64,000 nt of DNA from Aldrovandia affinis (Eukaryota > Chordata > Actinopteri > Notacanthiformes > Halosauridae), in assembly GCA_029706075.1 (NCBI GenBank), contig JAINUG010000477.1:124001-188000 (forward strand). The letters are read 5' to 3'. Under the pieces are notes generated by a model. It saw only the letters and a program-made list of their open reading frames with translations. It did no database searches and had not been told where the DNA came from. Each line of letters begins with the position of its first letter. Within the stretch, counting starts at the first letter, position 1. Below, piece after piece: positions 1-64,000 of the stretch. The position numbers and the translations under genes are program-made.

Positions 1-572
1 ATAATGTAATGTATTAAGGGAAATTAAGGATGGTCGTTTCCTGTCTTTTTACAGAATGTTAAAAATCGCTGGTTTTATCTTTCTCCCCTAATCTGGATAA
101 AAGCATCTGCTAAATGCTTAAAATTAAAAATGATGAACTGTGACTATGACCATAACCGCTCTGCCTCCATTCGCTAACCAACCAACCAATCAATGCTGCG
201 CAACATCTACGTGACATGTTGCGAGTTCGATTTTTGTGCTAGGTACGTGACATCCTCTGCAACATCAACACAACCTCTGCGACGTGTTGCAGAGGATGTC
301 GCATCAGTCTTGCTTACGCAGAATCGCGTAGAGGCCTTTAGGTAAAGTTGTGAAATCCTCTGGTTGCTTTAGCTTGACTGCGCCATTGTTGTACAAAATG
401 AGCGGGAAAAGCGCGACCACAAATACTTGAGGCTCATTGAGGTGTTTCCATTTTCATGTAGGACGTGTTTTTCTCATGTTGAGTGTTTTACGCTGTTTCA
501 AACAATGCACACAGCGCCGCTTTCAAGACACCAGATAATAATTGGTTGACCTGTAGGTGGCCACATGCCAGC
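1..572. other. Noncoding flank upstream of ZNF-1
   Basis: No gene is visible here. Positions 93-126 hold a decayed LINE/SINE tail (CTGGATAAAAGCATCTGC). Positions 335-470 match, in inverted orientation, part of intron 1 of ZNF-4 (about 62437-62580) and the sequence flanking the fold-back element in ZNF-3 (about 49940-50013 and 52039-52085). Left of 335 the similarity stops, so the conserved promoter seen in the other three copies is not in view for ZNF-1. Confidence 0.6.
249..300. repeat. Hairpin with 16-bp perfect stem
   Basis: GACATCCTCTGCAACA at 249-264 is the exact reverse complement of TGTTGCAGAGGATGTC at 285-300, leaving a 20-nt loop. Related partial motifs (GACATGTTGCGAG, CAACATCTACGTG) lie just upstream, so this may be a decayed terminal-inverted-repeat element. 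No coding potential is seen. Confidence 0.6.
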
Positions 573-790
573 AGTGGCAGTGTGGTATAATTGTTAGGGA
601 GCTGGGCTTGTAACATTAAGGCTGCAGGTTCAATTCCCAGGTGGGGGCACTGCTGTTGTACCCTTGAGCTAAAGGAACTTAACCTGAATGGCTTCAGTTA
701 ATATCCAGCTGTATAAATGGATTGTAAAGAAATGTAAGCTGTAAGTCGCTCTGGATAAGAGCGTCTGCTAAATGCCTCAAATGTAAATGC
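573..790 (+). mobile_element. tRNA-derived SINE
   Basis: The 5' part resembles a tRNA promoter, with an A-box-like stretch near 580-600 and B box GGTTCAATTCC at 627-637. The body ends with the tail GTCGCTCTGGATAAGAGCG ... CTGCTAAATGCC. A second copy of the same family is at 55289-55512 and a reversed one at 27500-27672. Its tail is the same as the 3' end of the L2-type LINE fragments in this window, as expected for a SINE mobilised by that LINE. Confidence 0.8.
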
Positions 791-1680
791 ACATGCTTTT
801 TAAGGTCAGGTACATTTTATAGATAAACATGCGTTCATTATATGGCCACAGAAACAGGAATTGACATTTGGTAGCCCCACCCAAGGGGTCACAGCATGAG
901 ATATTGAGTGAAGCAATAATGGACATCTGCCCTCTACCGGTAGATGTGCAGTACAGTTTTGTACAGTGGTGAAAAATGCACATTTTGCTGATTTTTAACT
1001 GTGAAATAAATAACATTACAAACTTTTTTTTACAAGAGATTACTAGTAATGTTAAGTCCATATGGTGTTTGATACAATTCAAAACCTCTTCAGAAATGTG
1101 TGATACTTATTTACTTTTTGTCATTGCATTCTGCTTAGAATCTCATAGCACTGATATATCATATGTAAAGAACACCCCAATTGGCTGTGGTGAACAGGAC
1201 TAAAGGTGTAAGGTGATGCCATTTAGATTTTTTTGCGATGTTTCTTGGTACTTAACATTATTAATAAATATGTATCTAGCTAGGTATGTTGGCCATCTCC
1301 ATTATATCTCAAATATGTGACAGCTAATAGCTCACATTAGCTTAATACCACAACCTGGTAAGCCAGCAGTTAGAGTATGCCCTAATTATATTTACCTTAA
1401 TTTCACATAACACGTCTGTCCAAAACGCACACAAGTAAGCAAGTAAGCTTGTAACAATACAGTTGGATAGCTAACTCACTGTGTATTCTGAAATTAAATG
1501 TTATAAATTTAGTACGAAACAATGCTTGTCTGTTAGTTGACACTGCTTTTTGACATAATTTGCCCATCCTTCCTTCCAAAACGTCCCAATACATTATTTA
1601 GTGCAAACATTCTCCGAAGTAATTCTACCTTCGTAGTATAACCCAAATGTTTTAATTTAAGCTGCCTTTTCATTTTTTAG
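791..1680. other. Noncoding, probable intron 1 of ZNF-1
   Basis: No supported coding region. About 1225-1390 is the reverse complement of intron sequence at 49560-49740 (ZNF-3) and 62040-62240 (ZNF-4), which supports placing this stretch in intron 1. It ends at the acceptor CATTTTTTAG (1671-1680). The equivalent acceptor precedes the coding exon of ZNF-2 at 21943. Confidence 0.55.
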
Positions 1681-1740
1681 CACTGCCTCCTGAGACTGCT
1701 ACCTCCGAATGATGCAAGCAGACTGACAGAGCGGAGAAGA

Positions 1741-4224
1741 ATGGAGTATAATCAGAATGCAGACAACAGGAAGGGGAGGAGCTGCCCTCACTTGTCATGT
1801 CCTTATGAAGACATGAAGGAAGAATCTGTGGTGGACAGCACAGATTATACAGGGGTGGAGCCGAGATCAAGTCTGAACACAAGTGAAAACACAGAGGAGA
1901 AGAAGACTGGATACGGGATGAGCAGGGAGGAAAAAGACATACTGTTCAACATGAAGGAGGAGGAAGGAGAGAGGTCTGTGAGTGTGAAAATGGAGAGGGA
2001 GGATGGTGTGAGAGATGAAGAGCGACTTTGGAGGGAGAAAGAAAAAGAGAGGATTGAACAAGAGAGAGATTTAAACAATCAAATGGCCCAAACTGACAGA
2101 AGGGAGAAGAATGGAGTAAAATCAGAATGTGGGCAACAGGAAGGGGGACTGTCCACTCTTGTCATGTCCTTATTTCTAAAACAGCCGAGGGTGCTGATTC
2201 GCCGACTTGAATTGACAAATATCTCAGTTCCTGTGTCATCACCTCCACATTCCCTGTCCAGCAAAAGAGACCAGGGAACAAGATTTCCATGGAGACTGCA
2301 TGAGCTCTCGCCAGTGAGGAGGTCACTGGGGCGGAACAGGCAGGTCGTGACCCGGAAGATGATTAGCCAATTGGAAATACCCCTGAAAGCTTCATCAATG
2401 AACGGGTAAGAATCATTTGTGAAATGGACAATGTCTCTTCTCGTCATTGCTGTCAAGTCTTACACAAAATAATGTGCCTTTTACAGGAGCTGTGCTGAAG
2501 CCTCCTGTAGCTCTCCTGTCATCACCCCCAGGAACCAAAGCACAGGTTAAGATCCCTGCTAATCATTTTCTCTGACTGCAGGCTGAGCCCTTTGGCCTAG
2601 ACATTGCTAATTCCAGTCATGGCATTGTCAGCCAATAGAAAGGGGATGTAATCATTTAGCAAACAGAAGGGAAGTCTAGCACAGATCTGCAGAGGGTTAG
2701 CTGGTGGCAATGCAGAACATTTAAGAACAAGAAACAAGACAAAAATCCTTAAGCACCATTATTGGACATTTAAGGTTGTATGAAACCAATATTGAGATGA
2801 TTTCTGCTTTATCACTGAGTTGCCTATTTGACTGATTTGACCTTTGTAGGGGAACCCTGAAATAGGGAGAAGATGGGCCTGGAGGGCCAGTGTATCAAAT
2901 CAAATGTATTTGTATAGCGCTTTTTACAATTGAATTGTCACAAAACGCTTAACAGAGGCGGAACCCAGACCTAGACCCTCCCAAAAGCAAGCCTGAAGGC
3001 CTAAAGGCAACAGTGGCAAGGAAAAACTCCCTTGGTAGGGAGAAACCTAGCACTTCTAATGTAAATACACACTTTTCTTGTTTAGTCTTTAGCATTGTAT
3101 CCATTTGTACTTCCTCTGAATTACGGTTGGGCTTATCAGCACCTGCTTACTTTTATATTTCCAAAAAGCTTAATATCTCCTTTACGCCTTATCTCTCCTC
3201 AGGACACCTTTCTGAGGTGTCGTGTCAGGTGTTTACCTGCTCCCATTGCTCATTCGTGCACATGGAGGAAGTGAAACTTCACCAGCACATTGAGAAGGTT
3301 CACCCAGAGGAGTACAGCAGGAGTCTGAGGTCTGGAGGAAAGGGAGCAGAGAACCCACTGCCTCCCAGCAGCACACATCAGCACCCCACACCGCCTAAGA
3401 CTCTCCCCACCCCAACACAGTCACACACAGGCACTCCAGGGCCCCACACATGCTCCCAGTGTGGGAAGAGTTTCACTTATCCAAGTTTACTGACTGTACA
3501 CCAGCGAACTCATACAGGGGAGCGCCCGTACCACTGCTCCCAATGTGGGAAGAGTTTCACTTATTCAAGTTCACTGACTTTACACCAGCGAACTCATTCA
3601 GCGGAGCGTCCGTACCCCTGTTCCCAATGTGGGAAGAGTTTCACTTATCCAAGTTTACTGACTTTACACCAGCGAATTCATACAGGGGAGCGTCCATACC
3701 ACTGCTCCCAATGTGGGCAGAGTTTCACTCGGTCAAGTTCACTGATGCTACACCAGCAAACTCACACAGGGGAGCGCCCGTACCACTGCTCCCAATGTGG
3801 GAAGAGTTTCACTCAGTCATGTTCACTGATGCTACATCAGAAAACTCACACAGGGGAGCGCCCATACCACTGCTCCCAATGTGGGAAGAGTTTCACTCGG
3901 TCAAGTTCACTGACACTACACCAGCGAACTCATACACGGGAGCGCCCGTACCACTGCTCCCAATGTGGGAAGAGTTTCAACACATTGCAGGACCTGAAAC
4001 GACACCAGCGAACTCATACAGGGGAGCGTCCGTACCCCTGCTCCCAATGTTGGAAGAGTTTCAACACATTGTGCCACCTGAAACGACACCTAGTGGTTCA
4101 CACAGGGGAGCGTCCGTACCCCTGCTCCCAATGTGGGAAGAGGTTCAGTGAAGTTAGTAATCTGAGGAGACACCAGCGGATTCACACAAGCGCGCACCCT
4201 AAAGCAGAACCAGGGATGGGGTGA
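1741..4224 (+). CDS. ZNF-1: C2H2 poly-zinc-finger protein, 3 coding exons, 581 aa
   Basis: Model: exons 1741-2405, 2487-2545 and 3203-4224. Donors are GTAAG and GTTAAG, and acceptors are TTTTACAG and CTCCTCAG. Intron phases 2 and 1 fit, giving 582 codons including the stop. A 5' noncoding piece starts at 1681. Exon 1 (221 aa) is acidic and charged, without a KRAB, SCAN or BTB domain that I recognise, and contains two SUMO-consensus motifs (VKME, VKSE). Exon 3 begins with a divergent finger (CSHC...H...H), a Pro/Ser/Thr-rich linker, then nine tandem fingers of the CSQCGKSF type. Helix positions -1,2,3,6 are YSLV, YSSL, YSLL, RSSL, QCSL, RSSL, TQDR, TCHR and ESNR. Finger 8 has CSQCWKSF but keeps its zinc ligands. 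The frame is also open upstream of exon 3 from 3013, but that stretch is intronic and partly LINE-derived. Probable role: nuclear sequence-specific DNA binding; the target is unknown. Confidence 0.85.
2894..3052 (-). mobile_element. LINE 3'-tail insertion in intron of ZNF-1
   Basis: This is the reverse complement of the 3' untranslated tail of LINE D (compare 19020-19146: AGGTTTCTCCCTACCAAGGG, GTTTTTCCTTGCC, TTTTGTGACAATTCAATTG). It is absent at the same point of ZNF-2 (about 23205), ZNF-3 and ZNF-4, so it inserted after the gene copies separated. It supplies the spurious start codon at 3013. Confidence 0.8.
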
Positions 4225-4584
4225 TCGATGAGCTGTGTCCTCCAGCTCGTTGGCTCCAGTCCTTAGCCGCCTGGAACTGTCGCATGCCCAGCCCGAGGCA
4301 GCACACCTGAAGCAGATCTGCTTGTTTACTCTGTATAAAAGCTGCACCCACCTGTGCTCACTTGGCTGAAGTACCATTCAGGGAAAGGGGTGGATGTAGT
4401 GAGAATCAGAATGAAGTGCTCAAAGTTTGAATTTGAGACCCCACACCGTGCTGGATCTCTGTTTGGTGTATTTGGAAAGCTACTTGGATTGCAATTTGGC
4501 TTTTTAGTTTGGACTGGTAACCAACCTACCTGGCCAGTGATGGAGAGTAGCAGTAGGTGTTCGCTAATATGGCGAAACATCAGT
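4225..4584 (+). other. Conserved 3' flank of ZNF-1
   Basis: This stretch is shared with the 3' flanks of ZNF-2, ZNF-3 and ZNF-4. It includes GTATAAAAGCTGCACC at 4332-4347, present with small changes after all four stop codons. It is presumably 3' UTR or flank. I see no AATAAA signal here. Confidence 0.6.
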
Positions 4585-4740
4585 ACATTTACATTTTAAG
4601 CATTTAGCAGACGCTCTTATCCAGAGCGACTTACAGTATGTGCATAAGTACATGGTGGGAACAATCATAGTTCACGCAAGAGAACAGTGCATTAATACAG
4701 CGATAGACTGTTGCAGGCAGCTGCGTACCATACCTGAACC
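4585..4740 (-). mobile_element. L2-type LINE 3'-end fragment with TSD
   Basis: On the minus strand it ends in the tail GTAAGTCGCTCTGGATAAG ... GCTTAAAATGTAAATGT. It is flanked by the direct repeat TCAGT (4580-4584 and 4741-4745). The homologous ZNF-4 flank (58225-58250) has a single TCAGT and no insert, so this is a clean post-duplication insertion. Confidence 0.85.
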
Positions 4741-4745
4741 TCAGT

Positions 4746-5947
4746 GTTGCACCTTTGTGTTATGTGTTATTACACGTTTCACCAAAGTTACTGATGTAGG
4801 TTAATAGGTGTTGAATAAGACAAGCTTGTGAATATTAGCTCCCCACCCACTCAGCCTGCCTTACAGCCTTGCTCATAGTCAGAGATGAGAGATCAGGCAA
4901 AATGCGTGGAAGCAAGCTAGTATAATTTCAATATATAAGAAGGGGACTCTACTGACCCAGGGAACTACTGTCAGTTTAACCTGCATCTCCTGTAAAATAC
5001 TGGGAAGTAGTAGGAGGGACAAGTTGGAATTATTCCTGAAATATAATAGTATTTTAACAGATCGCAAACATTTTTCATGCCTAAAAACGTCCTGGACTTC
5101 TTTGAATAGGCTACAAAGTGTTTTGATTTGAACCAGGCTTATGATATTATATATTTGGACTTTCAAAAAGCATTTGACAAGTTACCACATGAGACACTCA
5201 TTGTTCAAATGAATTCAGTAGGAATTACAGGAGATGTTTCACAGTTGGTTTGTAATTAGCTGCAAGGTCGAATTCAAAAAGTAGGAGCAGTCCTATCTTA
5301 CCTCATCACGGTTGGCAGTGGAGTCCCACAGGGATCGGTGCTAGGAGCTCTGCTCTTCCTTATTTATATAAATGGTCTTGATAGGGATGTTAGTAGTAAA
5401 ATGGTTCCGTTTGCAGACGATCTGAAACTTGGAATCGAATAAGGTAATCCAAAATGACATCCAATATATCTAAATGTGCAGTTATGCATGTGAGAAATGA
5501 AAGTATAAGGAGTATTTTGTAGGAGATGGGAACAAGAATGTGTTCATTTTGAATTTGGAGTTGTAGTTGCACATCTAAGCAGTGCGTTGTAGCAGGCCAA
5601 CCGGATGCTGAGATGTATAGCCAACAGTACTGAGTATGAATCAAAGGAGGTTATATTGATGTTGTATAATTCCCTTTTCGGACCTCACTTGGAGTACTGT
5701 GCAGTTCTGGGCACCACACTACAAGAAAGATGTAGCTCTTGAAAAAGTACAAAGAAGGGCAACTAAATTAGCACCTGATATGAAAGGTAAAAGTTAAGAG
5801 GACTGCTCTCATACAGCACAGTACAATCCTCACCTTCAACCTTCTCATATTTTACAAAATACTAATAAAATGTACATAGTTCATTGGTGTCTGTCTTATT
5901 TTTTATAGCACACATCACTGTTCTGATTATTCACTCATTCATTTCAC
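4746..5947 (+). mobile_element. CR1-type LINE remnant
   Basis: Decayed reverse transcriptase reads forward at about 5190-5442: [20 protein letters not shown] followed by PFADDLKLG (catalytic block degenerate). Near 5600-5880 there is a C-terminal block including STEYESKEVI and HLQPSHILQNTNKM. The frame is broken repeatedly. Inverted counterparts lie 3' of ZNF-3 (44006-45440) and ZNF-4 (55985-58090), so the insertion predates the gene duplications. Confidence 0.8.
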
Positions 5948-8900
5948 AACAAAACCCACGTGCGCACTTGCAATCTGAGGTCCCTGGTCTGTGTTGACAG
6001 TGTCGTTCCTCCTGCATCTCTGAACAACACTCCAGTATTCAACATCAACATCAACATCCCCGCACGGCTACGTGTGAAACGCGAGGGGGCTGTCCTGCAC
6101 AACCTTCGCCCGCTGGCATGGATCCCGCCGCCGTCGGACCATGAAGCCACTGCCGTAGTCCCGACTCCTGTCGAGGTGAAGATGGCGCTTATCAACGCGA
6201 ACCACATCTCCAATAAGACGTTCGTCCTCAATGACTTTGCGACCAAAAACGGGTTGCATTTCTTGATGGTAACTGAAACATGGGTTACCCCTGGTGATTT
6301 TGCTCATCTTGTGGAAATGTGTCCTAGTGACTATAACTTTTAGCACTCCCAGATCATCCGGAAAAGGGGGTGGTCTAGCCTTGGTGTTTAAAAACTCTTT
6401 CAAATGCCATGTTGTGAACTGTGCGCAATTTTCCAGCTTTGAAGTACAGTTGACCATGGCTGATTTGGACAAACCCCTCCTAATCGCCTCGTTTACCGGC
6501 CTCCTAGCAGCAAGGATTTTATTTCCCATTTTTCCGAGTTCCTGTCAAATATCATGTCCAACCATGACAGAATCCTGATTCTTGGTGATTTTAATGTTCA
6601 TGTTTGTTGCCCATCCAAGCCTATGGTGTCTGATTTCATGGAACTGATTGACTCGTTTGAACTCACTTTGCATACCACTACTGCCACCCACAAACTAGGC
6701 CATAAGCTTGACCTAGTTCTAACTCATGATTTTTCAGTGTCTAATGTAAATGTAGATGAAAATGCATGCTCCTCTGATCATTATGCTGTTATGTTCACCT
6801 CCCTCTCTCTCTCCTTCCACCCAGACCCCCCTCCCCTATGCGTCCCTCCCGCAGCATTAACCCCTTGACTGCCAATAAGTTCTCCTCCGCCTTCTTAGTT
6901 GCCCCTAACATCGGCACTATTGAAGCCTCTCCCTCCCACCTTAACATAGATGAACTTACATCCCTGTTTAATTCCACCTGCCTCTCCATTCTGGACTCAG
7001 TAGCCCCCCTTAGACAGAAAAAGCCAAAGTCTAAAGGCCAGCCGTGGCTAAATGACACCACTAGAGCCCAGAGGAGAGAGTACAGGAGAGCAGAGTGTAA
7101 GTGGAATAAGGATAGACTCCATGTTTCCTTCGAAATGCTTAAAGACATTCGCATCAGATACCAGCTAGCAGTTAAAGCAGCGAGAGCCGCATACTTTTCA
7201 GACCTCATCCGCAACTCTCAAAACCCCAAGACCCTCTTTGCCACCATTAACTCTTTAATCAGCCCCCCCTCTAGCACTAGCCTGGATGTGTCTCCTACAA
7301 AATGTGAGGAATTTTTAAAATTCTTCATCAACAAAGTTGAGGACATCAGAAGTAATATCACACCACCTGCATGTAGCCTAGATGTCTCACCGCTCTGCTC
7401 ATCCAACCTGGCCTGTTTTCAACCTATCACTCTCTCTGCTCTCACAGATATAGTCTCAGCTATGAAACCGACCACCTGCCCCCTTGATATAGTTCCCTCT
7501 GCTCTTCTGAAAGAAGTATTTCACACAACTGGCCCCAGCATCCTCTCTATCATTAACACCTCCCTAGTCACTGGTACCGTTCCAACCTGCTTCAGACATG
7601 CAGTGGTCCAGCCCTTCTGAAAAACCCAACCTAGACTTCACCCAGCTCAATAACTACAGGCCAATCTCCAAGCTCCCATTTCTGTCAAAGGTCCTTGAAA
7701 AGGTTGTTCTCTCCCAGCTGTCTCCCTACCTGCACTTGAATAACATCTTGGATACATTTCAGTCAGGCTTTAGAGCCAACCACAGCACAGAGTCTGCCCT
7801 GCTCAAGGTCACCAATGACCTGCTTCTCACTACTGACAACCACGACTGTGCTGTCCTTATGCTCCTAGACCTTAGTGCAGCCTTCGATACGATAGACCAT
7901 AACATCCTTATCGATCGTCTCTGCCAGGCAGTTGGTGTCAGTGGCACAGCTCTATCTTGGTTCACCTCCTACCTCAGTGATAGAAGCTTCTCTGTTAATA
8001 TCGGCAATTGCTCCTCCCCCTCCGCCTCTCTCTCTTGCGGGGTCCCACAAGGCTCCATCCTTGGCCCTATTCTATTCTCTCTGTATATGCTGCCCCTTGG
8101 TTTAGTCATTCAGAAACACAACATCTCTTTCCATTGTTATGCCGACGACACTCAGGTCTATCTCCCCATGAAACCCAATGACAAGTCCAGTGTTGACAGC
8201 CTCCGATCCTGTCTAGATGACATCAAATGCTGGATGGCACAACATTTCTTACAACTCAACGAGTCTAAATGTGAAATCCTCCCTTTTCGGCCCCCAAACA
8301 AAACCAGTGTGATGGCCAGCAGCCTGGGTAACCTGTCTGTCCTAGTTCAGCCCTTTGTTAAAAACCTAGGCGTGTTCTTCGACCCTGAATTTCACTTTGA
8401 CAGGCAGGTGAACTCGGTGGTGAAGGGATGTTTCTTCCAGCTCCGGACCATAGCTAAGATTAAGGCCATTCTCTCCCCTCAGACCTTGAGAGAGTCATTC
8501 ATGCCTTCATATCATCACGACTTGATTATTGTAACTCTCTGTACCTGGGGCTTAATAAGTCGACCATGGCCCGCCTACAGCTACCCCACAACGCTGCTGC
8601 TAGATTGCTCACAGGTACTCGGAAGAGAGCTCATATCACCCTGTCCTTGCCTCCCTTCATTGGCTCCCAGTACACTATAGGATAGATTTTAAAGTTATTT
8701 TATTTGTCTACAAAGCTCTAAATGGTAAGGCCCCCTCCTACCTAGCAGACCTCCTCACCCCCTATACCAACGTCAGGGCCCTCAGATCTGCTGATAAGGG
8801 TCTCCTAACCACCCGTAAGTCCAACCTCAAGTCTAGGGGGCGTGCTTTTGCTGTCGCGACCCTGACCTCTGGAACAGCATCCCCATGTCCATCAGATTTG

Positions 8901-9127
8901 CCCCCTCCATCGAGTCCTTTAAATCTAAGCTCAAAACTCACTAACTATTCCTTAGCGTTCCCCGACTCACACTGACTCCTGCCTTGTTTGTTCTGTTCCT
9001 TTGTATGTCTGTTGGTTGTTTATTTTCTGTTTATTTTTACCCTTAGTCTACCTGTATTGTAAAGCACTTTGGTTGACGAGCGTCATGTTAAATGTGCTAT
9101 ATAAATAAAATTTGATTGATTGATTGA
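5948..9127 (+). mobile_element. LINE C (L2/Rex1-like), 3.2 kb, ORF2 and 3' tail
   Basis: It runs from about 5948 to the tail TGCTATATAAATAAAATTTG plus a run of GATT repeats ending near 9127. The homologous ZNF-4 flank (about 55920-55930) is uninterrupted (TTTCACGTATATC), so this element is specific to copy 1. ORF1 is absent: the element is 5'-truncated or begins near ORF2. The target duplication is not clear. Confidence 0.8.
5960..8950 (+). pseudogene. LINE C ORF2 (endonuclease-reverse transcriptase), frameshifted
   Basis: An apurinic-like endonuclease reads from about 6180 (INANHISNK; VTETWV; LGDFNVHV at 6580-6603; CSSDHYAVMF near 6770). The connector runs through 6838-7620. The reverse transcriptase is in 7598-8500: [52 protein letters not shown] and the catalytic block [10 protein letters not shown] near 8135-8162. 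Frames change near 6340, 6560, 6830, 7610 and 8510, so no full protein is possible. The motif order is that of CR1/L2/Rex1-group non-LTR retrotransposons; the clade is inferred from motif wording, not from a tree. Confidence 0.85.
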
Positions 9128-9432
9128 TATATCTTCTAAACGGTTGTAAAACATGAATTGTGATCACTGCTTTTACAGGAATAGTTCACCCAAATGGCAT
9201 GATTCTGTATTAAAACTGGTAAGTAGTCTGGACTAGTAGTGTTGGCACACTGCCCCATGGCTTCTGCTGCTTTGCTGTTGCTAATGTTAGTTTGTGTTGG
9301 TGAAACAATATTTATTCAAGCAACAGGCTTTTGGGGAGTGAGGGGTATGAATATATGTACAATATAAAATGAGCCAGTACTGTCCAGAATTATATTAATA
9401 CTGAAAAAATGATAGTTAAATTAATGAAATGT
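9128..9432. other. Noncoding flank shared with ZNF-4 locus
   Basis: 9128-9300 matches, inverted, about 55755-55925 beside ZNF-4. It is the right half of the target interrupted by LINE C. No gene is seen in it. Confidence 0.6.
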
Positions 9433-9639
9433 TTAAATTAAATGAGAAATATAAATAATCATGGTGCAGAAGCTGCTCAGGCTGGACTGGGGCAGGCCGC
9501 TGGCAGCCAGCCTCTCCCGCGCTCCCTGACCCTGCTGCTCGTTCCGCCCCGGGCACGGTGGTGGGACCTGAACACCATCGACATCGTCCTCTGGCTCCAG
9601 GACATCACCAGCAGGCAGACAGACATTGTGGAGGACCAC
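9433..9639 (-). pseudogene. Fragment of a Harbinger-type transposase C-terminus
   Basis: The minus-strand reading contains VLHNVCLPAGDVLEPEDD, followed by a basic RERLAAS segment. This resembles the C-terminal end (LHN-C-xx-GD) of DDE_Tnp_4/Harbinger transposases. Only about 65 residues remain and no catalytic residues are present. It could be a decayed transposon or a chance resemblance. It is unlike the transposases at 35.6 and 41.6 kb. Confidence 0.4.
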
Positions 9640-9784
9640 GCAGGCAGTGACCCACGTCAGGGACGAAGGTGATGTAGGGACTGCACATTCCCTAACAAAA
9701 TTATATTTTGAAATGCAATTTCATTTAATATAATTTTGTGTGCTTAACATTTTCCACCATGCATACAGTTTCCTCCCAAGCAGG

Positions 9785-9799
9785 ACTACAATTCCCATG
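9785..9799 (+). promoter_or_regulatory. ZNF143/THAP11-type site (ACTACAATTCCCATG)
   Basis: The string ACTACAATTCCC is the core of the SBS motif bound by ZNF143 and THAP11 at vertebrate promoters. Here it is embedded in the near-palindrome ATTCCCATGGGGAAT. No gene start is evident beside it. The surrounding 9640-10030 sequence has no recognised gene, so a functional role is uncertain. Confidence 0.3.
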
Positions 9800-10051
9800 G
9801 GGAATCCCGATTATGTCATTCGGCCCTGCCTAATAGGATCACATTTCAAACGTACAGTAGACCAAGAGCGGAAATACACAACTCACGCAACGAATAAAAC
9901 CAAAGAGCAATCTCCAGTTTGCTCTTTCTCTTTTCTCTGTTCTTTCCTTCTATCACCAGTGCCTCAAACGAGGCTTCATGAAGACATGCATTTCGTTTAG
10001 CAATGAATGGTTTGTATCCATGACTAACTGTACAAACTTGTAAAATGTATC

Positions 10052-10672
10052 ATGGTTCATGACACTGTTTACCACTGTTGTAGCTGGCATAGCTGCTCAT
10101 TCACTGTCTGCATTAGTAGTAAAATACACCACACGCAGACCCAGGTCTTGCATGTATTCTTAGGGAGTTTAAATAGTTTAAATATCAGTGCTATTCCCCC
10201 GGCAGAGCCTTCGCAGCAAGGCGTTTTTGTCACTGTTCGAGGGAGGCATAGTTGCTGTCCCAAGGAGGTCAGAAACCAAACTCACGTTTCGAATCGTTTC
10301 TCCCCACTCAGTAATACACCTACTGAGAAAGCTCTGATTATTGGCGATTCCATTTTACGAAACGTGAGGATAGAGTCACCAGCAACCATAGTACAATGTT
10401 TGCCTGGGGCCAGAGCTAACGACGTGGACGTGCTAGCTAAGAATAATCGTAAATATTCTACAATTATTATCCACACTGGCACCAACGATGTTCGACTTAG
10501 GCAGTCGGAGATCACTAAAAATAATTTTGTTTCGGTGTGTAAGCTCGCTAAAACACTCAGTCGGGAAGTAATTATTTATGGCCCTATCCCAGCCCATAGG
10601 AGTGACGAAGTCTACAGTAGACTCGCGTTGCTAAATCGCTGGCTGGATAACTGGAGTACTGACAATGACTAG
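10052..10672 (+). pseudogene. LINE D ORF1 with SGNH/esterase domain
   Basis: From about 10318 the protein reads TEKALIIGDSILRNV (nucleophile block GDS), then STIIIHTGTNDVRL (block with the conserved N-D), then a GPIPAHRS stretch. This is the GDSL/SGNH-type esterase known from ORF1 proteins of CR1-group LINEs. The N-terminal roughly 85 residues show no recognisable domain. The frame stops at 10672, but text resembling the rest of the domain (KRDGLHPS-type sequence) continues near 10725 in another frame, so the ORF is broken. Confidence 0.7.
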
Positions 10673-10892
10673 GGCTTCATTAAGAATTGGCCTATTTTTT
10701 TTGGAAAGCCTGGCTTACTGAAGAGAGACGGACTCCACCCGAGCTGTAGAGGTGCTCTTCTACTATGTAGAAATCTTTCTTGTAGTCTAATCTCGCAAAA
10801 TTTGTGGCCTCTCAGAGCGCTAGCCAGGCAGCAGACTTCTGGTCCTAAACTACTGTCTGCTAGCTTCAAAAAACCTGTGACTAGCTTAGCTA

Positions 10893-11654
10893 TTGAGACT
10901 GTCTGTCCCTCGTTTTGGAAATAAAAAGCTATCTGAGCGCACTGGCTGTTGTGGCATTTGTGTACATAATCTTATTTATATTAAAACTTCTCAGCCTGCT
11001 GTAAGTGTTGCCTGTAATAAGAAATATCTTAAATGTGGATTGTTAAATGTTAGATCACTTTCCCCCAAGGCGATTCTTGTGAACGAACTAATCAAGGGCC
11101 ATAGTTTTGACCTGATTACTTTAACTGAAATCTGGCTTAGGCCTGACAAATACAGTGCACTTAATGAGGTATCTCCTGATGGTTATGCCATCTGTCAAGC
11201 ATCGCGTCTGTCCGGTAGAGGGGGCGGTGTTGCTGTGATTTTAGTTTCATACCTAAATGTGGAGATAAGTTCTCCTCTTTTGAATCAATTGTTATGCTTT
11301 CTGGACAGTCAAAAGATAAAGTTACCTCAGTGCAATCCTTCCTCTTAGTAACTATTTATAGACCACCTATAATTCTAATGACTTCATGAACTCGTTTTCT
11401 GATAAGATTGAGACAATCAGAGAACAAATTATGAAAATGACTCCAATATCTAGCACTCCAACTCCCAAGATGGCACAGGGCTATCAGGAGCAGGGTTGCG
11501 TAGAGACCCTTGAGTTTTTCACTCCCTTGGATCTGGACAAATTGAGTAAACTCGTTATGTCCTCCAAATCATCTACATGTCTGTTAGACCCCATACCAAC
11601 AAAGCTTATTAAAGAGCTTTTGCCTGTGCTTGGCCAGCCCATGTTAGATATCAT
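10893..11654 (+). pseudogene. LINE D ORF2, N-terminal part
   Basis: The endonuclease start is visible (GLLNVRSLSPKAILVNELI; ITLTEIWLRPD; SGRGGGVAVI). It is broken near 11345 and joins the connector at 11386 (SSKSSTCLLDPIPTKLIKEL, then GQPMLDI). The endonuclease catalytic GDFN and SDH blocks are missing. The reverse-transcriptase half lies at 17166-18514. Confidence 0.75.
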
Positions 11655-11857
11655 TCTTCCTACTGCCTACTGAGGACGTGTCTCTGTGAGCTCCCGCAGC
11701 TTTCTTATCTTTTTTATCGTCTATATCCATTTTCTTTCACAGTTTTATCTGCGTGTTTTATCCGAGTTGTTGTTTTATGCTTAGCTTAGTTATGGATCGG
11801 TTTTAATACGGCAAATTTTGCGTGTGGTGAAACTTTTAATCAGCCAGCTAGCCTGCC

Positions 11858-13483
11858 ATGCTCAGCTTAGCAGCTAACAAGGTAGCAACTTTTACTGATC
11901 CCTCCTCTTGTCAGAAATGTTTTTCACTACAAGAGAAAATACTTCAGCTCGAGTCCTGCCTTCTCTCAAAACTTCCATTTCATCCACCTGGATTCAGCGG
12001 ACTCGGCGGACACATACTGAATGGACAAACTGAACATTCTGGTAAGAACCAACATCATGCCAATGCTAGGCTACATCTCAGCCGAAGCCTGCCCAACCTG
12101 ATAAGGGATAACAAGCTGGCCAAGGCCACTTACTGTCTAGACAGTCATGATGACTTCGAGCATGGGCAAACGGAATTGTAGACGGATGTCCGGAGTCGTA
12201 CTGGAAGCCGTCAATGCTAATGCCAAACAAACTGCTAAACCTCTCGCCGCCGCTCTCAGCCACACATTCCATGCATTCCATCCATTTCATTAAGTAATAA
12301 TTTTTGCCGCTGCACAACTGTGCTGAAAGCGATATGAATGCTTGTGAAGGCGCACCCAAGCGTTGCGACGCCACTAGGCCCTGGAAAATAAACACTGCAA
12401 CCCCCAAGCTGCATCGCGAATCCCTCCCAACCAACCAGAAGCCTACACGACGGACCCACAGGGATATCCACACCCTCCTTCTCGGTGACGCATCCATTGC
12501 GTCAGTGAAGGTTTTCCATACTACAACCCGCTGTATACCGGATGCAACAATCTCTGACATAGATGACCTTCTCCCGACATTCCTCTCTAATCACCAAGGA
12601 ATTCATCGTATTGTGTTGCATGCTGGCATGAATGATCTTCCCAAACACCAATCAGTGAAATTAATGAAGGACTGTAAGGCACTTTTTAAGACCCTGCGCA
12701 CGCTAAAAACACAATTTATCATCAGCGGACCATTTCCAAATGGAAAATGTGAACTCTTCTCCTCCCGCACTGTCTTTCAACACATGGTTGCAAACAAAGT
12801 GCATCAAAAAGAACATTCCATTCATTAACAATTTTGACTTGTTTTGGAAACAAACAAAACTATTTAACCACACTGGATTTATTTTAAATAGAGACGGTGC
12901 TCAAACCTTCGCTGATCACATCCTGCACCATCTACGCCAGATACCAATTATGCCTCAGTCATATTATCATGAACACAGAAATAATGCACTGATGACACCT
13001 GCTGATTCCAGCACTCACCTTGAGGACCACTCCGTGCCAAAGGACATCGCCTTCTCTCACTCCCTTCCTCCCCTTCCCCTCCCACCCTTCATCACTCCCC
13101 CTCTTCTTCTCCTAATCGCCCACCTCCCACCGCCCCCCCTCCTTGCCTCACCCCCTCCCTCATCTGCTCTTCTCCCGCTCCCAAAATCTCTTCCATCTCT
13201 TCTCACCTCCCTCCTCCCCCTTCATCAATTACCCCCTCCTCCTCTCCTAATCCCACACCGCCCACCTCTCCTTCCCCCCGCTGCCTCACCTCCTCCCTCA
13301 ATTTTTCTTCTCCTGTACTCCCTCCCACCTCCCCTGACGCTCCTTCTATATTCCTCTTTTCTTTTTCCTCCCCTCCTGCTGATAATATTCCTTTCTCCAA
13401 TAGACTCGAGGAACGTGTGCTCGCTGGACTTACCTGTGCAGCCAGCCCACTGTTCAAACAGCAAACCATCCTATCAGGGATGA
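11858..13483 (+). pseudogene. LINE E ORF1 (coiled-coil, esterase, Pro-rich tail), broken
   Basis: The first piece (11858-12181) has SSCQKCFSLQEKILQLESCL, a CxxC pair leading into a short coiled coil. The second (12304-12828) carries an esterase domain: TLLLGDASIASVKV (GDS replaced by GDA-S) and IVLHAGMNDLPKH. A frameshift near 12775 moves the end of that domain (INNFDLFW, LNRDGAQTFADHI) into the next frame, which then runs into a proline-rich tail to 13483. GDS to GDA would place Ala at the usual nucleophile unless the following Ser substitutes, so catalysis is doubtful. Confidence 0.65.
13040..13400 (+). repeat. C/T-rich low-complexity tract
   Basis: Almost purely pyrimidine on the plus strand, made of CCTCCC/CTTCTCC words. 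It lies in the ORF1 tail of LINE E. Reading frames on both strands here (Pro/Leu-rich forward, Gly/Glu-rich reverse) are compositional and not independent genes. Confidence 0.75.
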
Positions 13484-13989
13484 AGCAGAACTTCCCTCAA
13501 ACCCCCACAGTGACTCCGCACCTCTCCCCGTCACCAAATTTACCCCCAGTGCATGCCGCCTCCACACCCCGTCCACCCCTCTCTCTCCCCAAACAACCCC
13601 AGATGCCCTAACCCCCACCCCGCCCCCCAGACGCCTTAAACCCCACCCCACCCCCTATTCCCAGCTTAAAAATCCCCTACCCAAAGCGTCATGTCTACCC
13701 CGTTCACCTTCCCCTATCCTTCCACTCAGCCACCCTAGCCAGCGCAAAAAAGCACGCGCACCCGCTCCACCTCTCCCCTCCTCCAGGGCCCTTCGATCCT
13801 CATCACAGGCAGTGCTCCCCCCATGCCCTAAGTGAGACAGATCGGGTCCCAGTCTACCCAGTGGAACTACACATAACTATTATGATAGCACACTGGGACC
13901 CTGTGAGACTTCCATAATCCCTGTAATTTCAAGCAATAGAACCAGAAGATCCTATCTCAGACATGGTAGGAAGTTAGCTAACCTTTCAG

Positions 13990-16854
13990 CCATCCCACAT
14001 TTAGTCCCAACTGCCTCAATTCCCACATCCAACTGTATTATTAAGCTGGCTCTTTTAAATGTTAGATCCCTAAATAATAAGTCTTTTTTAATTAATGATT
14101 TTATAACGGCCAATAAATTAGATTTTATGTTTTTAACAGAAACATGGCTGGAAGAAGGCAGCAGTGAAACAGTACTGATAGAGTCAGCTCCCCGTACTTC
14201 AAATACATGAACGCTCTTCGTGTTGACAGAAAAGGCGGAGGAGTGGCTTCCATTTTCAGAGACATATTTCAATGCAAGCAAGTATCCTTTGATGTTTTTG
14301 CCTCTTTTGAATACCTCAGTATTGTGCTACAAGGTTCTCCTCGAACACTATTTTTAACCATCTACAGACCTCCAAGATACTCTCCCAAATTTATAGATGA
14401 TTTTAGCGAACTCATCTCAGTAGTTTCCACTGATTATGATTGTTTTGCCATAACTGGTGATTTTAACATCCACATTGACAACCCCACTAATAACTATGCT
14501 AAAGAACTGCTAGCAGTACTTGATTCCTTTGGTCTGACTCAGCATGTGATGGGCCCCACACACTGTCGTGGTCATACACTGGATTTGGTAATCACAAAAG
14601 GTTTAAGCATTGTAGGTATTGATGTGAAGAATGTGGCACTCTCAGACCACTACTGTGTATTTTTTGATATGCTGACTCGTCCAGATACCCAGTTTAACTT
14701 ACGCTCTGTTAAAAAACGATCTATCAATGAGCATACAGGTGCATTATTTGTCACGGCTTTTTCATCAATACCTAGCATAGTATCAGACTCTGTTGATGTT
14801 CTCTGTGACAACATAAATTCCAAAATCGTGAATATTATGGATGATATCGCACCCTTAAAACAAAAATCAATAACTAGCAAACAGAGAGCACCTTGGAGAA
14901 ACTCCCAAGCAGTAAAAAGTATGAAAAGAGAATGTAGGATAACTGAACGCAGGTGGAGGAAAACGAAGCTGCAAATTCACTATGACATCTATAAACAGAA
15001 GCTGCATGCTTACGATCTGGAAATAAAAAGAGCCAGACAGTTATTTTTCTCTGGTGTCATCAACAGAAATACTAATCATACCCAGACTCTCTTTTCTACA
15101 GTCGACAGACTGACAAACCCTCCAGTTCAACTTCCTCCTGAACTCTGCTCTGTTAATAAATGCAATGAATTTGCCTCATATTTTAGCATCAAAATTAGTG
15201 ACATTCGATCAGCCATTAGCTCCTCTGCACCCGGCAACATAGCCGCACCATTCTCTTATCTGCCAAAAAACTGCCCTCCTTGTTTGTCGCAATTCAGTGA
15301 AATTGACAACAAGGCGCTTGAAGAAATAGTGCTGCACCTCAAACCATCTACTTGCTCTTTAGACCCTGCACCTTCCAGCTTTTTAAAAGGTAACTTTAGC
15401 TATTTATCTTCAGAATTACTGCAAATAGCTAACTGCTCACTCCGGACTGGCTTTTTTCCTACAGCTTTAAAAACCGCAGTAATTAAACCTCTTTTAAAAA
15501 GAAAAATCTAGATCCTTCTAAATTAAATAACTATCGCCCTATTGCTAACCTTCCCTTCATCAGCAAGATCCTTGAAAAGGCCGTTTCTAATCAACTCAAC
15601 AACTTTCTAACCCAAAACTGCCTTTTTGACACTTTTCAGTCTGGTTTTAGATCCCACCACAGCACCGAGACGGCACTCATTAGAGTTGTAAACGATATCC
15701 GTATAAACAGTGACTCAGGTAGGATCTCTGTTCTCGTTCTGCTGGATCTCAGTGCAGCCTTTGACACTATAGATCATCAAATACTCATAGACAGGCTACA
15801 CCATTGGATCGGGCTCTCGGGCACAGCCTTAAACTGGTTCAAATCCTACTTACAAGATAGAGAATACTTTGTAAACATTAACAGCCACCAATCAGAACGG
15901 ACTACTCTGACCTCTGGGGTCCCCCAAGGCTCTGTCCTTGGCCCTCTGCTGTTCAATTTATACATGCTCCCCCTCAGTCAAATCTTTCAGAAGTACCAAA
16001 CCTCATACCACAGCTATGCAGACGACACACAAATTTACCTGTCGTTCACTCCTGACGACTACAACTCTATTGACTGTCTATACCGGTGCTTAAAGCAAGT
16101 AAACAGCTGGATGTGTCAAAACTTTCTCCAGCTAAACAAAGACAAAACCGAAATTATGGTGTTCGGGAGCAAAGAACCGAGAGAAAAAATTGCTCTCCAC
16201 CTTGACTCACTCGGTTTACGAACAACCACGCAGGCTAGAAACCTTGGTGTGCTTATCGACTCAGATCTTAACTTTGATAATCATATCAAGTCGATAACCA
16301 AATCCGCCTTTTATCATCTGAAGAATATAGCAAGAGTCAGAGGCTTTATGTCTGAACAAGACCTGGAAACCCTCATTCATGCTTTCATCTCAAGTAGGGT
16401 TGATTATTGTAATGCACTTTTCACTGGCCTCTCAATAAGGTCCATGAAACGGCTCCAACTAATTCAAAACGCTGCTGCCAGGCTTCTTACAAGGACCAAA
16501 AGAAGTGCACACATCACTCCAATCCTTAGATCGTTACATTGGCTTCCAGTCCGCCATAGAATAGATTTTAAAGTGTTACTAACAGTTTACAAAGCACTGA
16601 ACGGCTCCGGACCAAAATACATCTTGGAAATGCTTAGACAGTATGAACCAAACAGACCACTCAGATCTTTAGGATCGGGTCAGCTCATCGTGCCAAAGGT
16701 TAAAACAAAAAATGGTGAGGCAGCCTTTAGTTTCTACGCTACCCATAACTGGAACCAACTACCTTATGACCTTAGACATGCTCCTACAATTATGTCTTTT
16801 AAATCCGGACTGAAAACTTTGCTCTTTTCACGGGCCTTCGACTGTAATGATTAA
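13990..16854 (+). pseudogene. LINE E ORF2 (endonuclease-reverse transcriptase), two frameshifts
   Basis: Endonuclease: LALLNVRSLNNKSFLINDFI and FLTETWLEE near 14050-14160, KGGGVASIF near 14230, AITGDFNIHID near 14450, ALSDHYCVFF near 14640. Reverse transcriptase: NYRPIANLPFISKILEKAV near 15525-15585, [16 protein letters not shown] near 15740, [17 protein letters not shown] near 15915-15965, catalytic SYADDTQIYL near 16012-16040. C-terminal part: [24 protein letters not shown], then FKSGLKTLLF before the stop at 16854. A 1-nt change near 14190-14200 and another in the A-rich run near 15495-15510 break an otherwise open frame of roughly 950 codons. Clade by motif: CR1/L2/Rex1 group. Confidence 0.85.
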
Positions 16855-17165
16855 ACTGTACTGCATTTTACTATATTCTTATTAAGCCCAGTCCAAATCT
16901 TAAATCTACTGCACTTTTATCACTTTTATCACTCTACTGCACTTTTATCAGTTTTACTTGTCAGCGAAATCTTATTTCGTTTTTAATTTTAATTTTAATT
17001 TTAATTTTATTGTGTTTTTAAACCGATTTCCTACATTTTAAACTGATTCTAATCATTTTTTTTTTTTGTCTCCATAAATTAACTCACTGTTGTTAAAGCA
17101 CTTTGAATTGCATTAATTTGTACGAAACTGTGCTATATAAATAAACTTGATTGATTGATTGATTG

Positions 17166-18514
17166 ATCATAAATACATCCCTATTATTGGGTTGCATACC
17201 TAAGTCTTTAAATGTGGCAGTAATCAAGCCTCTTCTAAAGAAACCAAATCTTGATCCTGTTCATCTGAAGAACTATAGGCCCATTTCAAATCTTCCCTTT
17301 TTTGTCAAAGATTTTAGAGAAATCTGTAGCTCAACAATGAACTTTCCTAAAAACGAATAATCTGTATAAAACACTACAATCAGGTTTTGGACCAAACCAT
17401 AGCACTGAGATGGCACTTACTAAAGTTGTAAATTACTTACTGTTCGCATCGGATACTGGTTGTGTTTCTATTCTAGTGCTCCTTGACATAAGTGCTGCTT
17501 TTGACACTATTGACCACCAGATTCTTCAATTTGTGCAATTAGATCAAGAGGTATCTGACTACTCTCAGGTTAAATATGGTATTCCACAAGGCTCAGTGCT
17601 GGGACCATTACTGTTCTCGTTATACTTGCTACCACTCGGTAATGTTATTCGTAAACATGGTGTGAATTTCCATTGCTATGCAAATGATACACAGCTGTAC
17701 ATATCAATGAAACCAGGTGAAATTCTTCAACTCACTCAATTAGAGGCTTGTATCTCTGATATAAAGAATTGGATGACAGTAAATGTCCTGCTTTATAAAA
17801 CCAGATAAAACAGAGATGATGGTTTTGGGCCCCAAAAAATGAAGGAACAAGTTGGATCTGCAGTTAAATGCAGGTGATTGCATAGTTGCATCAAGTCTAA
17901 TGGTCAAGAACCTTGGTTTTATTATTGATCAGGATCTTACATTTGACACTCATATTAAAAACACTTCCAGGGTAGCTTTCTTTCACCTAAGAAACGGCTC
18001 AAATTCGGCACATTCTGTCATTAGAGGATGCAAAAACCTTGATGCATGCTTTTGTCGCAACGAGGCTAGACTATTGTAATGCCTTATTATCTGGCTCCTC
18101 TAGTAGCTCTCTTAAGAGTCTTTAACTAGTACAGAATACAGCGGCACGTATTTTGACTAGATCCAAGAAGTATGAGCACATTACTCCTGTGTTAGCATCC
18201 CTACATTGGCTTCCTGTTAAATATCAGGCTGATTATAAAGTACTGTTGCTAACTTCTAAAGCAGTGAATGGACTTGCACCTATATACAGTATCTGACAGA
18301 AATGATTGCCCCTTATAAGCCGACACAACTGCTTCGTTCACAAGAAGCGGGCCATCTATTACTCCCTAGAATTCTGAAAAGCACAGCTGGTGGTAGAGCC
18401 TTCTCTTTTAGAGCTCCTCTGTTGTGGAACGGTTTACCAAGGCATGTTAGGGATTCGGACGCAATTTCAATTTTTAAGTCTAGATTAAAAACATATATTT
18501 TCAGCCTAGCCTAA
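17166..18514 (+). pseudogene. LINE D ORF2, reverse-transcriptase half
   Basis: It continues the D frame directly (INTSLLLG, AVIKPLLKKPNLDPVHLKNY). Reverse-transcriptase blocks follow: [15 protein letters not shown], then a deletion, then [17 protein letters not shown] and [12 protein letters not shown]. The catalytic pair is YAND, so the first Asp is replaced by Asn. Later pieces are 17852-18079 and 18302-18514 (LLLPRILKSTAGGRAFSFR, RLKTYIFSLA), in different frames with stops between them. The enzyme cannot be active. Confidence 0.8.
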
Positions 18515-19146
18515 TGTCAAGACATAATGTCTTATGGAGTGAGAAACTTTCCATATTTTATCCTTGATCGGGTGTGGATGGTTTGGAACTCTCTCGGTTG
18601 CGTGTATTCTCTGTCCCTCTCCTAATAGGTATGCTGCCCTATCTTACACCTGTCGGGGATATCTGTATATTTCCTATGCTTGTGCTCCTGTGCTCTTACA
18701 TAATGCCACTGGCTATAGCACTGCTTTTTTTCTGACTGCATGTTCTCTTCTCTGCCTCGGCCTCTGACTCGGGGGCACCTGCCCCTGAGCCCTAGATCCT
18801 GCAAGAAGTGTGAGCTGCCCCCATCAACCCTCACCCCCACTCCAACCCCAGTTCCTGGATCTGGACCCCCTTCACGTGGTTTAGCCCCCACACTGACTAC
18901 CTAACTCAGGAGGGGCAAAGTCATTCAGCCCTGAGTCACCTTGGACTGACCATGATATGGTATTTTTTGGACACACTCTGTGCCAGCCAGAAGAGGATGG
19001 GCTCCCCCCCTTTTAGTCTGGTTCCTCCCAAGGTTTCTCCCTACCAAGGGAGTTTTTCCTTGCCACTGTTGCCTTTGGTGGGGGTCTAGGCCTGGGTTCA
19101 CCCTCTGTTAAGCATTTTGTGACAATTCAATTGTGAATTTGATTTA
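18515..19146 (+). mobile_element. LINE D 3' UTR and tail
   Basis: Noncoding. The end carries CCTCCCAAGGTTTCTCCCT, GGAGTTTTTCCTTGCCACTG and TTTTGTGACAATTCAATTG. The same tail, reversed, forms the insertion at 2894-3052 in ZNF-1. The usual terminal short repeats are not obvious, so the last bases may be lost. Confidence 0.7.
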
Positions 19147-19287
19147 TCTACTATCCCTTTCATAACCCAACATTCTGATCTCAACTCACGCAATAACTCC
19201 ACAGTTCTGGTGTGTGCTGTAAGCACCATCTTTTATTTTGCCTTGGTTACAAACTAGGTTTAAGCTTCCCTCCATCTTTCATTTTTT

Positions 19288-19857
19288 TGCATTTTACATT
19301 TTAAGCATTTAGCAGACGCTCTTATCCAGAGTGACTTACAAGATGTGCATAAATACATGGTAGGAACAATCATAGTTAGCACAAGAGATCAGTGCAGTAA
19401 TACAGCGATAGACATCATTGCAGGCATCTGCGTACCATACCTGTAACACTGGGAAGGAAAAGGTTAGTAAAATTCTTTTTTTTTTTATGATGGAGTAAGG
19501 AGGGGTATATAGTGTTGAACAAGTAGGCAGTGGTGATGACAATTAGCTAAGAGTCCAGTGGTAGTGGAGTCTGAAAAGGTGGGTTTTGCGGTCCTGACCG
19601 ATTTCAGAAGGTCGTTCCACCACCGAGGGGTCAGGACAGAGAAGAGGCGAGACCACGAGGATCGGCTGCCGGGCGCCCGGAGGGATGGGGTGGTCAGTTT
19701 GCCAGAGGAGGCAGAGCAAAGGGGGTCTGGCTGGGGTGTAGAGGGGGTGATAAGTACAGTAGGTGTGGAGAGAGAAAGAGCAGGAAGACTGGTCAGTTGG
19801 AGAGACTGGTTTGGAGAGTGAGGGCACAGAGGAGGAAGGAGAGACAGGTGGAGATCC
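19288..19857 (-). mobile_element. L2-type LINE 3' end (with end of ORF2)
   Basis: On the minus strand, residues around PDPSVVERPSEIGQDRKTHLF represent the broken C-terminal end of ORF2 (compare LVPRWWNDLP at 21108-21299). This is followed by 3' UTR and the tail GTAAGTCACTCTGGATAAG ... GCTTAAAATGTAAAATGC. It is 5'-truncated and shares its body with the forward copy at 54632-54880. Confidence 0.8.
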
Positions 19858-19863
19858 TAAGAG

Positions 19864-20036
19864 TGAGAACTTTAGAACTTTTCCGTTTTTGGTAACCTAA
19901 ACTTTATTTTTTTAACCTCTGGCAGTTTACTGCTTACCTTTGTACCATTTCAGGTTATTCACTGGACTTGAACTGCTTAAATTTCAGTAAAAACGGGAAA
20001 ATTGGGGTGTTCTAAAACTTTTGACCAGTAGTGTAT
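19864..20036. mobile_element. Tc1/mariner terminal fragment
   Basis: It ends in TTCTAAAACTTTTGACCAGT AGTGTA, the inner-to-outer reading of a fish Tc1-type terminal inverted repeat (outer TACACTACTGGTCAAAAG). The transposase is gone. The inverted counterpart is 54123-54295 beside ZNF-3, so this fragment was present before the locus duplicated. Confidence 0.75.
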
Positions 20037-20434
20037 ACCTCTGCAAAGGTTATGCGCAGCCTATGCAACATGGTGTCCTTACACTTCTGTACACTAGTAG
20101 GTGTCAATGTATTGAACAAGGTTGGTAAAGTTTTCATGAAAGCAGGGAAACTCCAGTATCTTTCCTGAAGCTGGTTCATTTTATACCGTGTTGAACAAAT
20201 GATGCTAGCTACCTATATATTAGTACTGAACTAAAGTACAGACACAACAGGTTCATCTTATGAACCATACAATTCTTAAATGAACTATAACTGATTAATT
20301 ATGAACATTAACATTGTTAATGCCCTGGTATTTACAGTGACACACACACATCTGCGCGCCTGTTGCATTTCATGTGTTCCAGGTTGACCTGGAGAAGGAA
20401 GCGTCTGTCCTCGTCGCCAACGTCACTAAAAGCG
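20037..20434. other. Upstream flank of ZNF-2 promoter
   Basis: No gene. It is conserved in inverted orientation at 53703-54122 (ZNF-3) and at 63765-64000 (ZNF-4), including a short CA/GT repeat and GGTTGACCTGGAGAAGGAAG. The conservation among paralogs reflects shared duplication. Confidence 0.65.
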
Positions 20435-20457
20435 TGACGTCAGTACAAGATGGCGCC
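20435..20457 (+). promoter_or_regulatory. Promoter core of ZNF-2: CRE plus YY1-type element
   Basis: A full cAMP-response palindrome TGACGTCA (20435-20442) is followed four bases later by AAGATGGCG (20447-20455), the YY1 core often found at or just after the start site of TATA-less vertebrate genes. A half CRE (ACGTCAC) lies at 20420-20426. The block and spacing recur at ZNF-3 and ZNF-4. The start-site assignment is inference. Confidence 0.6.
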
Positions 20458-20696
20458 TGAATGAACAATAACTTTCCGTTTAATAAAACACATTCGATTC
20501 CTCGTGACATTTAATTGTGGAATCGAGTAAGAGATGCGAGCAGATATCTACAAACAAACGGAATGCACCCTCATTTTTTAAACTGTCTCCATACCATATT
20601 AGTATGGCCTCGTGAGACCGTGATCGCTGTGAATGCCGGATCAAGTACAATTCAGGCTGCAGTGTTTTAAGTTACATGGAAACCGGGAACCCAGGG
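20458..20696 (+). other. Probable 5' noncoding exon of ZNF-2
   Basis: It ends at AACCCAGGG with donor GTGAGT (20697-20702). The same exon end and donor are conserved in ZNF-3 (53090) and ZNF-4 (63501). It would splice to the acceptor at 21943. No long frame is present. The 5' limit is taken from the YY1 motif and is approximate. Confidence 0.55.
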
Positions 20697-20847
20697 GTGA
20701 GTATAATTTTAATTTTGCATGCAGTGTTTGCACAACGTAGCAGCGAATATATCCAGAGGCGTTAGGTCCTTGATTATGCACTTAGGGTTCCAATAAGTAA
20801 GGTGGCTAGCTACTTAATACGAATTACAATGAAGGTGTTGTATACAT

Positions 20848-21240
20848 TTTTACATTTTACATTTTAGGCATTTAGCAGACATAAGGCTCTTATGCAGAGC
20901 GACTTACAAGATGTGCATTAATACAAGGTAAGAACAATCATAGTTAGCGCACAAGATCAGTGCAGTAAAACGGCAATAGACATCACTGCAGGCGTCTGCA
21001 TATCATACCTGTAACATTGGGAAAGAAAAGGTTAGTGGGTGTTTTTTTTGGTTTTTTTGTAGAACAAGTAAACAGTGGTGACGACAGATTGACTAGATGG
21101 ACAGTGTTCAGTGGTAGTGGAGTCTGAAGAGGTGGGTTTTGAGTCTCTTGCGGAAGATTGGAAGTGATTCCGCAGTCCTGACCGATTGCGGGAGGTCGTT
21201 CCACCAACGAGGGACCAGGACAGAGAAGAGGCGAGACCCC
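20848..21240 (-). mobile_element. L2-type LINE 3' end in intron 1 of ZNF-2
   Basis: The minus-strand reading from 21299 contains RLFSVLVPRWWNDLPQSV and RLKTHLFRLHYH, the C-terminus of L2-type ORF2. A 3' UTR and an altered tail follow (GTAAGTCGCTCTGCATAAG). It is very close to 53185-53541 in sequence, though inserted at a different site, which implies a recently active source. Confidence 0.85.
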
Positions 21241-21943
21241 CGCCTCAATTTTGTTGCCACTTCTAAATAGTCAGCACAATGCCCCTGAATTGTGGCCACT
21301 ATAAGTTATAGAGAGACAAAACAGGTTTGCAATGCTAATATGTAAGTTTAAGTGCTAAGTTATGGCTTTTAAAACATTGTTTCTCTAACATATTTACACC
21401 TGGGCCAGGGTAGAAATGATAACAGGACAATTTCTTAGCCTTTAAGCTAAACAGAGATAGTCAAATATTTCTACATGGACCTTAATGCTAGGACCTTAAT
21501 ACTTGGTACTCAGAATTATGATATAATTCTGTACCGTAACTCAACCAGTTAACATAAATGGCAGACTTTTGACAAGTGATTCGGGGAATGGAGGAAAATG
21601 AACAGCGTTTTCACTCAAATCTTGTTTTCAGTCAAGGATTTCTGCTCAAATCCAATCAAATTTGAGGTTCACGGAACCTGTCCAAAACATATGCAAGCAA
21701 GCTTGCGACAGTACAGCTACCTAGCTAGCTCACTATATATTCTGAAATTAAATGTTATAGATACATAATACAAAACAATAGTTGTCAGTCAAAAAGCGTC
21801 TGTCTGTGAAAACGGCTGCTTTGTGACACCATTTGCCCATCTTGTCCCAAGGCATTATGTAGTGCAAAACATTCTCTGAAGTAATTCTACCTTCATAGTA
21901 CAACCCAAATGTTTTAATTTCAGGTGCCTTTTTTTTTTTTTAG
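21241..21943 (+). other. Remainder of intron 1 of ZNF-2
   Basis: Noncoding. It is alignable in inverted orientation to 48070-48360 plus 49068-49480 (ZNF-3) and to 61250-61960 (ZNF-4). A poly-T run precedes the acceptor TAG at 21941-21943. Confidence 0.6.
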
Positions 21944-22003
21944 CACAACCTCCTGAGACTGCTACCTGCGAATGATGCAAGCAGACTGACAGAGGGGAGA
22001 AGA

Positions 22004-24536
22004 ATGGAGTATAATCAGAATGCTGACAACAGGAAGGGGAGGAGCTGCCCACACTTGTCATGTCCTTATGAAGACATGAAGGAAGAATCTGTGATGGACA
22101 GCGCAGATTATACAGGGGTGGAGCCGAGATCAAGTCTGAACACAAGTGAAAACACAGAGGAGAGGAAGACTGGATACGGGATGAGCAGTGAGGGAAAAGA
22201 CATACTGTTCAACATGAAGGAGGAGGAGGAGGAGAAGTGTGTGAGTGTGAAAATGGAGAGGGAGGATGGTATGGAGAGGGAGGATGGTGTGGAGATGAAG
22301 AGGGACTTTGGAGAGAGAAAGAAAAAGAGAGGATTGAACAAGAGAGAGATTTAAACAATCAAATGGCCCCAACTGACAGAAGGGATAAGAATGGAGTAAA
22401 ATCAGAATGTGGGCAACAGGAAGGGGAACTGTCCACTCTTGTCATGTCCTTATTGCTAAAACAGCCGAGAGTGCTGATTCACCGACTTCAGTTCACGAAT
22501 ATCTCAGTTCCTGTGTCATCACTTCCACATTCCCTGTCCAACAAAAGAGACCAGGGAACAAGATGTCCAAGGAGACTGCATGAGCTCTCGCCAGTGAGGA
22601 TGAGGTCACTGGGGCGGAAGGGGCAGGTCATGACCCGGAAGAGGAAGATGATTAGCCAAATGGAAAGACCCCTGAAAGCTTCATCAATGAACGGGTAAGA
22701 ATCAATTGTGAAATGGATAATGTCTCTTCTCGTACTTGCTGTCAAGTCTTACACAAAATAATGTGCCTTTTACAGGAGCTGTGCTGAAGCCTCCTGTAGC
22801 TCTCCTGTCATCACCCCCAGGAACCAAAGCACAGGTTAAGATCCCTGCTAAGCATTTTCTCTGACTGCAGGCTGAGCCCTTTGGCCTAGACATCGCTAAT
22901 TTCAGTCAGGGCATTGTCAGCCATTAGAAAGGGGATGTAATCATTTAGCAAACAGAAGAAAGGGAAGTCTAGCACAGAGCTGGAGCTGGTTGACAGGTGG
23001 CACTGCAGAACATTTCAGATTTTGAGGAAAAGGACAACAAACAAGACAACAGTCCTTAAGCACCATTATTGGACATTTAAGGTTGTATGAAACCAATATT
23101 GAGATGATTTCTGCTTTATCACTGAGGTGCCTATTTGACTGATTTTACCTTTGTCTGTAGGGGAACCCTGAAATAGGGAGACGATGGGCCTGGAGGGCCA
23201 GTGTATCACTTCTAATATAAATCCTCACTTTTCTTGTTTAGTCTTAAGCATTGTATCCATTTCTACCTTCTCTCAATTACAGTTGTGTTTATCAGCACCT
23301 GTTTACCTGTATATTTCCAAAAAGCTTCTCCTTTACGCCTTCTCTCTCATCAGGACACTTTTCTGAGGTGTCGTGTCAGGTGTTTACCTGCTCCCATTGC
23401 CCATTCGTGCACATGGAGGAAGTGAAACTTCACCAGCACATTGAGAAAGTTCATCCAGAGGAGTACAGCAGGAGTCTAAGGTTTGGAGGAAACGGAACAG
23501 AGAACCCACTGCCTCCCAGCAGCACACATCAGCACCCCACACCGCCTAAGACTCTCCCAGCCCCAACACAGTCACACACAGGCACTCCAGGGGCCCACAC
23601 ATGCTCCCAGTGTGGGACAAGCTTCAGGTCTGAACCCTTGCTGAAAAAACACCAGCGAATCCATACAAGGGAGCGCCCATACCACTGTTCCCAGTGTGGG
23701 AAGAGTTTCAACATATTGCAGGACCTGAAACGACACCAGAGAACTCATACAGGGGAGCGCATACCTCTGCTCCCAATGTGGGAAGAGTTTCCGCAGATTG
23801 CAGAACCTGAAACAACACCTACTGATTCACACAGGGGTGCGTCCATACCCCTGCTCCCAGTGTGGGAAGAGTTTCACTTGGTCAAGTTCACTGAGGCTAC
23901 ACCAGCGAACTCATACAGGGGAGCGTCCGTACCCTGCTCCCAATGTGGGAAGAGTTTCACTTATCCAAGTTCACTGATGCGACACCAGCGAACTCATACA
24001 GGGGAGCGTCCGTACCCTGCTCCCAATGTGGGAAGAGTTTCACTTATCCAAGTTCACTGAAGGTACACCAGCAAACTCATACAGGGGAGCGTCCGTACCC
24101 CTTCTTCCAATGTGGGAAGAGTTTCACTCATCCAAGTTCACTGAAGGTACACCAGCGAACTCATACAGGGGAGCGTCCGTACCCCTGCTCCCAATGTGGG
24201 AAGAGTTTCACTTATCCAACTTCACTGATGCGACACCAGCGAACTCATACAGGGGAGCGTCCGTACCACTGCTCCCAATGTGGGAATAGTTTCAACACAT
24301 CCCAAGCCTGTGGGAACCAGCGAACTCATACAGGGGAGCCCCCGTACCACTGCTCCCAGTGTGGGAAGAGGTTCAGTGCAGTTGGTAATCTGACGAGACA
24401 CCAGTTGATTCACACAGGGGAGCGCCCGTACCACTGCTCCCAATGTGGGAAGAGTTTCAGTCAAGTTGGTAATCTGAAGAAACACCAGCGGATTCACACA
24501 AGCAAGCACACTAAAGCAGAACCAGGGGTGGGGTGA
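22004..24536 (+). pseudogene. ZNF-2: C2H2 poly-zinc-finger paralog, frameshifted
   Basis: Exons by homology: 22004-22694, 22776-22834 and 23354-24536, with the same donors, acceptors and phases as ZNF-1. A 1-bp deletion near 22288 (GTGGAGATG where ZNF-1 has GTGAGAGATG) shifts exon 1 to a stop at 22354. The correct frame continues to the donor. In the finger exon a 2-bp loss near 23756 and a 1-bp loss near 23932 compensate each other, so about two fingers are read in the wrong but open frame. A further 1-bp loss near 24013 gives a stop at 24060. Beyond it, fingers remain recognisable to 24536 ([40 protein letters not shown]), one of them degenerate (NTSQACGN). Three of the breaks lie in repeated CGTCCGTACCCCTGC text, so sequencing error should be excluded. 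Confidence 0.8.
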
Positions 24537-24689
24537 TTGATGGGCTGTGTCCTCCAGCTCGTTGGCTCTAGTCCTTGGCTGCCTGGAACTGTTGCATGCC
24601 CAGCCCGAGGCAGCACACCTGAAGCAGATCTGCTTGTTTACTCCGTATAAAAGCTGCACCCACCTGTGCTCACTTGGCTGAAAAGTATG

Positions 24690-26350
24690 TAGTATTGATA
24701 GAAGAGGTCAATTGTTGATGGATATTTTCAATCTTGGCATTAAAAAAGGTCATAAAATTGTTACACTGAGCAACAGAATACATATGAGGAGCAAGAGTGT
24801 CTGGGGGCCGTAGGATAATCCTAACTGGAAAACAGGGCTCTTGTGTTCCCTTCAACTGACCTAATTAAGTTAGCATAGTATGTACATTTTGCAGTGGAGA
24901 GAGCATCTTTGTATTTCAGTATGTGACTGTTATACATATCTTCGTGAACAACAAGGCCAGTTTTTGCATAGAGGCGTTCCAGGCGGCGACCTTTAGCTTT
25001 AAACTGGCGTAGCTCAGGTGTAAACCACGGTGCAGAATGGGTAAAGGCGGGTTTTTAACGGTGCATGGGTATTTAAAAGACTATGGAGTTCATCATTGTA
25101 GAATGAGACCAGTTCGTCAGGAGTGGATAAATGTTCTATGCTTGGGAGGTTATCGATTCCACTGGATAGAGCAGTTAAATCAATATTCTTAATGTTACGA
25201 AATGAGATGGGACGTGACAGATTTGTTTGAGGTGATTTTATGCTGATATTAAAAGATACAAACTTGTGATCAGAAATGGGCAAATCAAATTCAGTACAAT
25301 TAAGAGGAGTTACACCGGAGCAGCAAACTAAATCAAGAATATGTCCTTTAGAGTGGGTAGGAAAGTCAATATATTGTTGTAATCCAGAGCTGTCCAGGCA
25401 TGATGTAAAGTCCTTTGTAAGGGTACTGCTGACATTGTCCAAGTGAACATTAAAATCCCCAAGCAATACTATATTATGGGAGAAGGAACATAAGGAGGTT
25501 AAAAAAACAGAATTCATCTAAGAATTCACTATTGGGCTTGGGTGGTCGATATACAGTGGCTAGTATGGTAGGAATTGGCCCATTAATTTGGAGGGCAATG
25601 GACTCAAATGAGCTTTGGACAGGGACAGTTAGCGAAGAGACTTTCCACTTCTCGTTGTAGAGTATCGCGAGACCACCACCCCTGCCAGAGGCACGGGGTT
25701 GGCAGGTGTAAACAAACCCAGGTGGAATAGTTTGATTGAGTCATTGGGTTGCTGCCATGTTTCAGTCAAACACAAGAAATCAAACTTACGGTCGTTCAGT
25801 AGGTCGTGAAGTAGAAGTCCCTTGTTGGTTAGCGAACGGGTGTTAAATAGCCTGAAGTTGAGATTGTTTTTGTCGGGTTTGGCGCTAACGTTAGCCGACC
25901 TGGCTAGGCTAGCCAGAGCGCTGTGGTTAACAGTCCGTAGGCCGGTGGGCTTTCTTGGGGGACGGGGATGGAAGACCAGAAGGATCGTATTGGATTTGTG
26001 TCATCGTGGTTGAAGCTCCGTCTGGATCCTCGGTGGATGTATTTCAGATGGGAATGTCGAGCGATATCCAGCCTGTTGATGCACATGGTTGCCCCGCTGA
26101 TCCGACCACCGCCGAACAGGTAAAAGTTTGTAGTCCAAGACGCACTGAATTAAACAGCAATCAGGTTTCTAATTTATCTCAGTATAGTGAGTTAACATTA
26201 CTGTTCATTTGGTTAAAAGAGCAGTTAAAAGAGCAATAGAATCAATAAAATAATCAATAAAAAAATAAAAGAATAAAATAAATAAAGGAAAAGATAAAAG
26301 ATCCGGAGAGCAGCGGCAGCTAATCGCGCCAGCGTCCACTCAGACCGGAC
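24690..26350 (-). mobile_element. LINE fragment, 5' region and endonuclease, minus strand
   Basis: Minus-strand pieces: a 5' region near 25900-26340; GRGGGLAILYNEKWKVSSL near 25640-25690; NIVLLGDFNVHLDNVSS and LPISDHKFVSF within 25014-25517; and the connector CNNFMTFFNAKIENI within 24670-24855. There is no reverse transcriptase. The break at about 24689 lies directly in the 3' flank of ZNF-2, where ZNF-1 and ZNF-4 continue unbroken. Losing the 3' half is unusual for a LINE and points to a later deletion or rearrangement. Confidence 0.75.
25014..25517 (-). pseudogene. LINE endonuclease domain fragment
   Basis: This frame of 167 codons holds the middle and end of a LINE endonuclease: LLGDFNVHL (metal-binding block), GHILDLVCCSG, and the SDH block SDHKFVSFNI. 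It lacks its start and the reverse transcriptase. The downstream part of the connector is in 24670-24855 in a different frame. Confidence 0.75.
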
Positions 26351-26354
26351 GTTA

Positions 26355-27215
26355 CGATTACGAACGTGTATTTTAACTTCACAGGGAAAATAAGTTATAA
26401 GTACTTGGGTATTCACATTGATCACAAATTATCTTTTAAATTACACATTTCAAACCTTGTCTCTAAGCTCAAAATTAAGCTAGGCTTTTACTTTAGAAAT
26501 AGATCCTGCTTTTCCTTAAAAACTAGGAAATACCTTGTGTCGGCAACCTTCTTGCCTCTGCTAGATTATGGTGACTTGTTATACATAAATGCATCTGCCC
26601 AATGTCTGCAGTCGCTAGACACTGTATATCATTGTGCTTTACGATTTATCACTGGTTGTAAATATCTTACTCACCACTGTACTTTGTATGCAAAAGCTGA
26701 GTGGCCATCTCTGTATGTACGCAGGCGTACCCACTGGTTGAGTTTCATTTATAAAACTCTCCTTGGACTGGTTCCCACTTACTTGTGTACATATCTCTCC
26801 AAAAGTCAAGGCCATTATAGCCTGCGCTCCCAAGATGCTTTGCAGTTGTCTGTTCCTCGTGCTCGCACTGAGCTGGGCAAAAAGCATTTAAGTACGCTGC
26901 CCCTCTACCTGGAACATCTTTCAGAAAGACTTCAAACTGACAGAATTTATTTTGTTTGGTAAATTTGTTTCAGTCTTAAAGGACTTAGAATGTGGCACTA
27001 TTGGAGTTTGTCGTTGTGCACTAAATTTGAAAACTGTGTAATCCCGAAACTGTCTTTTTTAGCTGGATGTTTTGAGAAATTGTTTGTTATTGTATGTAAC
27101 CTTAATGTTTATTTGTTTTATGCTGCCCTCTTGGCCAGGTCTCTCTTGTAAAAGAGATTTTTAAATCTCAATGTGACTACCTGGTTAAATAAAGGTGAAA
27201 AAAAAAAAAGAGTGG
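26355..27215 (+). mobile_element. 5'-truncated LINE 3' end with poly-A
   Basis: It contains the last part of a reverse-transcriptase protein (26366-26962), then a 3' UTR ending TAAATAAAGGTGAAAAAAAA. The tail phrase GGTCTCTCTTGTAAAAGAG with TACCTGGTTAAATAAAGG is common in fish LINE tails. I do not assign the clade. Confidence 0.7.
26366..26962 (+). pseudogene. LINE reverse transcriptase C-terminal region
   Basis: An open frame of 198 codons starts at the truncation, with no real initiator. YKYLGIHIDHKLSFKLHI is the post-thumb block of non-LTR reverse transcriptases. LPLLDYGDLLY and LDTVYHCALRFITG follow, then LSFIYKTLLGLVPTYL. The catalytic YADD domain is absent because of 5' truncation. Confidence 0.75.
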
Positions 27216-27499
27216 GGAGACCTCCAACGTACCTAAAAGACTATGTGAGGTAAACACTGACACCGAGAAAACAATGGGGCAGAATAATTCCGTCACTCAG
27301 GTGAAGGGTTTGGGCAGTCTACCCCATCCCTTATAATATAACAACAAACTATTTAAAAAAAAATACATCTAAAGATTTGTTGATGTTTATGATGCTGTGT
27401 GTTTACAGAAGCATAGGTTGGAAGAATGTTTCATTCCAGTGGTTTTATGGATAAGCTAACAAGAAAAAGGGAAAGCTATAAGTGTTCTTATTGATTACA
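27216..27499. other. Noncoding spacer
   Basis: Nothing recognisable beyond short A-rich runs. No supported coding frame or repeat boundary was found. Confidence 0.5.
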
Positions 27500-27672
27500 T
27501 TACATTACAGGCATTTAGCAGACGCTCTTATCCAGAGCGACTTACAAAGTTTCACATTACATACAATCCATTTATACAGCTGGATATTTTACTGAAGCAA
27601 TTCAGGTTAAGTACCTTTAGCTCAAGGGTACAACGGCAGTGCCTGGGATCGAATCTGCAACCTTTGTGTTAC
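27500..27672 (-). mobile_element. tRNA-derived SINE, reversed
   Basis: The minus strand carries the same body and tail as the SINE at 573-790 (GTAAGTCGCTCTGGATAAG; CCAGCTGTATAAATGG). The 5' end is degraded; a B-box relative is at about 27645-27660 (GCAGATTCGATCCC on the minus strand). Confidence 0.75.
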
Positions 27673-27913
27673 CAGCACAGTTCCTTGAATGAATGAATTA
27701 ATGAAAATTTTATTTTGAACATGTTAGATATATAAAATATATATATATAAAATAACATTTCAACAACAAAACAAATAAACAATAATACTAAGACCTGTCC
27801 AAAAAGGAGAAGGAAGAAGTAAAACTTATCTAATCCTACCCCTTCTCCACTATTCAGCTAATTGCTAATCGTCAATTGACTTCCATATTTAATATTTACA
27901 CTTATAAATCCTC

Positions 27914-28247
27914 CTGAGACCCAGCCTATTCATTTTGTCCTCTGTAGAGGACATCGGTTTTTAGTCTATATCGTTTTACTCATTTGAGTCCTGGTGTACT
28001 GTACAGAGGACATCCTGGCCTTTTCAATGATGTATCATGTGTTAGGCTGGGATGAGGGAAACCCCCTCTTCCTGAAGAGCCAAAATGGCTGCTGCCACAA
28101 GAAGTGCTTGTCGTGAAAGGAAAAATGGTAACTAAAATATTGCTTAGCCATTTAAAATCTAAATTGTGAGTTGTTGTTTTAACTCTAAAGAGGCATGAAA
28201 TCACAAAAAAGCTTAATTTGAAGACCCTTTTTTTCCTTGGGTCTCAG
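27914..28247. mobile_element. Candidate MITE in LINE 3' UTR
   Basis: CTGAGACCCA at 27914-27923 is the exact reverse complement of TGGGTCTCAG at 28238-28247. The 334-bp segment separates two stretches of similar AT-rich 3' UTR (TTTAATATTTACAC on both sides). No target duplication is evident and no coding frame is present. Confidence 0.45.
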
Positions 28248-28389
28248 ATATACCAAATAATATAAATACACATATATTTAATATTTACACATATACCAAA
28301 TAATAGAAATAAACATATATCAACCAAAAGGAAAATATAAAAAGTAAATAATAATAATAATAATAATCTATGTAAACACCTGGTGAATG

Positions 28390-29901
28390 TCAATGCCCTT
28401 CATTACCCCTGTACCTTTTAGAAATCAAATCCTTATACCTCTTTTTAAACTGATTTATGCTTGGACATTGTTTTAACTCCACATTCATACTGTTCCATAG
28501 CTTCACTCCACAGATTGAAATACAAAAAGTTTTTAATGTTGTCCGTACACTAAGAATTTTTAAATTTAACTTCCCCCTCAAATTATAACCCCCCTCTCTA
28601 TCAAAGAACACCCTTTGAATATTTCCTGGCAGTTGATTATTTCTTGCTTTATACATTATTTGTGCTGTCTGAAATTCTACTAGATCAGTGAATTTTATTG
28701 CTTTTGACTTTAAGAATAATATATTAGTGTGATCTCGATATCCGGCATTATGAATTATCCTTATGGCTCTTTTTTGAAGCATAGATAGTGCTTGTAATGA
28801 ACATTTATAAGTATTTCCCCAAACCTCCGCACAGTAATTTAAATATGGTAAAACCAGTGAACAGTATAGAATGGAGTGGAGTGATTTATGGTGCAGAACG
28901 TGCTTTGCTTTGCTCAGTACTGAAATACTTCTTGACAGTTTATTTTGTACATGTTTTATGTGAGATTTCCAGCTGATTTTCTCATCTATTATCACACCAA
29001 GAAATTTATTTTCACAGACTCTTTCAATGTCAACACCATCAACCTGTACATGTACTTGAGTATTAATTTTACAATTACCAAATAACATGATTGTTGTTTT
29101 GCTCAGATTTAATGATAATTTGTTTCTGTCAAACCACCTTTTTAACTTGCACATTTCTGAAGTAGTCACCTCTAATAGCTCCTGTAAATTCACCCTAGAA
29201 CAAAAAATATTTGTATCATCCGCAAATAATACCAACTTCAATATTTCTGATACTTTACATATGTCGTTTATGTACAGAACGAACAGTTTAGGACCCAATA
29301 CTGACCCCTGGGGGACACCACAAACAATGTCCAAGGATGATGAGACAGACTCTCCCAACTTCACAAATTGTTTCCTGTTACTTAAATAGCTTCTCACCCA
29401 ATTCAGTACTATTCCCCTGATGCCATACCGTTCCATTTTATTGATTAATATGTCATGATTTATTGTGTCAAATGCTTTTTTAAGATCGATAAATACCCCA
29501 ACTGCATACTTTTTATGATCTATAGAGTTGGTAATTTCTTCAATTAATTCCATTAATGCCAGTGATGTTGATCTGTTTGATCTGAATCCGTATTGACTAT
29601 CACGAAGTAATTTGTGTTTATCTATGAATTTGTCTAATCTATTGTTGAAGAGTTTTTCTAGAATCTTAGAGAATTGTGGAAGTAAAGAAACGGGTCTGTA
29701 ATTTGTGAAGTTGTGTCTATCCCCAGTTTTATACAGTGGTATGACTTTTGCTATTTCCATTTTGTTTGGAAATTTACCAGTTTGGAATGATAAGTTACAG
29801 ATGTGTGTTAGTGGTTCAGAAATCCCATCAATGATCTTTTTCACTAATGTCATATCAATTTCATTAGTCTGTGGACATTTTATTACTGCATTTATTAACA
29901 A
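28390..29901 (-). CDS. LINE reverse transcriptase, 503-codon open frame
   Basis: Full reverse-transcriptase core in one frame: [93 protein letters not shown], and catalytic LVLFADDTNIF with both Asp present. Thumb and C-terminal blocks follow (KFLGVIIDEKISWKSHI; VLPYLNYCAEVWG; LQKRAIRIIHNAGYRDHT). The N-terminus is artificial: the frame shifts near 29870-29890, where upstream residues (NKMSTD, 29864-30070) should continue into NEIDMTLVKKIIDG. The catalytic core is intact but the complete ORF2 is not. Confidence 0.8.
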   Translation of the reverse strand: MLINAVIKCPQTNEIDMTLVKKIIDGISEPLTHICNLSFQTGKFPNKMEIAKVIPLYKTGDRHNFTNYRPVSLLPQFSKILEKLFNNRLDKFIDKHKLLRDSQYGFRSNRSTSLALMELIEEITNSIDHKKYAVGVFIDLKKAFDTINHDILINKMERYGIRGIVLNWVRSYLSNRKQFVKLGESVSSSLDIVCGVPQGSVLGPKLFVLYINDICKVSEILKLVLFADDTNIFCSRVNLQELLEVTTSEMCKLKRWFDRNKLSLNLSKTTIMLFGNCKINTQVHVQVDGVDIERVCENKFLGVIIDEKISWKSHIKHVQNKLSRSISVLSKAKHVLHHKSLHSILYCSLVLPYLNYCAEVWGNTYKCSLQALSMLQKRAIRIIHNAGYRDHTNILFLKSKAIKFTDLVEFQTAQIMYKARNNQLPGNIQRVFFDREGGYNLRGKLNLKILSVRTTLKTFCISICGVKLWNSMNVELKQCPSINQFKKRYKDLISKRYRGNEGH

Positions 29902-30617
29902 TATCTATAATTTCATTCTCTTCCACAGCTGTGAGAAACATTGAGCTGGGATTCCTTTCTATAAGGTTATCATTCGATTCCTCAGATGTCACTGGATCAG
30001 GGATTTTTTCTGCTAGGTTTGGTCCAACACTTACAAAAAACGTATTAAAGCTGTTAACCACATTGTCCATATGATCAATTTTAATGTCATTATCAATAAA
30101 ATATTGAGGGTAATTTATTTGTCTAGAACCATTTCTAATAATATGATTGAATATGTTCCATATTCCTTTAATATTATGTTTACTGTTATTTAATATTTTA
30201 CTATAGTATTCCTTCCTACAAATCCTTATAATATTGGTTAGCTTATTTTAATATTTTTTATATTTATTTTCTGCCTTTAGATCTTTGTTTAATGAATTCT
30301 CTATAGAGTGTATTTTTCTTTTTACAGGCATTTTGTAATCCCTTTGTGATCCATGGTCGATCTGTATAATTTTGTTTTCTACTATATTGTTTTAATGGAC
30401 AATTTTTATTATATAATAAATTAAATGTTCTTAAGAATGTATCATATGCACAGTCAATATCCTTTTCTTTATATATGAATTCCCAATTTTGTGCTAGTAA
30501 ATCATTCTTAATGCATTCATGGATTCCTCTGTCCTTACTCGTCTCTATTGTAGTTTTTCGTCTGTCTGATTTTTCTTGCAGTTGCTGTCATAAACTGGTA
30601 GGTGGTCACTGATGTCG

Positions 30618-31185
30618 TTAATTAATAGTCCACTCACTGTTTTCTATGTCATTAGTAAATATGTTATCTATTAAAGTGGCACAATGGGGTGTGATTCTGC
30701 TGTGTCTGGTAATTTTAGGATATAAGGTCATACTGTACATTGTATTGATAAATCCATCAGTCATTTTGTGCTTATTTGGATTTAGTAGATCAATGTTTAT
30801 ATCCCCACAGATGAAAATTACTTTTTGATTAGTTTTTGAAAACATCTCTTCCATCCAGTCCATGAATACTTCAATACTAGAACCTGGTGCTCTATATATA
30901 CAGCTAATTATCATATATTTATTTTTATCTGCAAATTTCAATTGTCAAGCATTCTAATAAATTGTCAATCACAGTTGTCATACTTTCTATCACCTTATAA
31001 TTCAAGTTTACATCCACATACACAGCCACTCCCCCTCCACTCTTGTTTTTTCTGTTTATGTAATTTAATTCATATCCAGACAGTTCAAAGTCCAGTCCTT
31101 TATCAGGGTTAATCCAAGTTTCAGAAATGGCAATTATGTTGAATGGATGTGTAAACTGATTTATGTTATTGAAGTTTGCATACAT
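30618..31185 (-). pseudogene. LINE endonuclease domain, frameshifted
   Basis: Two overlapping frames: 30925-31185 (NIIAISETWINPDKG, SGGGVAVYVDVNL) and 30618-30941 (ISCIYRAPGSSIEVFMDWM, VIFICGDINIDLLN). The first metal-binding Glu (SETW) and the GDINIDL block are present. The SDH block downstream is in a different frame near 30600. It belongs to the same element as the reverse transcriptase at 28390-29901. Confidence 0.75.
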
Positions 31186-31482
31186 GCTTCTGCTATTGAA
31201 GTGGATTATTTATAATTTGCTATCAGTCTTAATGGACTGGTTGTACTGTTAATCTGTGTAATAGCAACAATTGTCAATGATATTGGAGAAGAAATTATTG
31301 TCCGGGTCTATATCATTTTCTATGTCCTGTAAATTGTGATCAGTGTATCATGATCAACAATCATTTGAGTTAGTTTGCTATTGTCTCCAGATGTAGATTA
31401 ATTAATTATTTCAGTGTGTGTCATGGTTGTGTGATAAGTATTTAGTCACTTGGATATTCATTAGCCTACCTTACAGTCCAAT

Positions 31483-31905
31483 TTATGATGATCGCTGGTA
31501 TTTATCCAGTTCCTCGATGTTTCTGATCACCAACACTTTGGCCTCCTCCGGTGTTCCATTTAGCTTGATGAATACTTTGCAGTTTGTCGTCCAAGTAGTT
31601 TGGATTTTTCTCTGTTTCTTCATATAGCGTGCTTTTCTGGCGATGTCGGCGTTGCGTTTTGTCAGATGTTCATTTAGGTAGACGTTTGATCCCTTCAGTT
31701 TCCTTCCTTGTTTTAGCAGTGCAGTTTTGTGTTTTCTGTTGAGAAACCTCATTATGACGGCTGTTTTGGCGTCGTTTCTCCGGGACAGAGTGTGGCATGT
31801 CTCAATGTTGTTGCAGTCCACATCAATCCCCTTGGATTGGAGGAAGGCAGTCACCTGTTGTTCCACGGAGTTAGCTTCCAGCTTAACCATTATGCTAACA
31901 CTGCC
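31483..31905 (-). pseudogene. LINE ORF1-like protein
   Basis: The minus-strand frame includes VTAFLQSKGIDVDCNNIETC, RNDAKTAVIMRFLNRKHKTA, GRKLKGSNVYLNEHLTKRN, and VFIKLNGTPEEAKVLVIRNI. The fold looks RRM-like and the protein is basic, consistent with the RNA-binding ORF1 of LINEs. Its first residues upstream of about 31905 come from adjoining SINE sequence, so the true N-terminus is lost. Confidence 0.6.
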
Positions 31906-31950
31906 GCCTGATAGTTGATAGTGAGATCTGGTTGATAATACTTTATATTT

Positions 31951-32047
31951 ATATAATAATATATATGCCATTTAGCAGACGCTTTTATCCAAAGCGACTT
32001 ACAGTAGTGAATGCATACATTTTCAGTATATGTGGCCCCAGTGGGGA
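31951..32047 (-). mobile_element. SINE tail fragment at left edge of transposon unit 1
   Basis: GCCATTTAGCAGACGCTTTT and CAAAGCGACTTACAGTAGTG are the reversed tail of a second SINE family, truncated after CCCAGTGGGGAAT. The same fragment stands at the unit junction (38115-38186). A full-length relative follows unit 2 (44413-44552). Confidence 0.75.
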
Positions 32048-33218
32048 ATTGTTGACTGCTACAGTATGTTATGGAATTGCATTACATTACAGTTTCCAAG
32101 ATGGTTAAGTATGCATCCCTACAGGGAGGGATCCTTATCTAGAAAGGGGGACGTAGCGAACACGTGACCTAGTAGGAACCATCTAACGATGTATTGTTGT
32201 TGTGGGGAACAATAAAGCGGTTGCTTGAGTTGCGCATGTTTAATGATTGTGCGCCACATGAGGTTTCATTGTACCTATCAAACAATAGAACATTAACAAC
32301 ATAAAAAAAAAAAAAACGTTCTAAGCTGGGTAAAGGACCAATGGGGGTTATGCGGAACGGATTTCCGCGTTTTGCTAAACGTGGCTGCCCACTTCCGTTC
32401 CTTTTTTTAAAGTACCTGTGCCTGCTGTCTAATACTTTGCGTTAGCGTTAGCTAGCTAGTACTAACAACATTTTTTAAAGTACCTGTGCCAGCTGTCTAT
32501 TACCTAGCGTTAGCGTTAGCTGGTCGGTTGCTCAATAACAGTTACCTATGTAGATCTTTATGTTGTCTTCCTCATTTTTCACCAGTGTCAAACCGAGACA
32601 GGGTGACTGCCGATGTTCGCATCAGGGCAGCCTGTCACAGGCCAATGCGAAAGAACGAGAAGCCCCACAGCCTGAGAGTAGCGATGGTTCACATAAGGTT
32701 GATCTGTTCGAGTTCACCATCAGTTCCAGTTCAAGGATGGTAACGCTATGTCAAACTTCTCAAGGTATAAAGGCTAATCTGGCAATACGATCAGGACCCT
32801 CTTGACTATCTAATCTATCTAATCGTCATGATTTAAAAGGCACGACTTATACCAGCATTCCCATTTTGAGAAGTTTGATAAAGGCATCAGTTCAAAATAA
32901 CAGCTGTTCAAGTTCAGTGTTGTTAATACATTTCAGCTGAAAAACGAGTATAGGCAAGGTTATTGGGGTAACGGTATTATAGTTTCTTGTAAATCATTGA
33001 TTATCTAGTGGCATAATAGTATTTTATTCATCAGGTCTCTCAAAATAAAATTGATCACTATAAGGTACAGTATTAACAACCCATGATATTATTTTTATTT
33101 AATGATCACATTTGCCCCAGCAACTTACCTATTACTCAAATCAGTGCCATATGTTTTGCTCTCTGCTCTATTAACACTCATCTGTGTCATGTTACCAAAG
33201 TTTTCTCCATTTTTACAG

Positions 33219-35080
33219 ATAGTACTCCGGGATTCAGACCCTGTCATACTGACATCATATCAATGTTCATGTGTGGCAGGCACTGCAGTGTGTAATCACA
33301 TGGTTGCCCTGCTGTTTCAAACCGCACACTATTCAGAGCTGAATGTGCAGGTTGTACCCCTGTCCATGCCTGCACTGAGTCAGAGCAACAGTGGCACAAG
33401 CCCAGGACAGCAGTAAGTGTTGAGATGCCATTCATAGACCTAATAGTCCTGGTATTCATTATATTTAAGTATAACCGAAGGAACAACAGCATCAGAAGTC
33501 TAAAACTGTCCAGTATTTTTAAAGTGCAACTTAAAAATACATTTGCTCTGTTATTGCTATAGTCCTGATTTATACTTCCCATGGGCTATTTGAAGGAGAG
33601 CAGTCCATATTTTAATGCATTTTGTTTTGTTGTCTTAGTATCTTAAAATATTACACATATTTTGCCTTACCAGGTTTTCTTTTTTCCTTTTTTTGTTTGT
33701 TTCTTTTCTGTGCTGTTTCCCTTTTTCATTTGCTTCTCTCTTGTAGTGATTGTATGTTGTGTCTTTTTTTGTCAGGGAGTGAAACCTGGGCCTGTACACA
33801 AAATGGCCATCACCAGACCTAAGTCCAACCGGCTCACAGAATGAGGAATCAGGTGAGCTAATGAGCTATTACTGTATCATACAGGGCTAAGCAATCTGTA
33901 GGCTCATATGCTATAAGGAAAATGTTACCACTGCACATACATTCAAGGGGATTATTGAATACCCCTGTTGTACACTTGTTGTTATAACAAAGTTGCAGGA
34001 CTTGAGGCCAGAGATGAGCCTCAAGTCAAAATTGCCATGCTGCAAGTGACAATATTTAGAATCCACATAGTTCTTTACATTGGGGCACTTTATTTAAATG
34101 AGTTCAAACAGTGGCTGTGCAACAGTCAATCGATCAGGTGAGGCACTAAGCTAGAGTGGGGTGCATCAGACTGCATTTTGTCCATACAATTACCTTTGTT
34201 AATACATGACATGGGATGTCTAACACTCTTACTGTCTTTCAGAAGTACACTCCAAAAAGGCTTGGTTGGTGACCCCCTGGACCTCTCCTTGCTACAGATT
34301 GAGGACGCATATAAAGACTTCGATGTCACGGAGAAACCTCTGATAGCAAGTATGGGCATTAGTGATGAGAAGACCCTTGTTCAGACAGCTTTAGGCTTAG
34401 CACAAAAGGGGAGTGTGCTGTCATACCAGCAGCCCATATTGCCCACAAAGTCTGTCAGCATGCATCAAGATGCTCCACCTTACCTACCACTGCCTCTTGG
34501 GGAGTACAGGCTTGCTCCAACAGTGTGTGTGCATGTGTGCACCGAGGAGGAGCAGTTCCACCTGAAAAGCTTGACGGTCACACTAGACATGGCCAGAAAA
34601 ATTGAGGTGTCGACAAGGGAGCAGGCAGCAGACCAGGAGTGGCATCAGCTCCGTAGGCCTAGGATCACCTCCTCACGCTTCAGAGAGGTGTGTTTGGTGA
34701 GGGGTGAACACAATGCAGAGTCTCTTGCAGAGAGGATCCTAAAAGGAACTAGGCAGACAGCTGAGATGAGAAGAGGCACAGACATGGAGTTTGCAGCGAC
34801 AAAGGAATACTGCAGGATGAAAAACGTCAGCTACACATCATGCGGCCTTGTCATCCACCCTGATGCCCCGTGGCTTGGAGCCTCACCTGATGGGTTAATT
34901 TTTGATCCAACTGCACAACCACCATTTGGACTGATTGGAATTAAATGTCCCAATGTAAAGAATTATGTAGACTGTAAATACCTTAAAATGCAGCATGGGT
35001 CATCAGAGAGGGAGCTGGTGGACCAGTTTTATTTGAACATCTACATGCCAAAGTACCTGTTTGTCTCCAAAAGGCCTTGA
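33219..35080 (+). pseudogene. SWIM zinc finger plus YqaJ nuclease-like protein, unit 1
   Basis: Exons: 33219-33412, 33776-33852 and 34243-35080 (acceptors TTTTTACAG, TTTTGTCAG, CTTTCAG; donors GTAAGT, GTGAGC). An upstream exon near 32560-32770 is likely but unresolved. Exon 1 carries the SWIM motif CSCVAGTAVCNHMVALLF (CxC...CxH). Exon 3 carries the YqaJ domain: ITSSRFREV, MRRGTDMEF, WLGASPDGLIFD and LIGIKCPNVKNY. Lesions: a 1-bp loss near 33356-33360 shifts the SWIM exon, and an in-frame TGA at 33842-33844 ends the middle exon. The ExK nuclease motif reads GIK, without its Glu. YqaJ proteins are PD-(D/E)XK-type nucleases, so activity is not expected. The C-terminus after about 35000 is not reliably recognisable. 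Confidence 0.75.
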
Positions 35081-35230
35081 TCATTGGCAGAGGGGGCTTT
35101 GATTGTTACATGAATGGGGAAATAAACAGGTATTTAAAACTGATTGTGTACACAATGATTTATTTGTCAACTACAAAAATCTAAACATTTTACATTAATT
35201 TGTCATAGTCATATATTTCTTGTGGTCACT

Positions 35231-35358
35231 ATATTTATGATTTCATAAAGTAATTTCTTACATTTTCTTGTATACACATACAATTGTAATAGCTATATAT
35301 ATACAATTGTATGTGTATACAAGAAAAAAAAAAATTACTTTATGAAATCATAAAATAT
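35231..35358. repeat. Palindrome between convergent genes, unit 1
   Basis: The left arm (ATGATTTCATAAAGTAATTT ... GTATACACATACAATTGT) is mirrored by the right arm (ACAATTGTATGTGTATACAA ... AAATCATAAAATAT). The arms are about 55 bp and are imperfect in a poly-A stretch on the right. The 15-bp spacer between the ACAATTGT edges reads AATAGCTATATATAT. In unit 2 the spacer is in the opposite orientation. Confidence 0.85.
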
Positions 35359-35586
35359 ATCAAATATATATACAGTATGTATATAATTAACATTTACAAT
35401 TTGTACAATATATACATACACACATATATACGTTATGTATATGTATAATATATACGAGTGTTAAAAACATCAGTTGGTACGTTTTGACAAACCACTCAAA
35501 ACATACTGTATATGTTGCATACAAATCTGTGTATGTATAAATCTGCAACATTAGTACAATTATCGTTAAGATCAGTGAGGCTATGC

Positions 35587-37620
35587 TCAGGCCAGTTCCT
35601 TGGTCCAAGACTTGACCAGTGGCTTGTTCTGATAGTTTGAGAGGAGGCAAGCTACTGCAAAAAGCTGGTTGATATTTCCAGCGATGGTCAGAGGGATAAT
35701 AGTGTCAAACAATTTGTTCTCTTTAATTCGCCAAATTATCCTCTCCACATGTATCCTCAACCGTGCAATGTCCTGAGTCACCAGCACTTCATCATGTGAC
35801 AGCTGTGACTTTCTATTCAGAAAAGGTGGCCGGTAAACTTTGCAGGGCACTAGGTCATCGATACTAAATCCCTTGTCCACCATGACAGCCATATCTTTGT
35901 CCAAAAGAGGGATAATGCCAGATTGCTTGAACAATTCTTTGTCACTGACAGAGCCTGAATACAATGAGGATACAAAAGTGACAGCACCATGGGGAGACAC
36001 ACCTAGCATTCCTTTGAGAGTAGTGTGGGATTTATACTGGGAGAACATCTCACTCTGTAAGAGTAAACATGAAGGGGTCTGACATCTCAACTCTGTACAG
36101 TCAATAATGACTTGGGTATCAGCATACTTGCCAAACACACTCTGCATTTTGGCTCGCACTTCCTCAGCAGACATCCAGATCCCAACAGCGCCCAATAAGG
36201 TGTACAAAAAGTTAACCCATGTTTTGATGATTTGGCTGACAGTGGACTGGTGGATGTTGAACCGATGACCTAGATCTTTCTCCTTCAGGCCCAGGGACAG
36301 GTACACCAAGAAGAGGAACAACTCATCGATCAGTGGTAGGCATCGGCTCTGCAAGGGTGGGAGAGGGTGGGGGGAATAACAGCCCGATCATCACATTTAA
36401 TGAGAGTAGTGTTCTCATAGGTGCAGATTTATCTGCAAACTTTCTATCTTGCTTAGGGAGCACCAGTCTTGGGGTTACCATAGATCATTTTGAAACAATC
36501 ACTTTTATAATACTGTTAAGTTATACACAACAAAATGAGGTAATGTGAAATATACCTACTGGTCGAGGAGGTGGATCAGTGGCCTTGTCAGGAGCTGCTG
36601 CTGTAGCGGTGGAAATGGATGATTGTGTACTACCACGCGCGACTCTCCAGGTTGCTGGTTCAATCTGTTTCCAAAATACCAGTAGGTGGCGGTAGCTTGC
36701 AAATCTAAAAGTGTAAATTATATATGAACTTTTATAGCAAAGCATAACCTATTATTGGTATTCTCTCAGGTGGCCCCTCAAGCAATACATTGAACCAACT
36801 AATATTGTTGTGCATACACAATATATATACATGTGTGTGTTTAAGTTTTAACAAACACATGGCAGCTTTTTTAAGTTATGGAAAACTGGTGTAACATTAC
36901 CTATTATTGTGGCCAGTGAGTGTATGTACATTACTGTTCACATGCATATACTTATTTTGTCTGTATTTTAGTATACTAGGTGGAGATAAACCCTTTAAAT
37001 CTTTGAACATGAACACAAATCTAGAGGGTATAGGATATAGGACATTAGCTTAACTGGTGAAAAATCGTATGTCATCATCCGATCCTGAAAACCTCCAAGG
37101 CGAATGACTGCTGCAGCGTAACCTCCTCTAGCTTCTTTCGTAGCTCTTCAATCTCAAGCTGCTGGGCCTCTATTTTCTCTTGTGCTAGGTCCAAAGCTGC
37201 GGGTTCTGGTCTAGCATGATAATCGTGGCAGCGAAGAACCGAAGTAGCATCCATCTCTTCCTCTGTTTGTTCATCCTCTGGCCGTTGGGTTCGCTCCCAC
37301 ACACTTGGTCTGGCTACCGGCAGAGAGTAGTCATTCCACGCAAACAACACCGGAACAGCCCCTTCTTTCAACCGCCGTCGCCCACCCTGAATGACCTCTG
37401 AGGTGATGAAATGTCTGCTACACACCGTGGTGCTTCGTGAAATGACCAAATTCTCACGTCTGACATTACGTATCCACACTTGTTTTACATTTTCGTCTCT
37501 TGGGAAGTGGTGGAAACTTACAGCAGAGTTGAACTTCCCTGACATCGCGCACTGAGGTACACAGCAGAAATCAGCATTAGGATTAGCCCGCTTCTGATAC
37601 GTTAATCGTCTTGAATACAT
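35587..37620 (-). pseudogene. THAP-DDE_Tnp_4 transposase gene, unit 1
   Basis: Exon A (37620-37075): THAP domain with FCCVPQC (two Cys), FHHFPRDENVKQVWI and VCSRHF (Cys-His), then a coiled coil (IEAQQLEIEELRKKLEEV). Exon B (about 36704-36560): FASYRHLLVFWKQIEPATW and a Ser/Thr/Pro stretch. Exon C (36354-35587): HTH-like FNIHQSTVSQIIKTWV and a DDE domain with VIIDCTELRC (Asp), MAVMVDKGFS (Asp) and RIHVERIIWRIKENK (Glu). Lesions relative to unit 2: a 10-bp insertion near 36360-36374 shifts the start of the DDE exon, and a 2-bp loss near 37095 ends exon A early. The C-terminus (LLSNYQNKPLVKSW) looks native here. The donor of exon A (CACCAGTTAAG) fits poorly in both units. Confidence 0.75.
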
Positions 37621-37855
37621 TTTCCCCTATTCGCGCGAAAATTTCTTGTATGAAAATAAAATAGAACACCAATAATTTAAAAGGAATTTAAAGTTCAGAT
37701 AGAGTAATAGGCCATATACAAAATCAATTATCCGTTAATTTCCAGCCAACTTAGCTACTGACAGCGGCTACCTTGACCTTGTTGACTGGCGGAAGTGAGT
37801 GAGCACGTCTTCCGGTTTGGTCACGTGACTCGACATATACCCTATACTCAAGAAA

Positions 37856-38114
37856 AAAAGTCAATTTCATTCACATTACAATAACACATTTTATTAGTAG
37901 AATTTTGTAAAGTATGAGAAGGTTGAAGATGAAGATTGTAGTGTGCTGTATGAAACAAGTCCTCTACCTTTCATATCAGTGGCCTTTTGCACTGCTACAG
38001 CACACTGCTTAGATGTGGATAGACTTTGATCAATTACAGCTCCAAATTCTAATTGAACATATTCTTGTCCCCATCTCCTTCCACAAGCTACTCTTATATT
38101 TTTTATTTCTAATA
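37856..38114 (-). mobile_element. CR1 remnant at junction of the two units
   Basis: It matches, with an internal loss of roughly 150 bp, the CR1 remnant right of unit 2 (44006-44412). Shared text includes ACTGCTACAGCACACTGCTT and TTGATCAATTACAGCTCC. Its presence between the units shows that the tandem duplication carried host flanking repeat sequence with it. Confidence 0.8.
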
Positions 38115-38186
38115 TGTGCCATTTAGCATGCTTTTATCAAAGGACTTACAGAAGTGAATGCATACATTTTCAGTATATGTGATCCC
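38115..38186 (-). mobile_element. SINE tail fragment at left edge of transposon unit 2
   Basis: Equivalent of 31951-32047 (TTTAGCATGC, AGAAGTGAATGCATACATTT), again running directly into the transposon unit after CCCAGTGGGGAAT. Confidence 0.75.
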
Positions 38187-39364
38187 AGTGGGGAATTGTT
38201 GACTGCTACAGTATGTTATGGAATTGCATTACATTACAGTTTCCAAGATGGTTAAGTATGCATCCCTACAGGGGAGGATCCTTATCTAGAAAGGGGACGC
38301 GAAACACGTGACCTAGTAGGAACCATCTAACGATGTATTGTTGTTGTGAGGGAACAATAAAGCGGTTTGCTTGAGTTGCGCATGTTTAATGATTGTGCGC
38401 CACATGAGGTTTCATTGTACCTATCAAACAATAGAACATTAACAACATTAAAAAAAAAAAAACGTTCTAAGCTGGGTAAAGGACCAATGGGGGTTATGCG
38501 GAACGGATTTCCGGCGTTTTGCTAAACGTGGCTGCCCACTTCCGTTCCTTTTTTAAAGTACCTGTGCCTGCTGTCTAGCCGCCCGGCGTTAGCGTTAGCT
38601 AGCTAGTACTAACAACATTTTTTAAAGTACCTGTGCCAGCTGTCTATTACCTAGCGTTAGCGTTAGCTGGTCGGTTGCTCAATAACAGTTACCTATGTAG
38701 ATCTTTATGTTGTCTTCCTCATTTTTCACCAGTGTCAAACCGAGACAGGGTGACTGCCGATGTTCCGCATCAGGGCAGCCTGTCACAGGCCAATGCGAAA
38801 GAACGAGAAGCCCCACAGCCTGAGAGTAGCGATGGTTAGCATAAGGTTGATCTGTTTGAGTTCACCATCAGTTCCAGTTCAAGGATGGTAACGCTATGTC
38901 AAACTTCTCAAGGTATAAAGGCTAATCTGGCAATACGATCAGGACCTCTTGACTATCTAATCTATCTAATCGTCATGATTTAAAAGGCACGACTTATACC
39001 AGCATTCCCATTTTGAGAAGTTTGATAAAGGCATCAGTTCAAAATAACAGCTGTTCAAGTTCAGTGTTGTTAATACATTTCAGCTGAAAACGAGTATAGG
39101 CAAGGTTATTGGGGTAACGGTATTATAGTTTCTTGTAAATCATTGATTATCTAGTGGCATAATAGTATTTTATTCATCAGGTCTCTCAAAATAAAATTGA
39201 TCACTATAAGGTACAGTATTAACAACCCATGATATTATTTTTATTTAATGATCACATTTGCCCCAGCAACTTACCTATTACTCAAATCAGTGCCATATGT
39301 TTTGCTCTCTGCTCTATTAACACTCATCTGTGTCATGTTACCAAAGTTTTCTCCATTTTTACAG

Positions 39365-41243
39365 ATAGTACTCCGGGATTCAGACCCTGTCATACTGACA
39401 TCATATCAATGTTCATGTGTGGCAGGCACTGCAGTGTGTAATCACATGGTTGCCCTGCTGTTTCAAACCGCACACTATTCAGAGCTGAATGTGCAGGTTG
39501 TACCCCCTGTCCATGCCTGCACTGAGTCAGAGCAACAGTGGCACAAGCCCAGGACAGCAGTAAGTGTTGAGATGCCATTCATAGACCTAATAGTCCTGGT
39601 ATTCATTATATTTAAGTATAACCGAAGGAACAACAGCATCAGAAGTCTAAAACTGTCCAGTATTTTTAAAGTGCAACTTAAAAATACATTTGCTCTGTTA
39701 TTGCTATAGTCCTGATTTATACTTCCCATGGGCTATTTGAAGGAGAGCAGTCCATATTTTAATGCATTTTGTTTTGTTGTCTTAGTATCTTAAAATATTA
39801 CACATATTTTGCCTTACCAGGTTTTCTTTTTTCTTTTTTTTGTTTGTTTCTTTTCTGTGCTGTTTCCCTTTTTCATTTGCTTCTCTCTTGTAGTGATTGT
39901 ATGTTGTGTCTTTTTTTGTCAGGGAGTGAAACCTGGGCCTGTACACAAAATGGCCATCACCAGACCTAAGTCCAACCGGCTCACAGAATGAGGAATCAGG
40001 TGAGCTAATGAGCTATTACTGTATCATACAGGGCTAAGCAATCTGTAGGCTCATATGCTATAAGGAAAATGTTACCACTGCACATACATTCAAGGGATTA
40101 TTGAATACCCTGTTGTACACTTGTTGTTATAACAAAGTTGCAGGACTTGAGGCCAGAGATGAGCCTCAAGTCAAAATTGCCATGCTGCAAGTGACAATAT
40201 TTAGAATCCACATAGTTCTTTACATTGGGGCACTTTATTTAAATGAGTTCAAACAGTGGCTGTGCAACAGTCAATCGATCAGGTGAGGCACTAAGCTAGA
40301 GTGGGGTGCATCAGACTGCATTTTGTCCATACAATTACCTTTGTTAATACATGACATGGGATGTCTAACACCCTTACTGTCTTTCAGAAGTACACTCCAA
40401 AAAGGCTTGGTTGGTGACCCCCTGGACCTCTCCTTGCTACAGATTGAGGACGCATATAAAGACTTCGATGTCACGGAGAAACCTCTGATAGCAAGTATGG
40501 GCATTAGTGATGAGAAGACCCTTGTTCAGACAGCTTTAGGCTTAGCACAAAAGGGGAGTGTGCTGTCATACCAGCAGCCCATATTGCCCACAAAGTCTGT
40601 CAGCATGCATCAAGATGCTCCACCTTACCTACCACTGCCTCTTGGGGAGTACAGGCTTGCTCCAACAGTGTGTGTGCATGTGTGCACCGAGGAGGAGCAG
40701 TTCCACCTGAAAAGCTTGACGGTCACACTAGACATGGCCAGAAAAATTGAGGTGTCGACAAGGGAGCAGGCAGCAGACCAGGAGTGGCATCAGCTCCGTA
40801 GGCCTAGGATCACCTCCTCACGCTTCAGAGAGGTGTGTTTGGTGAGGGGTGAACACAATGCAGAGTCTCTTGCAGAGAGGATCCTAAAAGGAACTAGGCA
40901 GACAGCTGAGATGAGAAGAGGCACAGACATGGAGTTTGCAGCGACAAAGGAATACTGCAGGATGAAAAACGTCAGCTACACATCATGCGGCCTTGTCATC
41001 CACCCTGATGCCCCGTGGCTTGGAGCCTCACCTGATGGGTTAATTTTTGATCCAACTGCACAACCACCATTTGGACTGATTGGAATTAAATGTCCCAATG
41101 TAAAGAATTATGTAGACTGTAAATACCTTAAAATGCAGCATGGTCATCAGAGAGAGGGTGGACCAGTTTTATTTGAACATCTACATGCCAAAGTACCTGT
41201 TTGTCTCCAAAAGGCCTTGATCATTGGCAGAGGGGGGCTTTGA
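39365..41243 (+). pseudogene. SWIM zinc finger plus YqaJ nuclease-like protein, unit 2
   Basis: Exons: 39365-39559, 39923-39999 and 40388-41243, with phases 0 and 2 compatible. The SWIM exon is in frame here (CTESEQQWHKPRTA), followed by GVKPGPVHKMAITRP. The middle exon has the same in-frame TGA as unit 1 (39989-39991), and the last exon the same GIK in place of ExK. Near 41140-41156 small deletions shift the C-terminus relative to unit 1. The shared stop and shared loss of the catalytic Glu must predate the tandem duplication. A start downstream of the stop, giving a YqaJ-only product, cannot be excluded. Confidence 0.75.
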
Positions 41244-41370
41244 TTGTTACATGAATGGGGAAATAAACAGGTATTTAAAACTGATTGTGTACACAATGAT
41301 TTATTTGTCAACTACAAAAATCGAAACATTTTACATTAATTTGTCATAGTCATATATTTCTTGTGGTCAC

Positions 41371-41511
41371 TATATTTTATGATTTCATAAAGTAATTTCT
41401 TACATTTTCTTGTACACATACAATTGTATATATATAGCTATTACAATTGTATGTGTATACAAGAAAATGTAAGAAATTACTTTATGAAATCATAAAATAT
41501 ATCAAATATAT
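41371..41511. repeat. Palindrome between convergent genes, unit 2
   Basis: Arms of about 60 bp are nearly perfect (TTTATGATTTCATAAAGTAA ... and its complement ending TTTCATAAAATATA region). The spacer with its ACAATTGT edges reads ACAATTGTATATATATAGC followed by TATTACAATTGT. This is exactly the reverse complement of the unit 1 spacer. Confidence 0.9.
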
Positions 41512-41639
41512 ATACAGTATGTATATAATTAACATTTACAATTTGTACAATACATACATACACACACATATATACGTTATGTATACGTATAATATATACA
41601 AGTGTTAAAAACATCAGTTGGTACGTTTTGACAAACCAC

Positions 41640-43769
41640 TCAAAACATACTGTATATGTAGCATACAAATCTGTGTATGTATAAATCTGCAACATTGGTA
41701 CAATTATCGTTAAGATCAGTGAGGCTATGCTCAGGCCAGTTCCTTGGCCCAAGACTTGACCAGTGGCTTGTTCTGATAGTTTGGAGGCAAGCTACTGCAA
41801 AAAGCTGGTTGATATTTCCAGCGATGGTCAGAGGGATAATAGTGTCAAACAATTTGTTCTCTTTAATTCGCCGAATTATCCTCTCCACATGTATCCTCAA
41901 CCGTGCTATGTCCTGAGTCACCAGCACTTCATCATGTGACAGCTGTGACTTTCTATTCAGAAAAGATGGCCGGTAAACTTTGCAGGGCACTAGGTCATCG
42001 ATACTAAATCCCTTGTCCACCATGACAGCCATATCTTTGTCCAAAAGAGGGATAATGCCAGATTGCTTGAACAATTCTTTGTCACTGACAGAGCCTGAAT
42101 ACAATGAGGATACAAAAGTGACAGCACCATGGGGAGACACACCTAGCATTCCTTTGAGAGTAGTGTGGGATTTATACTGGGAGAACATCTCACTCTGTAA
42201 GAGTAAACATGAAGGGGTCTGACATCTCAACTCTGTACAGTCAATAATGACTTGGGTATCAGCATACTTGCCAAACACACTCTGCATTTTGGCTCGCACT
42301 TCCTCAGCAGACATCCAGATCCCAACAGCGCCCAATAAGGTGTACAAAAAGTTAACCCATGTTTTGATGATTTGGCTGACAGTGGACTGGTGGATGTTGA
42401 ACTGATGACCTAGATCTTTCTCCTTCAGGCCCAGGGACAGGTACACCAAGAAGAGGAACAACTCATCGATCAGTGGTAGGCATCGGCTCTGCAAGGGTGC
42501 GGGGAATAACAGCCCGATCATCACATTTAATGAGAGTAGTGTTCTCATAGGTGCAGATTTATCTGCAAACTTTCTATCTTGCCTAGGGAGCACCAGTCTT
42601 GGGGTTACCATAGATCATTTTGAAACAATCACTTTTATAATACTGTTAAGTTATACACAACAAAATTAGGTAATGTGAAATATAGCTACCGGTCGAGGAG
42701 GTGGATCAGTGGCCTTGTCAGGAGCTGCTGCAGCGGTGGAAATGGATGATTGTGTACCACCACGCGCGACTCTCCAGGTTGCAGGTTCAATCTGTTTCCA
42801 AAATACCAGTAGGTGGCGGTAGCTTGCAAATCTAAAAGTGTAAGTAAATTATATATGAACTTTTATAGCAAAGCATAACCTATTATTGGTATTCTCTCAG
42901 GTGGTCCCTCAAGCAATACATTGAACCAACTAATATTGTTGTGCATACACAATATAATATACGTGTGTGTGTGTTTAAGTTTTAACAAACACATGGCAGC
43001 TTTTTTAAGTTTTATGGAAAACTGGTGTAACATTACCTATTATTGTGGCCAGTGAGTGTATGTACATTACTGTATACAAGTTCACATGCATATACTTATT
43101 TTGTCTGTATTTTAGTATACTAGGTGGAGATAAACCCTTTAAATCTTTGAACATGAACACAAATCTAGAGGGTATAGGATATAGGACATTAACTTAACTG
43201 GTGAAAAATCGTATGTCATCATCCGATCCTGAAAACCTCTCCAAGGCGAATGACTGCTGCAGCATAACCTCCTCCAGCTTCTTTCGTAGCTCTTCAATCT
43301 CAAGCTGCTGGGCCTCTATTTTCTCTTGTGCTAGGTCCAAAGCTGCGGGTTCTGGTCTAGCATGATAATCGTGGCAGCGAAGAACCGAAGTAGCATCCAT
43401 CTCTTCCTCTGTTTGTTCATCCTCTGGCCGTTGGGTTCGCTCCCACACACTTGGTCTGGCTACTGGCAGAGAGTAGTCATTCCACGCAAACAACACCGGA
43501 ACAGCCCCTTCTTTCAACCGCCGTCGCCCACCCTGAATGACCTCTGAGGTGATGAAATGTCTGCTACACACCGTGGTGCTTCGTGAAATGACCAAATTCT
43601 CACGTCTGACATTACGTATCCAAACTTGTTTTACATTTTCGTCTCTTGGGAAGTGGTGGAAACTTACAGCAGAGTTGAACTTCCCTGACATCGCGCACTG
43701 AGGTACACAGCAGAAATCAGCATTAGGATTAGCCCGCTTCTGATACGTTAATCGTCTTGAAAAATACAT
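41640..43769 (-). pseudogene. THAP-DDE_Tnp_4 transposase gene, unit 2
   Basis: Exon A (43769-43194): THAP domain as in unit 1, with a longer end FALERFSGSDDDIRFFTS, the typical lead into the next exon of such transposases. Exon B about 42838-42691. Exon C (42611-41640) is open through its N-terminal part (RKFADKSAPMRTLLSLNVMI), HTH-like FNIHQSTVSQIIKTWV, and the DDE residues IIDCTE, MVDKGF and HVERIIRR. A 4-bp loss near 41781 shifts the last residues out of LLSNYQNK into an unrelated tail. Catalytic residues are all present. The lesion differs from those in unit 1, so the two copies were damaged independently. Confidence 0.75.
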
Positions 43770-44005
43770 TTTCCCCTATTCGCGAAAATTTCTTGTATGA
43801 AAATAAAATAGAACACCAATAATTTAAAAGGAATTTAAAGTTCAGATAGAGTAATAGGCCATATACAAAATAAATTATCCGATAATTTCCAGCCAACTTA
43901 GCTAGTGACAGCAGCTACCTTGACCTTGTTGACTGGCGGAAGTGAGTGAGCACGTCTTCCGGTTTGGTCACGTGACGCTCGACATATACCCTATACTCAA
44001 GAAAA

Positions 44006-44412
44006 AAAGTCAATTTCATTCACATTACAATAACACATTTTATTAGTAGAATTTTGTAAAGTATGAGAAGGTTGAAGATGAAGATTGTAGTGTGCTGTAT
44101 GAAACAAGTCCTCTACCTTTCATATCAGGTACTAATTTAGTTCCCCTTCTTTGTACTTTTTGAGCACCCAGAAGTGTGTTGCCCAGAACTGCACACAGTA
44201 CTCTAAGTGAGGTCTGACAACAGCATCATAGAACATCAATACATTGACTCATACCCATATATTCCAGCATCCTGTTGGCCTTTTGCACTGCTACAGCACA
44301 CTGCTTAGATGTGGATAGACTTTGATCAATTACAGCTCCAAATTCTAATTGAACATATTCTTGTCCCCATCTCCTTCCACAAGCTACTCCTTATATTTTT
44401 TATTTCTAATAT
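44006..44412 (-). mobile_element. CR1-type LINE remnant right of unit 2
   Basis: The minus strand carries a decayed C-terminal block equivalent to 55985-56390 beside ZNF-4 (AGTACTGTGTGCAGTTCTGG, CTGATATGAAAGG). No frame is open. It continues after SINE insertions at 44553-44694 and 45066-45440. Confidence 0.75.
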
Positions 44413-44552
44413 GTGCCATTTAGCACATGCTTTTATCCAAAGGGACTTACAGAAGTGAATGCATACATTTTTCAGTATATGTTGTCCCAATGGGAATCAA
44501 ACCCACAACCTAAGCATCGTCAGTGCCATACTCTACTTACTGAGCCACACAG
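44413..44552 (-). mobile_element. tRNA-derived SINE (second family)
   Basis: The minus strand has an A-box-like TGGCTCAGTAAGTAGAG and a B box in GGTTGTGGGTTTGATTCCC, then the tail ending GCATGTGCTAAATGGC. A SINE at the same place in the ZNF-4-side CR1 remnant (56420-56568) shows that it inserted before the loci duplicated. Confidence 0.8.
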
Positions 44553-44694
44553 AACCACACATTTCTCACATGCATAACTTCACATTTAGCTATATTGAGT
44601 GTCATCTTGGATTACCTTATTCGTTTGTACTCAACCTTGCAGCCAATTATGAACCCACTCTGAAACATCTCCTGTAATTCCTACTGAAATTATT

Positions 44695-45065
44695 TTCAAC
44701 ATTGTTATTTTTACGATTTTACACCGTTTTTCTCCCAATTTGGTAGCCAATTACTCCCGCTGTGCTTCAATCTCCTCCCTCATAGTTCGCTGCTGTAGTC
44801 CTGTGACCGGCAGTAACAATGGCGAAGCACTGCCTCCTCCGAGACAGCACTCATCGTGCTGTCGACTGTACTTCTGGCACCCCAGTACCACTCCTGTGCG
44901 CAGTGAACTGTGTCGGCTTCCCTCCCCCCTCCCTGGGGCGGACAGCCAATTGCCGCCCGGTGGCACTCCCGGCCAGAGCTGACTCTGGCAAGACGGGAAT
45001 CGAACCCGGTCGCCGTGGCCAGCATCGGACGTTGAAACCACTAGACCAAGCAGGAGGCCCCCTAA
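44695..45065 (-). mobile_element. GC-rich tRNA-derived SINE
   Basis: The minus strand begins GGGCCTCCTGCTTGGTCTAG (A box GGTCTAGTGG) and has the B box GGGTTCGATTCCC at about 44994-45006. A GC-rich body follows (CAATTGGCTGTCCGCC). The segment after the B box does not pair with the 5' end, so it is not a functional tRNA. It is inserted in the CR1 remnant and absent from the ZNF-4-side copy. Confidence 0.8.
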
Positions 45066-45440
45066 TGAAATTATTTGAACAATGAGCCTCGTGGTATCTT
45101 TGTGGAACCATTTGTAGCCTCCTCAAAGAACTCCAAGAGGTTTTTAGGCATGAAGAAAATGTTTGCCATCTGTTAAAATACTATTATATTTCAGGAATAA
45201 TTCCAACTTGTCCCTCATAATACTACCCAGTATTTTACATGAGATGCAGGTTAAACTGACAGTAGTTCCCTGGGTCAGTACAGTCCCCCTTTTTATATAT
45301 TGGAATTATACTACCTTGCTTCCAGGCATCTTGTCTTACTTTCCTCATCTCTGACTATGTTCAAGGCTGTAAGGCAGCCTGAGTGGGTGAAAAGCTAATA
45401 TTCACAAGCTCATCGTATTTGACACACCTATTCACCTACA
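45066..45440 (-). mobile_element. CR1 remnant 3' of ZNF-3
   Basis: Same family and position as 57000-57260 (ZNF-4 side) and, inverted, 4870-5160 (ZNF-1 side): CCCTGGGTCAGTACAGTCCC, ATATATTGGAATTATACTAC. No open frame is supported. Confidence 0.75.
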
Positions 45441-45611
45441 TCAGTAACGAGTCCTGTGTTTTTCAAAAGTGTAAGTGAGTACAGGTGGGTGGAGCTTTTA
45501 TACTGAGTAAACAAGCAGATCTGCTTCAGGTGTGCTGCCTCGGGCTGGGCATGCCACAGTTCCAGGCGGCTAAGAACTGGAGCCAACGAGCTGGAAGACA
45601 CAGCACATGGA

Positions 45612-47996
45612 TCACCCCACCCCTGGTTCTGCTTTAGGGTGCTTGCTTTTGTGAATCCGCTGGTGTCTCTTCAGATTACCAGCATGACTGAAATTCTTCC
45701 CACACTGGGAGCAGTGGTATGGGCGCTCCCCTGTGTGAGTTCGCTGGTGTAGCATCAGTGAACTTGACAGAGTGAAACTCTTCCCACATTGGGAGCAGGG
45801 GTATGGGCGCTCCCCTGTATGAGTTCGCTGGTGTTGTGTCAGTGAACTTGACCAAATGAAACTCTTCCCACACTGGGAGCAGTGGTACGGGCGCTCCCCT
45901 GTATGGACTTTCTGATGTCGCTTCAGTGCAGTTGACCAAGTGAAACTCTTCCCACATTGGGAGCAGTGGTATGGATGCTCCCCTGTGTGAATCCGTTGGT
46001 GTTTTTTTAAATAATTTAAAGTGCTGAAACTCTTCCCACACTCGGAGCAATGGTACGTGCACTCCCCTGTGTGAATCCGCTGGTGGTTCTTCAGATTACC
46101 AACTTGACTGAAACTCTTCCCACACTGGGAGCAGTGGTACAGACGCTCCCCTGTGTGAATCCGCTGGTGTTTCTTCAGATTACCAACTTGACTGAAACTC
46201 TTCCCACACTGGGAGCAGTGGTGCGGACGCTCCCCTGTATGGATTTGCTGGTGTTGTCTCAGGTGCTGCAATGTGTGGAAACTCTTCCCACATTGGAAGC
46301 AGTGGTACGGGCGCTCCCCTGTATGGACTTGCTGGTGTCTCTTCATATGCTGCAATGTCATGAAACTCTTCCCACATTGGGAGCAGGGGTACGGACGCTC
46401 CCCATGAATTTGCTGGTGTTTTTTCAGCAAGGGCTCAGATCTGAACCTTATCCCACACTGGGAGCATGTGTGGGGCCCTGGAGTGCCTGTGTGTGACTGT
46501 GTTGGGGTGGGGAGAGTCTTAGGGGAGGTGGGGTGCTGATGTGTGCTGCTGGGAGGCAGTGGGCTCTCTTCTCCGTTTCCTCCAGACCTCAGACTCCTGC
46601 TGTACTCCTCTGGGTGAACCCTCTCAATGTGCTGGTGAAGTTTCACTTCCTCCATGTGCACGAATGGGCAATGGGAGCAGGTAAACACCTGACACGACAC
46701 CTCAGAAAGGTGTCCTGAGGAGAGAGAAGGCATAAAGGAGATAATATACTTTTTGGAAATATACAAGTAAACAGGTGCTGATAAACACAACCGTAATTGA
46801 AAGAAAGTAGAAATGGATACAATGCTAATGACTAAACAACAAAAGTGAGGATTTATATTAGAAGTAATACACTGGCCCTCCAGACCAATCTCCTCCCTAT
46901 TTCAGGGTTCCCCTATACACAAAGGTCAAATCAGTCAAATAGGCACCTCAGTGATAAAGCAGAAACCATCTCAATATTGCTTTCATACATGTCCAATAAT
47001 GGTGCGCAAGGACTGTTGTCTTGTTTCTTGTTATTAAATGTTCTGCATTGCCACCAGCTAACCCTCTGCAGATCTATGCTAGACTTCCCTTTCTTCTGTT
47101 TGTAAATGATTACAGCCCCTTTCTATTGGCTGACAATGCCATGACTGGAATTAGCGATGTCTAGGCCAAAGGGCTCAGCCTGTAGTCAGAGAAAATGATT
47201 AGCAGGGATCTTAACCTGTGCTTTGGTTCCTGGGGGTGATGACAGGAGAGCTACAGGAGGCTTCAGCACAGCTCCTGTAAAAGGCACATTATTTTGTGTA
47301 ACACCCGACAGCAATTAGGAGAAGAAACACTGTCCATTTTACAATTGATTCTTACCCGTTCATTGATGAAGCTTTCAGGGGTCTTTCCAATTGGCTAATC
47401 ATCTTCCTCTTCCGGGTCACGACCTGCCCCTTCCGCCCCAGTGACCTCATCCTCACTGGTGAGAGCTCATGCAGTCTCATTGGACATCTTGTTCCCTGGT
47501 CTCTTTTGTTGGACAGGGAATGTGGAAGTGATGACACAGGAACTGAGATATTTGTGAATTGAAGTCGGCGAATCAGCACTCTCGGCTGTTTTAGCAATAA
47601 GGACATGACAAGAGTGCACAGTTCCCCTTCCTGTTGCCCACATTCTGATTTTACTCCATCTCTCTCCTGTTCAACCCTTTCTTTTTCTTGCTCCCTCCAA
47701 AGTCCCTCTTCATCTCTCACACCTTCCTCCCTCTCCATTTTCACACTCACACACCTCTCTCCTTCCTCCTCCTTCATGTTGAACAGTATGTCTTTTTCCT
47801 CCCTGCTCATCCCATATCCAGTCTTCCTCTCTTTCCTCTCCTCTGTGTTTTCACTTGTGTTCAGACTTGATCTTGGCTCCACCCCTGTATAATCTGTGCT
47901 GTCCATCACAGATTCTTCCTTCATGTCTTCATAAGGGCATGACAATTGTGGGCAGCTCCTCCCCTTCCTGTTGTCTGCATTCTGATTATACTCCAT
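45612..47996 (-). CDS. ZNF-3: C2H2 poly-zinc-finger protein, 3 coding exons, 600 aa
   Basis: Model on the minus strand: exons 47996-47356, 47274-47216 and 46714-45612. Lengths 641 + 59 + 1103 = 601 codons with stop. Phases 2 and 1 match ZNF-1. The N-terminal exon has the same acidic domain ([20 protein letters not shown], then [18 protein letters not shown]) and both SUMO-type motifs, but lacks about 14 residues (the LNNQMAQTDRR segment) present in ZNF-1. The finger exon has one divergent finger ([14 protein letters not shown]), a Pro-rich linker, and ten tandem fingers. Helix residues -1,2,3,6 are SPLK, TQHR, TQHQ, QGNK, QGNN, TNYK, WTAR, WSSQ, LSSL and HGNR. The linker before finger 2 is GERPY with one residue missing, and one linker reads TGECTY. 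It is the best candidate, with ZNF-1, for a working gene. Target DNA unknown. Confidence 0.87.
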
Positions 47997-48001
47997 TCTT
48001 T

Positions 48002-48367
48002 TCCCCTCTGTCAGTCTGCTTGCATCATTCGCAGGTAGCAGTCTCAGGAGGCTGTTCTAAAAAATTAAAAGGCACCTGAAATTAAAACATTTGGGTTGTA
48101 CTACGAAGGTAGAATTACTTCAGAGAATGTTTTGCACTACATAATGCCTTGGGACAAGATGGGCAAATGGTGTCACAAAGCAGCCGTTTTCACAGACAGA
48201 CGCTTTTTGGCTGACACAACTATTGTTTTGTACTACATCTATAACATTTACTTTCAGAATATATAGTGAGCTAGCTAGCTAGCTGTACTGTCACAAGCTT
48301 GCTTCCGTACGTTTTGGACAGACTTGTGCTACGTGAACCTCAAATTTGATTGGATTTGAGCAGAAAT
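48002..48367 (-). other. Intron 1 of ZNF-3, proximal part
   Basis: Noncoding. The acceptor on the minus strand (TTTTTTAG before AACAGCCTCC) lies at about 48057-48064. The stretch is alignable with 61250-61560 (ZNF-4) and 21650-21940 (ZNF-2). Confidence 0.6.
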
Positions 48368-49063
48368 GATCAGTTGCATGATCCAACTGAAATCTTTTTC
48401 TCGGCATCCATATTCTCTCATTGTGAGCTATATTCTTAGTACAACAGCTATAGTGTGGAATTCAGTCAAAATGTGAAGATATTTGATGCTTTCTTTGAAA
48501 CAGCGAGTAAAAGTCTTGTTGCTGAGTCGATTGCATGTTACGCGTTACAAAGGAATTTGGCGCAAACTAACAAAAACTAAAATCACTCAAAACAATACAC
48601 GTTCACTTTATTCTTATGATACTTGGCATAATAGTAGATTAGCTACATAGTAACTTATGTGGAAAGTACTATTTTCTTTAGTACATTTTTTTGCCAATTT
48701 ATACACTGGATACGTCTTGTACCCCTGGATCATGCAACTGATCCCAAGTGTTCTTTTGGTACCAAATGTTCTTGATTCCTTGGTAAATAACTCCCGAAAT
48801 GTAACATTTTCTTGTACCCTAAACACATATTTTGATCATCAATAGCTGTGGATTGTTGTAGTGGCCCTGAGGAAGAAAATGAATCAACAAAGAGAGAAAG
48901 ACAGAGAGGAAGACAGAGAGGAGAAAAAGCGGCAACAAACACGAGAGAGAGTTCGCAAGTTTGGCGAAAATCGAAAACTTTCCGATGTTTAATTAGTGAC
49001 TTTGTGAAGTTGTCATTTTTTCCTTATGTTACACCTTTGCACCCCTGGAACATGCAACTGATC
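48368..49063. mobile_element. Non-autonomous DNA element with TIR GATCAGTTGCATG and AAAT TSD
   Basis: It starts GATCAGTTGCATGATCC and ends GGAACATGCAACTGATC. It is flanked by AAAT at 48364-48367 and 49064-49067. ZNF-4 at the same point (about 61551) has a single AAAT and no insert. An internal GGATCATGCAACTGATC (48729-48745) is another end of the same element, so the 696-bp insert looks composite. It contains no transposase. The superfamily is not assigned. Confidence 0.8.
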
Positions 49064-49067
49064 AAAT

Positions 49068-50013
49068 CCTTGGCTGAAAACAAGATTTGAGTGAAAACGC
49101 TGTTCATTCTCCTCCATTCCCCGGATGGCTTGTCAAAAGTCTGCCATTTATGTTAACTGGTTGAGTTACGGTACAGAATTATATAATAATTCTGAGTACC
49201 AAGTATTAAGGTCCTAGCAGGAATATTTGACCATCTCTGTTTAGTTTAAAGGCTAAGAAATTGTCCTGTTATCATTTCTACCCTGGCCCAGGTGCAAATA
49301 TGTTAGAGAAACAATGTTTTAAAAGCCATAACTTAGCACTTGAACTTACAGATTAGCATTGCAAACCTGTTTTGTCTCTCTATAAATTGTAGAGGCCACA
49401 ATGCATTCTATTCAGGGCATCATGCAGAATATTTAAATGGGGCAGCAAAAGTAAAACGAGGGTCCAGTTTAGCTAGCTACTAGGATAGGTATCGGTAGCG
49501 AGCTGGCTACGAACATACCGTCATCTGATTTGAACATTAATAACGTGATAGAAATTAAGGTAAATGTAAGTAGGGCATACTCTAACTGCTGGCTTACTAG
49601 TTTATGGTATTAAGCTAATGTGAGCTATTAGCTGTAACCTATTTGAGATAAGGGAGATTTACCGAGCTAGCTTGCTTGCTAGATGCATATTATTTATTAA
49701 TAATGTTAACTAGGCCTACAAAGAAACATCGCCAAAAAAACGAAATGGCAAGTAAATATTGCAGCGGCCAAGATCCGAGTCTAAACGTATGTGTATTGAG
49801 AGACGCAGAATTCCGCGGATAAAATCTACTGTAACTCACTTAATTCTCACCACATTTTCCTTCGATTTGGCTTATTATAAACGTGAGAAATTTCATGTTT
49901 ACTTTTTGATACAGATTTTGAAACACAACATAAGAACACGTCCTACATGAAAATGGAAACACCTCAATGAGCCTCTAACGTATTTGTGGTCGCGCTTTTC
50001 CCAACAATGGCGC
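49068..50013 (-). other. Intron 1 of ZNF-3, middle part
   Basis: Noncoding. It aligns with 61555-62525 of ZNF-4. Short frames shared by both copies (for example 49759-49950 and 62260-62451) differ by residues without preserved function. No gene is claimed. Confidence 0.6.
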
Positions 50014-50218
50014 TGTGATGGCAATCCTAGTCCGGGTGCCAATATGAGCCCGGGGTGATGTAATCCGGGTGAATATCAGTCCGGGGCGATGTAATCGGGT
50101 GATGTCATCGGAATTTTGGACTGCAGTTGCTATGCCAACATGACCTGCTCGCATTCCTGAGTGAGAAAACGCAAAAGAATGTGTCCAAGGTGTCCGGGTG
50201 ATGTAATTTAGCTACGAA

Positions 50219-50755
50219 TAAGATGTACAGCTAAATTAGCTGCCTTGCTACGAACATAATATATGAATTATAATATAGAATTATAGGCTATTATAATGAT
50301 ATAGCCAGCTAGCTACGGACATAATAGTATCCTTTGTCTGTTCAGCTGCACAGTTAAGTTAGCTGTCTTGCTACGAATATAATATATGAATTATAATATA
50401 GAATTATAGGCTATTATAATGATATAGCCAGCTAGCTACGGACATATTAGTATCCTTTGTCTGTTCAGCTGCACAGTTAAGTTAGCTGCCTTGCTACGAA
50501 TATAATATATGAATTATAATATAGAATTATAGGCTATTATAATGATATAGCCAGCTAGCTGCAGACATATTAGTATCCTTTGTCTGTTCAGCTGCACAGT
50601 TAAGTTAGCTGCCTTGCTACGAATATAATATATGAATTATAATATAGAATTATAGGCTATTATAATGATATAGCCAGCTAGCTACGGACATAATAGTATC
50701 CTTTGTCTGTTCAGCTGCACAGTTAAGTTAGCTGCCTAGCTACGAACATAATATA
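50219..50755. repeat. Tandem array of 123-bp units in fold-back element
   Basis: TTCAGCTGCACAGTTAAG recurs at 50341, 50464, 50587 and 50710, exactly 123 bp apart. Each unit includes ATTATAATATAGAATTATAG and AGCCAGCTAGCTACGGACAT. The right arm has the reverse complement at 51581 and 51704, also 123 bp apart. Confidence 0.9.
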
Positions 50756-51225
50756 TGGATCGCCTGCTTAGATGGCTAGTGAAATACTTGCTAGTAAAAT
50801 AAAAATCGTGATAACAGATAACCTTTATCATTTCCTTTTTGTATAGGAGCTGTGCTTATATTGTTAATTGTTTTCGATTTTACATTGTGTTAGTGATGCT
50901 AGGGGGAGTTCGCTGTTTCACACATAATAATAATAGATATATCATGTAGCCTTCGCGTTTAATGTATGTAAATGCTAGCTAACGTCACCGACAGTGTTTA
51001 TGCTCAACTCATGTGGGTAACGTTACAAGAGTTAATTTCACAGATAACAGGCCATAACGTGGGATGGACTAGTTAGCTATATTAACTTACTGTAGTACCC
51101 ACCAGACTAGTTGATTTCTTTCACACACACACCATCATTTTAAACCTTGCAGTGTTATTTGTTGTATACATAGCAAGCTAGTCCATCCCACAATTGGATA
51201 TGAATATAATAATAATAATATATGC

Positions 51226-51290
51226 CATTTAGCAGACGCTTTTATCCAAAGCGACTTACAGTAGTGAATGCATACATTTTCAGTATACAT
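51226..51290 (-). mobile_element. SINE tail fragment inside fold-back element
   Basis: GCCATTTAGCAGACGCTTTT and AAGCGACTTACAGTAGTG, the same fragment as at 31951. It interrupts the inverted symmetry of the right arm, so it inserted later. Confidence 0.75.
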
Positions 51291-52042
51291 TTTCACATCC
51301 ATATAATCTATGGATGTGTCCAGGTGTTCAGGAATGTCAGGATATATGATATATCTATTATTATTATGTGTGAAACAGTGAACTTCCCCCACCCCCCCCA
51401 CTAGCACCACTAACACAATGTAAAATCTAAAACAATTAACAATATAAGCACAGCTCCTATACAAAAAGGAAATGATAATGGTGTTATCACGATTTTTATT
51501 TTACTAGCAAATATTTCACTAGCCATCTAAGCAGGCGATCCAAATATTATGTTCGTAGCTAGGCAGCGAACTTAACTGTGCAGCTGAACAGACAAAGGAT
51601 ACTATTATGTCCGTAGCTAGCTGGCTATATCATTATAATAGCCTATAATTCTATATTATAATTCATATATTATATTCGTAGCAAGGCAGCTAACTCAACT
51701 GTGCAGCTGAACAGACAAAGGATACTATTATGTCCGTAGCTAGCTGGCTATATCATTATAATAGCCTATAATTCTATATTATAATTCATATATTATGTTC
51801 GTAGCAAGGCAGCTAACTTAGCTGTACATCTTATTCGTAGCTAAATTACATCACCCGGACACCCCTGACACATTCTTTTGCGTTTTCTCACTCAGGAATG
51901 CGAGCAGGTCATGTTGGCATAGCAACTGCAGTCCAAAATTCCGATGACATCACCCGATGACATCACCCCGGACTGATATTCACCCGGATTACATCACCCC
52001 GGGCTCATATTGGCACCCGGACTGATATTGCCGTGACAGCGC

Positions 52043-53089
52043 CGTCAAGCTAAAGCAACCAGAGGATTTCACAACTTTCCCTAAGACAGGCAGCTAAGGA
52101 GTACATGGGGATTCAGGCCCCAGTCTTACCAGCTGAGACTGCCAGCAAGCTAGATAAGCAAAGGTTAGCTAGCTAAACTAATATATGCAGCTTGTGTTGC
52201 TGTATTATACATAGATTTTGTGTTTTGCTATTGGCGTCCCGTTAACCCGGTAAGCCGTAATATAATGAACGTTAGCTACACATTTAGCCTGCAGTCTACT
52301 TTATCCTAGTAAATCTCTTGCTTGCCAGTAGTCTGAGCTACCTTGCTGTAGTAGGCTACGTAGCTAACTGTCTTGCTATTCTTAACTTTCTAATGTACAA
52401 ACAGAAAATGTTAGCAGTCGTTACAAAATGTTGGAAGATGAATCGATTGCAGAATAAAACCTCAAGGTGGATAGCACGCAGCTAACGTTCGGACACGGCT
52501 AACAGCTCAGCGCACTGGCTAGGAAGCGAACGTTACCTTAAAAATGGCAGATAAACCTCCTAAAAAATCATCTGTATTCCTTTATCTAGCTTAGTAAGTT
52601 TTGTTTTTCAATGTGTTTAAATATTATGAACAACGTCAGTCGTGGAAAATAGCCAGGAATTGGAGGAAAAGCCTGTTCTGTAGCCATGTTCAGTATCTGA
52701 CCACATTGGAAAGCTAAACAGAAGCAACTCCACCTGCATTCTCTCTAAAAACCCCTAACTAATATGGTGCTGTGATATAGGCCTGTGGCCTCCATGCGGT
52801 CACACCAGTAACCAATGATGGGCGCAGACAAAGTAAACTTCTGGAAAACTTGCTACTCATGTCAAAGACATTACTATTCATCTATATGTTGGTTTATAAA
52901 GCACTTGGAAGTTAGGTACTTGATCGGCTATAGTATTACAACTAAAATATATAGCTATACAACACCTTTTAAGTACCTAGCCACCTTACTTATTGGAACC
53001 CTAAGTGCATAATCAAGGACCTAACGCCGCTGGATATATTCGCTGCTCCGTTGTGCAAACACTGCATGCAAAGATATAATCATACTCAC
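52043..53089 (-). other. Intron 1 of ZNF-3, distal part
   Basis: Noncoding, collinear with 62530-63500 of ZNF-4 at high identity. No supported gene. A segment near 52750-52840 in ZNF-3 is missing from ZNF-4. Confidence 0.6.
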
Positions 53090-53679
53090 CCCTGGGTTCC
53101 CGGTTTCCATGTAACTTAAAACACTGCAGCCTGAATTGTACTTGATTCGGCATTCACAGCGATCACGGTCTCGCGAGGCCATACATTACATTTACATTTT
53201 AAGCATTTAGCAGACGCTCTTATCCAGAGCGACTTACAAGATGTGCATTAATACAAGGTGAGAACAATCAAAGTTAGCGTACAAGATCAGTGCAGTAAAA
53301 CGGCAAAAGACATCATTGCAGGCATCTGCGTATCATACCTGTAACATTGGGAAAGAAAAGGTTAGTGGTTTTTTTTTTTTTTTGAACAAGTAAACAGTGG
53401 TGATGACAGATTGACTAGATGGACAGTGTTCAGTGGTAGTGGAGTCTGAAGAGGTGGGTTTTGAGTCTCTTGCGGAAGATTGGAAGTGATTCCGCAGTCC
53501 TGACCGATTGCGGGAGGTCGTTCCACCAACGAGGGACCAGGACTAATATGGTTTGGAGACACTGGAGGGTGCATTCCGTTTGTTTGTAGATATCTGCTCG
53601 CATCTCTTACTCGATTCCACAATTAAATGTCACGAGGAAAATAATGTGTTTTATTAAACGGAAAGTCCTTGTTCCTTCA
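53090..53679 (-). other. Probable 5' noncoding exon of ZNF-3, enlarged by an L2 insertion
   Basis: The exon end is conserved on the minus strand (AACCCAGGG with donor GTGAGT at 53089-53084). Relative to ZNF-2 and ZNF-4 the exon contains an extra 357 bp of L2 sequence (53185-53541). If transcribed from the conserved core, the 5' UTR would carry that LINE piece in sense. Confidence 0.5.
53185..53541 (-). mobile_element. L2-type LINE 3' end in 5' exon of ZNF-3
   Basis: The tail (minus strand GTAAGTCGCTCTGGATAAG) and body are nearly the same as 20848-21240. ZNF-4 at this site reads CCATACTAATATGG without an insert. A duplicated AC at most is visible as a target repeat. Confidence 0.85.
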
Positions 53680-53702
53680 GGCGCCATCTTGTACTGACGT
53701 CA
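53680..53702 (-). promoter_or_regulatory. Promoter core of ZNF-3: CRE plus YY1-type element
   Basis: The minus strand reads TGACGTCA (53702-53695), then CAAGATGGCGCC (53691-53680), identical in order and spacing to ZNF-2. Confidence 0.6.
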
Positions 53703-54122
53703 CGCTTTTAGTGACGTTGGCGACGAGGACAGACGCTTCCTTCTCCAGGTCAACCTGGAACACATGAAATGCAACAGGCGCGCAGATGTGTGTGTGTCAC
53801 TGTAAATACCAGGGTATTAACAATGTTAATGTTCATAATGAATCAGTTATAGTTCATCTAAGAATCGTATGGTTCATAAGATGAACGTGTTGTGTCTGTA
53901 CTTTAGTTCAGTACTAATATATAGGTAGCTAGTATCATTTGTTCAACACGGTATAAAATGAACCAGCTTCAGGAAAGATTGGCTGAAGAAGTTTCAAGGT
54001 TCAGGAGTTTCCCTGCTTTTATGAAAACTTTACCAACCTTGTTCAATACATTGACACCTACTAGTGTACAGAAGTGTAAGGACACCATGTTGCATAGGCT
54101 GCGCATAACCTTTGCAGAGGTA
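53703..54122. other. Upstream flank of ZNF-3 promoter
   Basis: Noncoding, the inverted counterpart of 20037-20434. No feature other than this homology is seen. Confidence 0.6.
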
Positions 54123-54295
54123 TACACTACTGGTCAAAAGTTTTAGAACACCCCAATTTTCCAGTTTTTACTTAAATTTAAGCAGTTCAAGTCCAGTGAA
54201 TAACCTGAAATGGTACAAAGGTAAGTAGTAAACTGCCAGAGGTAAAAAAATTAAAAATAAAGTTTATCAAAAACTGAAAAGTTCTAAAGTTCTCA
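54123..54295. mobile_element. Tc1/mariner terminal fragment
   Basis: It begins TACACTACTGGTCAAAAG, the outer end of a fish Tc1-type inverted repeat, and is the inverted counterpart of 19864-20036. It is cut off at 54295 by the element that follows. Confidence 0.75.
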
Positions 54296-54631
54296 CCCTG
54301 CGTTTTAACAGCCGGCGATTCTAAGCGATTAAATCTCCCAGTGGGCGTTCACCCCGTGTGTTGTCATGCTTGAATGGCCTCCTCAAAGTGGTTCCGACGT
54401 GCTTACGAAATTTTAGCATGGTAAACAAATAGTTCATCAGTGCTTATAATGTTTATGCTCATGGAGGGAGAATCTTTATTATAAATATTAGTTGGCTAGC
54501 AGTATTGTTCCCTTCAACCATGAATATATAGTATGGGGATACTGCAGACCGCTGTTATCAGTTTGTCGTCATCCATGTTGACGTGTCGGAACTAGGAACC
54601 AAATTTTGGTGTGTTGTGTTAAAACGCAGGG
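54296..54631. mobile_element. MITE with 15-bp perfect TIR
   Basis: CCCTGCGTTTTAACA at 54296-54310 is the exact reverse complement of TGTTAAAACGCAGGG at 54617-54631. The ZNF-2 counterpart (about 19855-19865) lacks the element. The flanks show no clear target duplication. No coding frame. Confidence 0.75.
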
Positions 54632-54880
54632 TTAGGATCTCCACCTGTCTCTCCTTCCTCCTCTGTGCCCTCACTCTCCAATGCTCTTCCTGCTCTTTCT
54701 CTCTCCACACCTACTTATCACCCCCTACACCCCAGCCAGACCCCCTTTGCTCTACCTCCTCTGGCAAACTGACTGTCCCATCCCTCCGGGAGCCTGGCAG
54801 CCGCTCCTCGCGGTCTCGCCTCTTCTCTGTCCTGACCCCTCGGTGGTGACCACTCTCCGCGGTATTGGTCAAATCAAAAT
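54632..54880 (+). mobile_element. L2-type LINE fragment, end of ORF2
   Basis: The forward frame reads LTVPSLREPGSRSSRSRLF and SVLTPRW before a stop, the C-terminal end of L2-type ORF2. It is the inverted counterpart of the 5' part of 19288-19857. The remaining tail is missing on the right. Confidence 0.75.
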
Positions 54881-55288
54881 ACCCAGTCACTGCCAATTTG
54901 TGGAAAATAACATGATTTTATTGGCTGCGAGGCTGCGGCCTAGCTCCCATTAGATTGATGGACACTGAGACGTGTATGTTGCTATTTTTAGGTGGGTATA
55001 CGGTAAATCCCTCTCCTCAGAGTTGGGTATACACCGTGTACCTGCGTATACGCACCACTGCCTGTAAGACATTGCTCCATGCGTAGTAATGTGTGTTTGT
55101 TTACCCTGTTATACCAACACAAATGTTTTTGCGTGTTATTTTGTTTATAGTTGGCATAGGTCAACATTTATTTTTTGTTATAATTGTTTGATATGTTTTT
55201 TAGAAGTGTACAGCTAGCTAGCTATAAATATTTAATGTTAATCTGTTGTTCTCTCAAATGCACATATTTTATGCTTTGTGAAACAAAG
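54881..55288. other. Noncoding spacer
   Basis: No recognisable gene or repeat. Confidence 0.5.
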
Positions 55289-55512
55289 GGTGGCAGTGTA
55301 GTGTAATGGTTAGGGAACTGGTCTTGTAACTCATGAGGTTGCAGGTTCAATTCCCAGGTGGGGCACTGCTGTTGTACCCTTGAGCAAGGTACTTAACCTG
55401 AATTGCTTCAGTAAAATATCCAGCTGTATAAATGGATTGTATGTAAAGAAATGTAAAGTGTGTAAGTCGCTCTGGATAAGGGCGTCTGCTAAATGCCCAA
55501 AATGAAAATGTA
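55289..55512 (+). mobile_element. tRNA-derived SINE, best-preserved copy
   Basis: 5' GGTGGCAGTGTAGTGTAATG (A-box region), B box GGTTCAATTCC near 55344-55354, body CTGCTGTTGTACCCTTGAGC, tail GTAAGTCGCTCTGGATAAGG with CGTCTGCTAAATGCC. Same family as 573-790. Confidence 0.85.
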
Positions 55513-55984
55513 ATATTTTGTTTGCAGTCTTTTGAAACCACATAAAAACAATGCATTTATACAAATACATGATATAGCACACAATACCGAATAAAAAAAA
55601 GTCAATTTCATTCACATTACATTAACAGAAATATGCCAATGTAGTGTTGGCACACTGTCTTTTAGCTTCTGCTGCTTTGCTGCGGCTAATGGTAGCTTCA
55701 CAATGACATTTCAGGGTCTATACAGGCCTACTAGGGAGTAAAGTGTGGGATCCTCAAATTACATAATGAAGCTAACATTAGCAACAGCAAAGCAGCAGAA
55801 GCCATGGGGCAGTGTGCCAACACTGGTACTACTTACCAGTTTTAATGCAGAATTATGCCATTTGGGTGACTATCCTTGTAAAAGCAGTGATTACAATTCA
55901 TGTTTTACAACCATTTAGAAGATATACGTGAAAGAATGAGTGAATAATCAGCACAGTGATGTGTGTTATAAAAAATAAGAAGCA
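55513..55984. other. Noncoding flank shared with ZNF-1 side
   Basis: 55755-55930 is the inverted counterpart of 9128-9300 and contains the empty site of LINE C. The phrase AAAAAGTCAATTTCATTCAC (about 55597) also occurs right of each transposon unit (37856, 44006). No gene. Confidence 0.55.
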
Positions 55985-56419
55985 GTCATCAATGAACTAT
56001 GGACATTTTATTTGTATTTTGTAAAATATGAGAAGGTTGAAGGTGAAGATTGTACTGTGCTGCATGAAAGCAGTCCTCGTAACTTTTACCTTTCATATCA
56101 GGTACTAATTTAGTTGTCCTTTGTACTTTTTCAAGCACTTCTACATCTTTCTTGTAGTGTGGTGCCCAGAACTGCACGCAGTACTCTAACTGAGGTCTGA
56201 CAAGGGTATTATAGAACACCAATATAACCTCCTTTGATTCATACTCCGTACTTCCGGCTATATATCTCAGCATCTGATTGGCCTTTTTCTACTGCTACAG
56301 CACACTGCTTAGATGTGGAGACTTTGATCAATTACAGCTCCGAATTCTAATTGAACATATTCTTGTTCCCATCTCCTCCAACAAAATACAATATATTTGT
56401 ATCTCTAAAATAATATACA

Positions 56420-56568
56420 ACATTTAGCAGATGCTTTTATCCAAAACAACTTACAGAAGTGAATGCATACATCTTTCAGTACAGTATATGTGGTCCCAAT
56501 GGGAATCAAACCCACAACTTAAGTGTTGTCAACGCCATGCTCTACCTACTGAGCCACAGAAAAACACA
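56420..56568 (-). mobile_element. tRNA-derived SINE (second family) in CR1 remnant
   Basis: Reversed tail AACATTTAGCAGATGCTTTT, B box on the minus strand GGGTTTGATTCCC, and TGGCTCAGTAGGTAGAG. It occupies the same site as 44413-44552. Confidence 0.8.
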
Positions 56569-56833
56569 CATTTCTCACATGCATAACATTTAGCTATATT
56601 GAATGTCATCTTAGATTACCTTTTTCAATTTCAAGTTTCGGATCATCTGAAAATGTAGCTACTTCGCTACTAACATCCCTATCAAGATCATTTATATAAA
56701 TAAGGAAGAGCAGAGGTCCCAGCACCGATCCCTGTGGGACACCACTGCCCACAGCACCGAGGTCAGATACGGCCACACCTACTGTTACTCTTTGTATTCG
56801 CCCTTGCAGCCAATTATGAACCCACTCTGAAAC

Positions 56834-56968
56834 TGAATACTGCAATGTCTATTGCTGTATTACTGCACTGATCTCGTGCGCTAACTATGATTGTTCCTAC
56901 CATGTATTAATGCACATCTTGTAAGTCGCTCTGGATAAGAGCGTCTGCTAAATGCTTAAAATGTCAAA
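56834..56968 (+). mobile_element. L2-type LINE 3' tail with TSD
   Basis: Contains CATCTTGTAAGTCGCTCTGG and GCGTCTGCTAAATGC, flanked by TGAAAC at 56828-56833 and 56969-56974. The ZNF-3-side CR1 remnant (about 44655-44675) has one copy of the site and no insert. Confidence 0.85.
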
Positions 56969-58090
56969 TGAAACTACTCCTGCAATTCCTACTGAATTGC
57001 AATGAGCCTCTCATGTGTTACTTGTCAAATGCTTTCTGAAAGTCCAAATATATAATATCATAAGCCTGGTTCAGGTCAACACACTTTGTAGCCTCTTCAA
57101 AAAAGTTCTGGAGGTTTGTTAGGCATGACCTCCCTTTGAGAAATCCATGTTGGCTCTCCCTTAAAATACTACTATTTTTCAAGAATACATTTTACATGCG
57201 ATTCAAGTTAAACTGATAGGCCTATAGTTCCCTGGGTCAGTACAGTCCCCCTTCTTATATATTGGAATTATACTACCCTGCTTCCAGTCATCTGGTATTT
57301 CTCCAGTGATTATGGATTGAATGAAAATATCTGTCAATGGTTTATATATAATTTCCCCAAGTTCTTTGAGCACTCTGGGATATATGCCATCCGGGCCTGC
57401 GGCCTTATTTGTCTTAAATTTTTGTCGTTTTTGTATTACTTCTATGTCCCTTATCTCAAAGTCCTCCAAAACATTTTGTACCTTCTCTATACATTTAGGA
57501 ATATTTATAACCTCTTCTCTAGTAAAGCTCTCAACAAAGTAACTGTTTAGTGTGTTAGCAATATCTTAACTATTATAAACCAAAGTTCCTTCCTTATTCT
57601 TAATGCACTTAACCTCATCCTTAACTTTCCTGGTTCTACTACAATATTGAAAAAACATTTTAGGATTACCTTTTGCATCTTGGGAAATTTTAATTTCAAA
57701 CCGCCTTTTAGCTGCTCTTATTTCCTTTTTAGCCTTAGCCCGCCTATTACAATAATCTAACTTGTTTCTCTCTAAGTGATCCTTTTTATATACTCTGTAC
57801 AGTTGTTTCTTTTGCCTCAAAATCTCCTGTAAAGATTTAGTCATCCACTGCGGAGACTGTTTTTTCATCCTATTTTTCCTTACTTTGGGGATTTTTCCTT
57901 ACCTTTGGGGATAAATTTACACTGTACATCTACAATAACCCTTTTAAATATAGTCCATTTTTCATTCACAGTTCTGAAGTTTTCTATATTACTATATCTA
58001 TATTACTTAAATTCTCTCTCATTTTATTGAAGTCAGCTCGTGTAAAATTACAAAAATATTCACAAGCTTGTCTTATTTGACACGTATTCA

Positions 58091-58588
58091 CCTACATCAG
58101 TAATGAGTCCCGTGTTTTTCAAATAGAATACGTGAGAGTGCACCGAACCTTAATGAATTACAGCCATTTCTCTCGCTCCTCTTCTTTTGTGAAACGTGTA
58201 AGAACACATTCGTTTTTTCACATACAGGTACAACACTGATGTTTTGCCATATTAGCGAACACCTATTGTTGCTCTCCATCACTGGCCAGCTAGGCTGGAT
58301 ACCAGGCCAAACAAACAAGCCAAATTATAATCCAAGCAGCTTTCCAAATACACCAAACAGAGTTCCAGCATAGTCTGGGGTCTCAAATTTCGAGCACTTT
58401 ATTCTGATTCGCACTACATCCACCCTTTTCCCTGAATGGTACTTCAGCCAAGTGAGCACAGGTTGGTGCAACTTTTATACTGAGTAAACAAGCAGATCTG
58501 CTTCAGGTGTGCTGCCTTGGGCTGGGCATGCCACAGTTCCAGGCGGTTAAGGACTGGAGCCAACAAGCTGGAGGACACAGCCCATCGA
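58091..58588 (-). other. 3' flank of ZNF-4
   Basis: Conserved inverted counterpart of 4225-4840, including GTATAAAAGTTGCACC on the minus strand. It has the empty site for the 4585-4740 L2 tail. No gene. Confidence 0.6.
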
Positions 58589-61182
58589 TCACCCCACCCC
58601 TGGTTCTGCTTTAGGGAGCTCGCTTGTGTGAATCCGCAGGTGTTTCATCAGATTACCAACTTCACTGAACCTCTTCCCACATTGGGAGCAGTGGTACGGG
58701 CGCTCCCCTGTGTGGATCCGCTGGTGTTTCGTCAGACTACCAACTTCACTGAACCTCTTCCCACATTGGGAGCAGTGGTACGGGCGCTCCCCTGTGTGGA
58801 TCCGCTGGTGTTTCGTCAGATTACCAACTTCACTGAACCTCTTCCCACATTGGGAGCAGGGGTATGGGCGCTCCCCTGTGTGAATCCGCTGGTGTTTCGT
58901 CAGACTACCAACTTGACTGAAACTCTTCCCACATTGGGAGCAGTGGTACGGACGCTCCCCTGTATGAGCTCGCTGGTGTACCATCAGTGAACTTGACTCA
59001 CTGAACCTCTTCCCACATTGGGAGCAGGGGTACGGGCGCTCCCCTGTATGGATTCGCTGGTGTTTCGTCAGATTACCAACTTGACTGAAACTCTTCTCAC
59101 AGTGGTAGCAGTGGTACGGACGCTCCCCTGTATGGATTTGCTGGTGTTGTTTCAGGTGCTGCAATGTGTGGAAACTATTCCCACATTGGGAGCAGTGGTA
59201 CGGGCGCTCCCCTGTATGGATTTGCTGGTGTTGTTTCAGGTGCCGCAATATGCGGAAACTCTTCCCACATTGGGAGCAGGGGTATGGGCGCTCCCCTGTG
59301 TGAGTCCGCTGGTGTACTGTCAGAGAACATGACCGAGTGAAACTCTTTCCACATTGGGAGCAGTGGTACGGACGCTCTCCTGTATGGATATGCTGGTGTC
59401 GCTTCAATGGGCAAGAGGCACTGAAACTCTTTGCTGGGAGCAGTGGTACGGGCGCTCCCCTGTGTGAGTCCGCTGGTGTAACGTCAGTGAACTTGACCGA
59501 GTGAAACTCTTCCCACATTGGGAGCAGTGGTACGGGTGCTTCCCTGTATGGATTCTCTGGTGTATTTTCAACAAGGGTTCAGATCTGAAGCTCGTCCCAC
59601 ACTGGGAGCATGTGTGGGGGCCTGGAGTGCCTGTGTGTGACTGTGTTGGGGTGGGGAGAGTCTTAGGCGGTGTGGGGTGCTGATGTGTGCTGCTGGGAGG
59701 CAGTGGGTTCTCTGCTCCGTTTCTGCCAAACCTCAGACTCCTGCTGTACTCCTCTGGGTGAAGCTTCTCAATGTGCTGGTGAAGTTTCACTTCCTCCATG
59801 TGCACGAATGGGCAATGGGAGCAAGTAAACACCTGACACGACACCTCAGAAAGGTGTCCTGAGGAGAGAGAAGGCGTAAAGGAGATATTAAGCTTTTTGG
59901 AAATGTACAAGTAAGCAGGTGCTGATAAACCCAACCGTAATTCAGAGGAAGTACAAATGGATACAATGCTAAAGACTAAACAAGAAAAGTGAGGATTTAT
60001 ATTAGAAGTGATACACTGGCCCTCCAGGGCCATCTTCTCCCTATTTCAGGGTTCCTCTACAGACAAAAGTCAAATCAGTCACATAGGCACCTCAGTGATA
60101 AAGCAGAAATCATCTCAATATTGGTTTCATCCAGCCTTCAATGTCCAATAATGGTGCTTAAGGACTTTTGTCTTGTTTCTTGTTCTTAAATGTTCTGCAT
60201 TGCCACCAGCTAACCTTCTCCAGATCTGTGCTAGACTTCCCTTTCTTCTGTTTGCTAAATGATTACATCCCCTTTCTATTGGCTGACAATGCCATGACTG
60301 GAATTAGCGATGTCTAGGCCAAAGAGCTCAGCCTGCAGTCAGAGAAAATGATTAGCAGGGATCTTAACCTGTGTTTTGGTTCCTGGGGGTGATGACAGGA
60401 GAGCTACAGGAGGCTTCAGCACAGCTCCTGTAAAAGGCACATTATTTTGTGTAACACCCGACAGCAATTAGGAGAAGAAACACTGTCCATTTTACAATTT
60501 ATTCTTACCCATTCATTAATGAAGCTTTCAGGGGTCTTTCCAATTGGCTAATAATTTTCCTCTTCCAGGTCACGACCTGCCCCTTCCGCCCCAGTGACCT
60601 CATCCTCACTGGCGAGAGCTCATGCAGTCTCATTGGAAATCTTGTTCCCTGGTCTCTTTTGTTGGACAGGGAGTGTGGAGGTGATGACACAGGAACTGAG
60701 ATATTCATGAATTCAAGTCGGCGAATCAGCACTCTCGGCTGTTTTAGCAATAAGGACATGACAAGAGTGGACAGTTCCCCTTCCTGTTGCCCACATTCTG
60801 ATTTTACTCCATTCTTATCCCTTCTGTCAGTTTGGGCCGTTTGATTGTTTAAATCTCGCTCTTGTTCAATCCTCTCTTTTTCTTTCTCCCTCCAAAGTTC
60901 CTCTTCATCTCTCACACCTTCCTCCCTCTCCATTTTCACACTCACACACTTCTCTCCCTCCTCCTCCTTCATGTTGAACAGTATGTCTTTTCCCTCACTG
61001 CTCATCCCGTATCCAGTCTTCCTCTCCTCTGTGTTTTCACTTGTGTTCAGACTTGATCTCGGCTCCACCCCTGTATAATCTGTGCTGTCCATCACAGATT
61101 CTTCCTTCATGTCTTCATAAGGACATGACAATTGTGGGCAGCTCCTCCCCTTCCTGTTGTCTGCATTCTGATTATACTCCAT
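58589..61182 (-). pseudogene. ZNF-4: C2H2 poly-zinc-finger paralog with one 4-bp deletion
   Basis: Exons on the minus strand: 61182-60509, 60427-60369 and 59858-58589, with the same phases as ZNF-1 and ZNF-3. Exon 1 (224 codons) is open and carries both SUMO-type motifs. In the finger exon a 4-bp loss near 59430-59436 (CTCCCAGCAAAG where other fingers have CTCCCAATGTGGGAAG) removes the second Cys of finger 3 and shifts the frame to a stop at 59404. Downstream nine intact fingers remain. Counting the broken one there are twelve in tandem: SPLI, RSSL, ACPR (broken), RCSV, IRHQ, TQHQ, QGNK, ESSV, QGSK, EGNK, EGSK and EGNK at -1,2,3,6. A single lesion suggests recent loss, a polymorphism or an assembly error. 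One late finger has CYHCEKSF. Confidence 0.82.
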
Positions 61183-61247
61183 TCTTCTCCCCTCTGTCAG
61201 TCTGCTTGCATCATTCGCAGGTAGCAGTCTCAGGAGGCTGTTCTAAA

Positions 61248-63500
61248 AAATGAAAAGGCACATTAAATTAAAACATTTGGGTTGTACTATGAAGGTAGAA
61301 TTACTTCAGAGAATGTTTTGCACTACATAATGCCTTGGGACAAGATGGGCAAATGGTGTCACAAAGCAGCCGTTTTCACAGACAGACGCTTTTTGACTGA
61401 CACAACTATTGTTTTGTACTACATCTATAACATTTACTTTCAGAATATATAGTGAGCTAGCTAGCTAGCTGTACTGTCGCAAGCTTGCTTCCGTACGCTT
61501 TGGACAGACTTGTGCAACGTGAACCTCAAATTTGATTGGATTTGAGCAGAAATCCTTGGCTGAAAACAAGATTTGAGTGAAAACTCTGTTCATTTTCCCC
61601 TATTCCCCGAATTACTTGACAAAAGTCTGCCATTTATGTTAACTGGTTGAGTTACGGTACAGAATTATATCATAATTTTGAGTACCAAGTATTAAGGTCC
61701 TAGCATTAAGGTCCATGTAGAAATATTTGATTATCTCTGTTTAGCTTAAAGGCTAAGAAATTGTCCTGTTAGCATTTCTACCCTGGCCCAGGTGTAAATA
61801 TGTTAGAGAAACAATGTTTTAAAAGCTATAACTTAGCCCTTAAACTTACAGATTAGCATTGCAATCCTGTTTTGTCTCTCTATAAATTATAGAGGCCACA
61901 ATGCATTCTATTCAACGGCATCGTGCAGACTATTTAGAAGTGGCAACAAAATTGAAGCGGGTGTCCGGATTAGCTAGCTACTAGGATAGGTATCGGTAGC
62001 TAGCTGGCTCCTAACACACCGTCATCTGATATGAACATCAATAACGTGATAGAAATTAAGGTAAATGTAATTAGGGCATACTCTAACTGCTGGCTTACTA
62101 GTTTATGGTATTAAGATAATGTGAGCTATTACCAGTCACATATTTGAGATAAGGGAGATTTACCTAGCTAGCTAGCTTGCTAGATGCATATTATTTATTA
62201 ATAATGTTAACTAGGCCTACCAAGAAACATCGCCCAAAAAACGAAATGGCAAGTAAATATTGCAGCGGCCAAGATCCGAGTCTAAACGTATGTGTATTGA
62301 CAGACGCGGAATTCCCTTGATAAAATCAACTGTAACTCGCTTAATTCTCACCAAATTTTCGTTAGATTTGGTTTATTATAAACGTGAGAAATTTCATGTT
62401 TACTTTTTGATACAGATTTTGAAACACAACATAAGAACACGTCCTACATGAAAATGGAAACACCTCAATGAGCCTCTAACGTATTTGTGGTCGCGCTTTT
62501 CCCGCTCATTTTGGTACAACAATGGCGCCGTCAAGCTAAAGCAACCAGAGGATTTCACAACTTTCCCTAAGACAGGCAGCTAAGGAGTAAATGGATTCAG
62601 ACCCCAGTCTTACCAGCTGAGACTGCCAGCAAGCTAGATAAGCAATGGTTAGCTAGCTAAACTAATATATGCAGCCTGTGTTGCTGTATTATACATAGAT
62701 TTTGGGTTTTATTATTGGCGTCCCGGTAAGCCGTAATATAATGAACGTTAGCTACACATTTAGCCTGCAGTCTACTTTATCCTAGTAAATCTCTTGCTTG
62801 CCAGTAGTCTGAGCTACCTTGCTGTAGTAGGCTACGTAGCTAACTGTCTTGCTATTCTTAACTTTCTAATGTACAAACAGAAAATGTTAGCAGTCGTTAC
62901 AAAATGTTGGAAGATGAATCGATTGCAGAATAAAACCTCAAGGTGGATAGCACGCAGCTAACGTTCGGACACGGCTAACAGCTCAGCTCACTGGCTAGGA
63001 AGCGAACGTTACCTTAAAAATGCAGATAAACCTCCTAAAAAATCATCTGTATTCCTTTATCTAGCTTAGTACGTTTTGTTTTTCAATGTGTTTAAATATT
63101 ATGAACAACGTCAGTCGTGGAAAATAGCCAGGAATTGGAGGAAAAGCCCGTTCTGTAGCCATGTTCAGTATCTGACCACATTGGAAAGCTAAACAGAAGC
63201 AACTCTACCTGCATTCTCTCTAAAAAACTTCTGGAAAACTTGCTACGCGTATCAAAGACATTACTATTCATCTATATGTTGGTTTATAAAGCACTTGGAA
63301 GTTAGGTACTTGATCGGCTATAGTATTACAACTCAAATATATAGCTATACAACACTTTTTAAGTACCTAGCCACTCGAATTAAGTACCTAGCCACCTTAC
63401 TTAATGGAACCCTAAGTGCATAATCAAGGACCTAACGCCGCTGGATATATTCGCTGCTACGTTGTGCAAACACTGCATGCAAAATTAAAATTAAACTCAC
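61248..63500 (-). other. Intron 1 of ZNF-4
   Basis: Noncoding, 2.25 kb, free of the two DNA elements that interrupt ZNF-3. It provides the empty-site reference for both. No supported gene is inside. Confidence 0.65.
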
Positions 63501-63741
63501 CCCTGGGTTCCCGGTTTCCATGTAATTTAAAACACTGCAGCCTGAATTGTACTTGATTCGGCATTCACAGCGATCACGGTCTCGCGAGGCCATACTAATA
63601 TGGTATGCAGACACTGTTTAAAAAATGAGGGTGCATTCCGTTTGTTTGTAGATATCTGCTCGCATCTCTTACTCGATTCCACAATTAAATGTCACGAGGA
63701 AACGAATGTGTTTTATTAAACGGAAAGTCCTTGTTCATTCA
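63501..63741 (-). other. Probable 5' noncoding exon of ZNF-4
   Basis: The minus strand ends AACCCAGGG before donor GTGAGT (63500-63495). It is collinear with 20458-20696, and the CRE-to-donor distance is equal within a base or two. Confidence 0.55.
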
Positions 63742-63764
63742 GGCGCCATCTTGTACTGACGTCA
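63742..63764 (-). promoter_or_regulatory. Promoter core of ZNF-4: CRE plus YY1-type element
   Basis: Minus strand: TGACGTCA (63764-63757), then CAAGATGGCGCC (63753-63742), as in ZNF-2 and ZNF-3. The upstream flank continues to the window end and matches 20200-20434. Confidence 0.6.
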
Positions 63765-64000
63765 CGCTTTTAGTGACGTTGGCGACGAGGACAGACGCTT
63801 CCTTCTCCAGGTCAACCTGGAACACATGAAATGCAACAGGCGCGCAGATGTGTGTGTGTGTCACTGTAAATACCAGGGCATTAACAATGTTAATGTTCAT
63901 AATTAATCAGTTATAGTTCATTTAAGAGTTGTATGGTTCATAAGATGAACGTGTTGTGTCTGTACTTTAGTTCAGTACTAATATATAGGTAGCTAGCATC

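Follow-up and report, generated by a model that had tools for sequence, protein, structure and literature searches.

Two transposon-like units that lie side by side in the genome of Aldrovandia affinis each carry a palindrome, and the spacer at the centre of that palindrome is inverted in one unit relative to the other. The units were found in a 64-kb stretch of DNA, which is referred to here as the window. The spacers, ATAGCTATATATA in unit 1 and TATATATAGCTAT in unit 2, are reverse complements of one another at 13 of 13 nt, and an ungapped direct comparison finds none of the 13 positions in agreement. The preliminary description, which had reported this inversion, is thus confirmed on this point, with the letters present as claimed. 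We consider it probable that the element was duplicated by exchange between flanking repeats and that the spacer of one unit was later inverted by template switching. The palindromes are made up as follows.

35231 to 35288, + strand: left arm of the unit 1 palindrome, missing one T close to the outer end
35289 to 35301, + strand: unit 1 spacer, ATAGCTATATATA
35302 to 35360, + strand: right arm of the unit 1 palindrome, with a decayed A-run at 35324-35334
41371 to 41428, + strand: left arm of the unit 2 palindrome, with TA lost near 41412
41429 to 41441, + strand: unit 2 spacer, TATATATAGCTAT, the exact reverse complement of the unit 1 spacer
41442 to 41502, + strand: right arm of the unit 2 palindrome

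The arms are about 59 nt each and directly abut the spacer, which is bounded in both units by the arm ends ACAATTGTA and TACAATTGT. A BLAST search of the window (E 1e-3) recovered no copies of the palindrome beyond these two. The palindrome might conceivably belong to a palindromic MITE lodged within the element. The arm pattern had no match among viral contigs, a result of little weight given the viral nature of that collection.

The units that contain the palindromes are each some 6.1-6.3 kb long, and their extents were set by self-BLAST and global alignment.

31939 to 38088, no strand assigned: unit 1 of the tandem duplication
38089 to 44400, no strand assigned: unit 2 of the tandem duplication

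By BLAST, unit 1 and unit 2 are 97.7% identical over 6081 aligned columns (31939-37979 versus 38089-44128). When the whole units are aligned globally, there are 6029 matches, 35 gap events and 83 substitution columns, 13 of which fall within the single spacer. The right-hand repeat of unit 2 retains a 147-nt stretch which unit 1 is without. Several of the 35 gaps, on our own reading of the list, amount to one base within a homopolymer run. The alignment bears out the earlier observation that the flanking arms and genes keep one orientation across both units, each of which has one palindrome between two convergent ORFs. The domains identified with Pfam are these.

34178 to 35080, + strand: unit 1 ORF with a YqaJ domain (PF09588, E 3.4e-13)
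35587 to 36354, - strand: unit 1 transposase ORF with HTH_Tnp_4 and DDE_Tnp_4 domains (PF13359, E 2.9e-36; PF13613, E 2.2e-17)
37075 to 37620, - strand: unit 1 ORF with a THAP domain (PF05485, E 3.9e-18)
40323 to 41243, + strand: unit 2 ORF with a YqaJ domain (PF09588, E 5.8e-13)
41640 to 42611, - strand: unit 2 transposase ORF with HTH_Tnp_4 and DDE_Tnp_4 domains (PF13359, E 2.2e-35; PF13613, E 6.5e-17)
43194 to 43769, - strand: unit 2 ORF with a THAP domain (PF05485, E 4.4e-18)

Judged by these domains, both units look like one ISL2EU-type element in which a YqaJ gene faces a THAP/DDE transposase gene. Most autonomous ISL2EU elements are described as having two ORFs, one encoding DDE, HTH and THAP parts and the other YqaJ (PMC4482050; cf. 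PMC9179366). The units resemble these members of the PHIS or Harbinger-like superfamily in pairing a YqaJ exonuclease ORF with DDE, HTH and THAP parts on the opposite strand. They differ in that the THAP domain (PF05485) lies upstream of the DDE part on the same strand but in a separate ORF, in both units. A central palindrome such as theirs, moreover, goes unmentioned in PMC4482050 and PMC9179366, whose main texts each contain 0 instances of "palindrom", and this counts against a working role for it. The ends of ISL2EU elements, as published, comprise an AT target duplication within A|AT|T and a terminal inverted repeat (TIR) usually starting GG. A search of the unit ends for such repeats gave only short matches at chance level, for example the 9-nt CACGTGACC in both units, and neither a TIR nor an AT target duplication was found for the units. 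Because the published ends were not found and the THAP domain occupies its own ORF, the label is kept to "ISL2EU-type". In the account of PMC9179366, ISL2EU was detected in some teleosts, though not in three of the eight examined for coverage; spotted gar, coelacanth and elephant shark likewise gave no detection. Searches for relatives returned none for the transposase in viral or prokaryotic genome contigs and none for the YqaJ protein in viral contigs, although neither collection is of a kind to lend these results much weight.

The units had been described as two tandem transposon copies. Tandem they are, yet the repeats around them indicate that the pair is best read as a segmental duplication and not as two tandem insertions. 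Three repeat copies are relevant here.

31943 to 32045, no strand assigned: left SINE-like repeat, truncated where the element body starts
38093 to 38192, no strand assigned: hybrid SINE-like repeat at the unit junction, recognised by site-by-site comparison
44035 to 44622, no strand assigned: right flanking repeat with a SINE-like insert (44414-44559)

We take the SINE-like repeat to be a SINE from its appearance. Copies related to the right flanking repeat are present at 56003-56626 and 5433-5873. The SINE-like piece on the right looks inserted: the copy of the surrounding repeat at 5433-5873 is without it, and the two alignment pieces there have 13 nt in common, which is what a target duplication would produce. 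At the junction, 13 of the 14 sites in 38093-38152 that discriminate between left and right copies agree with the right copy, the remaining one (38127) agreeing with neither. From 38166 the sequence is like the left copy, with one contrary site at 38183, and continues so into the element body. Sites at the two ends of the compared stretch (38081-38091 and 38208-38210), outside the repeat or beside alignment gaps, are mixed. Where the junction changes from one copy to the other, left and right are identical over about 17 nt, as counted by eye. This hybrid repeat is the signature of unequal homologous exchange between the flanking repeats. Two separate transposon insertions are rejected in view of the hybrid junction repeat together with the fact that the flanking repeat was duplicated along with the element. 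Unequal exchange would mean that both palindromes probably descend from one ancestor, unless the exchanging homologues already differed, and the flip is then most simply viewed as a later event, in place, after duplication.

The arms themselves preserve some information on timing. The preliminary description had called the two copies otherwise nearly identical; the alignment reveals that the arms are no longer identical and differ at private sites. Unit 1 has lost a T in its left arm and has a decayed A-run stretch in its right arm, and unit 2 has lost TA in its left arm. Since the remaining three arms agree at each of these three private differences, the arms probably still matched perfectly when the duplication took place. 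Counted outward from the spacer without gaps, unbroken pairing now extends over 26 nt in unit 1 but 16 nt in unit 2. The private changes have not been homogenised between arms, which implies that the last flip either predates them or had its switch points in the 16-26 nt closest to the spacer.

Neither chance nor slippage offers a ready route to this arrangement. In an ungapped hairpin scan allowing loops of up to 25 nt, the two palindromes were the top two of four hairpins scoring at least 15 in the window, and the unit 1 hairpin scored 26, whereas none of 100 dinucleotide-shuffled versions of 35101-35500 scored above 12. To see whether slippage or simple indels could account for the TA-rich centre, we enumerated one tandem duplication plus one deletion, of 1-8 nt each, in a 31-nt core. 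Of 96800 such paths 12184 preserved the length, and 0 of these 12184 yielded the core of the other unit, in either direction, so this route is rejected. A single inversion, on the other hand, converts either core to the other, and any of ten symmetric end points in the 31-nt core will serve. That many end points are equivalent is a consequence of the arms, which conceal the true ends; the stretch actually inverted may therefore exceed 13 nt, symmetrically about the centre. By eye, and outside the enumeration, we noted a gapped alternative in which an untemplated 5-nt insertion and a 5-nt deletion give the same spacer. Set against one inversion, this insertion and deletion route is less simple.

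The series of events that we favour can be set out as follows. The starting point would be a single ISL2EU-type transposon whose two convergent genes were separated by a palindrome with arms of about 59 nt and a 13-nt spacer. This transposon would have been duplicated in tandem via unequal homologous exchange between the SINE-like repeats on both sides. After the duplication, the spacer of one unit would have been inverted in place, DNA polymerase switching template within one arm, copying the spacer from the opposite strand, and switching back in the other arm. Hairpin-forming arms would be expected to favour such switching, and the change itself was presumably neutral. The preliminary description had attributed the flip to recombination or cruciform resolution between the arms. 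A flip between the arms is indeed the best reading, with the palindrome its likely cause, but recombination through a loop is disfavoured at this size, being argued in PMC8755829 to be physically impossible for inversions of <33 bp. Template switching or break repair fits better.

Precedents for such a short inversion exist in other lineages. Ten spacer inversions between inverted-repeat arms are described in Saccharomyces yeasts and attributed to intermolecular template switching; in nine of the ten the arms were already perfect and the spacer alone changed, with 2-5 bp altered (PMC8604942). Our case is like these in the exact inversion of a spacer between inverted-repeat arms. It is unlike them in that the yeast inversions, of 2-5 bp, lie in coding genes and were seen between strains, whereas here a 13-nt spacer with arms of about 59 nt lies in noncoding DNA of tandem paralogues. 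Between human and chimpanzee, 59 microinversions of 17-33 nt are described, all with flanking inverted repeats (PMC8755829). The likeness lies in the reversal of a short segment between inverted repeats, those published being 3-75 nt per flank. The definite cases in that study measure 17-33 nt, however, and the 13-nt flip, which is below its cut of >15 nt for a 'definite' microinversion, is not classed as such here. In rRNA hairpins, 69 inversions of the loop only are described, mostly of 4-nt loops, and loop inversion combined with a change in the stem is portrayed as very rare (PMC8794818).

The nearest competitor to template switching during replication is break repair, in which a double-strand break in the hairpin is mended, and the spacer turned round, by microhomology-mediated break-induced replication or by nicking and resolution of a cruciform. 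We think this unlikely. It is proposed in PMC8755829 as a route that could account for all the microinversions of that study, especially those with short or imperfect repeats, and single strands of the palindromes do form stable folds (-44.3 and -54.6 kcal/mol, DNA parameters). The same source, however, allows template switching for longer perfect repeats, as here. By sequence the products of the two routes are the same; with arms of this length, template switching is the best choice. It is also unlikely that the flip is an artefact of assembly, reads or amplification, with the palindrome of one unit mis-oriented or chimeric. Palindromes pose difficulties for sequencing and may undergo template switching in vitro, and the single-base gap events in homopolymer runs are like those of error-prone reads. 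Against an artefact stand the base-exactness of the flip and the private arm differences in each unit. The tandem join, moreover, lies inside a diverged repeat with an exact shared run of only some 17 nt, an improbable place for an assembler to misjoin.

Unequal exchange can take place between homologues, and both orientations might accordingly pre-date the duplication, either as a polymorphism or in other members of the family, and have been joined by homologue exchange or gene conversion. We regard this as quite improbable, since the flip would still have to occur, only earlier, and one more step would be needed. More improbable still is that the palindrome is a working part, a transposition hairpin or a shared terminator, and its flipping a regulated switch. 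A long palindrome between two convergent genes in both units invites such a reading, and both functions had been raised in the preliminary description. The stem, however, is unaffected by the flip, and the palindrome is internal, some 2.5-3.4 kb from the unit ends; a role as a transposition hairpin is unlikely for an element so well inside the unit, and is not supported. The idea of a terminator shared by the convergent genes is weakened by the positions of the AATAAA hexamers, found in a scan for AATAAA and ATTAAA only in 34950-35700 and 41090-41850.

35121 to 35126 (unit 1) and 41262 (unit 2), + strand: AATAAA on the side of the YqaJ gene
35159 to 35164 (unit 1) and 41300 (unit 2), - strand: AATAAA on the side of the transposase gene
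35028 (unit 1) and 41168 (unit 2), - strand: further AATAAA

Within the scanned regions the AATAAA hexamers of both strands, and so those of both genes, all lie to the left of the palindrome in both units, and there is no - strand AATAAA between the transposase ORF and the palindrome. This placement suggests that the palindrome would sit in the 3' UTR of the transposase gene and would not act as a shared terminator.

It is tempting to consider a broader role. Flip-flop hairpins occur at the ends of some viral genomes, and the palindrome could conceivably be a component kept in the ISL2EU lineage which flips often, perhaps when exposed in replication or excision, and is then a substrate for the YqaJ exonuclease that the element encodes. 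This appears very doubtful; were frequent flipping true, mixed spacer orientations would be expected throughout the genome and the population. The flip is instead probably a clean case of an ordinary and already known mechanism, and it does not point to any new system. Its value lies in the tandem duplicate, which provides a built-in comparison between palindromes that were probably identical at the start and are now one clean flip apart, and so a natural example of short inversion at a long palindrome. It also carries a caution for assembly and variant calling, in which such a flip looks like 13 clustered substitutions.

Further short inversions between the units were sought by scanning for inverted local copying within 150 nt at 16 difference clusters, each with at least 3 difference columns; those spanning >60 columns, including the 147-nt gap, were left out. 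At the 14 clusters outside the palindrome, inverted matches reached only 0-7 nt, and further inversions at these sites were rejected. The right-arm cluster at 35327 has an inverted match of 54 nt in one direction and 4 nt in the other, and the spacer cluster has a 54-nt inverted match in both directions.

The two tandem copies of the ISL2EU-type transposon (the element) differ at further points. A 147-nt stretch (44129-44275) lies within the flanking repeat at the right end of unit 2, and is lacking from unit 1 at the corresponding position (37979). A short cluster of bases has also been replaced between the units, reading AATACTTTG at 32432-32438 and AGCCGCCCGG at 38578-38585; a scan for a local source of this replacement, in direct or inverted orientation, found none. 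The SINE-like piece known from the unit borders is present in a fourth copy at 51216-51287, which is 92% identical to the right-hand copy.

Adjoining the right end of the element is a 34-nt stretch (44002-44035), with a second copy (97%) at 55594-55627. This sequence may be the terminus of an element, or else belong to a third repeat. The second copy sits close to a further long, imperfect hairpin at 55665-55802, which has arms of around 57 nt, a spacer at 55722-55745 and no similarity by BLAST to the main palindrome of the units. Outside this hairpin, 55640-55657 can be matched by eye to approximately 55811-55826 in inverted orientation. The hairpin and its outer inverted matches resemble a palindromic MITE.

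Beyond unit 2, an ORF at 45612-46790, the only one of four similar places to which Pfam was applied, encodes C2H2 zinc fingers and contains 84-nt repeats. Similar stretches occur at approximately 3447-4188, 23641-24500 and 58614-59570, with both strands represented, and these repeated occurrences suggest that a zinc-finger gene cluster surrounds the transposon pair.
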